The position numbers and the translations under genes are program-made. The notes under the pieces were generated by a model that was not told the origin of the DNA, did no database searches, and saw only the letters and a list, made by a program, of their open reading frames with translations. DNA of 64,000 nucleotides from Microbacteriaceae bacterium 3FA27C10 (lineage in GTDB: Bacteria; Actinomycetota; Actinomycetes; Actinomycetales; Microbacteriaceae), in assembly GCA_005502775.1 (NCBI GenBank), contig SCNI01000017.1, forward strand, positions 1 through 64,000, given 5' to 3'. Within the stretch, counting starts at the first letter, position 1; every line of letters begins with the position of its first letter. Positions 1 to 64,000 of this stretch are shown piece by piece.

Positions 1-631
1 CGAGCCAAGTGGTGGGCTGCACGGGCCCGACGTAGGTCACGTGCCCAGCCGGGGCGCTCGAGGGACGAGCCGGATAGGCCCCGGCCGTGTAGACGAGGAC
101 CGCGAGGAACGTGGCACCTAGTGCCGCTCCGGTGAGTGGTCCCGTCTCCACGTTCGCGGCCGTCTGAGCGTCTGAGGATGCACCAACGGCTGCGGCGGCC
201 GCTGCGGCGGCAGCGGCCGCATCAGCTGCGGAGCCTGCAGCGGTTGCGGACGCCGCAGCGAGGTCGACGTAATGCTGGCCGAAGTCCTGGCGGGGCAGCG
301 GGTCAACGATTGTCATGTCGGTGTATGCGACGCTCGTGGTTCCGCCGACGGGGAACGTGCGAAAGTCCGAGCGGTCGAGCACCACGATGCCCTGCGCGTC
401 TTCGTACACGGTCCGGATTGCCCACGGCATCGGGCCTGAACCGTCGGTGTCTTCCATATTCGGGACGGTGGCGTTGCCGTCGACGAGGTCGATGCGGCGA
501 GCGAGCGCCCAATTGACGATGCCCCCGGCCACGATGTCGTTGCCGGGGGCGACCAGGATGTAGGAGTGCTTGTTCAGGGGCGTGAGGGCGGGCCCGGTGA
601 GGCTCGCGAAGGTCATGGTGCGCTTGGCCAC
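1..631 (-). CDS. Phage tail / receptor-binding protein, N-terminal part (3' truncated by window edge)
   Basis: An open frame of 210 codons starts at a GTG at 631 behind a GGAG ribosome-binding site and runs off the left edge without a stop. The first 110 residues look like a small globular attachment domain (contains NWALARRIDLVDGNA). An alanine-rich linker of about 30 residues follows, then a hydrophobic GALGATFLAVLVYTAGAYP stretch. Its place distal to the lysis genes in the tail gene order, and the head-linker-distal layout, fit a tail fibre or minor tail protein that contacts the host. No specific family was recognised, so the role is inferred from position and composition. Confidence 0.6.
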   Translation of the reverse strand, partial: MAKRTMTFASLTGPALTPLNKHSYILVAPGNDIVAGGIVNWALARRIDLVDGNATVPNMEDTDGSGPMPWAIRTVYEDAQGIVVLDRSDFRTFPVGGTTSVAYTDMTIVDPLPRQDFGQHYVDLAAASATAAGSAADAAAAAAAAAAAVGASSDAQTAANVETGPLTGAALGATFLAVLVYTAGAYPARPSSAPAGHVTYVGPVQPTTWL

Positions 632-688
632 GGGGTCTCCTCTATGGGTGCCCCTATGGGGCGTTGAGCGTGCGGGCGGGTAGTGCGG

Positions 689-1231
689 CTACTCGGAGGC
701 GTGGCGGGGCTCGTATGCGTCCCCCGAGGGCGGGACGCCGGCGGACGGCTGGTTGGCTCCACCGGGTGTGATCACGGCGGAGGCGAGCTCAACGGGAACG
801 GTAGGCGTGTAGGGCGCTGGTTCCACGCTGACGGGCACGGGGGCGGCTTCGGGCAGCTTGGCGAGCACTCCGAGCAGCAGGGAGCTGAGGCCGGCGATGA
901 TGGCCGACTGGACGACCACCGACCAGTCGACGTCCTGGAACAGCACGATGTTGCCGATGCCGGCGAGGAGCGCCTGCGCGACGGTCTTCGTGACGCGCTC
1001 GAGCAGCGCGAGCCACAGCGGCACCTTTTCACCGACGGCCTCGGCGATGCCCGTGAGTGACATCAGGAGCGAGGCGATCGCGGCGAGCGCGGCCGCGGAG
1101 CCGACGGAGAGGAGGGGGACGTCGCCGAAGAGGCTGGCGGCGCCAAAGTAGGGCAGGGCGATCATGATGGCGGAGCGGAGTGCGCGGAGTGCGGCTGCTT
1201 TCCACCAGGCGGCTGAGGTGAGGTTGCTCAT
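689..1231 (-). CDS. Phage holin (r1t-like)
   Basis: This 180-residue protein has two or three hydrophobic segments in its first 130 residues (around MIALPYFGAASLFG, AAALAAIASLLMSL and the long stretch ending LSSLLLGVLAKL) and a proline-rich, charged cytoplasmic-type tail. That plan matches r1t-type holins of actinobacterial phages, which form the membrane lesion that lets endolysin reach the wall. The ATG at 1231 was chosen because its AUGA overlaps the stop of the upstream gene; longer reading in this frame is arginine/proline-rich shadow. The gene lies two small genes downstream of the endolysin. The assignment rests on topology and neighbourhood. Confidence 0.75.
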   Translation of the reverse strand: MSNLTSAAWWKAAALRALRSAIMIALPYFGAASLFGDVPLLSVGSAAALAAIASLLMSLTGIAEAVGEKVPLWLALLERVTKTVAQALLAGIGNIVLFQDVDWSVVVQSAIIAGLSSLLLGVLAKLPEAAPVPVSVEPAPYTPTVPVELASAVITPGGANQPSAGVPPSGDAYEPRHASE

Positions 1232-1554
1232 GATGGTTCTTTCTCCTTGCTGGGTCGTGAGGGGTACTCGGGTAGGTCTGCTTCGGTGAGGCAGGGGGCG
1301 TCGATCATGCGGCGGCGGTGGATCGCGAGGGCTTCCTCGAGGAGGCGTGACCAGCGCGCCCACCAGGAAGCTTCGGCTTCGGATTCGTGGAGTCTGGCGA
1401 TCGCCGCGTCGCGCTCTTTGATGGCGCGGTCGACTTCGGCGCGGCGTTTCTGCAGCTGGCCGGCGCGGGCGTCTCGGATGACGTCGACGAGCTTCGCGAG
1501 GAATCCGCCGGCGAGGGCTGCAACGCCGAGGGCAACGATCTGCTCGGTGGTCAT
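1228..1554 (-). CDS. Small membrane-anchored coiled-coil protein in lysis cassette
   Basis: The 108-residue product has one N-terminal hydrophobic helix (residues 6-25, VALGVAALAGGFLAKLV). A highly charged heptad-like helix follows (about residues 28-65), then a short acidic/basic tail. One membrane anchor plus a long coiled coil between holin and endolysin suggests a lysis accessory protein, by analogy with spanin-like or holin-partner proteins. No family match was recognised. Its stop overlaps the holin start by four bases (ATGA), so the two are probably translationally coupled. Confidence 0.7.
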   Translation of the reverse strand: MTTEQIVALGVAALAGGFLAKLVDVIRDARAGQLQKRRAEVDRAIKERDAAIARLHESEAEASWWARWSRLLEEALAIHRRRMIDAPCLTEADLPEYPSRPSKEKEPS

Positions 1555-1561
1555 CGTCGGC

Positions 1562-1975
1562 TTACCTCCGGGGCTCGAAGCTGTATCCGCGGATCTGCAC
1601 CCACCGGACGACGAACAGCGCCGCCGCGAGCATGAGCGTGCCGAACTGCGTCAGGCGCGAGCCCGACGAGGTGAAGTGGAGTGTCGCGACGACGAAGGCG
1701 TAGATGGCGATGCCGGCGAGTGGGAATCCGACGCCGACGAGGCGCTCGGCCCACCACCACCCGGGGAAGATGACGAGCATTCCGCCGGTGCCGCCGATGA
1801 TGAACGCCACGGACCAGATCACGGTGAGGATCGGGCCGAGCTCACCGGAGATCGACGTCGGCGGGGACAGCAGGGTGCCGATGCCGGTAAGCAGGGTGAT
1901 CGCGTAGACGCCGAAGTAGATCGTCTTCAGCACGCGCGGCTCGCGGATCGACGACCAGATTGCTTTCATGGTCAT
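1562..1975 (-). CDS. Four-helix phage membrane protein
   Basis: The 137-residue product starts with MTMKAIWSSIREPRVLK, then has four hydrophobic segments (TIYFGVYAITLLTGIGTLL; LTVIWSVAFIIGGTGGMLVIF; LVGVGFPLAGIAIYAFVVAT; FGTLMLAAALFVVRWV) and a short basic tail. Such polytopic proteins are often found beside the endolysin in phages of Microbacteriaceae, with no known biochemical role. An antiholin or an accessory membrane function is possible but unsupported. The ATG at 1975 lies eight bases after the endolysin stop; an alternative ATG lies two codons further in. Confidence 0.75.
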   Translation of the reverse strand: MTMKAIWSSIREPRVLKTIYFGVYAITLLTGIGTLLSPPTSISGELGPILTVIWSVAFIIGGTGGMLVIFPGWWWAERLVGVGFPLAGIAIYAFVVATLHFTSSGSRLTQFGTLMLAAALFVVRWVQIRGYSFEPRR

Positions 1976-1983
1976 CGCCGTGC

Positions 1984-2880
1984 TCAGGCCGCGGTGGTGC
2001 GCGGGTACTGGATTCCGGCGTCGTGCAGCAGGGTCGTGAACTGCGGCGTTGGGTAGCCCTTCGACTGCTCCCACGTGTCGCCGACCAGCTGCTTGTCTCG
2101 CAGCGACGAGGTCTGCCCGCGCGCCTGGTCAGAACCGAGGGTGAGCCAGAGGTGGCCGCCGTCGAGCTTGTCGCCGATCGCGATCCGTTCGCCGGTGTCG
2201 GTGTTGTGGTAGAGCCGCGCGCGTTCCTCGCGCTGCTCCACAGTGATGAGCTGGCCGCCGAGCGCGGCGAGCTTCTGGTCGAGGAGAGCGCTGATGCGCG
2301 TCATCACCGACACCTGCCCGATCTCGGGCTTGTCTTCGATCAGCAGCGAGTTCGTCTGGTCGTGCGCGGTGTCGGTGATGAACTTCTTGGTCTCGGGGCT
2401 GAGCTCGCTCATGATGTCTTCTTCCGTCTCGGGAGTGATGGGGGTCGAACCGCTACCGGCTGGCACGCTGCCGTCCGGTGAGGAGTAGTCCTGGAAGTCG
2501 ACATTCACGCCGTCGATCTTCAGGGACTCGTGGATGTGGGGGCCGTCGGTGCCCCAGTCGGAGCCGTAGGCGGATGCGCCGGTGTGGCCGCAGAACTGGC
2601 CGCGCGCGACGCGCTGGCCGAGACTCACAGCGATGTCGAGGAGGTGCAGCGACTGGATCACCCACCCGTTGTCGAGGGTGATCTGCAGGAACCGCCCACC
2701 AGACCCTGACGGCGACGTCGACATGCCCGTGACGCGGCCGGCCTCGGGCGACCAGAACGGCGAACCGTAGGGCGCCTTGATGTCGGTGCCGGGGTTCACC
2801 GACGGCGGGGTGCGGTTCTTGTGGGCCCAGAAGTCGTCCGAGACTCCGGTGGCGGCGACGGGCCAGAGGAGCTCAGACAT
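1984..2880 (-). CDS. Endolysin, M23 metallopeptidase domain
   Basis: The 298-residue product has an N-terminal LytM/M23 fold: NPGTDIKAPYGSP at residues 29-41 (motif 1), SLHLLDIAVSLGQRVARGQ at 77-95, and GPHIHESL at 113-120 (the HxH motif). It would cut peptide cross-links of the host wall. Motif 1 usually reads HxGxD; here the first position is Asn29, so that zinc ligand is missing or replaced, perhaps by His20. Residues 157-298 form a separate C-terminal region with no obvious catalytic motif, probably wall-binding. An internal ATG at 2412 begins that region behind a GGAAG sequence and could give a second, shorter product. Confidence 0.85.
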   Translation of the reverse strand: MSELLWPVAATGVSDDFWAHKNRTPPSVNPGTDIKAPYGSPFWSPEAGRVTGMSTSPSGSGGRFLQITLDNGWVIQSLHLLDIAVSLGQRVARGQFCGHTGASAYGSDWGTDGPHIHESLKIDGVNVDFQDYSSPDGSVPAGSGSTPITPETEEDIMSELSPETKKFITDTAHDQTNSLLIEDKPEIGQVSVMTRISALLDQKLAALGGQLITVEQREERARLYHNTDTGERIAIGDKLDGGHLWLTLGSDQARGQTSSLRDKQLVGDTWEQSKGYPTPQFTTLLHDAGIQYPRTTAA

Positions 2881-3055
2881 CGGGCACCTCGAACTCGTCG
2901 ACGGCGAGGATCTCGAAGTCCTCGTCGCGCCAGTGGATCTGCGCGCTCATTTCCCTCGCCGCGTTCACGTCGTCGGCGATGAACTCCTCGACGTCCTCGA
3001 CACGGCCTCCCTCGAGCGCGTTGTTGTGGCGGTACCTCACGCGAAATGCGCGCAT
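2873..3055 (-). CDS. Small hypothetical phage protein
   Basis: This is a 60-residue acidic protein (MRAFRVRYRHNNALEGG..., ending ILAVDEFEVPDV). The ATG at 3055 follows a GGAG-type site, and the stop lies inside the start of the endolysin gene, so the two are likely co-translated. The beta-rich, charged sequence gives no family match and no function is proposed. Confidence 0.6.
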   Translation of the reverse strand: MRAFRVRYRHNNALEGGRVEDVEEFIADDVNAAREMSAQIHWRDEDFEILAVDEFEVPDV

Positions 3056-3066
3056 GACGATCTCCT

Positions 3067-4218
3067 CTAGCGGATTGGTGAGCCGGCCTCGACGGTGGTG
3101 TCGCTGCTCTCGAACACCACGTAGTTGGTGAGGTCGATGTAGTCGACCGACCACGTGGATCCCGAACGGATCCAGCGGCGGATGTAGACGCCCATGCCGA
3201 GGGTGATCGGCCAGGTCATGCCGACGCACCGGATGAGCTTCGGGTGCACGATCTCGCCGCGGGAGAGCTGGTCGATGGTGAAGTCGACAAGGCCCCGGAG
3301 CGGGTCGTAGACGTAGATGTTGTCGCCGACGTTGAAGGCTCGGTCGCCGAGGTCGTACTGCTTGGACGACACCTCGAGCTCGACGTGGGGGTCTTTGAAA
3401 ATCCCGTACTGCGCCGCGGCGAGACCCGCCTCCGTGCCCGCGGGGGCGTTCGAGGCGTCAATGAACCGGTCCATCGGCAGCGCCGAGCCGTCGCCGGCAC
3501 GATAGGGCACGTCGACGGCGGCCACTCCCCCGTTCGCGATCGTCACCGTCGGCGCATCCGTGTCACCGGTGAGCAGCGCGATTCTGCGCGACCAGTCCTC
3601 GACGTCTCGCTTCGCCTTGAGCGTCCCGTCGAGGCTGGTCAGATCGATGTCGTGGCCGCCCTCGCCGAGCTCGCGGCGGATGAGCGCCTTCGGGGTCATC
3701 CGGAACAGATCCGCCGGCAGCCCGAAGTCGAACTTCAGATCGGGGCGCACGCGCCACTCGGCGCCGAAGTACTTCCTCACCTCCGCGAGCGGATCGCCCA
3801 GGTTGGTCGGCCCGTAACTCTTCGGGAAGGCTCCGCCGATGGTCGAGGTGCGGCCGGCCACCATCCAGGAGGGCTTGAGCAGTTGCGCCCACTCTGCGAA
3901 GTAGCCGTGCGCCGAGGAGAGCCCGCCGGTGTACGAGGGGCCCTTGCCGTCCTCGTCGGCGATGTAGATGGACGGGCCTGCGCCGCGGAGCGTAAAGTCG
4001 TCGGGCTGGTTCCGGTAGATGCCGGTGTAGCGCGAAAGCGTGAGGATATCGGCGTCGGAGTAGTTGCGCACGTCGATGGGATCCGGCGTGATGATGAGGT
4101 TGCAGAATCCCACGCCCTTCTTCTCGATCGCGATTTTGTCGAGAGTGGAGCGCGGTGTTTCGGTGATGAGCGAGACCTCGAATTCGCCGGCGGCCATGTG
4201 GCGTTCGGTGACGGTCAC
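3067..4218 (-). CDS. Minor tail protein
   Basis: The 383-residue product follows the distal tail gene and precedes the lysis genes, where actinophages carry tail-tip proteins. A beta-rich N-terminal half includes RYTGIYRNQPDDFTLRGAG. The middle segment reads LIRRELGEGGHDIDLTSLDG followed by KRDVEDWSRRI, a pattern seen in phage tail proteins that carry an embedded, ordered domain. The C-terminal part looks like an OB/beta-sandwich (NVGDNIYVYDP, then IRCVGMTWPITLGMGVYI). The GTG at 4218 was chosen because it overlaps the upstream stop as GTGA. The exact role in the tail tip is inferred from position. Confidence 0.7.
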   Translation of the reverse strand: MTVTERHMAAGEFEVSLITETPRSTLDKIAIEKKGVGFCNLIITPDPIDVRNYSDADILTLSRYTGIYRNQPDDFTLRGAGPSIYIADEDGKGPSYTGGLSSAHGYFAEWAQLLKPSWMVAGRTSTIGGAFPKSYGPTNLGDPLAEVRKYFGAEWRVRPDLKFDFGLPADLFRMTPKALIRRELGEGGHDIDLTSLDGTLKAKRDVEDWSRRIALLTGDTDAPTVTIANGGVAAVDVPYRAGDGSALPMDRFIDASNAPAGTEAGLAAAQYGIFKDPHVELEVSSKQYDLGDRAFNVGDNIYVYDPLRGLVDFTIDQLSRGEIVHPKLIRCVGMTWPITLGMGVYIRRWIRSGSTWSVDYIDLTNYVVFESSDTTVEAGSPIR

Positions 4219-5519
4219 TGCGCTACCACCGTCTGTCGCTCGCTGATGGCCCACCAGTACTCGCGCAGGCTCTGCTCGGCGGTGTCGCTGCCGGCGAGGG
4301 TCTTGCCGAAGCAGAAGCTCCACCGGTTCACGAACATCACCGCATCCACGCTCGAGCGGATCTGGTTCTGTGCCGACTCTCCCGGCGCACGCCATGTCCC
4401 GATCTCGGTTGGGGCGCCGAAGAACGTGACCCCGGTGTCGTCGGCGACGTAGTAGCCGACGTTCTTGGAGGAGCGGGTGATGGCCGTGGTGGTCTTGTCG
4501 ACGAAATTCCCGACTCGCACGGTGAAGTCGGCCTCGCTGACGGACTGCAGCTCGACAGCGACATAGCGGGCGCCGCGGCGCAGCGTGATGTCGTAGGTGA
4601 TCGCGACGAGGGTCAGAGGGTCTTGACTCAGCAGTCGGATGGTGACCTGCTCGGGAGTGTTGCGCAGCACCCGGATCGTGTGCGGGGCGACGAGGGGCGC
4701 CAGCGGGTAGCTCACATTCGAGCTGATGCCGCCCCAGAACCCGATCTTCTCCCACGGCGTCCACGCCGACTTGCTGGGGTCCCAGGCGTGGAACTCCATC
4801 TCGAACTTCGACTCGGACGCGGCGCGCAGCTCGAACAGATCGTTCGACAGCTCCCACGCCGTGGTGGTGTTCCGGATCTGCCGGCCCACGGCAACGCGTG
4901 GCGGAGTCCCGACGCGGAGCGTGGCCGCGCCGTCATAGAACGTCTCCGGGTCCAAGTAGTACTGACAGAACCGCACCCCGTCGGACGAGTAGTCGGCTCG
5001 CTGCACGTTGATCGCCGCATGCTCGCCCTGACGCACCATCAGCACGGACGACGTGAACGTCGCCTCCCCATAGAGTGGGTTCGACGCCATCAGCACGAAC
5101 GAATGCACCGACGCCGGCACACCGATCACCCCGGCCGCGATGAGGCTGAGGACGTTTGTGCGAGTCTTCGCCACGACCACGTTCTCGAGCAGCGGCGAGG
5201 CGTAGCCGGGCACCCGCTCGAGGTCGACCGAGTACGACAGGAACCCCTTCGGGGCGCTGCCGGCCTCGCCCGACATCGACGCCGCGGTGACCCGGTAGAA
5301 ACCAGCGACGCTGGGGTCCTCCGACCACAGCACCGGCACGAAGGACTCGTCCGGGGAGTCGACGTAGCCGAGCAGCTGCTGCCGCAATGCCAGCGAACGC
5401 TCGAGGTCCGCGCGGGAGGTCTCGCCCTTGATCGAGACCTTCCCGCCGGCCACCTCCACGGTCGTCACCTCACCGGAGACGAGCTCCCCACCGAACCGCC
5501 CTACTGCCAGCTTCGTCAC
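4215..5519 (-). CDS. Distal tail (Dit-like) / minor tail protein
   Basis: The 434-residue product is encoded directly downstream of the tape measure gene, the standard slot for the distal tail protein that caps the tail tube and joins it to the tip complex. The sequence is beta-rich: an N-terminal segment (KLAVGRFGGELVSGEV, then VEVAGGKVSIKGETS) resembles the Dit beta-sandwich, and a long C-terminal domain of about 250 residues could be a carbohydrate-binding or receptor module (FEMEFHAWDPSKSAW). The start is a GTG at 5519 that overlaps the tape-measure stop as GTGA. Position is the main support. Confidence 0.75.
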   Translation of the reverse strand: MTKLAVGRFGGELVSGEVTTVEVAGGKVSIKGETSRADLERSLALRQQLLGYVDSPDESFVPVLWSEDPSVAGFYRVTAASMSGEAGSAPKGFLSYSVDLERVPGYASPLLENVVVAKTRTNVLSLIAAGVIGVPASVHSFVLMASNPLYGEATFTSSVLMVRQGEHAAINVQRADYSSDGVRFCQYYLDPETFYDGAATLRVGTPPRVAVGRQIRNTTTAWELSNDLFELRAASESKFEMEFHAWDPSKSAWTPWEKIGFWGGISSNVSYPLAPLVAPHTIRVLRNTPEQVTIRLLSQDPLTLVAITYDITLRRGARYVAVELQSVSEADFTVRVGNFVDKTTTAITRSSKNVGYYVADDTGVTFFGAPTEIGTWRAPGESAQNQIRSSVDAVMFVNRWSFCFGKTLAGSDTAEQSLREYWWAISERQTVVAQ

Positions 5520-8158
5520 TTCTTCGTCCTCTCGTACTCGCGGAGTGCCTCGCCGAGCTGCTTCTTGTCGATGAGCACCTGGATGGTCTCGCGCACCCGC
5601 TCGGTCGCTGTGCCGGCGGCGCCCGCCGCGCCGGATGCGCGCCCGCCCGGGCTGGTCAGCGCCGCCGAGCCCACCACCGCGGCGAGCGCGGCCTCGGCGC
5701 CGGGGGTAGCGACCTTGACGCCGGTAGCAAATTGGCCGACGATGGCGCGGCCGGCGTCGCCGATCGCGGTCCATCCGCTGCCGGCGAGGGGACCACGCTT
5801 GGCTGGGGAGTGAGGGAAGAACGATCCGACGAAGTCCATGACGCCGCCGACGGTGTCGGAGATGGCGGAGAACATGCTGTTGAAGCCGTCGAGGAAGCTC
5901 TGCAGGATCGATTGGGCAGCGTCGAAGAGCATCCCCCCGAGTCCGGAGATGGCGTCCATCACCTGGCCGGGGAGGGCCGTGAAGAAGCCGATGATGCCGT
6001 TGACTCCGTTGGCGAAGAACGCCGTGACGTTCGTCCAGATGATCTGAAATCCGAGGCTGAGGCGGGCGCCGAAGTCGGAGACCATGCCGACGGTGTTGTT
6101 GAAGAAGTCCACGAACATTCCGACGGTGTTCGTGAAGAAATCGGCGAACATCCCCATCGTGTTGTTCCACACGGTGGCCAGCTGGCTGCCGGCGTCTCCG
6201 GAGCCGGTGACGAGCTGCACGATCCAGGTGAGGACGTCGACAACGCCTTGGATGACGAAGGAGAGGATCGTCACCAAGAACTGCAGCACCGGCACGAGCA
6301 GGCCGATGATCGGGGTGATCAGCGACAGGATCGGGGTGAGCAGGCTCGTGAAGAGCTGGATCAGCGGGGAGAGGATCGACCCCACCAGCTGCAGCAGGGG
6401 TGCGATGAGCGACAGGATGGGGCTGATCAGCCCGAGGATCGGCGTGATCAGCTGGAACACCGCCGTGATGAGCGGCATCACCGCGGTGAGCACCTGGCCG
6501 AGCACGGTGGCGATCAGGGAGATGATCGGGACGAGCGCCTGGATGACGGTGCCGAGCACGCCGCCGAGCACGCCGGCGATCTGACCGATGATCGGGACCA
6601 GCTGCAGGAATACAGGCAGCAGGGTGCTGATGGCTTGGGTGAGGACGCCCCCGAGCAGCGCCACGATCTGAGTGACGACGGGCATCAGGGAGGTGATGGC
6701 CTGCCCGAGTACTCCGCCGAGCACGGTCGCGAGCTGCGCGGCGATCGGGACGATCGTGGTGATGATCGAGACGAAGGTGCTGAGCCCGCTCTGCACGAGC
6801 TGCAGCACGATCGGCACGAGCATCTGGATCGCGGTCGTCAGCACCCCGGAGAGGGTCTGGGCGAGCTGCAGCACCGGCGGCAGGAGCGTGCTCAGAGCGG
6901 TCGTGAGCAGCCCGCCGAGGGCCTGCCCGAGGGTCGTGGCGAGCTGCACGATGGTGGGCAGCACCGGCATCAGTGACTGGAAGATCAGCGATGTCGGCGA
7001 CAGCGAGGTGTACAGCTGCAGAAGCTGAGGGAGCAGCCCGGCGATCACCGGGCCGAGCGCGGTGAAGGCGGGAGCCACGGCCGCGAACACCTGCCCGCCG
7101 GCGGCGGAAATCGCTCCGAAGGCGTCGATGACACCGGAGCGGATGGTGAAGAGCGCCCCGATGATCGGCGAGTCCTCGCTGATGCCGAGCGCCTTGCCGA
7201 GGCCGCTGGTGTAGTCGCCCTGGGTGACCAGGGCGATCAGCCCGGTGACCGCGCCGCCGATCCGGTCGGCGAAGCCCTGGATGGCGTCGCTGACCGAGAG
7301 GAAGGCATCTCGATGGCGGGCGAGGAAGCCGGTGGCGGCCTGAATGACGGGGATCATCCCGGAGCGGAACAGGTTCTGCACGCTGGTCATCACCGGAAGC
7401 AGGCCGCCGCCGAGGGTAACCATGAGGCCCTGCACCGACATGTTGTATTCGCGCTGCGAGACCTTTGCCGCCGACAGCGACTTCGCCGCGGTGTCGTCGA
7501 TGACCAGGCCCATCTGGCGGGCTTTGTCGGTGAGCTGCCCAATGCCCTCCGAGCCCTTGTTGAGGAAGGGGAGCATCTGAGCGCCCGAGCGGCCGAACAG
7601 CTGCGCGGCGAGCGCGGTCTTCTCCGCGCCGTCGGGCATGCTCTTGAACTTGTCGGCGAGCCCAGGGAGGATCTCCGACATCGGCTTCACCTGACCGGCG
7701 GCGTCGAGGAAGTTGGTGCCGAGCTTCGACGCCATCTCGGCGGCCTTGTCGCCGTCGGCCGCGGCGTTGCCGAGGTTCTTCGAGAAGATCGTCAGCGCGC
7801 CCGTGGCCTTGTCGGCGTCGACGCCCGAGAGCTGCATCGCGCCGCGGAGCCCGGAGACTTCCTCCTTGGTCCCGCCGGCGATGCGCTGCAGGGCGTTCGT
7901 GGCGCCGGCGAGCTCGGTGAAGGCGGCCGTGGAGTCCTTGACAAGCTTCCCGACGGAGAAGCCTGCCACGAGAACAGCGATCGGCCCGGCGAACTTCTTG
8001 AGTCCGCCGAGCAGCTGCGCGCCGAGGCTCGTGCCGGCCTGGTCGCCGGCGGCCGTGGCGCCGGGCACGACGTCCTTCTGGATCTGGGACTGTGCGCCTC
8101 GGGTGGAGACGGTCAGCTCGAGCCAGCCCGTTGCGAGCTTCGCGCCTTCTGCGGCCAT
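5516..8158 (-). CDS. Tape measure protein
   Basis: At 880 residues this is the longest phage gene in the window. The N-terminal 250 residues carry the actinophage tape-measure signature (LGGLKKFAGPIAVLVAGFSVGKLVKDS; ALQRIAGGTKEEVSGLRGAMQ). Residues of roughly 350-640 form a long series of short hydrophobic repeats built on LLPVxxQLxxxLGxVL and PIISLI-type units, predicted helical and membrane-interacting. A glycine/alanine-rich tail ends in a charged helix (REYERTKK). The protein sets tail length and may form part of the DNA-entry channel. With the usual 0.15 nm per residue, 880 residues suggest a tail near 130 nm (inference). It follows the tail chaperone pair. Confidence 0.95.
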   Translation of the reverse strand: MAAEGAKLATGWLELTVSTRGAQSQIQKDVVPGATAAGDQAGTSLGAQLLGGLKKFAGPIAVLVAGFSVGKLVKDSTAAFTELAGATNALQRIAGGTKEEVSGLRGAMQLSGVDADKATGALTIFSKNLGNAAADGDKAAEMASKLGTNFLDAAGQVKPMSEILPGLADKFKSMPDGAEKTALAAQLFGRSGAQMLPFLNKGSEGIGQLTDKARQMGLVIDDTAAKSLSAAKVSQREYNMSVQGLMVTLGGGLLPVMTSVQNLFRSGMIPVIQAATGFLARHRDAFLSVSDAIQGFADRIGGAVTGLIALVTQGDYTSGLGKALGISEDSPIIGALFTIRSGVIDAFGAISAAGGQVFAAVAPAFTALGPVIAGLLPQLLQLYTSLSPTSLIFQSLMPVLPTIVQLATTLGQALGGLLTTALSTLLPPVLQLAQTLSGVLTTAIQMLVPIVLQLVQSGLSTFVSIITTIVPIAAQLATVLGGVLGQAITSLMPVVTQIVALLGGVLTQAISTLLPVFLQLVPIIGQIAGVLGGVLGTVIQALVPIISLIATVLGQVLTAVMPLITAVFQLITPILGLISPILSLIAPLLQLVGSILSPLIQLFTSLLTPILSLITPIIGLLVPVLQFLVTILSFVIQGVVDVLTWIVQLVTGSGDAGSQLATVWNNTMGMFADFFTNTVGMFVDFFNNTVGMVSDFGARLSLGFQIIWTNVTAFFANGVNGIIGFFTALPGQVMDAISGLGGMLFDAAQSILQSFLDGFNSMFSAISDTVGGVMDFVGSFFPHSPAKRGPLAGSGWTAIGDAGRAIVGQFATGVKVATPGAEAALAAVVGSAALTSPGGRASGAAGAAGTATERVRETIQVLIDKKQLGEALREYERTKK

Positions 8159-8161
8159 GGG

Positions 8162-8560
8162 TCACCCCGCTCCTGGTAGGTATTTGGCGAGCCGGGCGTC
8201 CATCTCTTCGATGGACATCAGGTCGCCGAGGTTGCCCGAGGTGTCGCCGGTCATGCCGGGCAGCAGCAGCGGCTCGGGCGGCGGGTCGCCTTCTTTCGCT
8301 CCCCACTGCCAGGAGAGATGCCGCAGCTGGTTCAGAACGCCGACGAGCAGGTACTCGGCGGTGCCGAGCTCGGCCTGCTCGCCGAGGCGGGCCCGGTTCA
8401 GCGCCGACTCGCGTGGCGAGTGCTGCACGATGAGTCGGAGATCTCGCCACGGCAGACGGCTGGTGCCGATGTCGGCGCGGGTGCGGCCCAGCGCGAGCAG
8501 GTCGTACTCGAGGGCCTCACCGAACTCCCCGTCGAGGAGCTCGACGAGGCCGACTATTCC
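8162..8560 (-). CDS. Tail assembly chaperone, frameshift extension (T part of GT)
   Basis: This 132-codon region has no ATG, GTG or TTG start near its beginning; an in-frame stop lies just upstream and the first codons are GGA ATA GTC. Its sequence (LGTSRLPWRDLRLIVQHSPRE, then TAEYLLVGVLNQLRHLSWQW) matches the C-terminal part of actinophage tail chaperone fusions. It is reached by a -1 ribosomal frameshift at the end of the G gene, giving a fusion of about 236 residues (104 from G plus 132). G and GT together load onto the tape measure protein during tail assembly. The stop lies a few bases before the tape measure start. Confidence 0.85.
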   Translation of the reverse strand, partial: GIVGLVELLDGEFGEALEYDLLALGRTRADIGTSRLPWRDLRLIVQHSPRESALNRARLGEQAELGTAEYLLVGVLNQLRHLSWQWGAKEGDPPPEPLLLPGMTGDTSGNLGDLMSIEEMDARLAKYLPGAG

Positions 8561-8871
8561 CCCAGCTCAGCTCCGGTGTGCGCGTAGAAATCGCGCTGGA
8601 ACTGCAGGAACTCGTGCTTCTTCATCGAGTCGATCGCGGCGAGCGCGTCGTCGTCGGCGAGCGCCTCGAGCATGGTGAAGAGCTGGTCCTCGGGGGTCTT
8701 GTTGCGGTTGCGGCGGGCGAAGCCGGCGTCGAGGATGTCTTCGGTGGCGGCGAGCTGGTAGGTCTCGCCGTCTGGGCCGGTGAAGGTGAAGGGGAGCTCC
8801 GGGTGGGGTTCGATCTTCTCGGCCGCTTCCCTCTTGGGAAGGCGATCCTGGGGGGTGCGGGGTGTTGCCAT
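8554..8871 (-). CDS. Tail assembly chaperone G
   Basis: The 105-residue product lies between the major tail protein and the tape measure, the fixed place for the short chaperone of the G/GT pair. Features include PFTFTGPDGETYQLAATEDI near residue 30, ARRNRNKTPEDQLFTMLEAL in the middle and a C-terminal helix (FLQFQRDFYAHTGAELGE). It ends CTG GGG GAA TAG, with the slippery GGGGGAA at the stop, so a fraction of ribosomes continue in the -1 frame into the T region. The ATG at 8871 follows AAGGAG-like sequence. Confidence 0.88.
   Translation of the reverse strand: MATPRTPQDRLPKREAAEKIEPHPELPFTFTGPDGETYQLAATEDILDAGFARRNRNKTPEDQLFTMLEALADDDALAAIDSMKKHEFLQFQRDFYAHTGAELGE
8557..8563 (-). promoter_or_regulatory. 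Programmed -1 frameshift site (GGGGGAA)
   Basis: On the minus strand the end of the chaperone gene reads CTG GGG GAA TAG. Slipping back one base at GGG gives GGA ATA GTC and enters the T frame, which has no start codon of its own. The P-site tRNA for GGG re-pairs perfectly with the preceding GGG. Tail chaperone frameshifting of this type is well established in siphoviruses; the site here is read directly from the sequence and its use is inferred. Confidence 0.85.
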
Positions 8872-8911
8872 GTGCTGACTCCTTGTTGGGGTGCTGACCC
8901 TGGTGTGGTGG

Positions 8912-8956
8912 CACGCCGCCGGGGCCAGGGGTCAGCGAGACGACCCCGGCGGCGTG
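8912..8956 (-). terminator. Strong hairpin after the major tail gene
   Basis: A perfect 13-base-pair GC-rich stem (arms 8912-8924 and 8944-8956) with a 19-base loop lies immediately after the major tail protein stop and before the tail chaperone. No T-run follows on the minus strand, so it may be a weak terminator or a 3' stabiliser that raises major-tail mRNA over downstream genes. Confidence 0.65.
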
Positions 8957-8961
8957 GCTTG

Positions 8962-9543
8962 TTAGGAGAGGACCTTGCGGCCGTCGTCCCAGTACTCGTT
9001 GGCGTATTTCCCGTCGGGGCCCTTCCACTGGGTGAGGGTGACGGGGCGTGCGGCGATGTCGTCGTCCTTGTAGGTCCAGTCCTCGAAATCGGTGACCTGG
9101 CAGTCGGGGAAGACGATGCGGCCGACGGCGGTGCCGGAGAACAGCTGGATCACCCACGAGAGGTGCGGGAGGTCGACGTCGGCGTCGGCGATCGCGATCT
9201 TGCGGCCGGCGCTGGTGGTGGCGGCGGTCTCGGTGACGCTGCCGGGGCCGTGGAGGGTCTCCTGGACGATCTTCGAGAGGTACTCGGCGAGACCGAACTT
9301 GGCGGAACGGGTGGTGCCCTTGCTGATGAGGATCAGGGGGTCTCCGCCCCAGGCCCGCTTGAGGTCGGAGTCCACCTTGCGGCTGCGCGCGAGGCCGGCG
9401 TCGGTGAGGTAGCCGACGGACTGGAACGCGCTGTTCAGCACGGTGGATTCGTTGGTCGGGAGCGCGGTTCCGAGCGGAGCGACAAAGATCCCGCCCTGAA
9501 CGGCCGGCTTGCCGACGATCGCGTTTGCGGCGACGTTGGTCAT
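8962..9543 (-). CDS. Major tail protein
   Basis: The 193-residue product starts MTNVAANAIVGKPAVQGGIFVAPLG, contains VGYLTDAGLARSRKVDSDLKRAWGG and KGPDGKYANEYWDDGRKVLS at the end, and has the beta-rich tube-subunit character of siphovirus major tail proteins of actinophages. It would polymerise as hexameric rings around the tape measure. The gene lies directly upstream of the G/GT chaperone pair and downstream of the head-tail connector genes, as expected. A strong hairpin follows its stop codon. Confidence 0.92.
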   Translation of the reverse strand: MTNVAANAIVGKPAVQGGIFVAPLGTALPTNESTVLNSAFQSVGYLTDAGLARSRKVDSDLKRAWGGDPLILISKGTTRSAKFGLAEYLSKIVQETLHGPGSVTETAATTSAGRKIAIADADVDLPHLSWVIQLFSGTAVGRIVFPDCQVTDFEDWTYKDDDIAARPVTLTQWKGPDGKYANEYWDDGRKVLS

Positions 9544-9596
9544 GGTGGTTTGCCCCTTCTAGGCAGGTTGCTGACCCCTGGAAGGTGACTGATCTG

Positions 9597-9992
9597 TTAC
9601 GCGAGAGTCGTGCCGCGCACACGCACCCCGACCATCGACGTCACGCGTTCCTGCGACGACGTCGGGTCGGGAAGTTCTGCTGGGCCCGAGATGCTCGAGC
9701 AGCCGAATAGCTGAGCGTCTTGGGCGAAGATGATGGCGCGCGCGACGCGCACCAGACGGAATGCTCGGGTGGCGGTCTGCGCCCACCCCTCGAGCAGCAG
9801 CTGGTAGTTCTCGCTGACCATCGTTTCGCGGGCGCTGCCGGCGAGACGGACCAGGATGAACTCCGCCGGCCGCGGCTTCGGGATGCGGCCGAAAGCGGTG
9901 ACATTCTCGAACGCGGGCAGCGCCGCATTGAGCACGTCGCAGCTGACGTCGACGACGTCGGGGAAGTCGATGTACTCACCCGCGGCCGGCAT
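9597..9992 (-). CDS. Tail terminator / tail completion protein
   Basis: The 131-residue product begins MPAAGEYIDFPDVVDVSCDVLNAAL at the ATG at 9992. It has the alpha/beta pattern of tail terminator proteins, with RIPKPRPAEFILVRLAGS in the middle and SMVGVRVRGTTLA at the C-terminus. Its slot between the gp10-like neck gene and the major tail gene is that of the protein that caps the finished tail tube and docks it to the head. The ORF could be extended upstream, but that extension overlaps the neck gene and is arginine-rich. Confidence 0.75.
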   Translation of the reverse strand: MPAAGEYIDFPDVVDVSCDVLNAALPAFENVTAFGRIPKPRPAEFILVRLAGSARETMVSENYQLLLEGWAQTATRAFRLVRVARAIIFAQDAQLFGCSSISGPAELPDPTSSQERVTSMVGVRVRGTTLA

Positions 9993-10236
9993 TGAACGCC
10001 TTCGAGAGTGTGCGGTCGACCGCTTCCGCGCGCCGCGCCTTCGCGGTTGCGGTGCGGATGATGAAGCGGGCGCGGGTCGCGGACGACGCTTCGATGAGCT
10101 CGTAGTCCGGGGCTCCACCGGCAGCCGCGACGATCCGCTCGCCGGCCGCTCGCAAGGTCCCGGTCGGGCCGGCGCCGCGGCGCGCCTCGTTGAAGCCCGC
10201 TGGTTCGATCTCGAGCTTGAATTGGCTCATCGTCAT
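9976..10236 (-). CDS. HK97 gp10-like neck / head-tail joining protein
   Basis: An 86-residue basic protein (MTMSQFKLEIEPAGFNEAR, then ARFIIRTATAKARRAEAVDR) sits between the head-closure and tail-terminator genes, like HK97 gp10 family neck proteins. The ATG at 10236 overlaps the preceding stop as ATGA, which decides the start; a second ATG lies two codons later. The family assignment is based on position, size and the basic helical character. Confidence 0.7.
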   Translation of the reverse strand: MTMSQFKLEIEPAGFNEARRGAGPTGTLRAAGERIVAAAGGAPDYELIEASSATRARFIIRTATAKARRAEAVDRTLSKAFNAGRG

Positions 10237-10571
10237 CCGTTCCAGATCTGGATGCGGAACCGGGTGCTCGCGAGCGCGCCGGTCGGGGATGGGACGTGCA
10301 TGACCTCGCCGATGACCTCGTAGACCACGCCGCGGTAGCGCGCGCGGTCCTCGGCGACGAAGTCGGCATCCGCGGGGCCTGCCACGAGGTAGCCGGTGAG
10401 GACGGCCAGGCGCCCGTCGATGACTTCCTGCGATTCGATCGGCTCGAGCCACCAGCCGGCGCTGTCATCTTCGGTGGGATTCGCGGTGTAGTCGGGGACG
10501 TCCACGCCGTGATCGGTGGTCTTCGGGTAGCGCAGCCGGGTGAGGGTCTCGCGCGCGAACGAGGACAGCAT
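10233..10571 (-). CDS. Head closure (stopper) protein
   Basis: The 112-residue product contains WWLEPIESQEVIDGRLAVLTGYLVAGP and ends in a beta-strand-rich segment (YEVIGEVMHVPSPTG, then RFRIQIWNG). This pattern is typical of actinophage head closure/stopper proteins, small beta-barrel proteins that keep DNA in the filled head. It is the second of the connector genes after the capsid. Its start and stop overlap both neighbours. Confidence 0.78.
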   Translation of the reverse strand: MLSSFARETLTRLRYPKTTDHGVDVPDYTANPTEDDSAGWWLEPIESQEVIDGRLAVLTGYLVAGPADADFVAEDRARYRGVVYEVIGEVMHVPSPTGALASTRFRIQIWNG

Positions 10572-11146
10572 CAGCTCGCCCCCGGGTATCGATATTCGTC
10601 GACGTCAGCGAACTCGTGGTCGAGGATCACGGTGCCGCCGGCGACGTTCGGGGCGGTCGCCGACCAGGTCACGTTCGAGCTGAGCGTCTGCTCGCGGATC
10701 GCGCCGAGTGGCGAGCCGAGCGCGCGGGCTGTCATCTCGAGCACGAGGCCCTCGAGCTCGTCGGGGATCTCTTCGTAGCCGGCGGTGAAGGTGGCGGTGA
10801 TCGCCCCGAGCCGATCGGTCCAGAATCGACCGCCGATCTGCCCGTCGTCGTAGCCGATGTCCAGTCGCGAGAGGTTGATCGTCTTGCCGAGCTCGACGAT
10901 CGACGCGACCTCGGTAAGGTGCATGGCGGGCAGTTGCAGGATCTTCGTGCCGGGCCCATTGAGGCGGACCGTCTTAGTCATCACCGGCCAGATGTGCCAG
11001 CGCGCGCGTTTGCGAATCTTCGAGGTGGCAGCGCGCAGCGCGCGCTCCACGTCGGGGTGGTCGACCGGAAAGAAGCCGTTTGATTTAGCGTTGAGCAGCT
11101 GCGCGGACGCGAAAGTCATCGTGTCCACCGGCCCGGATTCGGTCAT
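10571..11146 (-). CDS. Head-tail connector (gp6-like adaptor)
   Basis: The 191-residue product starts MTESGPVDTMTFASAQLLNAK. It has a helical N-terminal region (VERALRAATSKIRKRARWHIWP), then a beta hairpin region (KTVRLNGPGTKILQLPAMHL) and a helical segment (EIPDELEGLVLEMTARALGS). This is the usual architecture of HK97 gp6-type adaptors, which form the ring under the portal. It is the first connector gene after the capsid block, and its stop shares one base with the start of the head-closure gene. Confidence 0.82.
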   Translation of the reverse strand: MTESGPVDTMTFASAQLLNAKSNGFFPVDHPDVERALRAATSKIRKRARWHIWPVMTKTVRLNGPGTKILQLPAMHLTEVASIVELGKTINLSRLDIGYDDGQIGGRFWTDRLGAITATFTAGYEEIPDELEGLVLEMTARALGSPLGAIREQTLSSNVTWSATAPNVAGGTVILDHEFADVDEYRYPGAS

Positions 11147-11182
11147 GTCGTGCTCCTCCGATGACCACCCCGTGTGGGGGCG

Positions 11183-11518
11183 TTACTTCCTGCGCGCCGC
11201 GGAGGTGCGCTTGGGCGTCGTCACCGGCTTGGTGACGACTGGCTCGTCGCCCGTCGGCTCGTCGCCCGTCGGCTCGTCGCCCGTCGGCTCGTCGCCCGTC
11301 GGCTCGTCGCCCGTCTCGCCATCTGCGACGGGCTCGACGACTTTCTCGACGATGCGCGTGCGGAACGGTTCGTTGTAGACCACGCCGGGTCCCGCGTAGG
11401 GGACGGCTCCGGTGCTCTTCGCGGTGAGCTTCACCCGGGGCGGTGACACCGGCGGGGCGTACTTGACCTCACCGGTGCTCTCGGGGCGGTGGTCGCCGTC
11501 GTTGATTGCGACTCCCAT
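11183..11518 (-). CDS. Small repeat-containing structural-module protein
   Basis: The 111-residue product has no recognised fold. Residues 1-65 are proline-rich and include VYNEPFRTRIVEKVVEPV. A run of GDEPT units follows, and the tail is basic (TKPVTTPKRTSAARRK). It lies between the capsid decoration-like gene and the first connector gene, where some phages encode small head-associated or chaperone-like proteins. The repeat is a perfect 15-base direct repeat in the DNA, so its length may vary between relatives. Confidence 0.65.
   Translation of the reverse strand: MGVAINDGDHRPESTGEVKYAPPVSPPRVKLTAKSTGAVPYAGPGVVYNEPFRTRIVEKVVEPVADGETGDEPTGDEPTGDEPTGDEPTGDEPVVTKPVTTPKRTSAARRK
11241..11315. 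repeat. Five tandem copies of a 15-bp unit
   Basis: Five identical consecutive copies of GGCTCGTCGCCCGTC (plus-strand reading) encode the GDEPT repeats of the surrounding minus-strand gene. Because the unit is a multiple of three, copy-number change would keep the frame. Confidence 0.95.
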
Positions 11519-11541
11519 GCTGATCTCCTTCGTGTCGGAGA

Positions 11542-11576
11542 ACAGCCGGGGGCGCCGCGTGGGCGCCCCCGGCTGT
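11542..11576 (-). terminator. Strong hairpin after the capsid gene pair
   Basis: A perfect 15-base-pair stem (arms 11542-11556 and 11562-11576, loop of five) follows the stop of the decoration-like gene by one base. There is only a weak T-rich stretch downstream. It probably terminates part of the capsid transcripts or protects their 3' ends. Confidence 0.7.
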
Positions 11577-11577
11577 C

Positions 11578-11922
11578 CTAGACGATCTCTCCGGTGACGC
11601 CGAAGGTGAACGACGGAGTGGTGCCGCTGACCGTGTACGACAGGCGCACGTAGCGGTCGATCGAGAACGACTTGCGTTCCTTCGCGACTCCGGTCTTGGC
11701 GGCGAACGACGCCACGGTGCGCCAGGCATCCGTGTCGCCGTTGTCGTACGACGTCTGCACGTTCACCGTCAGCGACGGGGTGGTGCCGGATGCCGCGGTG
11801 ACGTCGAGCACGAGGCGGGCGGTCGCCTTATTCACCGGCTTGAGGACCGTGGTCCCGTTGGCGGTGGCGGTGACGACGGTGCCGGGTTCGGCGAGGACGA
11901 CGTCACTTCCGAGGTTGCTCAT
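11578..11922 (-). CDS. Putative capsid decoration / head-associated protein
   Basis: The 114-residue protein is almost entirely beta-strand-like, rich in threonine and valine (MSNLGSDVVLAEPGTVVTAT..., LVLDVTAASGTTPSLTVNVQ, YVRLSYTVSGTTPSFTFGVT). The gene follows the major capsid gene with a short gap and shares its downstream hairpin, so it is likely made in similar amounts. A decoration or cement protein fits best. No family was recognised with certainty. Confidence 0.55.
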   Translation of the reverse strand: MSNLGSDVVLAEPGTVVTATANGTTVLKPVNKATARLVLDVTAASGTTPSLTVNVQTSYDNGDTDAWRTVASFAAKTGVAKERKSFSIDRYVRLSYTVSGTTPSFTFGVTGEIV

Positions 11923-11937
11923 TCTCTTCTCCTGTTC

Positions 11938-13176
11938 TCAGAGCCCGAGCACGCGGCCGAAGGCCCCGGGACGGTAGATGGCCAGGCCGACGCGCTCCTC
12001 GGCCCGGATGGCGGTCATGTTGCGGCGGAAGTAGTCCGCGTGGGAGTTGCTCGCCTCGAGAGTGAGCGTGCCCTTGCGGAAGATCTGCCCGCCCTGGGCG
12101 AACGCCCCGACCAGCGCGGTCAGCGCGGCGAGTGCCGGGGTGGTGGCGACCTTCTTGCCCCACAGGCTGGCCGGCTGCTGACCGACGAAGGGCCCGTTCG
12201 CGTAGTACGCGCCCTGGCTGTTCTTCGAGAGCGTGATCTTCTCCCAGCCGAGCGGGTCGATCGCGATCGCGTCGGGCTCGAGGAACTGGGTGACGCGGAT
12301 GCGCGTGATCTGCCGGTAGATCGCGTCCATCGAGTTGTCGTCGGCCGCGGAGACGCCGGAGCCCTTCGTCACCGCCGGCGCGAGGCCGGGGCGGTTCAGG
12401 ATGCCGACGAGGTTCTCGTCCTCGCCGTCGCCGGTGAGGAGCTGCGCCTCCTCGGCCTGCTTGACGAACAGCTCGAGGCGAGCGTCGATGTAGGAACGGG
12501 TCTGGGCCCAGTCCTCGAGCATCTCGTCCGAGATCGGCAGGAACGTCGCGATCTTGTGCAGGGTCTCCGAGACCTTGTCGAACTCGAGGGCCGACTCGGG
12601 CTTGAGGTCGCCCTCGGCGACGGTGTCGGCACCGTTCTGGGCAAGCGTCTCCACCAGGTAGCGGATCAGCGGCGAGTTCGTCTGGCCGGACGGGAACAGG
12701 TCCGCGATGGTCAGCGGCGCGAACGGCAGGCCGACGATGCCGGGGAGCACGTTCGGGGCGATCGCCACCGGCGCGTTGCCGGCGCCGGGCGCGTCGTCGG
12801 TGCCCTCGAAGAACGGCGCCTTGATCTCGACACCGCCGGAGGTCCACTTGCCGTCGAAGCCGCGCTCGGCGAGGCCCTTGTAGCCTTTCGACTCGACGAA
12901 CTGCGCGCCGAACGATTTCGCCACCGCGGCGTTGCGTTCGGCGGCGGGCGCGTCGTCGAACGAACCGCCGGTGTTCTGGCGGAACGCCTTCTTGCGCTCC
13001 TCGAGCTCCTCGAGGTCTTTGACCTCGGCAATCCACGTCTTGATCTCGGCCTCGAGCGGGTCGAGAGCGGCCTTCTGCTCGGCGAAGGTCTTGTAGGTCG
13101 TGGCGTCTTCCGCGACCTCGAGGGCGCGCACCGAGAGAGTGCGGACCTTCTCCTTCGCCTCCTTGAGAGTGGGCAT
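11938..13176 (-). CDS. Major capsid protein, HK97 fold
   Basis: The 412-residue product has an N-terminal charged coiled-coil region (residues 1-75, the delta/scaffolding domain usually removed by protease) followed by an HK97-type shell domain. Recognisable segments include NVLPGIVGLPFAPLTIADLF, SPLIRYLVETLAQNGADTVAEG, KIATFLPISDEMLEDWAQ and FRRNMTAIRAEERVGLAIYR. It forms the icosahedral head and is preceded by its protease and portal genes. Confidence 0.96.
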   Translation of the reverse strand: MPTLKEAKEKVRTLSVRALEVAEDATTYKTFAEQKAALDPLEAEIKTWIAEVKDLEELEERKKAFRQNTGGSFDDAPAAERNAAVAKSFGAQFVESKGYKGLAERGFDGKWTSGGVEIKAPFFEGTDDAPGAGNAPVAIAPNVLPGIVGLPFAPLTIADLFPSGQTNSPLIRYLVETLAQNGADTVAEGDLKPESALEFDKVSETLHKIATFLPISDEMLEDWAQTRSYIDARLELFVKQAEEAQLLTGDGEDENLVGILNRPGLAPAVTKGSGVSAADDNSMDAIYRQITRIRVTQFLEPDAIAIDPLGWEKITLSKNSQGAYYANGPFVGQQPASLWGKKVATTPALAALTALVGAFAQGGQIFRKGTLTLEASNSHADYFRRNMTAIRAEERVGLAIYRPGAFGRVLGL

Positions 13177-13178
13177 GT

Positions 13179-14192
13179 TCAGATTCCTTCCGAAGTGGTT
13201 GTTGCGTGAAGCCGTGCGCGGATGCGCGCGGCTCTGACCTGGATTTCCGCAGCAGCCTCCTCGTCCGTGGGAGCGGCCTTCGAACCGGGTGCGGGTGCAG
13301 GTGCACCGGCTCCGGGTTCTGCGGCGGCGCCGTCGGTCGACGTGCTGTCACCCGATTTCTCAGGTTCGGGCGCGATGACTTCCATCACGTCCACGGCCGC
13401 TCGCGCACCCGTGAGGGTGAACGTGGTGCCGTCGTCTGTGTAGCTCTGCTGATAGAGCTCGGTGGCGTAGGTGTCGCGGTCCTCGACCTCGAAGACGACC
13501 GTTCCGCCACCGTTGCCGTCGGGGATGGTTCCACGGAGCCATACCCACCCCTCGGGGTAGGTCTCCTGCAGCGCTTCTCGCGCACGCTGCTGGAGGATCT
13601 CGACGCTGCCGGCGAGTGCCTTGAGCACCGGCGCCGGCGCCGCCTTCTCGGCGGCGGTGTCGGCTGCGCCGCCGAGCGCGATCGCGGCGTCGAGGATGGC
13701 CTGGATGAGATCCTGGTCGGACTTGCTGTTGCGCGCGCCGGTCTTCAGCGACTTCGACGACAGCACGAGCGCCTCCCGGTTCGACGGGACGGCCACGAAC
13801 GCTCCGTTCAGCAGTTCCCGCTGCGCCTTCCCGCCGGCGGCTTTCGAGTTCTTGAGCGTCATGAATGCCACCGACGTGGTGCGGATGTGCCCTTCCTTCA
13901 CGAGGGTGCGCACCTCCTGCGCGCGGGGCAGAGACGAGTAGGTGCCGCGTACGATCAGCTCGCCGGCTTCATTGAGCTCGGGTGTGCCGGAGCCGACGGT
14001 GGTCGCCACCGACATGCCGTGGTCGCTGTCGAAGGTGATGTGCTCCGGTAGCGGCAGCTTCCACTCGTCGGGCAGCAGCGTGTCGCCGTCGCGGTCCTCG
14101 GTTGGCGCCGAGAGCACGACCTCGAATTCGCCGGGGAACGCGTCGTCGCTGCCGATGTCTTTGAGGATGGCGGTCTTGCGGATGATGGTCAT
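13179..14192 (-). CDS. HK97-family prohead protease (with long C-terminal extension)
   Basis: Residues 1-150 are an HK97 prohead serine protease. His58 in FDSDHGM and Ser107 in GHIRTTSVAFM are the likely catalytic pair, and VPSNREALVLSS follows. The protein is 337 residues, well over the usual size of about 200. The C-terminal half has alanine-rich helices, a compact segment (YPEGWVWLRGTIPDGNGG) and a proline/alanine linker ending in an arginine-rich helix, so it may carry an internal scaffold or a second small domain. It matures the capsid by cutting the delta domain and lies directly upstream of the capsid gene. Confidence 0.9.
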   Translation of the reverse strand: MTIIRKTAILKDIGSDDAFPGEFEVVLSAPTEDRDGDTLLPDEWKLPLPEHITFDSDHGMSVATTVGSGTPELNEAGELIVRGTYSSLPRAQEVRTLVKEGHIRTTSVAFMTLKNSKAAGGKAQRELLNGAFVAVPSNREALVLSSKSLKTGARNSKSDQDLIQAILDAAIALGGAADTAAEKAAPAPVLKALAGSVEILQQRAREALQETYPEGWVWLRGTIPDGNGGGTVVFEVEDRDTYATELYQQSYTDDGTTFTLTGARAAVDVMEVIAPEPEKSGDSTSTDGAAAEPGAGAPAPAPGSKAAPTDEEAAAEIQVRAARIRARLHATTTSEGI

Positions 14193-14201
14193 CGTGGGCT
14201 C

Positions 14202-16208
14202 CTAGAAATCGAAGGTGATGCCGCAGTTGCAGCCGGCGACTTCGTCTGCGCCGCCGGAGGGGTCGCCGGGGGCATTCATGCCGTTGGAGAAGAGCTCGTC
14301 GACGCCGACCGTCTCGCCGTCCATCGCAGCGTGGGAGGCTCGCGGGTTCGCGCTGTTGACATTCCACGTCTTGGTAGCAGCGCCGGACTGGCTCGCGGCA
14401 GTGAGGCCGGCGAGGCCGGCGATCATGGCGACGCGCGACCAGGAGATCTCGTCAGCACGCGCGTCGACTGGGCCATCGAAAAGGCCGTCGATCGCGTCGT
14501 CGGGGCTTTCCTCCTCGGGCCAGTCGAGGTCGTCGATCTGCTCGGCGGTCTTCTGGTTGATGTTCTTCGCCGAGCTCTTCGCGTTCTCGTTCACCCAGTC
14601 CGAGATGGCGGTCGGGTCGTAGCTCCCGCCGAGGTCGGTGGCGGTGGTCGTCCCGATCGCCTGCGAAGTGGCGGCGGAGAGGGCTCCGAGGATTTCGGCG
14701 AGGGAGCTGTCCCACGCGGTGGGTTCGAACAGCCCGGCCGCTTTCGCGGATTGCGCGGCCTTCACGGAGGCCCGCTGCTCGTCGAAGAACTTCCGCAGTT
14801 CCTTGGCGTGCTCGGCGACCAGCTTGTCGCGGGTGGCGACCTTGTCGGCCTTGACCTGTGCGAGCCGGCCCATGATCGAGCGGACGGTGAGGCGCCCGCG
14901 TTGCGCCGCCTTGGGGGCTTCGAGTGCGAGCGGCTGCGGAATGAGGCTGCCGTCGAGGGCGACCTGCTGCTGCCCGCGCTGCACGGTGCCGAGCGGCTGC
15001 AGGGCAGCGTTGGCATACAGCACGTCGGCTTCGGGACCAGCGGGGTCGAGGCCGAACAGCGGCCGCGCCTCCGCGGGGCGCATGACTCCGTTGGAGACGA
15101 GGCCGACGACGGCCGTCGCGCGGGTTTCGAAGTCGCCGCGGAGGACCTCGTCCATGTTGAACCGGGTCATCGCTTCGCCGAAGCCGTAGAAGTCGGGCAC
15201 TAGCTGGTGGTCGACGACGGCTTCGAAGTCCTCGAACCGCGGTGCCATCGTGTCGCGGTACTGCGAGCGGAGCTGCTCGGTGATGTTGGAGAAGGTGGCA
15301 TGGTCGAGGATGTGGACGACGGGCGGCGGAACGTCGTAGGAGGCGCAGACCTCTTCGCGGTTCAGCTTCCGTGATTCGACGTACTGCATCTCTTCGGCGT
15401 TGAGCTGCAGCACCTGCACTTCGAGGCCCTCTTCGAGCAGGTTCGTGCCGCCGAACTGGTCAACGCCCTGGTGGCGGGCGTCGAAGTCGCGGCGTAGGCG
15501 CTCGATCGCGGGATCGGAGAGCGTCTTCGGGTGCTTGAGGACCACCGAGGGGCGGGCACCGCGCTTCCAGAACGCAGCATTGGCGCGGCGGGCCGCGTCT
15601 TCATTCAGCAGCGTGGAACGCAGTCCCTCGAGGTTCGAGAGGCCCCGGTGCATGTTGTCGGGGTTGTAGCTGGTGAAGGCGACGACGTCGTCTTCGGCCC
15701 ACTTCGCGAATGCGCCGGCGATGGTGCCGCCGGTGTAGACGTACTCGAGGTTGCCGTAGTTGGGGCTGCTCTCGTCGAGGTCGCGGCGGATGACGACGTT
15801 GGTGGGGTGCATCGGGTGCAGCTCCCGCACGCGACCGTTGCGGTCGCGGAGCTTCACCCAGAACGCCTCGCCGTAGATGTCATATGTCGACGAGGTCCAC
15901 CGCCAGAGCCGGAAGCCAGAGAGCCGCGCGTTCGGGCGCTTCATCAGCTCGGCCAGGGGGCCGTTCTCGTCGGAGTATCCCTTGGGCCCGGCGATCTTGA
16001 TGTCGAACGGCATCCGGGCGGTGGCCATGGCGAGCTTCCGCACCACGGTGCCCACCCAGAGCTGCCGCTTGTAGAGCATGCCGTAGCCGGCCCACATCCC
16101 GGTGAGCTCGATGCCGGTGCCGCCGTAGAAGTTCTGGGCGAGCTGGTACCCGTCGCCGCCGCCGATGGAGTCGATGCGGGCGACGGCCGTGCCGTTGGAG
16201 ATGATCAC
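14202..16208 (-). CDS. Portal protein fused to a MuF-like head morphogenesis domain
   Basis: The 668-residue product has an HK97-type portal in its first 380 residues or so (YKRQLWVGTVVRKLAMATARMP; ELHPMHPTNVVIRRDLDES; REEVCASYDVPPPVVHILDHATFSN). A helical region follows, and the last 60 residues are typical of Mu gpF-type minor head proteins (TWNVNSANPRASHAAMDG; LFSNGMNAPGDPSGGADE; ending in a CNC motif). The portal is the dodecameric DNA gate; MuF proteins are carried inside the head or aid assembly. Most phages encode the two separately. The GTG at 16208 overlaps the upstream stop as GTGA. Confidence 0.92.
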   Translation of the reverse strand: MIISNGTAVARIDSIGGGDGYQLAQNFYGGTGIELTGMWAGYGMLYKRQLWVGTVVRKLAMATARMPFDIKIAGPKGYSDENGPLAELMKRPNARLSGFRLWRWTSSTYDIYGEAFWVKLRDRNGRVRELHPMHPTNVVIRRDLDESSPNYGNLEYVYTGGTIAGAFAKWAEDDVVAFTSYNPDNMHRGLSNLEGLRSTLLNEDAARRANAAFWKRGARPSVVLKHPKTLSDPAIERLRRDFDARHQGVDQFGGTNLLEEGLEVQVLQLNAEEMQYVESRKLNREEVCASYDVPPPVVHILDHATFSNITEQLRSQYRDTMAPRFEDFEAVVDHQLVPDFYGFGEAMTRFNMDEVLRGDFETRATAVVGLVSNGVMRPAEARPLFGLDPAGPEADVLYANAALQPLGTVQRGQQQVALDGSLIPQPLALEAPKAAQRGRLTVRSIMGRLAQVKADKVATRDKLVAEHAKELRKFFDEQRASVKAAQSAKAAGLFEPTAWDSSLAEILGALSAATSQAIGTTTATDLGGSYDPTAISDWVNENAKSSAKNINQKTAEQIDDLDWPEEESPDDAIDGLFDGPVDARADEISWSRVAMIAGLAGLTAASQSGAATKTWNVNSANPRASHAAMDGETVGVDELFSNGMNAPGDPSGGADEVAGCNCGITFDF

Positions 16209-16450
16209 GTGCGCTCCCCTCTTGTGGCGACGGCCTGCTGCATGTATTTCACTGAGGCGCGCGGGATCCAGACGTGCCCGTCGGCGGCGGTGCGCACGCC
16301 GCTTGGCGCGAGCTCGGCGGCGTCGGCGAGCACCAGGTGCTCGCGGTCGGCGTCGTAGAGCACGCCCTCGAAGGCGTCGTCGGTGATCAGGGTGACGAGG
16401 TAGCGGGTGCGGATCGCTTTCCGGAGGAGGCGGTCTGCTCGGCTCAACAT
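16205..16450 (-). CDS. Small Sm-like protein between terminase and portal
   Basis: The 81-residue product has a basic N-terminal helix (MLSRADRLLRKAIRTRY). Alternating strands follow (LVTLITDDAFEGVLYDADREHLVLADA) and a final strand-turn (VWIPRASVKYMQQ). The order helix plus five short strands, with the G-V-L-Y-D-A-D turn, resembles the Sm/LSm fold. That would suggest RNA or nucleic-acid binding, but this is a fold guess only. The ATG at 16450 lies nine bases after GGAGG; a GTG at 16456 is an alternative. The gene is coupled to the portal start. Confidence 0.7.
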   Translation of the reverse strand: MLSRADRLLRKAIRTRYLVTLITDDAFEGVLYDADREHLVLADAAELAPSGVRTAADGHVWIPRASVKYMQQAVATRGERT

Positions 16451-16470
16451 GGACACGGTCCTCCGTTGGG

Positions 16471-18126
16471 TCAGATCGATCTGAGGCCGTGCTCCTCGTA
16501 GATCGAGGGACGGTTGTGCTGCGCGTGTGTCTTGAGCAGCCACACGACGCCGGCGGCGCCGACCAGCGGTGCGGCATCCTCGGGCGAGCTCTTCCGGTCG
16601 ATGAGCCAGCCGTCACCCGCCGGCTTCGTGTATGCGGTGGACGCCGCGATGTCGAGCGGCGGCTGCGGCAGCGTGGCGAGGTGCCCGGACTGGACCCAGT
16701 CGAAGAGGATCCCGGAGGCGATGCCGAGGTCCTGGCCGGCCCACTCGAGGTAGTCGATCTCTTCTTCGTCGAAGTCGGTGGCGATGGTGGAGATCGGCGC
16801 GCCCTTGGCCTGGAAGGTGAGGGCGTTCGGGCGCTGCTTTCGTTTCGGGTTCTTCCACCACTTCATGAAGGCCTCGGTGCCGGCCAGTCGTGCGGCGAGC
16901 TCGACGTGCGGGCGCCCTTCGGTGTCGTAGAAGCCGATGAGCACGTAGAGCCAGGAGCGGTTGAACGACATGTCCAGGCACATCACCAGCGGCCCGTTCT
17001 GGTCGCGGGTAAACGATCCATTGGGGACCTTGGTGCCGGCCCAGCTGCCTTCGGGGAAGGGCCCGCCGTTGCCGGTGTCGACGAACTGGCAGAGCACCTC
17101 GGTGCGGAAGATCGACTCGGGATCGGAGGATGCGGCCGCAGCGATCGCGGCTTCCTTGATGGTGTGGCCGAGCGAGGGGTTGGCTTCGTACCAGCCGTCC
17201 TTATCCCAGCGGCTACGGCCTTCCTTCGCTGACCATTCGAAGAGCCCGATCGCGCTCTCGTCGACGAACTCGAGCGCGCCGTCTTCGACCGCTTCGGCGT
17301 CGGCCTGGTCGCCGTTGATGAAGGCGAGCGCGACCTTGCGGAGGTGCCGGAGCACGATGGATGCGGCGTCGCCGGCGTTGGAGACGCCGTAGGTCTGCGC
17401 GCGATCGCGCGCCATGGTCGTTTTGGAGATCGCCGCCCAGGCGTCCCAGGTCTGGTGCTCGCGGAGCTCATCGAGGAGCACCAGGTCGCCGGACCAGCCA
17501 CGGCCGCCGCGACGGTTGGACGCCTGGGGCCGGTACCGCTCGCGGGTGTCGAGCTTGATGAACTTCTTGCCGTTGCTCTCGCTGACCTTCTCGATCTCCG
17601 CGGCGAGTTCCGGGATCGCTTCGGCGATGTCGACGACGCGCTGCCACGTCTCCTCGGCAACGTCGAGGTTCTGCGCGGCACCGATGATCATGGGTGCGCC
17701 GTCGGTGAACAGCCGCCACAGGATCAGGATGACCAGGACGGAGGTCTTCCCGTTCTGCCGTGCGACGAGCAGCAGCACCGTGCGGAAGCGGAACACTTTG
17801 TCGGGCCCAGGCAGTAGCTCGAGCGCGTGAATGAGGAACCAGCGCTGCCACGGCAGCAGCGCCGGCGCGAGCTCGAGCAGCTCGGGCTGGCCGAGCTCGT
17901 CGGCGAGCTGGATCAGTCGAGCCCGCACCCACTCCGCGAACTCGATCGCTTCGTAGCCGAGCGAGGTTGAGCGGTTGAGGCGGCGCAGCGGCTTGGTCCA
18001 GAGGCGTGGGACCTCGGAACCGTACCTACGAGCGCCCCCGCTTCGCGGGCCGCTTGATCGACGTGACGACGGCGCCGGCCCCTGGCTTCGCGGGCTCGCT
18101 TTCCGCGCCGTCGACGCTGTCGCCAT
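16471..18126 (-). CDS. Terminase large subunit
   Basis: The 551-residue product has the packaging ATPase motifs LLLVARQNGKTS (Walker A, about residues 119-130) and DLVLLDELREHQ (Walker B). The C-terminal nuclease region includes VMCLDMSFNRSW and IATDFDEEEIDYLEWAGQ. It pumps phage DNA into the prohead and cuts it. The conserved N-terminal segment (RLWTKPLRRLNRSTSLGYEA) requires a start inside the small terminase gene. The ATG at 18126 is the best candidate, with GTGs at 18132 and 18135 as alternatives, giving an overlap of about 100 bases. Confidence 0.95.
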   Translation of the reverse strand: MATASTARKASPRSQGPAPSSRRSSGPRSGGARRYGSEVPRLWTKPLRRLNRSTSLGYEAIEFAEWVRARLIQLADELGQPELLELAPALLPWQRWFLIHALELLPGPDKVFRFRTVLLLVARQNGKTSVLVILILWRLFTDGAPMIIGAAQNLDVAEETWQRVVDIAEAIPELAAEIEKVSESNGKKFIKLDTRERYRPQASNRRGGRGWSGDLVLLDELREHQTWDAWAAISKTTMARDRAQTYGVSNAGDAASIVLRHLRKVALAFINGDQADAEAVEDGALEFVDESAIGLFEWSAKEGRSRWDKDGWYEANPSLGHTIKEAAIAAAASSDPESIFRTEVLCQFVDTGNGGPFPEGSWAGTKVPNGSFTRDQNGPLVMCLDMSFNRSWLYVLIGFYDTEGRPHVELAARLAGTEAFMKWWKNPKRKQRPNALTFQAKGAPISTIATDFDEEEIDYLEWAGQDLGIASGILFDWVQSGHLATLPQPPLDIAASTAYTKPAGDGWLIDRKSSPEDAAPLVGAAGVVWLLKTHAQHNRPSIYEEHGLRSI

Positions 18127-18553
18127 CGTCACCACCGTTCGCGTTCGGGTTCAGTCGCATCGACCGGAGCTCGTGCTGCATCCGAACGGTAGGTGTGCCG
18201 CCGAGTTCGTGCAGGATGCGGGTGAGGAGCTGCCCTAGCGAGGTGAGCTTCGCGGTGGCGCGCTCGTCGTTCTCGACGTCGATGCCGTCGATGAGCTTGG
18301 AGTAGAAGCGGGCCTGGTTCACGGCCGCCTTGTCGGAGTCCTGCAGCCACTTCGACATCGCCGAGAGTGCGAGCTCGGTGGCGTCCACCTGGGTGAGCAG
18401 CAGTGACGGTGGGGGCGGCGGGGCGTCACGCTCCTCGTCACGCTTGGCGCCGGCCGCTTGGGCCGCGGAGGCCGCGTCTCGGAGCTTTTTGTTCGCCCGG
18501 TATCGCGCGGATCTCTCCGCCGCGGGCGTGCGCTCCTTGGGTGGTGTGGTCAT
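18026..18553 (-). CDS. Terminase small subunit
   Basis: The 175-residue product is directly upstream of the large terminase. A basic N-terminal helix (AAERSARYRANKKLRDAASAA) is followed by a proline-rich spacer, an alpha-helical core (DATELALSAMSKWLQDSDKA, then FYSKLIDGIDVENDERATAK) and a disordered tail ending in KRPAKRGRS. Small terminases bind the packaging site and deliver DNA to the large subunit. No clear DNA-binding motif beyond the basic N-terminus was identified. The ATG at 18553 was chosen; a GTG nine codons earlier is possible. Confidence 0.8.
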   Translation of the reverse strand: MTTPPKERTPAAERSARYRANKKLRDAASAAQAAGAKRDEERDAPPPPPSLLLTQVDATELALSAMSKWLQDSDKAAVNQARFYSKLIDGIDVENDERATAKLTSLGQLLTRILHELGGTPTVRMQHELRSMRLNPNANGGDDGDSVDGAESEPAKPGAGAVVTSIKRPAKRGRS

Positions 18554-18582
18554 GATCTCTCGCTGGATCGGGGGCGTGACGG

Positions 18583-18610
18583 CCCCTCGCGTGCGCGCGC
18601 ACGCGAGGGG
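18583..18610. repeat. 28-bp perfect palindrome upstream of small terminase
   Basis: The two 14-base halves, CCCCTCGCGTGCGC and its exact complement, abut with no spacer. The site lies 30 bases before the small terminase start in a 116-base non-coding gap. It could be a terminator of the preceding gene, an operator, or part of the packaging (cos/pac) region. The structure is certain; the role is not. Confidence 0.85.
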
Positions 18611-18669
18611 GAGATAGATCACTGCCGGTGGAGTCGCCTATCAAGGTCGCCGCAGCGATTTCGACTCCC

Positions 18670-18999
18670 CTACCCCTGCAGGGGCCATTCGGGAAGATCG
18701 ACGGTGAGGCCGGCGAGCGAGTGCGTGCTGTCTGCGAGGAACTGAATTCGCCCGCCAGTGACGAAGGAGTGGCACTGCGGCGTGTCCCGGATGTTGTCCG
18801 GCGCGAGCAGCTCGTCGCCCTCGAGGGCATCGTCGACGAACGTGCGGTGTGAGTACACCAGCACGCTCGGCTGAATCGTCGGACGCTCGAGGTCGTCATC
18901 GCACGACCACTGCCCCGGCGCCACGCCGATGACGTGCGCGCTGTCGCATCCCGGACACCAGAACGCGCGGTGTGAGGGCGAACCGACGTGGAGCTTCAT
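18670..18999 (-). CDS. DUF6527-like phage protein
   Basis: The 109-residue product has the layout of the small zinc-ribbon-like DUF6527 family: FWCPGCDSAHVIG near the start, WSCDDDLERPTIQPSVLV in the middle, CHSFVTGGRIQFLADSTHSL and a closing LTVDLPEWPLQG. Its function is unknown, though it is common in phages and integrated elements. The ATG at 18999 shares its A with the upstream stop (TGATG). Confidence 0.75.
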   Translation of the reverse strand: MKLHVGSPSHRAFWCPGCDSAHVIGVAPGQWSCDDDLERPTIQPSVLVYSHRTFVDDALEGDELLAPDNIRDTPQCHSFVTGGRIQFLADSTHSLAGLTVDLPEWPLQG

Positions 19000-19235
19000 C
19001 AAGACTGGAGCTCGAGCTGGTCAGCCGCGGTGCGCAGCGCTTCGATGATGGAGGTGCGGACGGATGCGTTGTCGATCGCGAGGTCGAGCTGCATGTCGAC
19101 GACGCTGCCGTTGCCCTGCGAGGCACTGACCTCGCCCTTGATCGGGATCGACATGGTGCCGACGCTGACCGGCTGGCCCGTGCCGAGTCTGACGAGCAGC
19201 TCACCCGTGATCGTTCCTAGCTGCTGAGCGGCCAT
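18999..19235 (-). CDS. Small hypothetical phage protein
   Basis: The 78-residue product (MAAQQLGTITGELLVRLG..., VDMQLDLAIDNASVRTSIIEAL...) is mostly beta-strand with a C-terminal helix. No family was recognised. The ATG at 19235 follows GAGGAA at good spacing; an ATG at 19244 is too close to that site. It lies between the HNH nuclease gene and the DUF6527-like gene. Confidence 0.6.
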   Translation of the reverse strand: MAAQQLGTITGELLVRLGTGQPVSVGTMSIPIKGEVSASQGNGSVVDMQLDLAIDNASVRTSIIEALRTAADQLELQS

Positions 19236-19237
19236 GA

Positions 19238-19513
19238 TCACCATTCCTCCGAGGTCTCGCCGATGTACGGCAGTGGCGGGCCGTCGCCCTTGATCTTGTT
19301 GCACTTCGCGTGTGCGGCGTAGTGGTTGGCTGGGTCGTGCTCGAGCTCGGGGAACGCCTTGCGTGACTGCTTGTGCTCGAGCTGGAAGTGCATCGGGTGA
19401 TCGCGGTCGAGCGTGTAGTCGATCGCTTCGCCGCAGATGTAGCAGGGCAGGCCGAGTTGCTTGAGCGCATCGCGGTCGTCGCGGTGGCGCTTGGAGTGAA
19501 CGCCGCTAGACAC
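19238..19513 (-). CDS. HNH endonuclease
   Basis: The 91-residue product has a zinc-binding CYICG near the middle, FQLEHKQSRKAFPELEHDP (the beta-hairpin His region) and NHYAAHAKCNKIKGDG (Asn and final His/Cys), the order of HNH nucleases. Phages of this type often encode an HNH protein next to the terminase genes, where it is required for efficient cutting at the packaging site. The GTG at 19513 was chosen because it overlaps the stop of the 33-residue gene just upstream. Confidence 0.85.
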   Translation of the reverse strand: MSSGVHSKRHRDDRDALKQLGLPCYICGEAIDYTLDRDHPMHFQLEHKQSRKAFPELEHDPANHYAAHAKCNKIKGDGPPLPYIGETSEEW

Positions 19514-19607
19514 CGGTGCGCGGCGTCTGGTGCTTGCTCTCGCACCCTCGTGCGAGCGACGGCACGACGAACGATGAACCGCAGGTGCAGCACTTGTAAG
19601 GATCCAT
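19506..19607 (-). CDS. 33-residue zinc-finger-like mini-protein
   Basis: A short frame opens at the ATG at 19607 behind a strong GGAGG at six-base spacing. It encodes MDPYKCCTCGSSFVVPSLAR plus 13 more residues with a further cysteine. The CCxC cluster and later Cys/His suggest a metal knuckle. Its stop overlaps the GTG start of the HNH gene, so it is likely translated and coupled. It is the first gene of the late module. Confidence 0.65.
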   Translation of the reverse strand: MDPYKCCTCGSSFVVPSLARGCESKHQTPRTGV

Positions 19608-19623
19608 GGAAACCTCCGTCGAT

Positions 19624-19662
19624 CTGGTTGCTCGGCCGGACCCGATACGGCCGAGCAACCAG
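19624..19662. repeat. 15-bp inverted repeat at the head of the late module
   Basis: Perfect arms at 19624-19638 and 19648-19662 (core GGTTGCTCGGCCG) enclose a nine-base loop. It lies between the early-operon terminator and the first late gene. It may be a regulator binding site for late transcription or a second terminator; there is no T-run. Confidence 0.8.
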
Positions 19663-19747
19663 TCGGTGACGTGCGCCCCCCACGGCGCTCGTCTTCACTC
19701 GGCCGCATCCCTCTACAGCTACGACCGAGGAGCCTGTGATGGCAATG

Positions 19748-19776
19748 AAAAAGCCCCGCCGTGGTGGCGAGGCTTT
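19748..19776 (-). terminator. Rho-independent terminator of the early operon
   Basis: On the minus strand a GC-rich stem (arms 19750-19760 and 19766-19776, one mismatch, loop of five) runs directly into TTTTT. It lies downstream of the last early gene (stop at 19850) and marks the early/late boundary. Confidence 0.85.
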
Positions 19777-19849
19777 CGTTCGGGTGAGCGGCACCCAAAC
19801 TCTAGTGACTAATAGTGCAATGGTTTGTCAAGTATCTCGGCATTGAGTC

Positions 19850-20104
19850 CTAGCGCGGCGTGTCGGCCTTGCTGGCGCGCGAACTCGCGATCCTTGGTCT
19901 CGGCTGGTGTCCAGCCTCCTGTTCGGCCTTCCTGCGGGCGTATGTGGCGCGCACGTCTCCGAAGCGATAGCCGCCTCCACCGCTGCGCCACTTGCTCTCA
20001 CGCGCGAGCTGGTAGGCGCGCCGGCGGCCGACGCCGAGCGCCTCCATGACGACGTCGATCGCGACGAACTGGTCGTCTCCGAGTTCATCGGTGCGTGCGC
20101 TCAC
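19850..20104 (-). CDS. Small helix-turn-helix DNA-binding protein
   Basis: The 84-residue product contains DVVMEALGVGRRRAYQLARESKW at its centre, a helix-turn-helix of the excisionase/MerR-like or replication-regulator type. A basic tail follows (YARRKAEQEAGHQPRPRIAS). The GTG at 20104 overlaps the preceding stop as GTGA. As the last gene before the early terminator it could be a late-gene regulator or an excision factor; neither is proved. Confidence 0.65.
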   Translation of the reverse strand: MSARTDELGDDQFVAIDVVMEALGVGRRRAYQLARESKWRSGGGGYRFGDVRATYARRKAEQEAGHQPRPRIASSRASKADTPR

Positions 20105-20859
20105 GGCAGCAGCTCCATCCATCCGGCGGCGGGCTTGGTGATGACGTGCGTCGGGTTGAGCGAGCACAGGATCTGCGTCGGCTTCGGGCCCTCGTTGCGC
20201 AGGATGCCGTACAGCTGGCCATCGCAGTAGATGGGCCCGTAGTCTGTCTCCTCCACGATCTCGTTGCAGCGGGCGTTGATCGTGATGCGCCGCGACGGGC
20301 TGACCTGCAGCGACCGCGTCATCAGCTGGCGGAGCTCGAGGGCGTCGCCATACCAGGACGGCCCCATGGTGGGATAGCTGCTCAGCCAGTAGGCGTGATG
20401 ACGGGCGATCGCCGCGAGAGCGAGACGGGTCTCGGTGTCACGGGTGAGACCGTGGGAGTGGCCCTCGGGCACCGGCCGCTCGCGCAGGATGGTGCGCACG
20501 AGATAGGCGGTCCAGTCTTTGATCTCGGCGATCGCTTCGGCGGCCATCGGGTTCCACATCGCGCCGACGTCGCCGACGTTGCTGGTCTGCACTCGCTCGC
20601 GCTCTTCGCGGCTCGCTGTGCGCAGCACCGAACGCGTCAGGAGCGGCCACTCGCTCATGATCGTCTGCAGCAGCTTCGGGAAGAGGCGGTGGTGGTACAT
20701 GCACAGATCAGTGTGCGGGACGACAATCCTCGGCTCGAGCACGTCTTCGCCGAACACGGCGTGCAGGATGCGCTCGGCGTCGTCCATCTTGCGTTGGCAT
20801 CCGGGCACCACGCACCAGGTCGTCGCGGTCGGGATGACGAATGCCGGGTAGTCGATCAA
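20101..20859 (-). CDS. Hypothetical phage protein with putative zinc site
   Basis: The 252-residue product starts at a TTG (20859) that overlaps the previous stop as TTGA and lies six bases after AGGAG. The N-terminus has CVVPGCQRKMDDAERI, then VVPHTDLCMYHHRLF, a Cys/His spacing suited to zinc binding. The rest is helical, with a second Cys pair near the C-terminus (ARCNEIV; ILCSLNPTH). No family is recognised and no function is assigned. Confidence 0.65.
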   Translation of the reverse strand: MIDYPAFVIPTATTWCVVPGCQRKMDDAERILHAVFGEDVLEPRIVVPHTDLCMYHHRLFPKLLQTIMSEWPLLTRSVLRTASREERERVQTSNVGDVGAMWNPMAAEAIAEIKDWTAYLVRTILRERPVPEGHSHGLTRDTETRLALAAIARHHAYWLSSYPTMGPSWYGDALELRQLMTRSLQVSPSRRITINARCNEIVEETDYGPIYCDGQLYGILRNEGPKPTQILCSLNPTHVITKPAAGWMELLP

Positions 20860-21170
20860 TTGGTCTCCTGTGCTGCCTGCGGCGAGCGCCGTTTTTGTCT
20901 GATGTGTGCGGCCGATCGGATGATGATTTGTCGGTCTTGCTCGCCGTCGGCGCGGAGGCGTTCGTGCATCTTGGCGAGTCGGCTTCGACCTCGTGCCTTC
21001 GCATACTCGATGCGGTGGTGGAGCCACATGAGCGGGTCGGCGTACTCGAGCGTGATGATGTCGATCGGGTTGAGGACAACGGTCGACCTCGCGTCGTGCA
21101 CGACGACGGTGCCGGCGGGGATGATCGGGCTGATGCGAACGTCCCAGCCGGGCAGTGATGAGAGCTTCAT
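20856..21170 (-). CDS. Hypothetical phage protein
   Basis: The 104-residue product has a beta-rich N-terminal half (VRISPIIPAGTVVVHDARST) and a strongly basic helical C-terminal half (RIEYAKARGRSRLAKMHERL; SAAHIRQKRRSPQAA). The C-terminal half could contact nucleic acid. ATGA overlap fixes the start at 21170. No family match. Confidence 0.6.
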   Translation of the reverse strand: MKLSSLPGWDVRISPIIPAGTVVVHDARSTVVLNPIDIITLEYADPLMWLHHRIEYAKARGRSRLAKMHERLRADGEQDRQIIIRSAAHIRQKRRSPQAAQETN

Positions 21171-21499
21171 GCGGGCGCCAGTTGGTGGTCGAGCGGGACG
21201 TGGATGGTGATGTCGAGCTGCTCGAGGATGTCGCCTTCGTCGAGGTAGCAGAAGCCTGCGTGCTCCGGTGTCGAGAGGTGCCAGCGGAGCCGCGGCTCTT
21301 CGTCCGTGCTGAGTGTGCAGAGTTCGCCCTGGGGGTGGTGGTCGATCGGCTGCAGCGTCTTGAGTGCAATCGCGACGTGATCGGTGCACGCGGCTGAGCA
21401 CGATTCGTCGTCGACGAGGATGTGGAAGTCGGCTGGCTGTGTGCACGATGATTTCTTCGTGACGAAGTGGCAGACGCCCCGCCGCTCCTCGGCGCTCAC
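21167..21499 (-). CDS. Hypothetical phage protein
   Basis: A 110-residue acidic protein with four or five cysteines (VCHFVTKKSSC; DESCSAACTDHV; LCTLST; GFCYLDEG) that could bind metal. The GTG at 21499 is set by overlap with the previous stop. No recognised family. Confidence 0.55.
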   Translation of the reverse strand: MSAEERRGVCHFVTKKSSCTQPADFHILVDDESCSAACTDHVAIALKTLQPIDHHPQGELCTLSTDEEPRLRWHLSTPEHAGFCYLDEGDILEQLDITIHVPLDHQLAPA

Positions 21500-22089
21500 C
21501 GGTCGGCCTCGTCGCGCGCCGCCACGCGAGCGCGGATGTAGTCGATGACCGTGGGCTCGTTGATGCAGGCGCTGCAGAGGTCGGGTTCGACCCAGAAGCA
21601 CGGCTGGCCGACGCGCTCGATGCAATCGGAGCAGTCGTCGTCGGTGCACCCGCAGACACGGCACGTCCTCGGCTCGGGGCCGCTGATCGCGTCGACGAGC
21701 ATCTCCGCAGCATGAGACGCGATCGCGGCGGGGCCGCCGCCTGGGACAGTGAAGCCGCAGGTGCAGATCGCCTCATTCGTGCGGCCACCAGCGTATGCGT
21801 GCTTGCGGAGGACATCGGCGATGCGCTCCACCTGGTCGGCGCGGCTCGCCGGCTCCTCGTCGACGGGGTCCTCGGTGTTCGGGTAGGCCTGTAGCACGTC
21901 GAGGACCACGGCGAGGAACGGGCGGTGCGGTTCCACGTCGACGCCGTAGAACGTCGACACGGCCAGGTCGTAGATCGCCTCGTCGTGGTCGGGCGCGCGG
22001 TAGATCAGGTGCGCGCCCGTCGACGTGAGCTCGAGGTCGCTCACTTGCCACGCTTCGAGCTCCTCGAGCAGCTGCTCACGATCGGTCAT
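21496..22089 (-). CDS. Phage protein with conserved Cys-rich CRVCGC motif
   Basis: The 197-residue protein ends with a Cys-rich segment (TCRVCGCTDDDCSDC, then GQPCFWVEPDLCSACI) spanning roughly residues 140-177. Almost the same pattern recurs in many unrelated phage proteins as a C-terminal module, probably a structural zinc site. A second Cys pair (CTCGFTVPGGGP) lies before it. The N-terminal 100 residues are acidic and helical. No biochemical function is known. Confidence 0.7.
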   Translation of the reverse strand: MTDREQLLEELEAWQVSDLELTSTGAHLIYRAPDHDEAIYDLAVSTFYGVDVEPHRPFLAVVLDVLQAYPNTEDPVDEEPASRADQVERIADVLRKHAYAGGRTNEAICTCGFTVPGGGPAAIASHAAEMLVDAISGPEPRTCRVCGCTDDDCSDCIERVGQPCFWVEPDLCSACINEPTVIDYIRARVAARDEADR

Positions 22090-22259
22090 TTAGGGTCCCT
22101 CCTGATCGGGAGCGGCTGCAGCGCCGGCGGGCGGGCGTTTTTCCGGATCGCGATCACCACGGCGGCGATGATGACGGTGAAGAGCGCGAGGATCAGCAGG
22201 ACCACGAGCACGACGAGGGCCCAGCCGACGATGACGCCGAGGAGGTCGAACGGGTTCAC
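22086..22259 (-). CDS. Small single-pass membrane protein
   Basis: The 57-residue product starts at a GTG (22259) overlapping the upstream stop. It is almost all one hydrophobic helix (VGWALVVLVVLLILALFTVI and onward to about residue 37) followed by a basic/proline-rich tail. Its stop overlaps the next start as ATGA. No family; membrane location is clear from composition. Confidence 0.6.
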   Translation of the reverse strand: MNPFDLLGVIVGWALVVLVVLLILALFTVIIAAVVIAIRKNARPPALQPLPIRRDPK

Positions 22260-22474
22260 TCGGTCACCTCCGCATCTGCCATGCGTCGCTGCTGGGCCTC
22301 GTCGAGCATGGCGATCGCCGACTCGATGTCAGTCACCACCGCGACCTGCTCGTCGATCTCCGCCTGCGCGCGCCGACCACGCGCGACCGTGTCCGCGTTG
22401 ATCTCGCGCAGATGCTCGAGCTCGGCGCGCGCCTCGATGAGCTCCCGGTCCAGAATCTTCGCAACGGCGCTCAC
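22256..22474 (-). CDS. Small coiled-coil protein
   Basis: A 72-residue, nearly all-helical and highly charged protein (LIEARAELEHLREINADTV; VTDIESAIAMLDEAQQRR) with heptad spacing of hydrophobic residues. GTGA overlap sets the start. Unknown function. Confidence 0.55.
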   Translation of the reverse strand: MSAVAKILDRELIEARAELEHLREINADTVARGRRAQAEIDEQVAVVTDIESAIAMLDEAQQRRMADAEVTE

Positions 22475-22818
22475 TCGGCCACCGCCGGCGCGTCGTTGGT
22501 AGCCGCCTCGAGCGTGGGCGGCTCCTCCACGTCGTCGACGTCGATCGGCGGAGTTGCGATCGCCGGAGCGGGTGGGCGCGAGGTGCGGGCGCGGTTGCTC
22601 TTCGGTGTGGGCTCGTCGTAGTCCTGGCCGGCGTACTCGATGTTGGTGGCCGGATGCACCTCGATCGAGGGCTCGTCGCCGTGCTTCACGAGCAAGTGAT
22701 CCCCTCGGCTGCCCGTGATCACTCCGGGCTTCGTGCCGCCGCCGTTCAGCAGCAGGCGCACTCCCCCGCCGCGCTTCGCCGGCACGTGGAACTTCTCGCG
22801 GATCTCTTCCATGGTCAT
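22471..22818 (-). CDS. Hypothetical phage protein
   Basis: The 115-residue product has a compact N-terminal beta region (VRLLLNGGGTKPGVITGSRG, then HLLVKHGDEPSIEVHP) that looks like a small barrel, and a disordered acidic/proline-rich C-terminal half. No family match. ATGA overlap with the preceding gene. Confidence 0.55.
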   Translation of the reverse strand: MTMEEIREKFHVPAKRGGGVRLLLNGGGTKPGVITGSRGDHLLVKHGDEPSIEVHPATNIEYAGQDYDEPTPKSNRARTSRPPAPAIATPPIDVDDVEEPPTLEAATNDAPAVAE

Positions 22819-23165
22819 GATTTCTTCCCTTCGTTGGTGGTGGTGAACGGTGCGATCGTGCGGAAATGCGGTCGAAGCAGAGCGTTCTGTGGGTATGCGG
22901 CTAGCGCCGCGGTGATGATCTGTTCGCTTCGCTCGCAGGCGCGCATGAGGGCGTGCACCTGGTGCCCGAACTTGGTCACTGTGATGAGCCCGGCCTGGTA
23001 TTCCTTCCAGACGGCGAGGTAGGTCGGGTTGCCCTGCAGGGCGTGCTTCCAGAACGGGGTGCGCTCGGGCTCGAAGTGCTGTGCCTGGATGCGCTGTGCT
23101 TCGTCGATGATCGTGAGGGTTGCGGCGTGGCCGCGTTGGGCGGGTGCTGCCTTGGGGGTGCTCAT
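22815..23165 (-). CDS. Hypothetical phage protein
   Basis: A 116-residue mostly helical protein (IIDEAQRIQAQHFEPERTPFW; YLAVWKEYQAGLITVTKFG; ALMRACERSEQIITAALAAY). No family recognised; part of the coupled early operon, overlapping both neighbours by four bases. Confidence 0.55.
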   Translation of the reverse strand: MSTPKAAPAQRGHAATLTIIDEAQRIQAQHFEPERTPFWKHALQGNPTYLAVWKEYQAGLITVTKFGHQVHALMRACERSEQIITAALAAYPQNALLRPHFRTIAPFTTTNEGKKS

Positions 23166-23578
23166 TCGGGGGTCCTTCCGGTGGGGGTGGGTATTGCCGG
23201 GCGAGGGATGGAGGTGGAGTCCGACGTTCCTCCGTGGCCGCTCGTCATTCGGTGTCCGGTGTCGTGCCCGGTCCTGCTGCGGTGGTCCTGACCCCGCTGG
23301 CCCAGCAACGTCGTGGGGATCTCGGGGGCCGGTGTCATGGCTGCCGCGAGCGCCTGGACGAACGCGGTCCCGGCTCGGGTGAAGGCGGTGCCGAGAGCGG
23401 TCATCGCGATCGAGAGGTCTTCTGCGGCGCGGGTGGCTTCGGCGAGCGCGCGCTTCTTGCGTTGGGCTCGGAGCCAGTCCTCGCGCTGCTGGCGGAGTCG
23501 CGGGATGACGAGGATGATCACGGCGACGGATGCGCCGATGAGGATCGAGCCGGCGAGGATGTAGAGCTGCTCGGTCAT
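23162..23578 (-). CDS. Single-pass membrane protein
   Basis: The 138-residue product has an N-terminal membrane helix (residues 4-27, QLYILAGSILIGASVAVIIL), a basic helix after it (RLRQQREDWLRAQRKKRAL), an alanine-rich helix and a disordered Ser/Pro/His-rich tail. This N-out/C-in plan suggests a membrane-anchored cytoplasmic domain. The ATG at 23578 overlaps the upstream stop; longer reading is arginine-rich shadow. Confidence 0.6.
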   Translation of the reverse strand: MTEQLYILAGSILIGASVAVIILVIPRLRQQREDWLRAQRKKRALAEATRAAEDLSIAMTALGTAFTRAGTAFVQALAAAMTPAPEIPTTLLGQRGQDHRSRTGHDTGHRMTSGHGGTSDSTSIPRPAIPTPTGRTPE

Positions 23579-23970
23579 GCGCCGGCCGCCTCGCCGAGGA
23601 GGTCTTCGACGATGCCGAGCACGTCCGTGAGTCGGATCGTGAGCAGTGCGCCCTGGCCGTCGGTCGAGCGGGTGCGGTCGACGACGTCGGCGCAGTCGAG
23701 TAGCTCGCGCTCGAGGCGGGTCAGGTCGAGCTGTTCCGGCTGCCCGGCGGCTAAGCCGGTGAGGCGGCGGGCAGCTTCCCACGCTCGGACGTTGCGCTGG
23801 TCCCACGAGTAGATCCGCTTGTGGTCGCGGGTGGCGCCGCTTGCGACGGTTGCGTAGTCGCCGGCGTCGTGCAGCAGGAGGGTGGTGAGTTCGACGAGGG
23901 GCATGGCTGTGATGCGCTCGTCGGTGAAGGCTTCGCGGCCGAGGTTCGCGAAGTCGATCTGTTCGTTCAT
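23575..23970 (-). CDS. Hypothetical phage protein
   Basis: The 131-residue acidic, helical protein (FANLGREAFTDERITAMPLV; RKIYS-type turn at HKRIYSWDQRNVRAWEAARR) sits directly after the SNF2 helicase gene and is coupled to it by ATGA. It may be an accessory to replication, by position only. Confidence 0.55.
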   Translation of the reverse strand: MNEQIDFANLGREAFTDERITAMPLVELTTLLLHDAGDYATVASGATRDHKRIYSWDQRNVRAWEAARRLTGLAAGQPEQLDLTRLERELLDCADVVDRTRSTDGQGALLTIRLTDVLGIVEDLLGEAAGA

Positions 23971-25769
23971 GCTGTCATCTCCTGTTCGGGTGCGGCGTCG
24001 CTGGTGATGCCGAGCACGGATTCGGCGAGGCGGCGGGCGCGGTGGGGGTCGATGGTGGCGGATTCGAAGAGCTTTCCGTCCTTCGAGAGGAGGGGCTCGG
24101 CCTGCTGGCGTTTGATCTGGAGCTTCTCGAGCATGGGCGGATCGGAGCCCTCTGCGGAGTTGAGGAAATAGGCGACGACGGGGTCGCTCTCCATGCCGTC
24201 GCGGCGGAGGCGGCCGATGGCTTGCTCGTGGACGGCGGGTGACCAGTCGAGTTCGCCGAAGACGCCGACGCGGGCCCATTTCTGGAGGCCGTCGAGGCCG
24301 GCGCCGGAGCGGAGCGACATGATCAGGATGCGGCAGTCGGGTGCCGGAGCTGGGTTGCCGTCGACGTCGAGGCCGTCCTTGTCGAGCACCTGGTCGGGGC
24401 GGTCAGTGAGGGGTGCGCAGAACGCTTCGATCGCGGCCTGCTTCTGCTTCGGGGACTCGGAGCCGGTGTAGAGTAGGGGGCCGAACTCGGCGAGCTCGCG
24501 GAGCCAGATCTCGTAGACGTCGCGGTGCCAGCCCCAGAGCACGATCTTTTGCTCGGACTCCATGAGGAGCCGGACGAACTCGGCGACGTAGGGGGCCTTG
24601 TCGACGCCGGTGGCGTGGCGGAGCTTCATGTCGAGCTGGCCGCCGGCGGTGAACTTCTCCGTGTGGGTGCTGGTGTCGGCGAGGATGCGGCGGGCGAGCG
24701 CCTCGATGTCGCCCTTCACGGCCTCGAGGGCGTTGTAGTCGGAGTCGATGAGGCGGGGCACCTTGATGGTCTGCGGGAGCTCGCGGCCGACCTCGACGCG
24801 GGTGCGGCCGAGCATGAGGCCCTGCTCGCGGAGGTAGTTGCCGAGGACTTCGGGGCGCTTGACGGTGCGGCCGTGGCCGCCCCATTCGCGCATGAACTCT
24901 TCCTTCGTGCCGAGCACCCCGGGTGCCATCACGTTGAAGAGGTTCCAGACCTCGTCGGCGTAGTTGTGGATCGGGGTGGCCGAGAGGCCGAGGACGTAGG
25001 AGGCGTTGTCGCAGAGCGCGCCGGCGGCCGCGCCCTTGTCGGTGGAGTCGCCGTTGCGGAGTTCCTGCACCTCGTCGAAGATCACCGTCTGGATCTGGTT
25101 CTTCAGCTGCGACGCCCACCCGTGGAGCTTCGAGTACGACACGATCGTGACGTCGGCGAGCTGGCCGGTCTGCACCCGGATCGACGGTTTCGTCGACTTC
25201 GCGATCTCGTAGCTGAGCCACGGGAACGCCTCGCGGAGTTCCGTTTCCCACCGCGGCGGCAGGTGTGTGGGCGGGACGACGAGCGCTGGCAGGGCGTCGT
25301 CGTGGACGAGGCCAAGGAGGCCAGTGAAGGTCTTCCCGAGTCCGACCTCGTCGGTGAGGAGCAGCCGGCCCTTCGTGCGCAGCACGTCGATGGCCTGCAG
25401 CTGGTACTCACGGGCGGTCTTCGCCGGCTCCGTCGGGAGCTCGCCGCGCTGGTAGGTGCCGGCCATGACCTCGGCGATGGTCTGCTCCTGGCGGGCGTGC
25501 TCGCGGGCTCCCTGCTCGAGCCAGCGCGCCGATCGCGGGTCGGCCGGCTCGAGCGGGAAGCGTTCCATCAGCCAGGAGATGTCGCGGGCGACTTCCATCG
25601 AGTCGGCCATGACGAGCTCGTCGGCGCGCGACGGCGCCAGGCGCCCGAAGATGCGGCGCGCACGCTGCCGCACGGCCGGCTCGAGGTCCAGCACCCACTG
25701 GCCCCGCGAGCGCGCGTTGGCGAACTCGGGAGGCAGGTACTCGTAGGTGCCGTAGGTGCGTGTGGTCAC
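23967..25769 (-). CDS. SNF2-family DNA helicase / translocase
   Basis: The 600-residue product has helicase motifs in order: Q-like EYQLQAIDVL, Walker A DEVGLGKT at 140-147, motif II FDEVQELRNG, motif III LSATPIHNYADEVWNLFN, motif V region LIMSLRSGAGLDGLQ and motif VI HEQAIGRLRRDG. This is an SF2 Snf2-like ATPase that moves along double-stranded DNA. Phages use such enzymes in replication or recombination, often paired with a nuclease; here a PD-(D/E)XK gene is coupled directly upstream by a GTGA overlap. The start is the GTG at 25769. Confidence 0.9.
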   Translation of the reverse strand: MTTRTYGTYEYLPPEFANARSRGQWVLDLEPAVRQRARRIFGRLAPSRADELVMADSMEVARDISWLMERFPLEPADPRSARWLEQGAREHARQEQTIAEVMAGTYQRGELPTEPAKTAREYQLQAIDVLRTKGRLLLTDEVGLGKTFTGLLGLVHDDALPALVVPPTHLPPRWETELREAFPWLSYEIAKSTKPSIRVQTGQLADVTIVSYSKLHGWASQLKNQIQTVIFDEVQELRNGDSTDKGAAAGALCDNASYVLGLSATPIHNYADEVWNLFNVMAPGVLGTKEEFMREWGGHGRTVKRPEVLGNYLREQGLMLGRTRVEVGRELPQTIKVPRLIDSDYNALEAVKGDIEALARRILADTSTHTEKFTAGGQLDMKLRHATGVDKAPYVAEFVRLLMESEQKIVLWGWHRDVYEIWLRELAEFGPLLYTGSESPKQKQAAIEAFCAPLTDRPDQVLDKDGLDVDGNPAPAPDCRILIMSLRSGAGLDGLQKWARVGVFGELDWSPAVHEQAIGRLRRDGMESDPVVAYFLNSAEGSDPPMLEKLQIKRQQAEPLLSKDGKLFESATIDPHRARRLAESVLGITSDAAPEQEMTA

Positions 25770-26176
25770 AGTCCGCCTTCGAGGAGAGGGATCACGGTCA
25801 GGGGCTTCCACTCGAGGAGGCGCGGCATGGCGATGTGTGCGGCTTTCGTGGTGACGAGGACGAGGTCGAAGACTTCGTCGCAGCGGGAGTATCGCTCGAG
25901 CTGGCGGAGGGCATCGCTGGCGGATCCGGCGACTTTCACCTCGACGGCGATGCCGTTGCGGCGGAGCATCCGGTCTCGCTCGGGGCGCGGGATGAAGATG
26001 TCCACCCTGGACTTCCCGTCGGAGAGCTGCCACTCGCGCTCGGACTCGATACCGACCGCGGTGAGGAGCTCGTGGATGTGGCGCTGCAGGGCGTCTTCGT
26101 CGTTCCAGGTGCGGGTGCGGAGCTGCTCGAGCACGGGGATCAGTGCGGGGCCGTCGTGTTCGAAGTCGGTGTTCAT
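25766..26176 (-). CDS. PD-(D/E)XK nuclease-like protein
   Basis: The 136-residue product has a helical N-terminus (DEDALQRHIHELLTAVG), then SRVDIFIPRPERDRML and IAVEVKVAGSASDALRQLERY. The Asp of RVDIFI and the Glu-x-Lys of VEVKV have the spacing of a PD-(D/E)XK active site, followed by the usual alternating strand-helix (FDLVLVTTKAAH). It is coupled to the SNF2 helicase gene, so a joint role in processing replication or recombination intermediates is likely. Specificity is unknown. Confidence 0.75.
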   Translation of the reverse strand: MNTDFEHDGPALIPVLEQLRTRTWNDEDALQRHIHELLTAVGIESEREWQLSDGKSRVDIFIPRPERDRMLRRNGIAVEVKVAGSASDALRQLERYSRCDEVFDLVLVTTKAAHIAMPRLLEWKPLTVIPLLEGGL

Positions 26177-26571
26177 ACGATCGGCTCCAGGTGCCAGGGT
26201 GCGGCGGCAAGCCGGGCGTCCTCGGCCGACTGCCAGGCACGGAACGTGCCGGCCGGGCGGTCGGCGCGGGAGACGGAGTCGGTGTCGAGGTGGTCGAGGT
26301 ACTCGGCGACCTTCTGTCCCAGGGTGCAGCCGAGCAGCTGGTCGTCGAGACGCTCTCGGAGCGGATGCTTCACAGTCCAGCTGTCGGCGGTGAACGACAC
26401 CACGTGGTCGATCTGCGCATCGGCGAGGAGAACGTGCACGGCACGGTTGTTCGCGCAGTGGTATTCGAAGCACCGCACCGCACCCTTCGTGTCGAGGTGC
26501 AGCGTCTGCCCGCACCCCATCGGGCAGTAGCCGGCGACCTTCGGGCCGAGCGGCTCGAGCACGGCGCCCAT
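26173..26571 (-). CDS. DUF6085-like phage protein
   Basis: The 132-residue product has the DUF6085 layout: VAGYCPMGCGQTLHL at residues 12-26, VRCFEYHCANNRAVHVLLAD, then HVVSFTADSWTVKHPLRERLDD and LLGCTLGQKVAEYLDHL. The paired cysteines suggest a small zinc-ribbon. Function is unknown, but the family is widespread in phages beside replication genes. Its ATG overlaps the ParB-like stop (TAATG). Confidence 0.75.
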   Translation of the reverse strand: MGAVLEPLGPKVAGYCPMGCGQTLHLDTKGAVRCFEYHCANNRAVHVLLADAQIDHVVSFTADSWTVKHPLRERLDDQLLGCTLGQKVAEYLDHLDTDSVSRADRPAGTFRAWQSAEDARLAAAPWHLEPIV

Positions 26572-27983
26572 TAGGCTGCCGCCGTCTTCGCCTTGCGCGC
26601 CTGCTCGACGTCGTGCTTCTTCACGATGCCCTCTTCGATGTCGGAGAGCGGGTAGCCCCAGGCCGCGAGCTGCTTGAGGTAGTACGGCAGGAGGCCGGTG
26701 TAGCCGCCTTCCCAGCCCTTCTTCTCGTCGAGCGAGCCTTCGATCGCGGCGATCGCCACGGCGAGGATCACGTGCAGGCCCTGGTCGGGCGAGGCGATCG
26801 CGAACTTCTGCAGCGCAGTGAACGAGCCGTAATCCTTCGCGGAGATCTCCACGCCCAGAAGCCCGCGCGCGATGCCAGGACCACGATGGGGCGCGCCGTC
26901 CATCTTCGCGATCCACAACGCGGCGAGCGCCGGTGCATCCTTGGGGAGGCCGCGGCGTTCGAGGAGCTCTTTGACCCAGGCGAGGCGGACGGTGGTGGCG
27001 GAGACCCAGAGCTTGGCGTTCTCCCGTGCCTGCCGGCGGTCGGCCTTCTCGGCGTCAGTGAGCGGACCTTTGGTAGTGCCGCGGCCGAGCTGGCTGTTGT
27101 GGTAGCCAAGGGTTGGGTAGTCGGTGACGATGTAGCAGGCTTCGTAGCTCTCGGTGCGGCGGCCCGATGTGGGGTCCCAGGTCCAGGTGGTGCGGGCTGC
27201 GGCGGCGAGGTGTTCGGCGGGCACGTCTTTGAGGTCGACGCGGATGTAGTCCTTGTCGTTGGTGTAGAGCGATGTGATGGCGAGGTTGGTTCTGTCGTCC
27301 CAGCTGGGGACCTTGTCGAGGATGCGGATGCCGTTGGAGTTGAGGTCGGCGATGATCGCGAGGCGGGACTCTTCGAGTGCGCGTGCGTCGCGGAGTAGCT
27401 GAGCGGCGTGGCGAAGTTTGGTGGGGTCGTCGAGCACGGTGTCGGTGAGATCTGCGATCGCGTCGGCGTCGTCGTCGAACTCTGCGAACACGAGGGCGTC
27501 TTCGATGGTGAGCTGGTGTTCGGCGAGCGCCTTGGTTGCGACGGGGCTGCGGGTCACCTTGAGGGAGTCGCCGACGCGGGCGAGCTTCGCGTTGGTGCGT
27601 TGGGCGATCTGCATGGCGGGCATTGCGAAGGAGAGTTGGCGGTAGGCGCTGGCTTCTTCGGTGTCGCGGAGGGGTGCTCGTTGGATGTTCTCGACGAGCT
27701 GGTCTGTGATGCGGTCGGTGTCTTCGGCGGGCTTGTCGATGACGTAGACGGGGATGGTGGTGAGGCCGGCTTGGACGGCGCCGACGGTGCGGCGGTGGCC
27801 GCGTTCGACTTGGTATTGCTCGAGGGTGGGGTCCCAGTAGGCGCTGATGGGGGTCTGGACGCCGTGCTGCTCGAGGTTCTTGATCCACTGGGGTGTGAGC
27901 TGCAGGTCGTCGCGGATGTTCTTGTCGGTGGCGATGGTCGCCGGGTCGAGGTGGATCAGGGTGCCGGTGGGGGCGGCGGTCAT
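26571..27983 (-). CDS. ParB-like nuclease-domain protein
   Basis: The 470-residue product has an N-terminal ParB/sulfiredoxin-type domain: [18 protein letters not shown], then [20 protein letters not shown] (the ERGHRR box) and [20 protein letters not shown]. The middle ([20 protein letters not shown]) resembles the ParB HTH core, followed by a long helical C-terminal region with no recognised domain. Phage ParB-like proteins may act in partition, in transcription, or as nucleases. The ATG at 27983 starts the conserved part; upstream in-frame sequence is a low-complexity shadow of the hexanucleotide array. Confidence 0.88.
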
Positions 27984-28014
27984 GGTCGTGCCTTTCGTAG
28001 AGGGTGGCGGGTGG

Positions 28015-28944
<930 letters not shown>

Positions 28945-28977
28945 GTTCGTGCCTTTCGTAGAGGGTGGCGGGTGGTG

Positions 28978-29382
28978 CTAGGCCCAGAGGTTCCGTGGGA
29001 TCTCGGGGAGGTCGATGGTTGGTGGGTCGAGCTGCTCGAGCTCGTGGCGGATGCGGTCGTTGAACCAGTCGACGGGCCTCCAGATGCCGACGTCGGCGCC
29101 AGCGGCGGCGAGGGCGGCGAGCCAGTCCTGCTGCGACTGCGAGGTCTTGCCGGTCATGGTCTTGAGCTCGCGGAACATCGAGCGGCCGGCGCGGATGTGG
29201 ACGAGGTGCAGGTCTGGGTAGCCGGCGGCTGAGCCTTTCGAGTACTCGGTGTGGTAGACCATCCAGCCGAGGCGCTGCGCGAGACGGATCACGCCGGTCT
29301 GCAGCTGGCGTTCGGTCATGGCTTTCGCCTGGGCGGCGTAGAACTCGTCGGCGGTCACCGGGTCGGTGTTGTAGGCGGTCAT
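28978..29382 (-). CDS. VRR-NUC domain nuclease
   Basis: The 134-residue product contains AKAMTERQLQTGVIRLAQRLGW, then AGYPDLHLVHIRAG and MFRELKTMTGKTSQSQQDWL, and ends with a strand-helix typical of the VRR-NUC fold (GADVGIWRPVDW). PD and ELK form the catalytic site of this PD-(D/E)XK subfamily, found in phage replication modules and thought to cut branched DNA. The ATG at 29382 shares its T/A bases with the upstream stop. Confidence 0.9.
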   Translation of the reverse strand: MTAYNTDPVTADEFYAAQAKAMTERQLQTGVIRLAQRLGWMVYHTEYSKGSAAGYPDLHLVHIRAGRSMFRELKTMTGKTSQSQQDWLAALAAAGADVGIWRPVDWFNDRIRHELEQLDPPTIDLPEIPRNLWA

Positions 29383-30293
29383 CAGAACCGCCGCCCGTCG
29401 AGTTCGGCGGCGATCTGGTCGCGGCGCATGGAGCGGTCGATGAGCCAGGACTGCCACTCGAAGGAGTCGTTGGCGATGGCCTGGCACACGTAGCTGGTCT
29501 CGTTCCCGACCGTCCTGGACGAGCGGCCGAGGATCCGGTGGGCGGCTTCGGTGGCATCGGCCCTGGTGACGGTTTCGTCGGTGAGCTTCTGCAGCGCTTC
29601 GACGACGGCAGGGATGTTCAGCTGGCGGCCGGTGGCGACCTCGAGCGGGGTGGGGGCAGATGCTTCCTTGTCGTCGTCGAGGACGGCCGGAAGGTGAGTA
29701 GTTCTAGACGACTGGTTAACAAGACGGGGGGTTATAACGGGAGGGGTGCAACCGGTGGTAACTTTTTCGACCTCGATTGCACCCTTAGCCGCATTTGTGG
29801 GTGCAATGGGTTGCACCCACGCTTCTGAGTTATCCACAGGCGCTTTCGCTGCTCGGCGGGCGTCGCGCTCGGCCGCTTTCGCGGCGCGTTTCGCAGCTGC
29901 CTGAGCCTCCTTCTCGGCCTCGATGCGGTCGCGCTCGGCACGTGCTGCGTTCTGGGCGTGGACACGCTGCATGGCGGCCGCGCTGACCCTGTTCAGCTCG
30001 GGATCCTTCGCGTCGAGCGCTTCGATTTCCTCGGCCGTGGGGAACACGATGTAGACGGCGCGGAACCCGGGCCGTCCGAAGGATTTGCGGGCGATGTACT
30101 GCTCGGCGATGAGCTCCTCGAGGATGCCGAGCACGCGGCGCTCACGGGCGCCCGACCACATCATCATCTTCTCGACGCCCGGCCACGCCTCCCGGGTCAT
30201 CTTGTTGGCGTCGTCGGCGAGCGCCATGAGCACGAGCTTGCTCGTGGCGTGGAGGTCGACCTCGGCGGCTGCTTCGAGGTGCTGGATGCTCAA
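29382..30293 (-). CDS. Winged-helix replication initiator-like protein
   Basis: The 303-residue product starts at a TTG (30293) that overlaps the previous stop, with GGAG eight bases upstream. Residues 1-90 form a winged helix (SKLVLMALADDANKMTREAW; SGARERRVLGILEELIAEQY; RAVYIVFPT) of the HTH_36/replisome organiser type. A long charged coiled-coil and linker come next, then a C-terminal helical domain (NIPAVVEALQKLTDETVTRA; ESYV-type ANDSFEWQSWLIDRSMRRDQ). It probably starts phage replication; a DnaD-like helicase-loading role is plausible but not shown. Confidence 0.8.
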   Translation of the reverse strand: MSIQHLEAAAEVDLHATSKLVLMALADDANKMTREAWPGVEKMMMWSGARERRVLGILEELIAEQYIARKSFGRPGFRAVYIVFPTAEEIEALDAKDPELNRVSAAAMQRVHAQNAARAERDRIEAEKEAQAAAKRAAKAAERDARRAAKAPVDNSEAWVQPIAPTNAAKGAIEVEKVTTGCTPPVITPRLVNQSSRTTHLPAVLDDDKEASAPTPLEVATGRQLNIPAVVEALQKLTDETVTRADATEAAHRILGRSSRTVGNETSYVCQAIANDSFEWQSWLIDRSMRRDQIAAELDGRRF

Positions 30294-30580
30294 CGGTGGT
30301 TCTCCTGGTTGCGTGCGAGGGTGGCGAGGCGCTTGGCTTCCTGGCGGGCCCAGTCGCCGGCGGCGGCGAGGGTCGCGAAGCTGCGCCAGCGCACAGGGGT
30401 CGGGTGGAGGCTGATGTAGACGCCGTGCTCGGCGGGGCCGACGATCCACCGGAGTGCGTCGAGGCCGTTAGAGGGCTGCTGGAAGACGATCCACCGGTCG
30501 GTGGCCTCGACTCGCCGGCGAGTGAATCCGTCCTCGAGAGCGGCGCGTGTGGCGCGCATGGGGCGGGTGATGGTGGCCAT
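30290..30580 (-). CDS. Small hypothetical phage protein
   Basis: A 96-residue basic protein (MATITRPMRATRAALEDG; FTRRRVEATDRWIVFQQPS; RWRSFATLAAAGDWARQEAK). Mixed alpha/beta; no recognised family. The ATG at 30580 shares one base with the previous stop. Confidence 0.55.
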   Translation of the reverse strand: MATITRPMRATRAALEDGFTRRRVEATDRWIVFQQPSNGLDALRWIVGPAEHGVYISLHPTPVRWRSFATLAAAGDWARQEAKRLATLARNQENHR

Positions 30581-31065
30581 CAGCGGGTCACCCGGGTGAG
30601 GAGTCGGCGGTGCCACGGCAGCGGGCGCGGCTGGGCGAGGGGGCTCGACGAGGCCTCCTGGCGGCGGAGGGCGACGAAGAACGCGTCAGCCCACTGCGCC
30701 TCGCTCGGCAGCTCGCTTTCTTCGGCGAGGTGGAAGATCAGAGCCTTGAAGCCGGCGGCGCGTTCGTCGGATTCGGCGAGCGCGGTGGTGAGGTGCTGGT
30801 TGGTGGTTTGGAGGTCGCGGTAGAGCTCGGCGCGGACTTCGAGGCCGAGGGTGAGGAAGGTGACTTCGTCGTGGAGGGCGTCGATCTCGGAGAGTGCTTG
30901 CTCGAGGGTGAGTTCGGCGGTGGTGGCTTCGATGAGGATGTTCGCTTGGGTGACGGCGGCAGCGGTGATGGATGCGAGTTGCTCGTCGGTGGTGGTCTGT
31001 TCTTCGTCGACGATGAAGCCGTGGTGTTCCCATGCGGGATGCTGGGTGGGTTCAGGCGTGGTCAC
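30580..31065 (-). CDS. Coiled-coil hypothetical protein
   Basis: The 161-residue product starts at a GTG (31065). Its centre (residues 35-125) is a long charged helix with heptads (SEIDALHDEVTFLTLGLEVRA; TNQHLTTALAESDERAAGFK), and the tail is basic. No family match. Confidence 0.55.
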   Translation of the reverse strand: MTTPEPTQHPAWEHHGFIVDEEQTTTDEQLASITAAAVTQANILIEATTAELTLEQALSEIDALHDEVTFLTLGLEVRAELYRDLQTTNQHLTTALAESDERAAGFKALIFHLAEESELPSEAQWADAFFVALRRQEASSSPLAQPRPLPWHRRLLTRVTR

Positions 31066-31738
31066 GGGCGCGGTCCCCTCGTAGAGTCCTGCGGGTGCGG
31101 GGTCCGAAACCGCTCGGGGGGGGGGTCTGCTTTTTCGGAGCCTTGGGCTTGGCAGGTTTCGTCGGGACGTGGGCGGCGCGGAGGAGGTTCCCGTCGGCGT
31201 CGAAGTCGTGGGGCTGTCGGCCGCGAGGTGGCTTCGGGTCGGCGTCGATGTCGTCCCAGTCGTAGGGGCCGGCCCAGCCTCGTTCGTCGGCGAGGAGCAT
31301 GGCGGCGCGGGCGTCGGAGTAGAGGACGGTGCCGGGGCGTGCGCTGGCGAGCACGGGGCTGTCGCGGCGCTGGGTGAACAGTTCGACGATCGCGGTGTGC
31401 GTGGTGTAGCGGATGCTGTTGGGCGGGTCGGTGATGAAGCTGAGGGCGAGCTCGGGTGTCCACTTGAGTGCGGAGGCGATGTCGGTGTGGTCGTAGCCGC
31501 AGTGGTGGAGGGCCTGCAGGCGGCGCACGGCGCCGATGGCCGGCATGCTGGCTATCGGCGCGGATGTGGGGGTCTCGTTGGCTTTGCGCCAGGCACGGTT
31601 CTCGCGTGCGCGAGCTGCGGCGGCGGCACGGCACTTGTCGTGGCCGCAGCCGCGGTTGTAGTGCTTGTTCGCGTCGTCTTCGGTCATGGTGTCGTGGTCG
31701 CCGTCGAGGATGGGGCGCTCCGTGCGCGGTCGTGCCAT
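31052..31738 (-). CDS. Putative DNA-binding phage protein with C10 tract
   Basis: The 228-residue product has an N-terminal TEDDANKHYNRGCGHDKCRA motif, then a basic stretch and a helical region (AVRRLQALHHCGYDHTDIAS; LKWTPELALSFIT) resembling the HTH found in a common actinophage protein family. The C-terminal 45 residues are basic and proline-rich. A run of ten C bases in the coding strand (31116-31125) lies 21 codons from the end; a one-base slip would replace the C-terminus. Confidence 0.7.
   Translation of the reverse strand: MARPRTERPILDGDHDTMTEDDANKHYNRGCGHDKCRAAAAARARENRAWRKANETPTSAPIASMPAIGAVRRLQALHHCGYDHTDIASALKWTPELALSFITDPPNSIRYTTHTAIVELFTQRRDSPVLASARPGTVLYSDARAAMLLADERGWAGPYDWDDIDADPKPPRGRQPHDFDADGNLLRAAHVPTKPAKPKAPKKQTPPPSGFGPRTRRTLRGDRARDHA
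31116..31125. repeat. Homopolymeric G/C tract of 10
   Basis: Ten consecutive G on the plus strand (C on the coding strand) lie inside the preceding gene. Such tracts are prone to slippage; the gene is in frame at length ten. Confidence 0.9.
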
Positions 31739-31771
31739 GGGTGTGCTCCGATTCGGTGGGTGCGAGCGGGC

Positions 31772-32071
31772 TCAGCGGGAGTAGAGGGCGAGGATCGCGA
31801 CGATGGCGGCCGCGGAGATTCCGATCAGGGCGGCGAGCACGGCGACGTGGGCGCGCAGGTGCTTGTCGGTGGTGTCGAGTGGGGCGGGGCGGGAGGCGAA
31901 GAGGCCGAGCTCGACCATGTGGCTGCAGCGGTCGCAGAAGATCTCGCCGGGCTGATCGGGGAAGCGGATGATGGTGTCCATGCCGGGTTCGAGGTCGGTG
32001 CCGCAGACAGCGCACGCGGTGGGTTCTCCGGCGACGATGTCTTCCCAGGAGGCGTGCTGTTCGATGCTCAT
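31772..32071 (-). CDS. Zinc-ribbon membrane protein
   Basis: The 99-residue product has ACAVCGTDLEPGMDTI and EIFCDRCSHMVEL (two CxxC knuckles, residues 20-50) and a C-terminal membrane helix (HVAVLAALIGISAAAIVAIL). It is a tail-anchored zinc-ribbon protein with no known function. It lies in a group of three adjacent small membrane proteins just after the antirepressor. Confidence 0.65.
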   Translation of the reverse strand: MSIEQHASWEDIVAGEPTACAVCGTDLEPGMDTIIRFPDQPGEIFCDRCSHMVELGLFASRPAPLDTTDKHLRAHVAVLAALIGISAAAIVAILALYSR

Positions 32072-32232
32072 CGGGGGCTCCGCTGGTAGTAGGTGACGGG
32101 CACGGGGTTGTGTGTCGTGCGGCGCCGGCGGGCGTCGGCACGCTGGGCGCGCACGAGGAGCACGCTGCAGAGGACCAGGGCGGCGACGAGCACGCCCGTC
32201 GAGGCGAACCAGAACACGGTCAGCGTGTCCAT
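32068..32232 (-). CDS. Small membrane protein
   Basis: A 54-residue protein with one N-terminal membrane helix (MDTLTVFWFASTGVLVAALV...) and a basic tail (RAQRADARRRRTTHNPV). Overlaps both neighbouring genes. No family. Confidence 0.6.
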   Translation of the reverse strand: MDTLTVFWFASTGVLVAALVLCSVLLVRAQRADARRRRTTHNPVPVTYYQRSPR

Positions 32233-32585
32233 GCGCGCAGCCTCCGCTCGAGGATGAGGAGGCCGACGGCGATGAGGACGACGGCAGGCCAGCAGTTCTC
32301 GACGAGCCAGGGGCTGAATGCGATGAGCCCGAAGATGCCGAGGATGACCAGGAGCGCTGCAGCGCCCTCGCAGGCCCTGCAGCGGCCCGTGGAGGGCTTG
32401 GCGGGCGGGTCGGCGGGGTTGCAGTCGGTGTCGAACCATCCGGCGCCGTCGCAGTCCTGGCAGGGGCGTGGTTCGCGGTCGACGCCGGTGGGGTGCCAAT
32501 CGTCGATGACGCCGGTGCCGGCGCACGCCGCGCACCAGGTGTCCTGGTCCGCGCCGGTGGTGGCGGGCTCTCGTGTGGTGTCCAT
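32220..32585 (-). CDS. Zinc-binding CxxCxGxG protein with two membrane helices
   Basis: The 121-residue product has two DnaJ-like knuckles (TWCAACAGTGVIDDW at residues 16-30; RPCQDCDGAGWFDTDC) and a further CRACEG. Two hydrophobic helices follow (AALLVILGIFGLIAFSPWLV; WPAVVLIAVGLLILERRL). It is likely a membrane protein with a cytoplasmic zinc module. No known function. Confidence 0.65.
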   Translation of the reverse strand: MDTTREPATTGADQDTWCAACAGTGVIDDWHPTGVDREPRPCQDCDGAGWFDTDCNPADPPAKPSTGRCRACEGAAALLVILGIFGLIAFSPWLVENCWPAVVLIAVGLLILERRLRAWTR

Positions 32586-32587
32586 GG

Positions 32588-33328
32588 CTACTCCTCGGTG
32601 AGGTCGGGACGGGTGACGGTGAGGTCGATGGTGGATGTGCCGCCGAGGCGCTCGTGGATCTGACGGAGGCCTGCGGGCGTGATGTGGATCTGCGGGTAGG
32701 GGCTCTCGAGCGCGCGGACGCGGCGGTGTCGGACGTGGAGCCAGCCGACGGCGACGAGGTCAGGTGAGGGCTCGTAGACGCTGGTGGGGCGGGTGACCCA
32801 GCCGCGTGCCCGCATCCAGTCGAAGAGCTGCTTCTGACTGATCTCGATCAGCGGGTCGCGAGAGAGGATCATCGCGGCATCGGCGACCGAGTACCACGCG
32901 GGCACGCGGCCGGCGACGGCCGGCGTGGTCGCAGGTGCGGGGCCGAGGTGGGTGATGGCCGGCGGGTTCGGCTGGGAGGCGCGCTGGATGTTGTCCAGGC
33001 CCGGCTGCTCGAGCTCCTCGATCTTCGCGCGGGCCCAGGACAGGAGGTCGAGGGCTTTCAGGGTGCCGAGCACGCTGACGGCGTTGTGGAGCTGCTCGAT
33101 CGACCAGGTGGTGCAGTGCTGCAGGCGCTCCGTCAGAGGACGGGTGCGGTCGGGTTGCTTCTCAGTCCAGTCGAGGTCGGCGCCGAGCGCTTCGAGGATG
33201 TCGCGGCACACGAACGTCACGGTGCCGCGGTCGATCTTCACACCGATGTCGATGCCGTGCCCGAACCAGCGCTCGAGGCGCATCGCCGGCCGGGTGTCCG
33301 TGTGGTCGTCGAGAAGATTCACGGTCAC
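32588..33328 (-). CDS. Phage antirepressor (KilAC/ANT domain)
   Basis: The 246-residue product has a C-terminal ANT/KilAC-type domain from about residue 145: WYSVADAAMILSRDPLIEIS, then KQLFDWMRARGWVTRPTSVY and HVRHRRVRALESPYPQIHIT. The N-terminal part (GIDIGVKIDRGTVTFVCRDI) resembles the start of Bro-N-like domains but is short. Antirepressors interfere with the phage repressor and favour the lytic cycle. It is the second gene of the early operon, directly after the early HTH gene, with a seven-base gap. Confidence 0.82.
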   Translation of the reverse strand: MTVNLLDDHTDTRPAMRLERWFGHGIDIGVKIDRGTVTFVCRDILEALGADLDWTEKQPDRTRPLTERLQHCTTWSIEQLHNAVSVLGTLKALDLLSWARAKIEELEQPGLDNIQRASQPNPPAITHLGPAPATTPAVAGRVPAWYSVADAAMILSRDPLIEISQKQLFDWMRARGWVTRPTSVYEPSPDLVAVGWLHVRHRRVRALESPYPQIHITPAGLRQIHERLGGTSTIDLTVTRPDLTEE

Positions 33329-33335
33329 TGCTCCC

Positions 33336-33974
33336 TCAGATCCGTGGTGCTACGGCTATGGCCGGGGAGGTGCTCGGTGACACGGCGGCGAGCCGGTCGA
33401 GCACCTCCCCGGTGTGTCCCGCCGGCCAGCGGCCACCGGCGGTCTCCCTCGCCTCTGCCACCACGGGGGTTTGCGCTCCCAGTGCGGTAGTGGGCCTTGA
33501 GGGAAGAGTGGTCGTCGGGGCCAGCCGATCGCTGGGTAGGGGGGTCGGCGTGGCCGGCCCCGACGAGTCTGGGGTGAGCGCCGAGCCGCTGGAGGTCGGC
33601 TCGGCGCTCTCACCGACGCCGGGGAACTCGGCAGTGTCGGTGGTCTCCTTCACGCTGTTCGCGGCAGAACCAGGTGTGTCCAGCACCTCGTCGCCCAGCA
33701 GAAGGGAACTCTTGTGAGGGGCGTCGCTACCTTCGGCGAGCGCCTCTTGGGCGATGGGATCTGCGATCTCGCCGAAGAAGGTGGCTACGGGGACGTTGAA
33801 GAAGCGTGAGAGCTTGATCAGGTCTCCGGTGCTGTACGCCGTTGTCCCGTTGTATCGGCGGACGACGCCGTTTCGAGATACGCCGAGGACCTCGGCGATC
33901 TGCTCTTGCTTGATACGCCGTTCGGCTGCGATGCCTCGCACCTTTGCTGCGACATCTGATTCATTGGGCGTCAT
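33336..33974 (-). CDS. XRE-family regulator, first gene of early operon (Cro-like position)
   Basis: Residues 8-75 are an XRE helix-turn-helix (VRGIAAERRIKQEQIAEVLG; VSRNGVVRRYNGTTAYSTGD; LIKLSRFFNVPVATFFGEI). The remaining 130 residues are Ser/Thr/Pro-rich and probably disordered. The ATG at 33974 is seven bases from a -10 element, so the mRNA appears leaderless. It is transcribed divergently from the second XRE gene, across shared operators. By position it is a Cro-like early regulator, though a repressor role is also possible. Confidence 0.85.
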   Translation of the reverse strand: MTPNESDVAAKVRGIAAERRIKQEQIAEVLGVSRNGVVRRYNGTTAYSTGDLIKLSRFFNVPVATFFGEIADPIAQEALAEGSDAPHKSSLLLGDEVLDTPGSAANSVKETTDTAEFPGVGESAEPTSSGSALTPDSSGPATPTPLPSDRLAPTTTLPSRPTTALGAQTPVVAEARETAGGRWPAGHTGEVLDRLAAVSPSTSPAIAVAPRI

Positions 33975-33981
33975 GCAGTGC

Positions 33982-34010
33982 AGTGTGACTCGAAAAATGA
34001 GTCATGTCAA
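33982..34010 (-). promoter_or_regulatory. Early leftward promoter (leaderless)
   Basis: On the minus strand TTGACA (34005-34010), a 17-base spacer and CACACT (33982-33987) precede the ATG at 33974 by seven bases. No ribosome-binding site fits in the gap, so translation is probably from a leaderless transcript. Confidence 0.75.
33986..34004. promoter_or_regulatory. Operator: TGACTC-N7-GAGTCA
   Basis: A perfect inverted repeat lies exactly across the spacer of the early promoter, ideal for repression. Its half site TGAYTCG(AAAAA) recurs in inverted form at 34031 (see the second operator). Confidence 0.8.
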
Positions 34011-34030
34011 ACGCTTCGTGTCGCGTTTTT

Positions 34031-34059
34031 CGAATCAGTGCACTCTTATTGGTGATTCG
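34031..34059. promoter_or_regulatory. Second operator region: CGAATCA-N15-TGATTCG
   Basis: Two inverted half sites match the TGAYTCG core of the operator at 33986. The left one (reading GATTCGAAAAA on the minus strand) shares the A-run with it. It lies between the two divergent promoters and could serve autoregulation. Confidence 0.65.
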
Positions 34060-34082
34060 TTCGAGACGATTGCGAAGCATAT

Positions 34083-34110
34083 TGTTGCAATTGCACCGCA
34101 GATCGATACA
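34083..34110 (+). promoter_or_regulatory. Rightward repressor promoter (leaderless)
   Basis: A -35-like TTGTTG at 34083-34088 and a -10-like GATACA at 34105-34110 are separated by 16-17 bases. The ATG at 34119 follows the -10 by eight bases with no ribosome-binding site, again implying a leaderless transcript. Confidence 0.6.
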
Positions 34111-34118
34111 CTGATTGC

Positions 34119-34496
34119 ATGTCAATCACTTCAGAGGACCTGGTTACTGACGAGCTCCGCGTCCGCGCGGCTCGAAACCTCCGTGGACTTCTCGCGGAGG
34201 AGCGATGGAGCGGACGCAAGGCCGCAGTCGCGATGGGTATGAACTTCAACGCCGTTAACCGCCGGCTATCCGGCGACGTAGAACTCAGCATCTCGGACAT
34301 CTCAGCGTTCGCTGCTCTGCTGAAGATGTCGCCCCTGGAACTCCACGGTCTTCTGCTCGGCGACCGCCGAACGATCACGGAAGCCGGAGAGCCTCACCGC
34401 GGCCGGGCCGGTGCAGCTGGGATCGCCACGATTTTTGACCTGGGAAGTGTTCGCGTGGGCCCTACCGGGATCGAACCGATGACATCCACGGTGTAA
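34119..34496 (+). CDS. XRE-family repressor-like protein, 3' end inside tRNA-Val
   Basis: The 125-residue product is the only plus-strand phage gene. Residues 8-75 are an XRE helix-turn-helix (VRAARNLRGLLAEERWSGRK; AAVAMGMNFNAVNRRLSGDV; ISDISAFAALLKMSPLELHG). The last 14 codons read through the 3' half of tRNA-Val and stop (TAA) in its anticodon loop. It is therefore likely the immunity repressor, next to attP in the free phage. If the att core is shorter than 41 bases, the C-terminus differs between phage and prophage forms. Confidence 0.8.
   Translation: MSITSEDLVTDELRVRAARNLRGLLAEERWSGRKAAVAMGMNFNAVNRRLSGDVELSISDISAFAALLKMSPLELHGLLLGDRRTITEAGEPHRGRAGAAGIATIFDLGSVRVGPTGIEPMTSTV
34456..34496. 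other. Probable prophage attachment site (attR) in tRNA-Val 3' half
   Basis: The phage/host boundary falls in the 3' half of tRNA-Val, the most common integration target of tyrosine integrases. The core limits cannot be set without the other att copy, which lies outside the window. The interval given is the part of the tRNA shared with the repressor reading frame. Confidence 0.6.
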
Positions 34497-34528
34497 ACGT
34501 GGCGCTCTACCAGCTGAGCTAAAGGCCC
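34456..34528 (-). tRNA. tRNA-Val(TAC)
   Basis: 73 bases fold as a complete cloverleaf: acceptor GGGCCTT/AGGGCCC, D-arm starting TAGCTC, anticodon stem CCACG/CGTGG with loop TTTACAC (anticodon TAC), T-arm with TTCGATC. CCA is not encoded. Its 3' side faces the prophage and shares sequence with the repressor gene end. Confidence 0.97.
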
Positions 34529-34605
34529 CCTGCCCTGACGGGCGAGAACGAGCATACCGGCTAAGACTCCGGCGTGTGACAGACGAGCCGACCCGGAAAA
34601 GCCGA

Positions 34606-34647
34606 GGGCCGGATGCGACGGGGAGCACCCCCTGTCGCATCCGGCCC
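34606..34647 (-). terminator. Terminator after the large surface-protein gene
   Basis: A perfect 14-base-pair stem (arms 34606-34619 and 34634-34647) follows the stop at 34664, and on the minus strand it leads to a short T-rich stretch (GGCTTTTCC). It is a likely Rho-independent terminator at the host side of the prophage. Confidence 0.75.
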
Positions 34648-34663
34648 CCGGCCGGCCTGCTGC

Positions 34664-37600
34664 CTAGGCCCGCTGCTTCCTCCGTCGCAGCACCACGAGC
34701 AGCACGCCGCCGAACAGCAGCAGCGCACCGATCACCACGACGCTCGTGATGGCCGCGCCGGTCCTGGCGAGGTCACCGGATGCGGCGGCCGCCGGCGGCT
34801 CGGCACCGTCGGTCGCCACCGGAGCGGTGGTGGCCGGCGTCGTCGGCTCCACCGTGGCCGGCGGGGTCGGCTCCGTGGTCGGCGGCGTCGTCGTCGGCGG
34901 CGTCGTCGGCGGCACGTCGATCGCGGCGACTGCGACATCGACCGGGTCCGACTCGGTGGTCTGGCCCGAGGCGTCGGTGACGACCGCCGTCAGCGACACG
35001 GTCTTGCCCGCATCCGCTTCAGCCGCAGCCCACTCGAAGGTGTACGGCGACACCGTGCTGGTGGCCACCTCGACCCCGTCGGCCAGCAGCGTCACGGACT
35101 TCACCGCGAAGTCGTCACGCGCCTTGACCAGCGGCTTCACCGTGTCGCCCACCTCGAGCGTGAGTCCTGCTCCCGGGTCCACCACCTGCGAGCTCGGCGC
35201 CGCGTCGGTGACCGACCCGGCCGCGGAGGGCACGGAGGCCGGCGCCGAGAGCACCGGGTCGAGCGTGCGCACCGAGGGGGTGCTCGTGCTGTCCACGCCA
35301 CTGAAGGCGGCGGAGGTGCCGTTCACGAAGCTGCCGCGAACGGTGACCGGAGCGGCCTCACGCGGCGCCGTCGACGTCTTGTCGAGGTTCGCCACGCCGA
35401 TGCCGTTGCCGGTGATCGCCGAGCTGCGGATCTCCACGCTCTTGGCCGTCTCCGTGGCCGCATCGCTGAGCTTGACGCCCACCGAGGAGGCCGGAGCCGC
35501 CGCCGAGACGTTGCCGGTGATGGCGCTGTCGGCGATGAACCCGTCGAAGCCCTCGGTGTACGAGACACCCACCTGCGGGAACAGCGAGCTCGCGGAACCC
35601 GTGATCACGCTGCCGGAGACGTAGCCGTGCTGGATCAGCCCGGCGCGGTCGGTGTTGCCCGCAGCGCCGTCGGCGCCGTACCCGCCGTCGAACAGGATGC
35701 CGCCGGCCTGGTAGCCCGACACCTGGCTGTTCGCCACGGTGAGCTCGGTCGAGACCGTGCCCTTGCCCGCGCCGCGCAGGAAGCCCGTCTTCACGATGCC
35801 CCAGCCGTGCGGGTTCGCCGCGAGCTCCACCGGGTCCTGCGCGGTGCGCAGCGGGCCGACGACGCTGTTCGAGACGCGACCTGCCGTGTTGAAGAAGGCG
35901 ATGCCCGCTTCGGCGAAGGTGTTGCCCGAGGTGACGGTGACGCCGGAGATGTCCAGGAACATCTCATTGGTGTCGGTCGAGCCGAGCGACTGGCGCGAGA
36001 CGGTGATGACGTTGCCGCCGCCGTCACGCAGGTAGGGCGTGGTGCCGGCGAGGGTCGCGAGCGTCTGGTCGGGCATGATCGTCACACGATCGGCCCCGAC
36101 GCCCTTGATTTTCAGCGGCTTGTTGATGGTCAGGCCGTTCAGGGCCCCCGGGGCAACCGGAACGCGGGCGCTGTTGACCGGCGTCGAACGCTCCTGGTAG
36201 GTGCCGTCGCAGACCACGATCGTGTCCCACGGCGCCGCGAAGTCCACAGCCGACTGGATGGTCGTGTACCCGGCGTTCGGACACTGCTGCTTGTCGTCGT
36301 CCACCACGAGGGTCGTGTTCGACCACGGGTTCGCCGTGGTGTCCGCCAGCTGGTACTCACCCGGGGTGACGTTCACCGCGGCGAGCACGTCGGCCGGGTT
36401 CGGGCCGGTGGCCGGGGGGCCGTAGCCGGCGCCCTGGTTGAGCGCGGTTCCGTCGGAGAGGATGAGCGGAGCATCCGTCGCCTTCTCCTGGAAGCGGACG
36501 TCGGCCACCTGGATGGAACCGGATGCCGGGGTGCCGTCGACGCCGAACTTGAGCTGCAGCGAGGCGAGCGACGAGACGTCGACGCCGGCGAACTCCGTGA
36601 GCGGCACGCGGATCTGCTCGAGCACGATGTGCGTCGAGGGGGTCACGGTACCGGTCGACATGTGCAGCGCGTTGCCCCAGCGCGGGTCTCCCGCGTTCAC
36701 CGACGCCGAGTGACCGGCCTTGTCGGTGAGCACGATCTTGAAGTCCTGCGTCGTGGCGAGCGGGTTGTAGGCGACCGGGTCTGTGGCAAGGCGCGTCGGT
36801 CCGCCCCCGGGGTTACGGGGGTCGAAGAAGTTGACGTCGGCGTCGAGCGCGAGAGCCTTGAGGCCACTCATGTCCGACGAGGCCGCGGGGATGTCCGCGG
36901 TCAGCGACGCCGTGGATCCGGGCTCCCACGCCAGGGAGAGCTGACGGCCGTAGGAGTGGTTGATCGGCGAGTTCTCGCGAGTGGCGTTCTGGCCTCCGAG
37001 CTCGGCCTTGGCGGGCAGCGGGCAGGCCTTGGCCCCGGTCGGCTGGGTGGTCTTGCCCAGGATGCTCGTCGCGAAGTCGTCGGGCTCCGGGTTGCACCAG
37101 TCGAAGCCCTGCGCCGTCGTGGCCGGCAGCGGGGTGACGGCGCCGTTGTCGACGTAGGGGTTCGTGAAACCGGTGCCGACGAGGCCGCCGCCGAGGGCGT
37201 TGAGCGTCAGCGGGTTCTCCACCTCGGGACGGATGAGGTCCACGCGCTCCGACGACGGCGCGAAGTAGGTCGTCGCCACGCGCGCGGAGCACGGCAGGCG
37301 CAGTCCGGTCTCGCTCGTGGGGCAGGCCGACGCCGGAACCTGGAGGTGCGAATCGGTGTTCGACAGCTCACCGGTCATGTAGGGCTCGAAAGCGCCCTCA
37401 CCACCGACGTAGCGGCGGATGAACGCCGACATGGTGGCGAGACCGAGCTTCTCCTGGTCGCCCATGCGCGCCGGGTCACCCGAGATCTTGGTGTTGACGA
37501 GCGGGTTGTAGGTGTCCGAGTTGTCGACGACGTACGACCACGGCGAACCGTAGCTCGCGGCGCCGGTGAGCCGGAAGTTGTTGGGCGCGACGTTGTTGTT

Positions 37601-38629
37601 GTTCGTCGGGTTGGTGTTGCCGCAGGCGGCGTCACCGCTCGCGTTGCCGTCCTGAGCCCCGTCGGCGAACCAGACGGAGTTGTACCAGTTGTGGTTGGTG
37701 CCCTGGTGGGTGACCTGGATCGACGGGAAGGGGTTGGAGCCGTCGACGTACTGGCTGCGCTCGAAGGTGCGTGCACCCTGCAGGTTCGACACGTCACCGT
37801 CGCAGTAGGGAAGCACGGTCATGAACGGCACGCCCGTGGGCGCCTTGCGCTCGTAGTCGACCGGGGCGAGGGCCACGACGCCGCGGAGCGGGTAGCGGGT
37901 GCCGTCGGTTCGCTCGCGGTTGTAGTCGATGAAGTTCGTCACCGCGTCACCGCCGCGCGAGTGGCCCATCAGACCGATGCGCGTCATGTCGAGCTTGCCG
38001 AGGAGCTCGGTGCCGATGGTGGTGTGCGCGTCGAGGGTGAGGCCGGTGGTGGTCGCCGCCGTCAGCGCGTCGAGCGAGGCCGCGATCAGCAGACGGCGCT
38101 GGTGCATGCCCTTTCCGGTGTTGTTGTCCTGGCGCATCATCAGCTGGTCCTGCGAGACCGAGAAGGTGGTGTAGCCCCAGCTCGCCAGGTTCTCGGCGAG
38201 GTAGGCGTAGCCCGCCTCGTTGCGCTTGTACTGCGCACAGGTGGCGGTGGTGGAGTTCTGGCCGGTGTCACAGGAGCCGTGGTTGCCGTGCACGAACACG
38301 ACCACGGGCGAGGGCACCGTGCGGTTCGCCGGGTAGGTCAGGCTGCCGCGGATCTCGAAGGTCTCCGGCGCCTGGGCGGTGCCGGCCGTGGGTGCGCTGC
38401 CGGATGAGTTGGGCTCCTGCAGGTCGACGGTGCCGAGCTTGGCCTCCTGCACGGTCGTGATCGTGTAGGGCCCGCGTTCCATCGGGTCGGGAAGCGCCGA
38501 CGGGGCTGGGGCTCCGACAGCGGCACCGGGGGCGGAGGACGCCAGCGCGGGAGCTGCAGGAACGAGTAAGGCTAGAACTAGTGGAACAACGGCAAGCGCG
38601 CGCCAACGCGCCGAGCGTGATGCTCTCAA
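34664..38629 (-). CDS. Secreted, sortase-anchored hydrolase / beta-helix surface protein
   Basis: This 1321-residue protein starts at a TTG (38629) behind AGGAG. A signal peptide follows (ALAVVPLVLALLVPAAPALA). Residues of about 90-460 form an alpha/beta hydrolase: VFVHGNHGS (oxyanion loop) and LMGHSRGGDAV with nucleophile Ser224. A beta-sandwich segment comes next, then a right-handed parallel beta-helix (CPNAGYTTIQSAVDFAAPWD; NGLTINKPLKIKGVGADRVT), an Ig-like domain, a Pro/Thr-rich wall spacer, and LARTG plus a membrane helix and RRRKQRA. LAXTG is the class E sortase signal. It probably acts on a polysaccharide or ester at the cell surface; the substrate is unknown. Confidence 0.88.
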   Translation of the reverse strand: MRASRSARWRALAVVPLVLALLVPAAPALASSAPGAAVGAPAPSALPDPMERGPYTITTVQEAKLGTVDLQEPNSSGSAPTAGTAQAPETFEIRGSLTYPANRTVPSPVVVFVHGNHGSCDTGQNSTTATCAQYKRNEAGYAYLAENLASWGYTTFSVSQDQLMMRQDNNTGKGMHQRRLLIAASLDALTAATTTGLTLDAHTTIGTELLGKLDMTRIGLMGHSRGGDAVTNFIDYNRERTDGTRYPLRGVVALAPVDYERKAPTGVPFMTVLPYCDGDVSNLQGARTFERSQYVDGSNPFPSIQVTHQGTNHNWYNSVWFADGAQDGNASGDAACGNTNPTNNNNVAPNNFRLTGAASYGSPWSYVVDNSDTYNPLVNTKISGDPARMGDQEKLGLATMSAFIRRYVGGEGAFEPYMTGELSNTDSHLQVPASACPTSETGLRLPCSARVATTYFAPSSERVDLIRPEVENPLTLNALGGGLVGTGFTNPYVDNGAVTPLPATTAQGFDWCNPEPDDFATSILGKTTQPTGAKACPLPAKAELGGQNATRENSPINHSYGRQLSLAWEPGSTASLTADIPAASSDMSGLKALALDADVNFFDPRNPGGGPTRLATDPVAYNPLATTQDFKIVLTDKAGHSASVNAGDPRWGNALHMSTGTVTPSTHIVLEQIRVPLTEFAGVDVSSLASLQLKFGVDGTPASGSIQVADVRFQEKATDAPLILSDGTALNQGAGYGPPATGPNPADVLAAVNVTPGEYQLADTTANPWSNTTLVVDDDKQQCPNAGYTTIQSAVDFAAPWDTIVVCDGTYQERSTPVNSARVPVAPGALNGLTINKPLKIKGVGADRVTIMPDQTLATLAGTTPYLRDGGGNVITVSRQSLGSTDTNEMFLDISGVTVTSGNTFAEAGIAFFNTAGRVSNSVVGPLRTAQDPVELAANPHGWGIVKTGFLRGAGKGTVSTELTVANSQVSGYQAGGILFDGGYGADGAAGNTDRAGLIQHGYVSGSVITGSASSLFPQVGVSYTEGFDGFIADSAITGNVSAAAPASSVGVKLSDAATETAKSVEIRSSAITGNGIGVANLDKTSTAPREAAPVTVRGSFVNGTSAAFSGVDSTSTPSVRTLDPVLSAPASVPSAAGSVTDAAPSSQVVDPGAGLTLEVGDTVKPLVKARDDFAVKSVTLLADGVEVATSTVSPYTFEWAAAEADAGKTVSLTAVVTDASGQTTESDPVDVAVAAIDVPPTTPPTTTPPTTEPTPPATVEPTTPATTAPVATDGAEPPAAAASGDLARTGAAITSVVVIGALLLFGGVLLVVLRRRKQRA

Positions 38630-38834
38630 GACGACTCCTCGTGATCGGGTGCGGGCAGTCGTTGCCCGTCGGGTCACCGTAGGAGTCGATTGTTACATTG
38701 GCATTTCGAAGGTATTTCTTCGATCTTTCCTGGCAAATGCAAAGTGTGCGCAAAGCCGAAATAGAGCCTGGTCATCGGCGGTTCTTGGCCGACTCATAGC
38801 TTTCTACAAATGCAGAAGTCTTTCCCGGGCCGGC

Positions 38835-39308
38835 TCAGACGCGCGCGGGCACCAGGTCTTCGAGCGCCGCACGGTAGGCCGCGATCGATCGCGCCTCCCC
38901 CGGCGCCGTGATGAAGGAGGCCCGGATGATGCGGTTCTCGTCGATCACGAATGTCGCCCGGTTGGCGAAGCCCTTCTCCTCGAGGAACACGCCGTAGTCC
39001 TTCGCGACGTCGCCGTGCGGCCAGAAGTCGGCCACGAGGGTGAAGTCGTAGCCTTCCTTCTCGGCCCAGGCGCGCAGGGTCGCCTTCGAGTCGACCGAGA
39101 TGCCGATCAGTTCGACGTTCGCATCCTTGAACAGCGCGAGGTTGTCTTCGAGCTGGCACAGCTCGCTCGTGCACACGCCCGAGAAGGCGAGCGGGAAGAA
39201 GACGAGTGCGACGGGCTTCTTTCCCTGGAACTGACTGAGTCGGATGCGCTCTCCGTACTGGTTCGGCAGTTCGAAGTCGGGTGCAAGCGTGTCGTTCTCC
39301 AAAGCCAT
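38835..39308 (-). CDS. AhpE-type peroxiredoxin
   Basis: The 157-residue product has the thioredoxin fold of one-Cys actinobacterial peroxiredoxins. LVFFPLAFSGVCTSELCQLED contains the peroxidatic Cys46 in the PxxxSxxC motif, with a second Cys51 five residues later that could be resolving. GISVDSKATLRAWAEKEGYD and ATFVIDENRIIRASF follow. It reduces hydroperoxides in the cytoplasm. It is divergent from aceE and has its own promoter upstream (39355-39383). Confidence 0.9.
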   Translation of the reverse strand: MALENDTLAPDFELPNQYGERIRLSQFQGKKPVALVFFPLAFSGVCTSELCQLEDNLALFKDANVELIGISVDSKATLRAWAEKEGYDFTLVADFWPHGDVAKDYGVFLEEKGFANRATFVIDENRIIRASFITAPGEARSIAAYRAALEDLVPARV

Positions 39309-39354
39309 GAGGCTTCCTTTCACAGCCGGGCGTCTCACCGGCAAAAGCGCCCCA

Positions 39355-39383
39355 ATACTAGACCCGCGCATCCGTTCGGCCAA
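39355..39383 (-). promoter_or_regulatory. Promoter of the peroxiredoxin gene
   Basis: On the minus strand TTGGCC, a 17-base spacer and TAGTAT lie about 47 bases before the ATG, a good sigma-70-type match for a GC-rich host. Confidence 0.6.
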
Positions 39384-39526
39384 ACGAGGGTGGGAACGGG
39401 CTGTGAATGCCCCCAGAACGGCGCACCCGGCAAAACTCACTAGGCTGATCTGTGGCGTTCCGTCCCCACGATCCCGGGGGTGCATGCCCGACACTAAACG
39501 ATCTGTAATCAACAGAAAGGTCGACG

Positions 39527-42253
<2,727 letters not shown>

Positions 42254-42316
42254 CGACACTTCACAGCATGAACGAACGATCGATCGCGGTCGGGGGCGCA
42301 TCAGCGAGGGAGCACC

Positions 42317-43537
42317 GTGCCTAAGACCAAGGAGCAGACGCTCCAGTGGCTGCGCACCATCTCGGGCGAGCTCTCGACCGCGACGATCAAGCGTCTCGAC
42401 CAGACGCTGCCCTGGTACGGCGACATGCCCCCGGGCCGGCGTTCGGCCGTGGGGCTCGTCGCGCAGGCGGGCATCAAGTCGTTCATCCAGTGGTACGACG
42501 ACCCGACCACCACCACCTGGATCGCCGCCGACGTCTTCGGCTCGGCGCCCCGGGAGCTGCTGCGTTCGGTGAGCCTGCAGCAGACGCTGCAGCTCATCCG
42601 CGTGGTGGTGGAGGTCGTCGAGGAGCGCGTGACGGGAACGGATGCCTCGCTCCGCGAGGCCATCCTGCTCTACTCCCGCGAGATCGCCTTCGCCGCCGCC
42701 GACGTGTACGCCCGGGCCGCCGAGGCGCGCGGCCTGTGGGACGCCCGGCTGGAGGCCCTCGTGGTCGACAGCATCCTGAGCGGGGAGTACGACGACGAGC
42801 TGCCGAGTCGCATCGCGGCCCTCGGCTGGCACGGGCACGGCGAGGTCAGCGTGCTCGTCGGCACGACCCCGCGCCAGCTCGACGTCGACCAGCTGCGCCG
42901 CACCGCCCGGCACCTGAACGCCGACCTGCTGATCGGTGTTCAAGGCGGGCGGCTCGTTCTCGTGATCGGCCGCGCGCATCCGGCCAACGGCAACGGCGTC
43001 GACGGCACTCCCGCCGACGAGGAGGCCCTCGCGGCCGCCGGGCCCCTGCTCTCCTTCCTCGACATCGCCACCCAGCTCGAACCCGGCTTCGGCCCCGGCT
43101 ACCTGGTTCTCGGCCACGAGGTGCCGAGCCTGGTCGACGCCTCGCGGAGCGCGAAGGCGGCCCTCGCCGGGTTCGCCGTCGCCCGCGCCTGGCGCAACGC
43201 CCCGCGACCGATGCTCGCCGACGACCTGCTGCCCGAGCGCGCCCTCGCGGGCGATCCGCTCGCCCGCTCGACGCTCGTGAACCGGGTCTACCGCCCGCTG
43301 CAGGACCAGTCCCCCGAGCTCATGACCACGCTCTGGTGCTACCTCGACAACGGGCGCTCGCTCGAGGCCACGGCCCGCGAGCTCTTCGTGCATCCGAACA
43401 CCGTGCGCTACCGGTTGAAGCGCGTGACCCAGGTGATCGGCTGGGACGCCACGGGAGCCCGGGAGGCCCTCATCCTGCAGTCGGCCCTCATCCTCGGCTC
43501 GATGAACGACCACGACAGCCCGGCACCGCGCCGCTGA
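42317..43537 (+). CDS. fasR: PucR-type regulator, FasR-like
   Basis: The 406-residue product has an N-terminal helical domain (LQWLRTISGELSTATIKRLD), a GGDEF-like central region without catalytic signature, and a C-terminal helix-turn-helix of the PucR type (YLDNGRSLEATARELFVHPN; TVRYRLKRVTQVIGWDATGA). In streptomycetes the homologue FasR, in the same position before fabD, activates the fatty-acid operon. A GTTCGA-N5-TCGAAC site before fabD is a candidate binding site. The start is the GTG at 42317. Confidence 0.88.
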   Translation: MPKTKEQTLQWLRTISGELSTATIKRLDQTLPWYGDMPPGRRSAVGLVAQAGIKSFIQWYDDPTTTTWIAADVFGSAPRELLRSVSLQQTLQLIRVVVEVVEERVTGTDASLREAILLYSREIAFAAADVYARAAEARGLWDARLEALVVDSILSGEYDDELPSRIAALGWHGHGEVSVLVGTTPRQLDVDQLRRTARHLNADLLIGVQGGRLVLVIGRAHPANGNGVDGTPADEEALAAAGPLLSFLDIATQLEPGFGPGYLVLGHEVPSLVDASRSAKAALAGFAVARAWRNAPRPMLADDLLPERALAGDPLARSTLVNRVYRPLQDQSPELMTTLWCYLDNGRSLEATARELFVHPNTVRYRLKRVTQVIGWDATGAREALILQSALILGSMNDHDSPAPRR

Positions 43538-43586
43538 GCCTGCTCTTATGGAACACGCACAATGATTCCGCGAATCTCTTGCGCGC

Positions 43587-43603
43587 GTTCGACACACTCG
43601 AAC
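43587..43603. promoter_or_regulatory. Inverted repeat upstream of fabD (GTTCGA-N5-TCGAAC)
   Basis: A perfect six-base inverted repeat lies 25 bases before the fabD start in the gap behind the FasR-like gene. It may be the operator of that regulator; this is an inference from position. Confidence 0.5.
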
Positions 43604-43628
43604 ACCGAACTCTTGGGAGACTGAAGCA

Positions 43629-44549
43629 ATGATCGTCGTCGTTTGCCCCGGCCAGGGGTCGCAGACCCCCGGCTTCCTCGAGCCCTGGATCGCGGAGCCC
43701 GCGTTCCGCGCCACTCTCGGAGAGCTCGGCGAGGCCGCCGGGGTCGACCTCGTGGCCCACGGCACCGTGAGCGACGCCGACACGATCCGCGACACCGCCG
43801 TGGCGCAGCCGCTCATCGTGGCCGCCGGCATCCTCACCCTCTCCGCGCTCTTCGCCGACGGGCGCCGCGACCGCGTCGGCGGCATCGCCGGCCACTCGGT
43901 GGGCGAGATCACCGCGGCAGCCGCGGCGGGCATCCTCTCGAACGCCGACGCCATGCGCTTCGTGGGCGAACGCGGCCGGGCCATGGCCGCGGCCGCCGCC
44001 CAGACCAAGACCGGGATGAGCGCCGTCGTGGGCGGCGTCGAAGCCGAGCTGCTCGCACTCTTCGACGAGGTCGGGGTCATCCCCGCCAACTACAACGGCG
44101 GCGGTCAGATCGTCGTCGCCGGAACACCGGATGCGCTGGGCCGCCTGGCCGAGAACGCCCCGCGTGGCGTGCGGGTCATCCCGCTCCAGGTCGCCGGCGC
44201 CTTCCACACCCACTACATGGCTCCCGCCGTCGAGCACCTCGCGAGCGTCGCCGCCACGTTGACGCCCGCCGACCCGACGCTGCCGATCTGGACCAACAAC
44301 GACGGCACCCTGGTGGCGAGCGGCCCGCGGTTCGTCGAGCTCCTCGTGGGCCAGGTCTCCTCGCCGGTGCGCTGGGACCTCGACATGGAGGCCTTCGCCG
44401 CTGCCGGCGTCACCGGCCTCATCGAGGTCGCCCCCGCCGGGGCCCTCACCGGGCTCGCCAAGCGCGGGCTGAAGGGGGTTCCGGCCGTGGCCGTGAAGAC
44501 CCCCGACGACCTGCCGGCCGCCTTCGAGCTCCTCGACCAGGCCGCCTGA
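43629..44549 (+). CDS. fabD: Malonyl-CoA:ACP transacylase
   Basis: The 306-residue product starts MIVVVCPGQGSQTPGFLEPW and has the active-site GHSVGE with Ser90, the catalytic His in AGAFHTHYMAP (about residue 193), and the C-terminal ferredoxin-like part. It loads malonyl groups onto ACP. It is the first enzyme gene of a plus-strand fatty-acid cluster fabD-fabH-acpP-fabF. Confidence 0.97.
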   Translation: MIVVVCPGQGSQTPGFLEPWIAEPAFRATLGELGEAAGVDLVAHGTVSDADTIRDTAVAQPLIVAAGILTLSALFADGRRDRVGGIAGHSVGEITAAAAAGILSNADAMRFVGERGRAMAAAAAQTKTGMSAVVGGVEAELLALFDEVGVIPANYNGGGQIVVAGTPDALGRLAENAPRGVRVIPLQVAGAFHTHYMAPAVEHLASVAATLTPADPTLPIWTNNDGTLVASGPRFVELLVGQVSSPVRWDLDMEAFAAAGVTGLIEVAPAGALTGLAKRGLKGVPAVAVKTPDDLPAAFELLDQAA

Positions 44550-44605
44550 GCGACCGCACCCGACTCGTCCCTACCCGAACCCGCCCGGAAGGCCTCAGAA
44601 CCGTC

Positions 44606-45610
44606 ATGACGCAGCCCACCCTCAAGCAGAAGACCGGCCCCGAGTTCACGCGCATCCACGCCATCGGCGCCGCGCGCGGCGACCTCTCGGTGCCGAACGA
44701 CGACCTGGTCGGGCCGATCGACTCCTCCGACGAGTGGATCCGCCAGCGCACCGGCATCATCGAGCGCAAGCGCGCCTCGCATGACGTCTTCGCCATCGAC
44801 CTCGCCGAGTCGGCCTCGCTCGAGGCCATCGAGGGTGCGGGCATCCTGCCCTCGCAGATCGGCGCCATCCTCATCTCCACCATCTCGAACCCCGTGATCA
44901 CGCCGTCGATGGCCACCCTTCTCGCGCAGCGCATCGGCGCCCCCGCGGCCGCCGCCTACGACATCAGCGCGGCCTGCGCCGGCTACGCCTACGGCATCGG
45001 GCAGGCGGATGCGCTCATCCGCGCGGGCCTCGCCGAGTACGTGCTGGTGGTGGGCGCGGAGAAGCTCTCGGAATACGTCGACCCGGCCGACCGCTCGATC
45101 TCGTTCCTGCTCGGCGACGGCGCCGGGGCCGCCGTGGTCGGGCCGAGCTCGACGCCCGGCATCGGCCCGACCATCTGGGGATCCGACGCCACGAAGCGCG
45201 AAGAGATCTACATGACCGGCACGAGCATCGAGTTTCGCGACCAGGAGGCCGAGTGGCCGACCCTGCGCCAGAACGGCCAGGCCGTTTTCCGCTGGGCCGT
45301 CTGGGAGATGGTGAAGGCCGCGAACCAGGCCCTCGAGGCCGCCGGAGTGACGGTCGACGACCTCGCCGCGTTCATCCCGCACCAGGCCAACATGCGCATC
45401 ATCGACGAGTTCGCGAAGCAACTGAAGCTGCCGGAGTCGGTGCTCATCGGTCGCGACATCGCCACCACGGGCAACACCTCGGCCGCCTCCATCCCGCTGG
45501 CGACTCACCGGCTGCTGGCCGAGCATCCGGAGCTCTCGGGCGGACTCGCCCTGCAGATCGGCTTCGGCGCCGGCCTCGTGTTCGGAGCACAGGTCGTGGT
45601 GCTGCCGTAG
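44606..45610 (+). CDS. fabH: Beta-ketoacyl-ACP synthase III
   Basis: The 334-residue product has the FabH catalytic triad: Cys124 in DISAACAGYAYG, His in FIPHQANMRIIDEF (about residue 258) and Asn in ATTGNTSAASIP (about residue 290). It starts chain synthesis by condensing acyl-CoA with malonyl-ACP. Actinobacterial FabH usually prefers branched primers; preference here is not readable. The ATG at 44606 was chosen as the first in-frame start after the fabD stop. Confidence 0.96.
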   Translation: MTQPTLKQKTGPEFTRIHAIGAARGDLSVPNDDLVGPIDSSDEWIRQRTGIIERKRASHDVFAIDLAESASLEAIEGAGILPSQIGAILISTISNPVITPSMATLLAQRIGAPAAAAYDISAACAGYAYGIGQADALIRAGLAEYVLVVGAEKLSEYVDPADRSISFLLGDGAGAAVVGPSSTPGIGPTIWGSDATKREEIYMTGTSIEFRDQEAEWPTLRQNGQAVFRWAVWEMVKAANQALEAAGVTVDDLAAFIPHQANMRIIDEFAKQLKLPESVLIGRDIATTGNTSAASIPLATHRLLAEHPELSGGLALQIGFGAGLVFGAQVVVLP

Positions 45611-45670
45611 GGCGGCCCGCAGCCTGACTAAACTAAGTCTCGGTCAAACGACACCCCAAGGAGAAGAACA

Positions 45671-45919
45671 ATGGCATTGTCCACCGAAGAAGTACTGGCC
45701 GGACTGGCTGAGCTCATCAACGACGAGACCGGCATCGCGACCGACACTGTCGAGCTGGACAAGTCCTTCACCGACGACCTCGACATCGACTCGATCTCGA
45801 TGATGACGATCGTCGTGAACGCCGAAGAGAAGTTCGACGTCAAGATTCCCGACGAAGAGGTCAAGAACCTCAAGACCGTCGGCGACGCCGTCACCTTCAT
45901 CGTCGCGGCCCAGGCCTGA
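45671..45919 (+). CDS. acpP: Acyl carrier protein
   Basis: The 82-residue acidic protein has the phosphopantetheine attachment site DLDIDSISM with Ser41 and the usual four-helix pattern. It carries growing acyl chains between the synthase enzymes. A good AAGGAG site precedes it. It lies between fabH and fabF, as is usual in Microbacteriaceae. Confidence 0.97.
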   Translation: MALSTEEVLAGLAELINDETGIATDTVELDKSFTDDLDIDSISMMTIVVNAEEKFDVKIPDEEVKNLKTVGDAVTFIVAAQA

Positions 45920-46058
45920 CGCCCGCTGCTTCAGCACCCCGCTCCACCTGGCAACACCCCTGCGGCTGGTCGACAGGATCTCGCACCACGAGCGTGATCC
46001 TGTCGGCCGCACTGCGCCATCCCGGCGCCTGGACTGACCACCCACAGAAAGTTTCACC

Positions 46059-47297
46059 ATGAGCACGAAGAAGATCGTCGTCACCGGTATCGGCGCGACC
46101 TCCCCCCTCGGCGGCACGGCGGCCGAGTCCTGGAAGAACCTCCTCGCCGGGGAGTCCGGGGCCAGCACCCTCGAGCAGGACTGGGTGGCGGAGCGCGACC
46201 TGCCCATCACCTTCGCGGCTCAGGCCCGCGTTCCCGCCTCGGAGGTGCTCGAGCGCATCGAGACGAAGCGACTCGATCCGGGCAGCCAGTTCGCGCTCAT
46301 CGCGGCCCGCGAGGCCTGGGCGGATGCCGGCTCCCCCGACGTGGTCCCGGAGCGCTTCGGCGTGGACTGGGCCACCGGCATCGGCGGCGTCTGGACGCTG
46401 CTCGACGCCTGGGACACCCTGCGCGAGCGCGGCCCGCGCCGCGTGCTGCCGATGACCGTGCCGATGCTCATGCCCAACGGCCCGGCCGCCGCCGTCGAGA
46501 TGGCGCTCGGCGCCCGCGCCGGTGCCCGCACCGTCGTGTCGGCCTGCGCCTCGAGCACCGAGTCGATCGTGAACGCCTACGACCACCTCCAGGCCGGCTA
46601 CGCCGACATCATCGTCGCCGGCGGCTCGGAGGCGGCCATCCACCCGCTGCCCCTCGCCGCGTTCGCGGCCATGCAGGCGCTGTCCAAGCGCAACGACGAC
46701 CCGGCCACGGCATCCCGCCCCTACGACCTCACCCGCGACGGATTCGTGCTCGGCGAGGGCGGCGCGGCGATCGTGCTCGAGACCGAGGAGCACGCCCTGG
46801 CGCGCGGCGCCAAGATCTACGCCGAGCTGCTCGGCGGCGCCGTCACGAGCGACGCCTACCACATCACCGCTCCCGACCCCGAGGGCTCCGCAGCGGCACG
46901 GGCGATGCTCGCGGCCGTGGCGAACGCCGGCTACTCGCTCGACGACGTGGCGCACATCAACGCGCACGCGACCTCGACTCCGGTGGGCGACATCGCCGAG
47001 TACAAGGCTCTGCTGCACGTCTTCGGCGACCGGCTGCACGACATCCCGGTGTCCGCCACCAAGGCGTCGACCGGTCACCTGCTGGGCGCGGCCGGGGGCA
47101 TCGAGGCGATCTTCACGATCCTCGCCCTGCACGAGCGCACCGCTCCCCCGACGATCAACCTCCAGGAGCAGGACCCCGACATCCCCCTCGACGTCGTGCG
47201 CGAGCCGCGGGCCCTCCCGGCCGGCGACCTTCTGGCCATCTCGAACTCCTTCGGCTTCGGTGGTCACAACGCCGTCGTCGCCTTCAAGACGTACTGA
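46059..47297 (+). CDS. fabF: Beta-ketoacyl-ACP synthase II
   Basis: The 412-residue product has Cys163 in VSACASSTES and the two catalytic histidines in HINAHATSTPVGD and STGHLLGAAGG, plus FGFGGHNAVV at the end. It elongates acyl-ACP. It closes the cluster; a strong hairpin follows. Confidence 0.97.
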   Translation: MSTKKIVVTGIGATSPLGGTAAESWKNLLAGESGASTLEQDWVAERDLPITFAAQARVPASEVLERIETKRLDPGSQFALIAAREAWADAGSPDVVPERFGVDWATGIGGVWTLLDAWDTLRERGPRRVLPMTVPMLMPNGPAAAVEMALGARAGARTVVSACASSTESIVNAYDHLQAGYADIIVAGGSEAAIHPLPLAAFAAMQALSKRNDDPATASRPYDLTRDGFVLGEGGAAIVLETEEHALARGAKIYAELLGGAVTSDAYHITAPDPEGSAAARAMLAAVANAGYSLDDVAHINAHATSTPVGDIAEYKALLHVFGDRLHDIPVSATKASTGHLLGAAGGIEAIFTILALHERTAPPTINLQEQDPDIPLDVVREPRALPAGDLLAISNSFGFGGHNAVVAFKTY

Positions 47298-47310
47298 TTC
47301 CCCATCGAGA

Positions 47311-47357
47311 AGTCGCAAATGGCCCCTATTCCTTCTGGATAGGGGCCATTTGCGACT
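47311..47357. terminator. Bidirectional terminator after fabF
   Basis: A 19-base-pair perfect stem (arms 47311-47329 and 47339-47357) with a nine-base loop lies between the convergent fabF and DUF3145 genes. The A/T flanks on either side suit termination in both directions. Confidence 0.85.
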
Positions 47358-47363
47358 ACTGGA

Positions 47364-47870
47364 TCAGCCGACGCCGCGGTGGAGGTAGATGACAGGCGAC
47401 ATGTCCGAGGCGTAGCGGAAGGGCTCGAGTTCGTCGTCCCAGGCCTGGCCGAGGGCGAGGCGGAGTTCGCGGTGGAGCTCGAGCGCGTTGGTGCCGGCCG
47501 CTTCCATGGCGTTGCGGATGCGATCTTCCGGGATCACCGTGTTGCCCGCGTTGTCGACCTGGGCGTAGAAGATGCCGAGGTCGGGCGTGTGCATCCAACG
47601 GCCGCCGTCGGTGCCCTCGCTCGCGTCTTCGGTGACCTCGTAGCGGAGGTGCTCCCAGCCGCGCAGGGCCGAGGCGATGGCGGCACCCGTGCCGGGCGCG
47701 CCCTCCCAGAAGTAGTCAGCGCGCTGCGAGCCGCGCAGCACGGGCTGATCGATCCAGTCGAAGTTCACTGCACGACCAAGAGCGCGACCTGCGGCCCACT
47801 CGACGTGGGGGCAGAGCGCGCGAGGAGCAGAGTGGACGTAGACCACTCCGCGTGCAACGGTTGCCGCCAT
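47364..47870 (-). CDS. DUF3145 family protein
   Basis: The 168-residue product (MAATVARGVVYVHSAPRALC, then CPHVEWAAGRALGRAVNFDW; ending SPVIYLHRGVG) belongs to the actinobacterial DUF3145 family, which has no assigned function and often lies near the fatty-acid cluster, as here. Start at the ATG at 47870, four codons into the longer frame, after GGAGAG. Confidence 0.88.
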   Translation of the reverse strand: MAATVARGVVYVHSAPRALCPHVEWAAGRALGRAVNFDWIDQPVLRGSQRADYFWEGAPGTGAAIASALRGWEHLRYEVTEDASEGTDGGRWMHTPDLGIFYAQVDNAGNTVIPEDRIRNAMEAAGTNALELHRELRLALGQAWDDELEPFRYASDMSPVIYLHRGVG

Positions 47871-48011
47871 TTTTCTCTCCATTCGTGAGGGACGTCTTCC
47901 CCAACGACCTGTGAATGGATTGCCATGACGTTATGCAGTTGTGATCACATTATGCCGCACGGTCTCGCGGAATCACAACGGTGTCATCCGCGGTTCGGGA
48001 ACTCTCAGACC

Positions 48012-48017
48012 TATACT
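48012..48017 (+). promoter_or_regulatory. -10 element of the PadR gene
   Basis: TATACT lies 34 bases before the ATG of the PadR gene, in a good position for a sigma-70-type -10. A -35 match is weak. Confidence 0.5.
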
Positions 48018-48051
48018 GAGCGAGTAATTTCCAGCGGAAGGATGGCTGCCG

Positions 48052-48594
48052 ATGTCGATTCGCTCGGGCATCCTCCTCGTGCTCGCCGAAGGCGACGCCT
48101 ACGGCCTGCAGCTGCACGGCGAGCTCGAAGAACGCACCGATCGCCGCATCAACGTGGGCCAGATCTACTCCACGCTCGACCGGCTCCAGACCGCGGGCCT
48201 CGTGCGCGCATCCGGAACCACGGATGACGGCCTGCCGCTCTACGGCGTCACTGAACAGGGCCGCCTCGCGGCCGCCGAGTGGCTGGCCGGCATCGAGGTG
48301 GACTCCCCTTCGGCCTGGAGCGAGTTCACCTTCAAGCTGCTGCTGGCCACCAGCCTCGGCGCCGCCACCCCGGCGCTCCTGGCGGCACACCACGCGGCCT
48401 GGAGCCGCTCGGCGCGCGATGCTACCGGGTCGGCGGGGGCGCCCGCGACCCGGGCCCGTCGCCTCCTCGCCGAAGCCGCGCTCGCCTGGCTCGACGAGCT
48501 CGGGGCGACACCGGGCGGGTTGCGGGCTCTCGCCGTGCCGCTACGGCACGAGCGACCGCGTCGGGGCCGCCGCCCGGCGCCGACGCAGGAGTGA
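48052..48594 (+). CDS. PadR-family transcriptional regulator
   Basis: The 180-residue product has a PadR winged helix in residues 4-80 (IRSGILLVLAEGDAYGLQLH; GQIYSTLDRLQTAGLVRASG; YGVTEQGRLAAAEWL). The C-terminal helical dimerisation part is followed by a basic tail. PadR proteins often repress drug-efflux or stress genes next to them. Its last 54 bases overlap the end of the convergent transglutaminase gene. Confidence 0.88.
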   Translation: MSIRSGILLVLAEGDAYGLQLHGELEERTDRRINVGQIYSTLDRLQTAGLVRASGTTDDGLPLYGVTEQGRLAAAEWLAGIEVDSPSAWSEFTFKLLLATSLGAATPALLAAHHAAWSRSARDATGSAGAPATRARRLLAEAALAWLDELGATPGGLRALAVPLRHERPRRGRRPAPTQE

Positions 48595-50967
48595 CACCGG
48601 CAACAGCCGCGAGAGCCACAGCCGCTGCGAGCTCGCACCGGAGCTGAGCGCCGACAGCAGCTCGAGAAGCTCACTCCGGATGCTCGCGCGGGTCTGTGCG
48701 CTGGCCGAGCCGGGCGCGGCGTACTGCTCGAACTCCACCTCGCGCCGGAGGCGATCGACCACGGTTGCCGGCAGCTTCACGGACTCGTGCACACGCTGCT
48801 CGAGATCGAGCAGCGTGTCGCCTGCCGAGCGCTGCACGCGATGGTCGTCGAGGGCGTCCTCGAACTCCGTCCAGGCGAGGGTGGCCGGCCGCTCGTCGGA
48901 GGCGATCCGCCGCACCCGCGAACGACGGCGCAGAGCGCGCAGGAACCAGGGCAGCAGGACGATCGCCGCGATGCCGCCGAGCACGGCCGCCACGGTCCCC
49001 CAGCCGCGAACCTGTCCGAGCGCCTCCTGCTCCGGCGTCTGCGTGCCCGAGACGTTCTGGGCGAGGTCGCGGGCGGCGTTCGGGTCGGCCGACGGGGTAC
49101 TCGCCGCCCGGGTCGATCCGATGGCGCCCGAGACACCCGCCTGCGCATAGTCGGGCAGGCTGTAGTCGGGCGGAGTGAAGTCGAGTCCCGGCGTGGGTTC
49201 GAAGGGCAGCCAGCCGATGCCCTCGAAGTAGAGCTCCGGCCAGGCGTGCAGCTGGTTCGTGTAGACGTCGTAGACCGCTGCGCCGTCCGACACGCTGTTG
49301 GCGCCCTGCCCGGGCGCATAGCCGACCGCGATCCGCGACGGGATGCCGAGGCTGCGAGCCATCACGGCCATCGCCGCGGAGAAGTGCACGCAGTATCCGG
49401 TCTTGTCCTGCAGGAACGCAGCGATCATCTGCGTGTTGTCACCGCTGTAGCTGGAGGAGTCGGGGGCGTTGAGCGAGTAGCTGAACTGGCCCGAGCGGAA
49501 GTACTGCTGCAGCGCCACCGCTTTGTCGTAGGGCGTCGCCGCAGAACCCGCGACCTGCCGCGCAGTGTCGGAGATGACCGCCGGCAGATCGGCGGGCAGC
49601 GAGAGGAAGCCGCTCAGCGCGACCGGGATCACCGAGCCCGCTGCCGCCAGCTGCTCCGCGGTCGGCTCCACCGAGAGACCTGTGACCTCGTAGTTCTGGC
49701 CTTGGGTGGCGGCCTGATCGCTGGTGACGGTCAGCGAGGAGGGGGTGAGCACCCAGGGGGCGCTGAGGCCGGCCACTCTCTGGGTGGGATAGGGCAGAGG
49801 CAACCATTCGGCGCGTAGGGTGGCGATGGAGATCGAGGTGGTCACCTCGGCGGTGGGCACGTCGGCCGCCAGGCCCTGCGGCGTGCCGAAATCCTGCCCG
49901 ACGTAGCTCTCGGCCCCCTGCGGGGTCTCGGGCTGCCAGATGCCCGTGGAGAAGTCGCTGAGGTTCACCATCTTGAGGTAGAGGCCGTGCGACGCCGACG
50001 TCGTGTACGAGAGCGAGAGCAGCGGATCGTTGCGCCGCAGGTCGCGGCCGAGCTGGATGGTGGGGTCGATGCCCGCACCATAGACCGAGGAGAAAGGACT
50101 GGACGCCGAATCGTCGGCCAGCGACTGCGCCGTGAGACCAGGGGTCACAGTCGGCAGGGCGACCATCGCGGCGACGGCGACGGCGGCGATGCCGACGGCG
50201 AGCCCGGGATTGCGACCTCCCCGCACGCGGCCGCGGCCCGGATGCGACGGCGGCCTCGCCCGGCCCGATTCCGCACCGATGCGCGAACTGCACCACACCA
50301 CGAGCAGGAACGCGGCGGCGGCGAGGACGTAGACGGGCACATCCGGATCGGTGCGGTTCACGAGCGGCGCGATGGCCAGGACGGCGAGCGGGCCGGCCCC
50401 GCTCAGCACGGGGGTGCGGAGACCTGTCGCAAGCTCGTCGCTCACGATGGCGATCAGCCCGACGGCCATCACGATGAGCTGGGTGATGGCCCCGCCGGCA
50501 TCCGCGGGGATCTCCTGCTCCGCGATGGCCTGCCGCGCGGCCGCGAGATCGCCGGAGATGTCGCTGAGCGTGGAGAACGTGGGCAGGAGGAACCACAGCG
50601 TGCTGCCGGCGTAGAGCAGCACCACGAGGCCGCCCCACACGAAGGCCGACACCGACACCACCACGACCTCCGGGGCGCCTCGGCCGCGAAGCACGGCGCC
50701 GACGGCGAGCACGACGACGACCATGGACATGGTGGCGATCCACCAGGCGCCGCCCTGCAGCAGTGGCGCGAGGCCCGCCAGGGCGATGCCGAGGCACACC
50801 GCGACCGCGAGGGTGCTCTTCCACGACCCCGTCCTCGTCGCGCGGCGGCGGGCGAAGGAGCCGAGAGCAGGCGGGGTTCCGCCCGGTGCCCGGCCCGCGG
50901 ACGGCGCGCGCCCGCCGCGCTCCGGCGGAGGCGCAGAGGGCGGGCGCAGAGCCGTGGGGGCGCTCAT
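48541..50967 (-). CDS. Transglutaminase-like membrane protein (TgpA/DUF3488 type)
   Basis: The 808-residue product has about six to eight membrane helices in its first 270 residues (LAVAVCLGIALAGLAPLL; VVVVLAVGAVLRGRG; WGGLVVLLYAGSTLWFLLP). An extracytoplasmic transglutaminase domain has Cys in TGYCVHFSAAMAVMARSLGIP, His in LHAWPELYFEGIGWLPFEP and the following acidic residue, then a further helix and a cytoplasmic tail. With DUF58 and MoxR genes it forms the common TgpA-DUF58-MoxR set; function in envelope biology is not settled. Overlaps DUF58 by four bases. Confidence 0.92.
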   Translation of the reverse strand: MSAPTALRPPSAPPPERGGRAPSAGRAPGGTPPALGSFARRRATRTGSWKSTLAVAVCLGIALAGLAPLLQGGAWWIATMSMVVVVLAVGAVLRGRGAPEVVVVSVSAFVWGGLVVLLYAGSTLWFLLPTFSTLSDISGDLAAARQAIAEQEIPADAGGAITQLIVMAVGLIAIVSDELATGLRTPVLSGAGPLAVLAIAPLVNRTDPDVPVYVLAAAAFLLVVWCSSRIGAESGRARPPSHPGRGRVRGGRNPGLAVGIAAVAVAAMVALPTVTPGLTAQSLADDSASSPFSSVYGAGIDPTIQLGRDLRRNDPLLSLSYTTSASHGLYLKMVNLSDFSTGIWQPETPQGAESYVGQDFGTPQGLAADVPTAEVTTSISIATLRAEWLPLPYPTQRVAGLSAPWVLTPSSLTVTSDQAATQGQNYEVTGLSVEPTAEQLAAAGSVIPVALSGFLSLPADLPAVISDTARQVAGSAATPYDKAVALQQYFRSGQFSYSLNAPDSSSYSGDNTQMIAAFLQDKTGYCVHFSAAMAVMARSLGIPSRIAVGYAPGQGANSVSDGAAVYDVYTNQLHAWPELYFEGIGWLPFEPTPGLDFTPPDYSLPDYAQAGVSGAIGSTRAASTPSADPNAARDLAQNVSGTQTPEQEALGQVRGWGTVAAVLGGIAAIVLLPWFLRALRRRSRVRRIASDERPATLAWTEFEDALDDHRVQRSAGDTLLDLEQRVHESVKLPATVVDRLRREVEFEQYAAPGSASAQTRASIRSELLELLSALSSGASSQRLWLSRLLPVSLLRRRRAAAPTRSLVP

Positions 50968-52313
50968 CCGATGCCCCGTGCGTCGCCCAGCGCCTTCCAG
51001 AGCGCAGGGAGGGCGTCGTCGGCACCGCAGTCGAGTGCTGTCCAGCCGGAGGCCCGGAGCTCGGCCGCGACGGCTGCGACTCCGGCGGCGTCTGCACGCA
51101 CTCCCCCACGGCCGCCCGATCGCCTCGGCCCGGAGACCACGAAGGCCACCGGATGCGAGGACATGCCCGCGAGCTCCCGCACCCTCTCCGCCGCCCCGGC
51201 AACGGCGGCGACGAAGGCGAAGACGGGCGGGGCATCCGGCGACGTCAGGGAGGCCTGCTCGACCGCCGCGCGGAAGTCGAGCGGGTCGTGCAGCGCGTCA
51301 CTGTGGGCGAAGGCGAGCGAGCGGAGCACGAGGGATGCGCCGTGCGGCGCCGTGAACACCGTCTCGTCGTCGTGCTCCCCCACCGCGCTGTGGCCCACGA
51401 GTCGTACGCCGTAGCCCTCGTTCATGAGGTGCACGGCGACGGATCCGACGGCGCTCACGGCCCACTCGAACGCCGGGTCGTACTCCGCGTCCGCGACATG
51501 CCCGCCCGCGGCGCCCACAGCCTCGGCGGCGGCCGCGAACGAACTCGCGTCGAGCAGGATCACGGCGTCTTGATCGTTGCGCTGGTCGTCCTGCCGCACC
51601 ATGAGCTCGCCGTGCTTCGCTGTGGCCGGCCAGTGCACGCGCCGGATGGAGTCGCCGGGCAGGTACTTGCGGGCGATGACGTCCTGCTCCCCCGCCCCGA
51701 CGAGCCGGCGGGACATCTGCTCGGCGCCGTCGCCCGTCGACAGGCGCAGGTCGATGCGAGCGAGCTCGTAGACCGTCGGAGTGATGAGCACGGTCTCCAT
51801 GTCGCCGAACCGGAGCCGGCGCACGGCACAGCCGAACGGGTCGGTGAGAGTGACCTCGAACGGGCCGATCGGATGCGCCCCACGGAATCGCGTGTCGAGC
51901 CGGTAGCGCAGCAGGCTCAGTGCCGGCTCGTCGACGGTCGAGGAGGAGTACCCCGGCAAGGGCGGAAGCGGAGCAGGTTCGCTCGCCCGGAGCGGCGCAT
52001 CCGCCCGCTCCACCCACACCGCGGCGGGCGTGCGCATGGTGCCCCAGTTCTGCACGAACACGGTGGCAGTGATGGCCTGTCCCACCGAGCCCGACTCCGG
52101 CGTGAACCGCCGGCGCACGCTCAGGGCGACCCGGCGCACCGCCACCCAGACGAACGCGGCGACCGGAACGGCGAGCAGGAAGCAGGCCAGGTAGGCGATC
52201 TCCTGGCGCCGGAACACCTGCGTGAGCACGAACGCGACGAGCGAGGCCGCGATCAGCCCCCAGCCTCGCACCGTGAGACGGGGCAGGTCGCGGGGCGCCC
52301 GGGGTTCGGCCAT
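50964..52313 (-). CDS. DUF58 family membrane-associated protein
   Basis: The 449-residue product has two N-terminal membrane helices (GLIAASLVAFVLTQVF; FLLAVPVAAFVWVAV) and the DUF58 signature RKYLPGDSIRRVHWPATAKH, then a von Willebrand-like region (DAVILLDASSFA). DUF58 proteins sit with MoxR ATPases and are thought to be their client or partner. Coupled with the transglutaminase gene by ATGA. Confidence 0.93.
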   Translation of the reverse strand: MAEPRAPRDLPRLTVRGWGLIAASLVAFVLTQVFRRQEIAYLACFLLAVPVAAFVWVAVRRVALSVRRRFTPESGSVGQAITATVFVQNWGTMRTPAAVWVERADAPLRASEPAPLPPLPGYSSSTVDEPALSLLRYRLDTRFRGAHPIGPFEVTLTDPFGCAVRRLRFGDMETVLITPTVYELARIDLRLSTGDGAEQMSRRLVGAGEQDVIARKYLPGDSIRRVHWPATAKHGELMVRQDDQRNDQDAVILLDASSFAAAAEAVGAAGGHVADAEYDPAFEWAVSAVGSVAVHLMNEGYGVRLVGHSAVGEHDDETVFTAPHGASLVLRSLAFAHSDALHDPLDFRAAVEQASLTSPDAPPVFAFVAAVAGAAERVRELAGMSSHPVAFVVSGPRRSGGRGGVRADAAGVAAVAAELRASGWTALDCGADDALPALWKALGDARGIG

Positions 52314-52320
52314 GCGGCTC

Positions 52321-53354
<1,034 letters not shown>

Positions 53355-53358
<4 letters not shown>

Positions 53359-53753
53359 GAACGGCGCTCCCAACGAACGGCGAGAAGGAACAGGGTGCCG
53401 ACGAGGGTCGCCAGGCCGACCGTGATCAGGTAGGGCGACAGCTGGTACAGCATCACCAGCATTTGATATTCGAATGTGAACGAGCTGGACGAATCCGCCC
53501 CGAGGAAGCCGCCCATGGCGTTGACGAGCAGCGCTCCGCCGCCCACGGTGAGCACGGCGCCCACCACCCACAGCACCACCACGAAGCGGTCGACGAGCCG
53601 GCGCCGCACCTCGGCGACCGCGAGTTCGGGCGCCTCATCGGGGCCCGGCGCGGCGAAGAGGCCGGCGAAGTCGTCGTCCGCGGGTTCGAAGCCGGGCTGG
53701 AAGGCGGGGTCGAAGCGGGAGTCGTACTCCCGCTCGCTCGTCGTGTCGCGCAC
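53355..53753 (-). CDS. Two-helix membrane protein in the MoxR cluster
   Basis: The 132-residue product has an acidic N-terminal half and two membrane helices (VVLWVVGAVLTVGGGALLV; LITVGLATLVGTLFLLAV). A GTG at 53753 follows AGGAG; an ATG 11 codons upstream is possible. Its stop overlaps the moxR start (ATGA), so it belongs to that operon. No known family. Confidence 0.7.
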
Positions 53754-53857
53754 TCGTCTCCTCGCGGTGGTCGGTCGTGGTCGCATCGTTGCGTGTTCTC
53801 CACGATAGGTGCCCCTGCCGACATCCGCGAGAGTCGTCTGCGGGTTACGGTGGTCGC

Positions 53858-54571
53858 ATGACCAGCTTCGTTCTGCTGCCGGGCGCCGGTGCCGACTCCT
53901 GGTCGTGGCATCGCGTGGTCCCGCTGCTCGAGGCGGCCGGCCATCACGTGATCGCCGTCGATCTGCCGTGGGGCGACCCGGCGGCCGGGCTCGAGCGCCA
54001 TGTCGACGAGATCGACCGGGTCGTCGCCGAGTCGCGGCGCGCATCCGGAGCCACGGATGCGATCGTGCTGGTCGCGCTGTCGATGGGCGCCTTCCCGGCC
54101 GCGATGGCCTGCGAACGGCTCGGCGCGGCGATGCTCGTCTTCGTGGCGGCCATGATCCCGCGGCCCGGCGAGTCGGCCGGCGAGTGGTTCGGGGCGACCG
54201 GGGCGGAGGCCGCGATGCGGGCGTTCGCCGTGACGGAGGGGCGCGATCCGGATGCGCCGTTCGACGAAGGCGTGGTCTTCCTCCACGACATCCCCGCCGA
54301 CGTGATGGCCGCCGGGGGCGCGCATCCCGCTGGTCAGCCCTCGGCGGCGGCCTTCGCGAGCGTCTGGGAAGCCGAGGAGTGGCCCGCCGTGCCGATCCGT
54401 GTGGTGGCGGGGCGGAACGACCGGCTCTTCCCGCTGGAATTCGAGCAGCGGCTCTCACGCGAGCGCCTCGGCATCGAGCCCGACATCATCGACACGGGGC
54501 ATCTGGCCGCGCTGAGCCGGCCCGATCAGCTCGTGCCGCTGCTGCTGCGCTACGCGGCAGAGCTGGCCTGA
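53858..54571 (+). CDS. Alpha/beta hydrolase
   Basis: The 237-residue product has an esterase-like fold: FVLLPGAGADSWSWHRVVPL (oxyanion loop) near the start, VLVALSMGAFPAAMAC with the probable nucleophile Ser in LSMG, PIRVVAGRNDRLFP (acid-loop Asp) and IDTGHLAALSRP with the catalytic His near the end. Substrate unknown. It is transcribed away from the MoxR cluster. Confidence 0.87.
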   Translation: MTSFVLLPGAGADSWSWHRVVPLLEAAGHHVIAVDLPWGDPAAGLERHVDEIDRVVAESRRASGATDAIVLVALSMGAFPAAMACERLGAAMLVFVAAMIPRPGESAGEWFGATGAEAAMRAFAVTEGRDPDAPFDEGVVFLHDIPADVMAAGGAHPAGQPSAAAFASVWEAEEWPAVPIRVVAGRNDRLFPLEFEQRLSRERLGIEPDIIDTGHLAALSRPDQLVPLLLRYAAELA

Positions 54572-54590
54572 GGCGTTCGGAGACGGCGGA

Positions 54591-54716
54591 TCAGTGCGTG
54601 CCGGTGGCCTGGATGGTCCAGACGGTCAGGAAGGCGACCATCCCGATTCCGATGGCGCCGCTCGCCAGGTAGAAGTAGTCGATCTGCCGCTTGGTGCGGG
54701 GTTCTTTCTCACTCAC
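54591..54716 (-). CDS. Small single-pass membrane protein
   Basis: A 41-residue frame from a GTG (54716), VSEKEPRTKRQIDYFYLASG plus 21 more, consists of a basic N-terminus and one membrane helix. It is the last in a small minus-strand pair with the 79-residue gene at 54723. Confidence 0.6.
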   Translation of the reverse strand: MSEKEPRTKRQIDYFYLASGAIGIGMVAFLTVWTIQATGTH

Positions 54717-54722
54717 AGCGGA

Positions 54723-54962
54723 CTATCTCCCCAGGTACCGTCGAAGGATGATCTCGTGGGTGCGCCAGTGCCAGCGCACGCGCACCATGGTGTAGCCCAT
54801 GGCGATCAGCTCGACGGCTGATTCGCGCGTCAGCCGGCCGGGTTCCGGCGGACCGGCCCACCCGCCAGCTCCGGCGTAGACGCCCACCAGACGGGGCCGG
54901 GCACGCCGGCCGAACTTGCGGGCCGCGTAGGGTGTGACGGACTCGGATTGCGACACGGTCAT
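54723..54962 (-). CDS. Hypothetical 79-residue basic protein
   Basis: The product (MTVSQSESVTPYAARKFGRR..., LTRESAVELIAMGYTMVRVR, then WRTHEIILRRYLGR) is basic with no recognised family. AGAGGGGAG stands before the ATG at 54962, favouring it over longer frames that run into the next gap. Confidence 0.6.
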   Translation of the reverse strand: MTVSQSESVTPYAARKFGRRARPRLVGVYAGAGGWAGPPEPGRLTRESAVELIAMGYTMVRVRWHWRTHEIILRRYLGR

Positions 54963-55640
54963 CGAGGCTCCCCTCTGCATTCGGGCTGGGTATCGGGAGG
55001 GGGACACAGGGGTTCACGGACCGCGCGGCGAACGACTTGCTGCGCGGTCCGCGATGCCGGCCGAAGAGTCCCCGGGTGGGATGTGGGCACCCGTGACCAA
55101 CCCCTCCACGCTACGGCCCGGCCTCCGGGATCCGGCGGCGTTGGAACCACGGAAAAGAGGGGATGCCCGACATCTGCCCGTTATCGTGCGTGCCACCGGC
55201 GGCGGCCAGAACCCTCCCGCCATCGGTCTTTGGCTGCCCCGTTGTTCGCGGCCCCGCGTAGAGCGCGACCCGGTGGTCGCCCACCGGGAGCCTCGGCGGT
55301 GTCGTCAGGATGATCGTCGGCCGCGTACTCACCATGGCCGGGGTCTTAGCCGGCCCCGCTCGAATATCGTCGGTTCTCGATTCCTGCGCCGCCAACGAGG
55401 CGTGGGGCCCCGAAGGTGGGCCCCACGCCTCGTTGTGGCGTTCTGGGCGGCGATCGTTCCCGATCGCGCCCGTGGTGCCGCCATCCCGCTGTCCGCGGTC
55501 GCCTGGAGGAGGGAGAGTCCTCACTGGCGTCGAACGACCGTGGTGGAGGTGGCGGGTTCGTGCAGCCGGTTTTCACGACAGGGGGTCTGTGCCTACAGAC
55601 AAGGTCATTACCTCCACCGGAGAGGACAACCGCACCCGGG
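54963..55640. other. 678-base gap without a convincing gene
   Basis: Open frames here lack ribosome-binding sites and have shadow-like composition. The gap holds a strong hairpin at 55394-55434 and a weaker 9-bp stem around 55018. No tRNA, rRNA or known RNA element was recognised. Confidence 0.6.
55394..55434. terminator. 17-bp perfect hairpin in the gap
   Basis: Arms 55394-55410 and 55418-55434 (core AACGAGGCGTGGGGCCC) with a seven-base loop. No T-run on either side. It could stop read-through from either neighbour or be part of a small RNA. Confidence 0.6.
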
Positions 55641-56072
55641 TCAGCTGGTGAGGGCCGTCTGTCCCTCGGTCGCCGTCTGGGACTGCACCTGGATCTTGCG
55701 GGGCTTGGCCTTCTCGCTGACCGGGATGATCACACTGAGCACCCCATTGTCGTAGGACGCCGAGATGCCCGCGGTGTCGACACCTTCGCCGATGCTGAAC
55801 TGACGGAGGTAGCTGCCCGCGGGGCGCTCCTGCGCCAGCCACTTCGCACCCTCCGCCGACGCCACCGTCCGCTGCGCACGGATGGTGAGCAACTGACCGT
55901 CGACATCGATATCGACCGACCCCGGATCGACTCCGGGCAGGTCGGCGTTCAGCACGTACCGGTCCTGATCGCGGTACAGATCCACCGGCATCACCCGCGG
56001 ACCCGTACGAGCCTGAAGCAGACCCGACGCGAGCCGGTCCAGCTCGCTGAAAGGATCAAAAGACATCGCCAT
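55641..56072 (-). CDS. Small heat-shock protein (Hsp20/alpha-crystallin)
   Basis: The 143-residue product has the alpha-crystallin domain: VDLYRDQDRYVLNADLPGVD, VDIDVDGQLLTIRAQR and YDNGVLSVIIPVSEKAK (the conserved GVL motif). It holds unfolding proteins for refolding. Upstream it has a perfect CIRCE operator and a second palindrome, so HrcA control is expected. RBS GGAAGGAG before the ATG at 56072. Confidence 0.95.
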   Translation of the reverse strand: MAMSFDPFSELDRLASGLLQARTGPRVMPVDLYRDQDRYVLNADLPGVDPGSVDIDVDGQLLTIRAQRTVASAEGAKWLAQERPAGSYLRQFSIGEGVDTAGISASYDNGVLSVIIPVSEKAKPRKIQVQSQTATEGQTALTS

Positions 56073-56100
56073 AATGAATCAATCTCCTTCCGAAATGAGG

Positions 56101-56123
56101 AGTTGAGCGTCCATCGCTCAACT
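56101..56123. promoter_or_regulatory. Second palindrome upstream of hsp20 (AGTTGAGCG-N5-CGCTCAACT)
   Basis: A perfect 9-base inverted repeat lies between CIRCE and the hsp20 start. If transcribed it forms a hairpin in the mRNA leader. It may bind a second repressor or act in the leader RNA. It resembles, but does not match, the HspR HAIR site. Confidence 0.7.
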
Positions 56124-56132
56124 ACCGATAAT

Positions 56133-56159
56133 TTAGCACTCGTGCCGACCGAGTGCTAA
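56133..56159. promoter_or_regulatory. CIRCE operator (TTAGCACTC-N9-GAGTGCTAA)
   Basis: An exact match to the consensus HrcA-binding site overlaps the probable -35/-10 of the hsp20 promoter (TAAATT -10 on the minus strand at its inner edge). This is strong evidence for HrcA repression of the gene. Confidence 0.97.
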
Positions 56160-56311
56160 GTTCTCTCGGCTTGAAATCTCCTGAGAAGCCGCGCACTCGC
56201 CGACGGCGAGCGGCGCGGAGGCTGGGGCTGCTGTGTGTTCGTGCCTTGATACACCGGTTGCGACACGCTACTTTGAGTGAAAGTTCACGCATACTTCCAG
56301 AGGGACGACGA

Positions 56312-56671
56312 ATGACCGATGCGATGATGGAAAAGCTGATGCACGCGAACCTGTTCGAGGTGTTCGGAGAACGCGACTCCGCCACGAGGTGGGAAGCGAT
56401 CCGACGCACCTACACGGAGGACGTGATCTTCGCCGACTCCGATTCCCAGGTGCAGGGGCATGAGGCGTTGAACGCAAAAGCGCAGGAGATCCTCGACGGC
56501 GCCGGGCCCGATTTCGTCTTCGCCACGGATGGAGAGCTCTACCAGGTGCAGGACCTCGGCTACCAGGCTTGGGCTTTCGGCCCGGCGGGGGCTCCGGTCG
56601 TCCACGGCTCCGACATGGGCATCGTGCGCGATGGTCTGCTCGCCAAGGTCTACACGGTCCTCTTCCACTGA
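56312..56671 (+). CDS. SnoaL-like (NTF2 fold) protein
   Basis: The 119-residue product (LFEVFGERDSATRWEAIRRT; YTEDVIFADSDSQVQGHEAL; GSDMGIVRDGLLAKVYTVLF) has the cone-shaped NTF2 fold of SnoaL-like proteins, probably an enzyme or ligand-binding protein of unknown substrate. RBS AGAGGGA before the ATG. The MarR gene follows on the same strand and may regulate it. Confidence 0.8.
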   Translation: MTDAMMEKLMHANLFEVFGERDSATRWEAIRRTYTEDVIFADSDSQVQGHEALNAKAQEILDGAGPDFVFATDGELYQVQDLGYQAWAFGPAGAPVVHGSDMGIVRDGLLAKVYTVLFH

Positions 56672-56746
56672 ACCCACGATCCCCTCCACCTCTCCGAGCT
56701 GCGCATGGGGGACGGTGTGGTGAATGCGCGAACGAAGGGAGGCGAC

Positions 56747-57262
56747 ATGGATCATCGCTACGACGTCCCACCGGAATCGCCCTACGCCTTACTCGCCGAC
56801 GACGACGTTCGCGCCTGGTACGCCTTCATGAAAGTGCAGCTGCGACTGCGCTACGAGATGAACCGGCAACTGCGCGACGACAGCGGCATCTCTCTCACCG
56901 ACTACGACGTGCTTGTTGCGCTCACCAGCGAACGCACCGGCGCCATGACCATCACCGACCTCGCGGTGCGGATCGGCGCCGAACGCAGCCGGGTCTCCCA
57001 CCAAGTCCAACGCATGGCGGGCGACACCCTCCTCAGCCTTCAATCCAGCCCGGACGACAGACGCGCGACACACGTCAGGCTCACCGACCACGGGCGCGAA
57101 CTGCTGGCTCGCGCCTCCCCCGGTCACATTGCCTTCATCCGCTCTGTCTTCTTCGACGCGCTCAGCCCCGACCAAGCGATCATCCTCGCCGGAGCGTTCG
57201 AAAGCATCTACGAACTCCTCATTGAGAACGGAACCCTTCCCCGTCCCACGGATCATCCGTGA
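56747..57262 (+). CDS. MarR-family transcriptional regulator
   Basis: The 171-residue product has a MarR winged helix (GISLTDYDVLVALTSERTGA; MTITDLAVRIGAERSRVSHQ; SSPDDRRATHVRLTDHGREL). Such proteins repress nearby genes and respond to small aromatic ligands or oxidants. The ATG at 56747 follows GGGAGG at good spacing, favoured over the upstream ATG at 56705. Confidence 0.9.
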   Translation: MDHRYDVPPESPYALLADDDVRAWYAFMKVQLRLRYEMNRQLRDDSGISLTDYDVLVALTSERTGAMTITDLAVRIGAERSRVSHQVQRMAGDTLLSLQSSPDDRRATHVRLTDHGRELLARASPGHIAFIRSVFFDALSPDQAIILAGAFESIYELLIENGTLPRPTDHP

Positions 57263-57283
57263 CTCCGGCTGCTGGCCAGCAGG

Positions 57284-57916
57284 CTACTTCGAGTACGGGT
57301 CGGGGTCACCGTGGTTGACGAATGTGACCGAGCCTTCGTCGCGGGAGCCGTCGGCGCCGATCGCGGCGTAGCTGTACGTGTGCGGGCCATAGCAGCTGAA
57401 AGGCACCACGACCGATCCGGTCGCGGGCAGAGGACCTTCGAAGGGGTTGGCCACGGCGTCGGTGGTGTCGATTCCGATGTAGACGGCCGTGGTGTCTCGC
57501 GCCGAGTAGTCGAAGGTGAGATCGAAATTCAGTTGGGCGGGGACGGCGTCGGTCCCCGTAACGCAGACCACCTGGACCCCGTGGGTGTTGAACACCTGCA
57601 TCAACGGCTTCTTCGCCGGGGCCGAGGTCGGAGTCGGGTCGCTCGGGGCGGCATCGCGGGACCCTGAGGTCGAGCTCGAGCCGGATGCCGTGTCGTTCTG
57701 ATCACTCGGCGACGGCGTCGCGGTCGTGACCGCAGTCGGCGAGGCGGAGGGACGCGTGCTCGTCGGCGACGCGGTCACGGGCGCGCTCGTGGACGATGTC
57801 GACGGGCGGAACAGGATCAACGCCAGCAGCACGACCACGGCGAGCAGCAGGACTCCGATCGTGCCGAGGATCACCGGCAGCAGGACATTCTTCTTGCGGG
57901 GCGCGGTCTCACTCAC
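57284..57916 (-). CDS. Membrane-anchored extracytoplasmic protein
   Basis: The 210-residue product has an N-terminal anchor (KNVLLPVILGTIGVLLLAVV), a Ser/Thr/Pro-rich linker of about 70 residues and a C-terminal beta-sandwich with two Cys (VVCVTGTDAVPAQLNFDLTF; VVPFSCYGPHTYSYAAIG). It is probably a surface-exposed protein. The GTG at 57916 follows AAGGAG. No family recognised. Confidence 0.75.
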   Translation of the reverse strand: MSETAPRKKNVLLPVILGTIGVLLLAVVVLLALILFRPSTSSTSAPVTASPTSTRPSASPTAVTTATPSPSDQNDTASGSSSTSGSRDAAPSDPTPTSAPAKKPLMQVFNTHGVQVVCVTGTDAVPAQLNFDLTFDYSARDTTAVYIGIDTTDAVANPFEGPLPATGSVVVPFSCYGPHTYSYAAIGADGSRDEGSVTFVNHGDPDPYSK

Positions 57917-58102
57917 AAGGTTCTCCTTGCACGGATCACAGTCGGTTGTCGTCGGGCCGTCGATCGTCGGGCGAACGGCATGGATCACAGCCGCTTCCCC
58001 GAACCCCTTCGCCTGCGTCGCAGGTTACCAGCCAGGCCCGACGCAGCGGAAGCCTGGGGCAGCGCAGGACTCCTGTTCGAGAAGTGAGTGACACCCAGAT
58101 GG

Positions 58103-58176
58103 TAGGGCGGACGGGACTTGAACCCGTGACCGGCGGATTATGAGTCCGATGCTCTAACCAGCTGAGCTACCGCCCC
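58103..58176 (-). tRNA. tRNA-Met(CAT)
   Basis: A complete cloverleaf with acceptor GGGGCGG/CCGCCCT, D-arm starting TAGCTC, anticodon loop CTCATAA (anticodon CAT) and T-loop TTCAAGT. The three bases after the discriminator read CCA, so CCA is encoded (58100-58102). CAT could also be an isoleucine-2 tRNA with a modified C; the sequence suits elongator Met. Confidence 0.95.
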
Positions 58177-58247
58177 GATCGCGCGGCAGGCCCGGGAACC
58201 GGGCGCCACCGCGGGTCTACGATACCGCTTCGGCATCGCCCGGCCGG

Positions 58248-59600
58248 TCAGGAGACCTCGTCGGCCTTGGCGGTGGCATCCTCGCGCTCCTCCGCCTCGG
58301 CCGCCGGGGCCGGGGGCACCACCACGACGGGCGCGGTCACGGGCTCGCCGCGGTAGAGGTGCTCGAAGGTGTTGAGCGTGCGGGTGATGTCGTGCGCCGC
58401 CACGATCGAGAGCGACTCCGTCTTCATCGCGTCGAACTCGACCGGGGGCAGGCGCAGCACCTTCTCGAGCTTCGCCGCGAGGTCCTCCGCGCTGCCCGGG
58501 GTGAAGAGGTAGCCGTTCTCGCCGTCGTGCACGAGGTGCGGCAGCGCCATCGCGTCGGCCGCCACCACCGGCAGTCCGCTCGCCATCGCCTCCATGGTGG
58601 CGATGCTCTGCAGCTCGGCGATGGACGGCATCGCGAACACCGAGGCGCGCGTGTAGAGCCGCGTCTTCTCCTCCTCGGTGACGTACCCGGTGAAGTTCAC
58701 CCGGTCGCCGATGCCGAGCTGGTTCGCCTGGTTCTGAAGGTTGCGCAGCTGGTCGCCGCCGCCCACGATGTCGAGGGTGACGTCGAGGTCGGCGGGCAGC
58801 ATCCGCACCGCCTTCAGCAGCACGTCGAGGTGCTTCTCGCCCGCCACACGGCCGACGAACAGGATGCGGTTCTCGGTTCTCGGGGTGAAGTCGGGCACGT
58901 AGCGGTCGGCGTTGATGCCGCACGAGATCGCATAGATGTCGTGGATGCCGGTGGCCTTCTCGAAATAGTCCGCCGCGCGGCGGGTGGGCGCCGTGACCGC
59001 ATCCGCCCGGATGAACGAGCGCCGCGCCGCCGCCCAGGCGAGGCCGATGGCCCAGTTCTGAAGGAACTTCGGGATGCCGGTGAAGGCGAGCATGTTCTCG
59101 GGCATCACGTGGTTGGTGCCCACGATGCGGATGCCGCGCTTCTGCGCCTCGGTCGACACGCCGCGGCCCACGATGATGTGCGACTGGAAGTGCACCACGT
59201 CGGGCTTCACCTCGTCGATGATGCGCGCGCTGTTCTGCTTGATGCGCCAGGGCAACGCGAAGGTGAGCCAGTCGTGCGGGTACCAGCGCCAGCTGTAGAG
59301 ACGGTGCACGGTGACCTTCTGGCCGTCGAACTCCTCGACGTGGGTGCCGACGGGCAGCTTCGCCGAGGGCGCCACCACGTGCACGTCATGGCCGCGGGAC
59401 GCGAGTCCGGAGGCGAGGTGCTCGGCGAAGCGCGCCGAACCGTTGACGTCGGGCGAGAAGGTGTCGGCGCCGATCAGGATCCGCAGAGGTCGTCTGCCGG
59501 CGTCGGCCTGGGCCGTCGCATCCGTTCGACCGTTCACGTCTCGGGGGTCTGTCAAACCGTGCTCTCTCTGTGTTCGCTGCGCATCCGCCGCGTTCGTCAC
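58248..59600 (-). CDS. GT4-family glycosyltransferase (membrane lipid type)
   Basis: The 450-residue product has the GT4 architecture: ILIGADTFSPDVNGSARFAE at residues 41-60 (donor/acceptor loop), VVHFQSHIIVGRGV, RILFVGRVAGEKHLDVLLKA (start of the second Rossmann domain) and FAMPSIAELQSIATMEAMAS with the E-x7-E donor motif. It resembles glycosyltransferases that add sugars to diacylglycerol or inositol lipids. The acceptor is not readable. Start GTG at 59600. Confidence 0.88.
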   Translation of the reverse strand: MTNAADAQRTQREHGLTDPRDVNGRTDATAQADAGRRPLRILIGADTFSPDVNGSARFAEHLASGLASRGHDVHVVAPSAKLPVGTHVEEFDGQKVTVHRLYSWRWYPHDWLTFALPWRIKQNSARIIDEVKPDVVHFQSHIIVGRGVSTEAQKRGIRIVGTNHVMPENMLAFTGIPKFLQNWAIGLAWAAARRSFIRADAVTAPTRRAADYFEKATGIHDIYAISCGINADRYVPDFTPRTENRILFVGRVAGEKHLDVLLKAVRMLPADLDVTLDIVGGGDQLRNLQNQANQLGIGDRVNFTGYVTEEEKTRLYTRASVFAMPSIAELQSIATMEAMASGLPVVAADAMALPHLVHDGENGYLFTPGSAEDLAAKLEKVLRLPPVEFDAMKTESLSIVAAHDITRTLNTFEHLYRGEPVTAPVVVVPPAPAAEAEEREDATAKADEVS

Positions 59601-59633
59601 TTCTCGCCGGGGACGCCTGTGAAAGAACCTACC

Positions 59634-60548
59634 TTAGCGCTGCGCCTGCGGGTGGTAACGCGCCAGGCCGAAAACGCCCAGGATCGCGACAGCCCCGAAG
59701 GCGAGGTAGGCCACCATCGCCCACAGCGGCGCCTGCGAGGCCTCGCCGAGCACCACGATGCCGATCGCCACCGCCACGAGGGGGTCGATGACGGTGAGGC
59801 CGGCGATCACGAGGTCGGGCGGGCCGGAGGCGTAGGCGTTCTGCACGAAGTAACCGCCGAGCGCCGCGGCGGAGAGCAGTCCGGTCAGGGCGAGCAGGGC
59901 CAGCCAGTCGACCTCGGCCTGGAAGACGCGGCTGATCACCACCTTCGCGAGGGTGGCCACGAAACCGTAGAGCACCCCGGCGCCGACGATGTAGGCGATG
60001 GCCTTGAACCGCTTGCGGAGCACGCCGAAGGCCACCGCGAACAGCGCGAGCACCACCGCCAGCACGATGAGGATGACGATCAGGTCGCGCGACGTCACCG
60101 GCTTGTCGACCGCGGTGAACGCCGCCACCAGCACGAAGGCCCCGACGCCGCCGACGCAGAGCACGACCGACAGGACCGAGCTGCGGTTCAGCTTCACGTG
60201 GCTCACCCGCGAGTTGAGCACCGCGGTGATGACGAGGGCCACCGCCCCGAGCGGCTGCACCACGATGATGGGCGAGAAACCGAGGCTCGTGAGCTGGAAG
60301 ACGATCGCCAGCCCGAGCATCAGCGTGCCGACGACCCAGGAGGGCCGGCTGAGCAGCGCCAGCATCTGGCGCACGCTCAGGCCCTTCTCCACGTCGTGCG
60401 TGTTCGCCTCGACCTTGGCGACGCCCCGGTGCTGGAACTGCGCGCCGAAGCTCAGGAACACCGCGCCGACGAGGGCGATCGGGATGCCGATGAACTGCTT
60501 CGGATCGAGGGCGATCTGATCGCCGAGTTGCAGCAGTTCCGAAGGCAC
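59634..60548 (-). CDS. DMT-superfamily transporter (NIPA/EamA type)
   Basis: The 304-residue product has about nine or ten membrane helices (FIGIPIALVGAVFLSFGAQF; WVVGTLMLGLAIVFQL; IIVVQPLGAVALVITAVL; LIVILIVLAVVLALFAVAFG). The pattern with PLGAVALVITAVLNSR in the second half of the first repeat is like NIPA-type magnesium transporters. Substrate is unproved. Confidence 0.82.
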   Translation of the reverse strand: MPSELLQLGDQIALDPKQFIGIPIALVGAVFLSFGAQFQHRGVAKVEANTHDVEKGLSVRQMLALLSRPSWVVGTLMLGLAIVFQLTSLGFSPIIVVQPLGAVALVITAVLNSRVSHVKLNRSSVLSVVLCVGGVGAFVLVAAFTAVDKPVTSRDLIVILIVLAVVLALFAVAFGVLRKRFKAIAYIVGAGVLYGFVATLAKVVISRVFQAEVDWLALLALTGLLSAAALGGYFVQNAYASGPPDLVIAGLTVIDPLVAVAIGIVVLGEASQAPLWAMVAYLAFGAVAILGVFGLARYHPQAQR

Positions 60549-60590
60549 CCGACGACCCTACCCCCGCCTGGTCGCGGATAGGCTTAGCGA

Positions 60591-61157
60591 ATGGCAGTTC
60601 TCCCGATTCGCATCTCCGGAGAGCCCGTTCTCCACTCCCCCGCCGCCCCCGTGGCCGAGATCACCGACGAGGTGCGCTCGCTCGTGGCCGACATGTTCGA
60701 GACGATGGATGCCGCCCCCGGCGTCGGCCTCGCCGCCCCGCAGGTGGGAGTGGGCCTGCGGCTGTTCGTCTTCGGCTGGACCGACGACGACGAGGTGACC
60801 CACCGCGGGGTCGCGATCAACCCCTCGCTGTTCATCACGCCGACCTCGATCGACCCGGCCGACCCCGACACCGAGTCCGAAGGATGCCTGTCGTTCCCGG
60901 GCGAGCGCTTCCCGCTCGTGCGCGGCGAGTCGGCGATCCTGCGCGCGACCGACCTCGACGGGCAGCCCTACGAGATCGAGGCGTCCGGCTGGCTGGCGCG
61001 CATCTTCCAGCACGAGTTCGACCACCTCGACGGGGTGCTCTACGTCGACCGCATCGACCGACCCTACGCCCGCACGGCTGCGAAGATCGAGCGCAAGAAA
61101 GGCTGGGGCGTGCCGGGCAACGCCTGGCTGCCCGGCGTCGACGACCTCGACGCCTGA
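60591..61157 (+). CDS. def: Peptide deformylase
   Basis: The 188-residue product has motif 1 GVGLAAPQ (residues 45-52), motif 2 EGCLSFPGE with metal-binding Cys99, and motif 3 HEFDH at 141-145 with two metal-binding His and the catalytic Glu. It removes the formyl group from nascent proteins. It stands alone between the transporter and the AzlCD genes. Confidence 0.97.
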   Translation: MAVLPIRISGEPVLHSPAAPVAEITDEVRSLVADMFETMDAAPGVGLAAPQVGVGLRLFVFGWTDDDEVTHRGVAINPSLFITPTSIDPADPDTESEGCLSFPGERFPLVRGESAILRATDLDGQPYEIEASGWLARIFQHEFDHLDGVLYVDRIDRPYARTAAKIERKKGWGVPGNAWLPGVDDLDA

Positions 61158-61170
61158 ACGGCGCCGCACC

Positions 61171-61476
61171 TCAGGTGAGCAGCCGGATCAGCGCCGCCAC
61201 GGCCGCCGCCGCGATCACCACCACCACGAACGGCACCTTGAGCGCATAGAGCCCGGCCGCCACCAGCACAGCGGGCACCCGCGCGTCGAGCTGGACGCCC
61301 TGCCCCGCACCGAGGGTCTGCACGGCGATGAGCGCCGAGAGCAGCGCCACGGTGAGCAGGTTGGCGATGCGCGCCACCACCGGATGCTCGAACGCGCGCG
61401 CGGGCACCAGGTAACCGGCCGCCTTCAGGGCCACGCAGATCACCGAGGCGGCGATCACGATGTTCCAGCTCGTCAC
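61171..61476 (-). CDS. azlD: AzlD-type branched-chain amino-acid transport protein
   Basis: The 101-residue product has four hydrophobic helices (IVIAASVICVALKAAGYLVP; NLLTVALLSALIAVQTL; AVLVAAGLYALKVPFVV; VIAAAAVAALIRLL). As the small subunit of the AzlC-AzlD exporter it lies directly downstream of azlC, with a GTGA overlap. Confidence 0.9.
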   Translation of the reverse strand: MTSWNIVIAASVICVALKAAGYLVPARAFEHPVVARIANLLTVALLSALIAVQTLGAGQGVQLDARVPAVLVAAGLYALKVPFVVVVIAAAAVAALIRLLT

Positions 61477-62222
61477 GATTCGGCCCGCTTCGCGAAGAGG
61501 TTCAGTCCGCCCACGACGATCGCCACCAGCGCCGCCACGAGCACGGGCAGACCCGGTGTGAGAACGGGGGTGAGCAGGGCCGCGACGAAGGCCGCACCCA
61601 CCGCCACCGCCTGGGTCTGGCGTTGCTTGAGGCGTGGCCACAACAGGCCGAGGAAGGCGGCTGCGGCGGCCGCATCCAGGCCGTAGGCGCTGACGTCGCC
61701 GATCAGGTCGCCGATGAGCGCCCCGAGCAGTGTGGTGAGGTTCCAGCCGAGGTAGATCACGACGCCGGTGACCCAGAAACCCCACCGTTGAGCGGATGCC
61801 GTGGGCTGCGCGGTCGCGACCGCCACCGATTCGTCGATGGTCAGCTGCGCCGCCGCGACCCGCCGCCAGAAGCCGGGCCCGATGAGCGGCGCCATGCGGA
61901 TGGAGTAGAACACGTTGCGCGTTCCGAGCAGTGCCGCGCTCGTGATGGCCGCGCCGCCCGCCGAGAGGCCGCCCGAGGCGAGCACGCCGATCAGGGCGAA
62001 CTGCGAGCCGCCGGTGAACATCACGAGGCTGAGGAAGCAGGTCTGCCAGATGTCGAGCCCCGAGAGCGTGGCCAGGGCGCCGAAGGAGACGCCGTACGCC
62101 GTGGTGGCGAGGCCGACCGCGAGGCCGGCCCGCAGGGCAGCCGTGTCGGCGGCGGTGCGACCGGGTCGCACTGGGCGCCCCGACTGCTCGTCGGCGGGGT
62201 CACCCGGTGCTGCGTCGGCCAT
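61473..62222 (-). CDS. azlC: AzlC-type branched-chain amino-acid exporter subunit
   Basis: The 249-residue product has six or seven helices and the family segment LSLVMFTGGSQFALIGVLAS, then LGTRNVFYSIRMAPLIG and VAVATAQP-type loops. With AzlD it exports branched-chain amino acids or azaleucine. ATG at 62222 was preferred to the GTG one codon upstream. Confidence 0.93.
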   Translation of the reverse strand: MADAAPGDPADEQSGRPVRPGRTAADTAALRAGLAVGLATTAYGVSFGALATLSGLDIWQTCFLSLVMFTGGSQFALIGVLASGGLSAGGAAITSAALLGTRNVFYSIRMAPLIGPGFWRRVAAAQLTIDESVAVATAQPTASAQRWGFWVTGVVIYLGWNLTTLLGALIGDLIGDVSAYGLDAAAAAAFLGLLWPRLKQRQTQAVAVGAAFVAALLTPVLTPGLPVLVAALVAIVVGGLNLFAKRAES

Positions 62223-62334
62223 CACTCGATGATGGCAGAGACGCCAGGCCCTCGCGGATGGGCCAGGCCCGGAGACGGGACAACGGCCCCGGCGAACGAG
62301 AAAAGGCCCCGCGGGTGGAGCCGCGAGGCCTTCG

Positions 62335-62407
62335 CTCCCCGACTTGGACTCGAACCAAGAACCTGCCGGTTAACAGCCGGCTGCTCTGCCAATTGAGCTA
62401 TCGAGGA
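62335..62407 (-). tRNA. tRNA-Asn(GTT)
   Basis: 73 bases fold into a cloverleaf: acceptor TCCTCGA/TCGGGGA with discriminator G, D-arm TAGCTC, anticodon loop CTGTTAA (anticodon GTT), T-loop TTCGAGT. CCA is not encoded. Confidence 0.96.
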
Positions 62408-62494
62408 ATGCTGCTGAATGAGCGTCAATACACTATCACTGATTTCGGACGCGTTCCGTCACACGCACCTCCGCCGCCACCGCCGGGAGGGGGT

Positions 62495-63499
62495 TCAATA
62501 GCCCGCCTCGGGGTCGACGCGCCCCGCGAATTCGCCGGTCTCGAGGAACGCACGGACATTCTGCCGGATGCGCTCCGCGAGCAGCGGGGCGATCATCTCG
62601 GGCGTGTCCGCCGAGTGCGGTGTGATGATGACGTTCGGCGCCGTCCAGAGCGGGTGCCCGTCGGGCAGGGGCTCCGGCGCGGTGACATCGAGGCCCGCGC
62701 CCGCGATCTCGCCGGCCTCCAGGGCGGTGAGCAGCGCATCCGTGTCGACGAGGCCGCCGCGGGCGATGTTGACGAGCACGGCCGTGGGTTTCATGGCGGC
62801 GAACTCGGCCGCCCCGAACAGCTCGCGGGTGCCGCCGGTGAGTGCGGCGGCGACCACCACGACGTCGGCCGCCGGAAGCACCTCGCCGAGACGGTCGCTC
62901 GTGACGGTGCGGGTGGCGCCCACGACGGGCTCGGCGCTGCGTCGCACGATGGTGGTGGTGCAGCCGAAGGGCTCCAGCAGCCGCAGGAGCTCGAGAGCGA
63001 TGCCTCCGGCCCCCACGACCACGACCTCGGCCCCGTAGAGCGTGTGGCCCGATTTCGACCCCCACGAGCGCGCCCGCAGCCGCATCGGCAGCTCGCGCAG
63101 CAGCGCCAGGGTCAGCACGAGTGCGTGTTCGGCCACCGGCTGGGCGTAGGCGCCCTTCGCGCTCGTCCAGACGAGGTCGGGCCGCGATGCCGTGCGCAAC
63201 TGCTCGGCGAAGGCGTCGACGCCGGCCCAGGGCAGCTGCACCCATTGCACCTGGGGGTTGGCGGCGAGGATCGGGGCGAACTTCCCCGCCGGCCCTGACT
63301 CGAGCCACACCAGGCCCCGCGTGTCCGGTCCGAGCGGCGCGACCGTGCCGCCGGCCTCCTCGACCGCCTGCACGAAGCGCGGCTCGGGCTCGGGAAGCAC
63401 GGCGATCGAACCCGGGGTCGGGCGCTCGGCCAGCGGCACGGCGACCGGATGCACGGCGAGCACGGCCTGGTGGCGGCCGGTGAAATCCAAGGGGGTCAT
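62495..63499 (-). CDS. D-isomer-specific 2-hydroxyacid dehydrogenase
   Basis: The 334-residue product has the NAD-binding VVVVGAGGIALELLRLL, catalytic Arg in NIARGGLVDTDALL, Glu in DVTAPEPLPDGHPLW and His in NVIITPHSADTPEM. It interconverts a 2-keto and a 2-hydroxy acid; the substrate cannot be read. Its start overlaps the ABC ATPase stop (ATGA), so both are one operon. Confidence 0.93.
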   Translation of the reverse strand: MTPLDFTGRHQAVLAVHPVAVPLAERPTPGSIAVLPEPEPRFVQAVEEAGGTVAPLGPDTRGLVWLESGPAGKFAPILAANPQVQWVQLPWAGVDAFAEQLRTASRPDLVWTSAKGAYAQPVAEHALVLTLALLRELPMRLRARSWGSKSGHTLYGAEVVVVGAGGIALELLRLLEPFGCTTTIVRRSAEPVVGATRTVTSDRLGEVLPAADVVVVAAALTGGTRELFGAAEFAAMKPTAVLVNIARGGLVDTDALLTALEAGEIAGAGLDVTAPEPLPDGHPLWTAPNVIITPHSADTPEMIAPLLAERIRQNVRAFLETGEFAGRVDPEAGY

Positions 63500-64000
63500 G
63501 CGTCGCCGAATCCTTCGCTCTGGGTGTCTTCGCTCTCGGTGTCTTCGCTCACAGCCTCGTCGCTCACAGCCTCGTCGCCCTCCGTTTCGGCCCCGTAGAA
63601 CTCGCGGGCGAGTCCGGCGACGTAGGGATGCCGCGGGTCGCCGAGCACGTCGTCGATCGACCCGAGACCCACCACCACGCCCTCGTGCACCACCGCGATG
63701 CGGTCGGCCGAGCGTCGCAGGGTCTCCAGGTCGTGGCTCACGATCAAGGCGCTCGCCCCGCGCGAGCGCTGGAGACCCGCGATGACGTCGACCACGGTTC
63801 CGCGCACCGAGACGTCGACACCGGCGGTCGGCTCGTCGGCGATCAGGAGCACCGGGTCGAGGATGAGGCCCCGCGCCACCGCCACGCGCTGGCGCTGGCC
63901 GCTCGAGAGCTCGTGCGGCAGCTTCAGCATGGAGCCCACCGGCAGCAGCAGAGCATCCACCAGCGTCGCCGCCTTGAGCCCGGCCGCGTGCCGGTCGTAG
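63496..64000 (-). CDS. ABC transporter ATPase, peptide/nickel type (5' truncated by window edge)
   Basis: The visible 167 codons hold the C-terminal part of an ABC ATPase: signature LSSGQRQRVAVARGLI, Walker B LLIADEPTAGVDV and the switch VSHDLETLRRS. DPRHPYVAGLAREFYGA is typical of oligopeptide/nickel ABC ATPases. An acidic tail follows with short repeats (EAVSDEAVSEDTESEDTQSE). The Walker A and the rest lie past 64000. Confidence 0.92.
   Translation of the reverse strand, partial: YDRHAAGLKAATLVDALLLPVGSMLKLPHELSSGQRQRVAVARGLILDPVLLIADEPTAGVDVSVRGTVVDVIAGLQRSRGASALIVSHDLETLRRSADRIAVVHEGVVVGLGSIDDVLGDPRHPYVAGLAREFYGAETEGDEAVSDEAVSEDTESEDTQSEGFGDA

Follow-up and report, generated by a model that had tools for sequence, protein, structure and literature searches.

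A probable integration-dependent repressor switch at a tRNA-Val attachment site in a Microbacteriaceae prophage

A temperate tailed phage of Microbacteriaceae probably uses an integration-dependent repressor switch, in which the attachment core lies inside the repressor gene and integration into tRNA-Val replaces the C-terminus of the repressor. Sequence comparison suffices to establish two repressor C-termini, a common core, in-frame homology of the phage-encoded tail and an integrase beside attL; we infer from this anatomy that the long form lacks stability or activity and that immunity comes only with integration. The window analysed here, a stretch of 64,000 nucleotides, corresponds to C24:1-64000 of a draft genome of 4.0 Mb in 115 contigs. 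Its left part is occupied by the prophage, whose identified genes of the late or leftward block all lie on the minus strand. The features are as follows.

1..34454, minus strand: prophage body up to attR
689-1363, minus strand: holin-like gene in the prophage body
5516-8158, minus strand: tape measure
10571-11146, minus strand: head-tail adaptor
11938-13176, minus strand: major head protein
13179-14192, minus strand: protease
14202-16616, minus strand: portal
16471-18135, minus strand: terminase
23967-26240, minus strand: helicase
32588..33328, minus strand: antirepressor-like protein with ANT/KilAC domain, with similar stretches in the prophages of genomes G249 and G396
33336..33974, minus strand: HTH_3 protein of 212 aa (domain match), first gene of the leftward arm
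33975..34118, no strand: divergent intergenic region with inverted repeats (repeat search)
34119..34496, plus strand: repressor gene in its prophage (integrated) form, 125 aa, ATG start, TAA stop
34455..34493, no strand: 39-bp attR common core, with two identical copies on the minus strand of contig C54
34455..34528, minus strand: tRNA-Val, anticodon tac (UAC), the attB target, intact in the lysogen (ARAGORN)
34494..34496, plus strand: TAA stop of the prophage form, on the host side right behind the core, in the anticodon loop
C54:1-3210, outside the window: attL end of the prophage (attL, repressor tail, HTH gene P0002, integrase)
C54 (L008) 2719-3063, opposite strand: HTH protein P0002, between attL and integrase

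The minus-strand block also holds a ParB-like gene. The 212-aa HTH_3 protein occupies the position of Cro and presumably has its role. In the divergent region, the inverted repeats at 33986-34004/34019-34037 and AATCAGTG/CACTGATT at 34033-34040/34109-34116 are candidate operators, and no sigma-70 consensus promoter was found in 33975..34118. The earlier note took the repressor gene to be the only plus-strand phage gene. This holds within the window, where no other was identified. On C54, however, the integrase and the SHOCT-domain protein of the prophage are likewise encoded on the plus strand once that contig is oriented like the window.

The earlier note had further described a 125-residue XRE repressor-like frame that enters tRNA-Val and stops in its anticodon loop, and this was confirmed: the frame at 34119-34496 (+) overlaps the ARAGORN tRNA at 34455-34528 (-) by 42 nt, comprising 13 sense codons (VGPTGIEPMTSTV) and the stop. 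The 3' part of tRNA-Val, read in antisense, thus specifies the last 13 residues, and the stop TAA at 34494-34496 corresponds to T-T-A of the anticodon loop on the other strand. The protein matched Pfam HTH_3 weakly (E=0.0093, under the curated cut-off) and PHROG 4583, 'transcriptional repressor', better (E=3.3e-6). An AlphaFold model of the 125-aa form (mean pLDDT 70.5) places five helices within residues 5-79, with pLDDT <50 for most of residues 83-125, a low-confidence linker or end. The best Foldseek matches of the model were XRE and lambda-CI DNA-binding domains at E 2e-3 to 5e-3, with none at E <=1e-3, and residues 5-79 model as an XRE/lambda-CI-like DNA-binding domain. Among phage records the repressor gave 24 weak matches (E limit 10), none spanning 80% of the query, and its search of IMG/VR returned no relatives.

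The 3' part of tRNA-Val has two further near-exact copies in the genome, both on C54, and four weaker matches elsewhere represent other sequences. One of the two, C54:3210-3172 (minus), is identical to attR over 39 bp, which sets the end of the core at 34493, the base before TAA. It adjoins the opposite-strand HTH gene P0002 and the tyrosine integrase. The left att copy that the earlier note suggested seeking was found, then, on another contig of the same genome. When the phage sides were joined at the core in silico, the reconstructed attP encoded a repressor of 149 aa, in which the first 125 residues are kept and followed by 24 new ones, EDGRFETDWVAPVVDIFAAKVVGL. The core (39 bp) is therefore shorter than the 42-nt overlap and ends before the stop, and the two C-termini differ (149 vs 125 aa), as the earlier note had anticipated for a short core. 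The prophage repressor is the shorter form, with its stop supplied by host sequence directly behind the core, and the tRNA-Val that attB overlaps stays intact in the lysogen.

Since C54 and C24 show no exact end overlap (15-127 bases tested), their link does not come from one molecule; no read or contig bridges the gap, and the two are connected through host synteny and homology. In five of eight same-genus regions compared (G006, G007, G003, G001, G014), the DNA left of tRNA-Val follows the host part of C54 in collinear order, and each of the five has the host part of C24 to the right of that tRNA-Val on one contig, which argues that C54 and C24 flank a single tRNA-Val. The link is further supported by G249 and G396, each of which joins C54-integrase-like and C24-gene-like stretches in one element. 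Of the remaining three regions, G002 had no C54 match, and in G015 (L039) and G011 (L040) the C24-side host DNA stands reversed to the left of the tRNA, as if the tRNA segment were inverted; G015 additionally has a reversed C54 stretch on the right of the tRNA. As a host landmark, the Lrp-type gene next to the second core copy proved unsuitable: it occurs in 6 of 16 genus genomes (E 1e-30, own included), and in the other five it lies on a different contig than tRNA-Val. Larger host blocks replaced it for the synteny comparison.

The order that these comparisons suggest is host, core copy, small element (DUF6414, resolvase-like), core copy (attL), prophage, core (attR) and tRNA. The 3.3-kb segment between the two exact core copies, C54 (L008) 3211-6478, holds a DUF6414 gene and a resolvase-like gene and probably represents a small element, or what is left of one, in tandem array at this tRNA-Val. 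Further tRNA-Val core copies at the same site were seen in G002 and G014 (L045 7489-7534 and L046 17068-17107, ~11 kb and 1.6 kb from the tRNA).

The same anatomy recurs in other elements. An integrase search of 398 family genomes (E <=1e-50) matched eight, the own genome included. Two of these, G249 and G396, belong to other genera and contain intact single-contig prophages that occupy this tRNA-Val and are flanked by repeats of 39 and 40 bp; each has an HTH gene that reads into tRNA-Val in the same frame as the window repressor. Their reconstructed repressors would lengthen from 100 aa (prophage) to 138 aa (viral) in G249 and from 125 to 141 aa, counted from a GTG start, in G396. Elsewhere in this set, G203 has a 22-bp repeat at tRNA-Leu, and no repeat was seen in G133, G201 or G066. 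G304, which has a distant integrase in common, was set aside as an example, with repeats at tRNA-Ser and no HTH frame seen entering that core. An alignment of core plus tail, searched against the 398 genomes, was matched strongly through the tail in three (G000, G249 and G396) among the matches listed; the other listed matches are interrupted by a stop, and most of them are simply the tRNA gene. Glutamicibacter phage BIM BV-113 was also rejected as an example: it has the tRNA-Val core, but TAA follows and no open frame runs through.

In IMG/VR, a degenerate core pattern identified 16 stretches on 15 contigs, and 13 of the 16 have an HTH-like frame through the core in the same register, the other three being two attL ends and one non-HTH frame. 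This suggests that the passage of a repressor frame through the tRNA-Val core is more than chance. The HTH-like calls were made by Pfam for 4 of the 13 (L085 weakly) and by BLASTP with composition correction off for the remainder. Compared with one another, 18 HTH proteins were loosely linked at E <1e-4 and fell, by eye, into six groups of 8, 3, 2, 2, 2 and 1 at E <1e-12, the window's protein pairing with L085; divergent HTH domains have one tRNA-encoded frame in common. L089 has, on the minus strand near position 42, a non-HTH reading frame of >100 residues that crosses the core in this frame too.

The integrase on C54, a tyrosine recombinase ending RKTAA, matched only Phage_integrase in Pfam, and no match to the excisionase family HTH_17 was found on C24 or C54. 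Against phage records, the best 30 of 563 matches were nearly all Mycobacterium phages, including Brujita and BigNuz, at 36-39% identity. Searching genome contigs with this single integrase gave no relatives; an alignment of four integrases as query gave 22 viral and 15 genome loci. The integrase ends in -AA in 29 of these 37 related loci, and a core lies upstream of it in 14. Many of the loci without a core start too close to the integrase for one to be visible, while some others, such as L145, L156, L157 and L158, have their upstream sequence complete and still no core. Three loci, L124, L129 and L146, are natural unintegrated contigs with a natural attP, in which the HTH gene passes through the core into the tail and is followed by the integrase, so that the long form is encoded directly; no tRNA was found at them. 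L146 (JAHBXU010000003.1), a phage-like contig with the module, is filed in a Planctomycetaceae MAG and is likely misbinned. In L147 (around 3460) a stop follows one codon after the core, and its two repressor forms would therefore barely differ.

Repressor and integrase are nearly adjacent in L124. In the window phage they are separated by ~600 nt with the opposing HTH gene between, and this position of P0002, between attL and integrase, makes a simple repressor-integrase operon doubtful here; P0002 may give the integrase its own control. A stretch similar to P0002 occupies the same place in G249.

Homology of the tail was assessed on 16 tails, with the one-residue tail of L147 excluded and contigs present under two handles entered once (L075 is L138, L087 is L134 and L088 is L124). 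The window tail scored a sum of 377 against the 15 others, compared with a mean of 200 (sd 19) for shuffles, of which 0/2000 reached 377; the sum is inflated because the tails are kin to one another and not independent counts (L148 is almost the same as L149, and L152 as L154). Read in its two other frames, the DNA of the window tail gave 194 and 217, so that the homology is confined to one frame. Among nine insertion-free tails, which are related, differences by codon position numbered 116, 85 and 178, most at the third, and pN/pS over all tail pairs was 0.81, a sign of weak constraint and uninformative for the tails. The last residue is S in 10, A in 3, G in 2 and L in 1 (the window), hence A or S in 13 of 16, and the penultimate residue is A or V in 14 of 16. 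The window tail ends VVGL, 9 of the 15 relatives end -AS, and -AA occurs in 1 of 16, so that the two-alanine end of an ssrA-like tag is absent from the window tail. As the host tmRNA tag ends ALAA, the window tail is not a plain copy of ssrA, and sequence alone cannot demonstrate that it acts as a degradation signal.

Broussard et al. reportedly described integration-dependent immunity in mycobacteriophages BPs and Brujita in 2013. In BPs, attP lies within the repressor gene and a C-terminal degradation tag is in use (PMC4557955); according to a review, the integrase carries a tag as well, and the stop is created by a host base beside the core (PMC9262239). The features listed for such systems in two sources (PMC9934374, PMC9262239) are a core in the repressor coding sequence, an attB over a tRNA whose 3' end is restored, a shorter prophage repressor, an ssrA-like viral tag with two C-terminal alanines, co-transcription of repressor and integrase, neither arm-type binding sites nor a recombination directionality factor, and a viral form that is unstable or inactive beside an active prophage form. 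The window phage resembles BPs and Brujita in having its attP core in the repressor gene, its attB in a tRNA gene and a prophage repressor cut by a host-supplied stop, and resembles Brujita, whose gene row is int, repressor, putative excisionase and antirepressor, in its related tyrosine integrase ending -AA and a nearby antirepressor. It differs from both in its use of tRNA-Val, in the opposing HTH gene between attL and integrase, and in its tail, which lacks their -AA, as do the -AS tails of its relatives; its repressor also gives no BLASTP alignment with that of Brujita. The anatomy fits a BPs-type switch in all but two respects, the -AA with which the viral repressor would end and the simple operon of repressor and integrase, and the most likely reading, by analogy, is the same kind of switch as in BPs with a diverged tail.

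On this reading, the repressor gene of the unintegrated phage would read through the attP core into the 24-residue phage tail and give the 149-aa form. Site-specific integration at the 39-bp 3' part of tRNA-Val would remove this tail and place the anticodon loop behind the core, where its antisense TAA would end the repressor at 125 aa. The tail could shorten the life of the viral form or abolish its activity, through proteolysis like that in BPs, and full repression and immunity would then arise only once the phage is integrated. The integrase, ending KTAA, may itself be short-lived.

Comparable systems have been predicted in Gordonia phages (PMC5559632) and in prophages of Bifidobacterium (PMC6109161) and M. 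abscessus (PMC9934374), with the same sequence-inferred anatomy. Unlike the window tail, all three are reported with ssrA-like tags. The sites given are tRNA-Thr in M. abscessus (PMC9934374) and tRNA-Met in Bifidobacterium (PMC6109161), and the Gordonia table of 13 sites has no tRNA-Val (PMC5559632), in contrast to the window phage. The M. abscessus account also describes tandem elements at one tRNA, like the tandem cores of C54, with unrelated repressors; there the two repressors use different core frames, whereas the HTH frames found here all use one (PMC9934374). No case of integration-dependent immunity in Microbacteriaceae was found among the papers listed by the literature searches, from which subscription papers mostly fall out, and this is no proof of absence.

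Other readings of the same anatomy are less probable. The core may lie in the repressor and the tails differ without the tail being a degradation signal: it could alter oligomerisation, mask DNA binding or have no effect, and its conservation could come as much from integrase-binding DNA as from protein. The VVGL end, the single AA end among 16 tails and the pN/pS value all favour this, but the prevalence of A or S at the end and of A or V before it, the excess of third-position differences, the restriction of homology to one frame and the C-terminal degradation tag of BPs, which has the same anatomy, speak against it, and we consider it unlikely. It would be odder still if the frame and its stop were accidental and the repressor merely ended by chance at the attachment site. 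Repressors often neighbour att sites, which lends this idea some plausibility together with the weak Pfam HTH assignment. The same-register HTH-like frames in 13 of the 16 IMG/VR stretches (the rest being attL ends and the one non-HTH frame) and the homologous tails past the core already disfavour it, leaving it the most improbable of the alternatives.

The second core copy bears on a further reading. C54:6518-6480 (minus) is exact, with identity running one base further (to 6479, 40 bp), and is followed immediately by an in-frame TGA, so that excision between this copy and attR would keep the repressor protein unchanged. Were it the true attL, the viral and prophage repressors would be identical and there would be no switch. 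Against this, the copy at 3210-3172 stands beside the HTH gene and integrase in the order seen at the intact attL of G249 and continues into a homologous tail, and the 3.3 kb between the copies looks like a separate small element; we therefore regard an attL at 6518-6480 as highly improbable, and retain the BPs-like switch with a diverged tail.

More tentatively, these phages could form a distinct Microbacteriaceae branch whose invariant module of tRNA-Val core, tail and integrase would inactivate any HTH repressor placed ahead of it in the sole frame where the antisense anticodon loop is a stop, the tail acting by a non-ssrA signal (-AS or hydrophobic ends); we hold this possible but rather doubtful. 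The present findings would carry over to another actinobacterial family a kind of genetic switch, worked out in mycobacteriophages, that does without a separate lysogeny circuit, and the natural tails with different endings offer a test set for the proteolysis model. The evolution of such switches would be illustrated by the swapping of HTH domains in front of an unchanged core, tail and integrase. Ten of the 15 core-bearing IMG/VR contigs (L075-L079, L081-L083, L086, L087/L090) are only ~14 to 18 kb long, and may be small phages, satellites or partial contigs.
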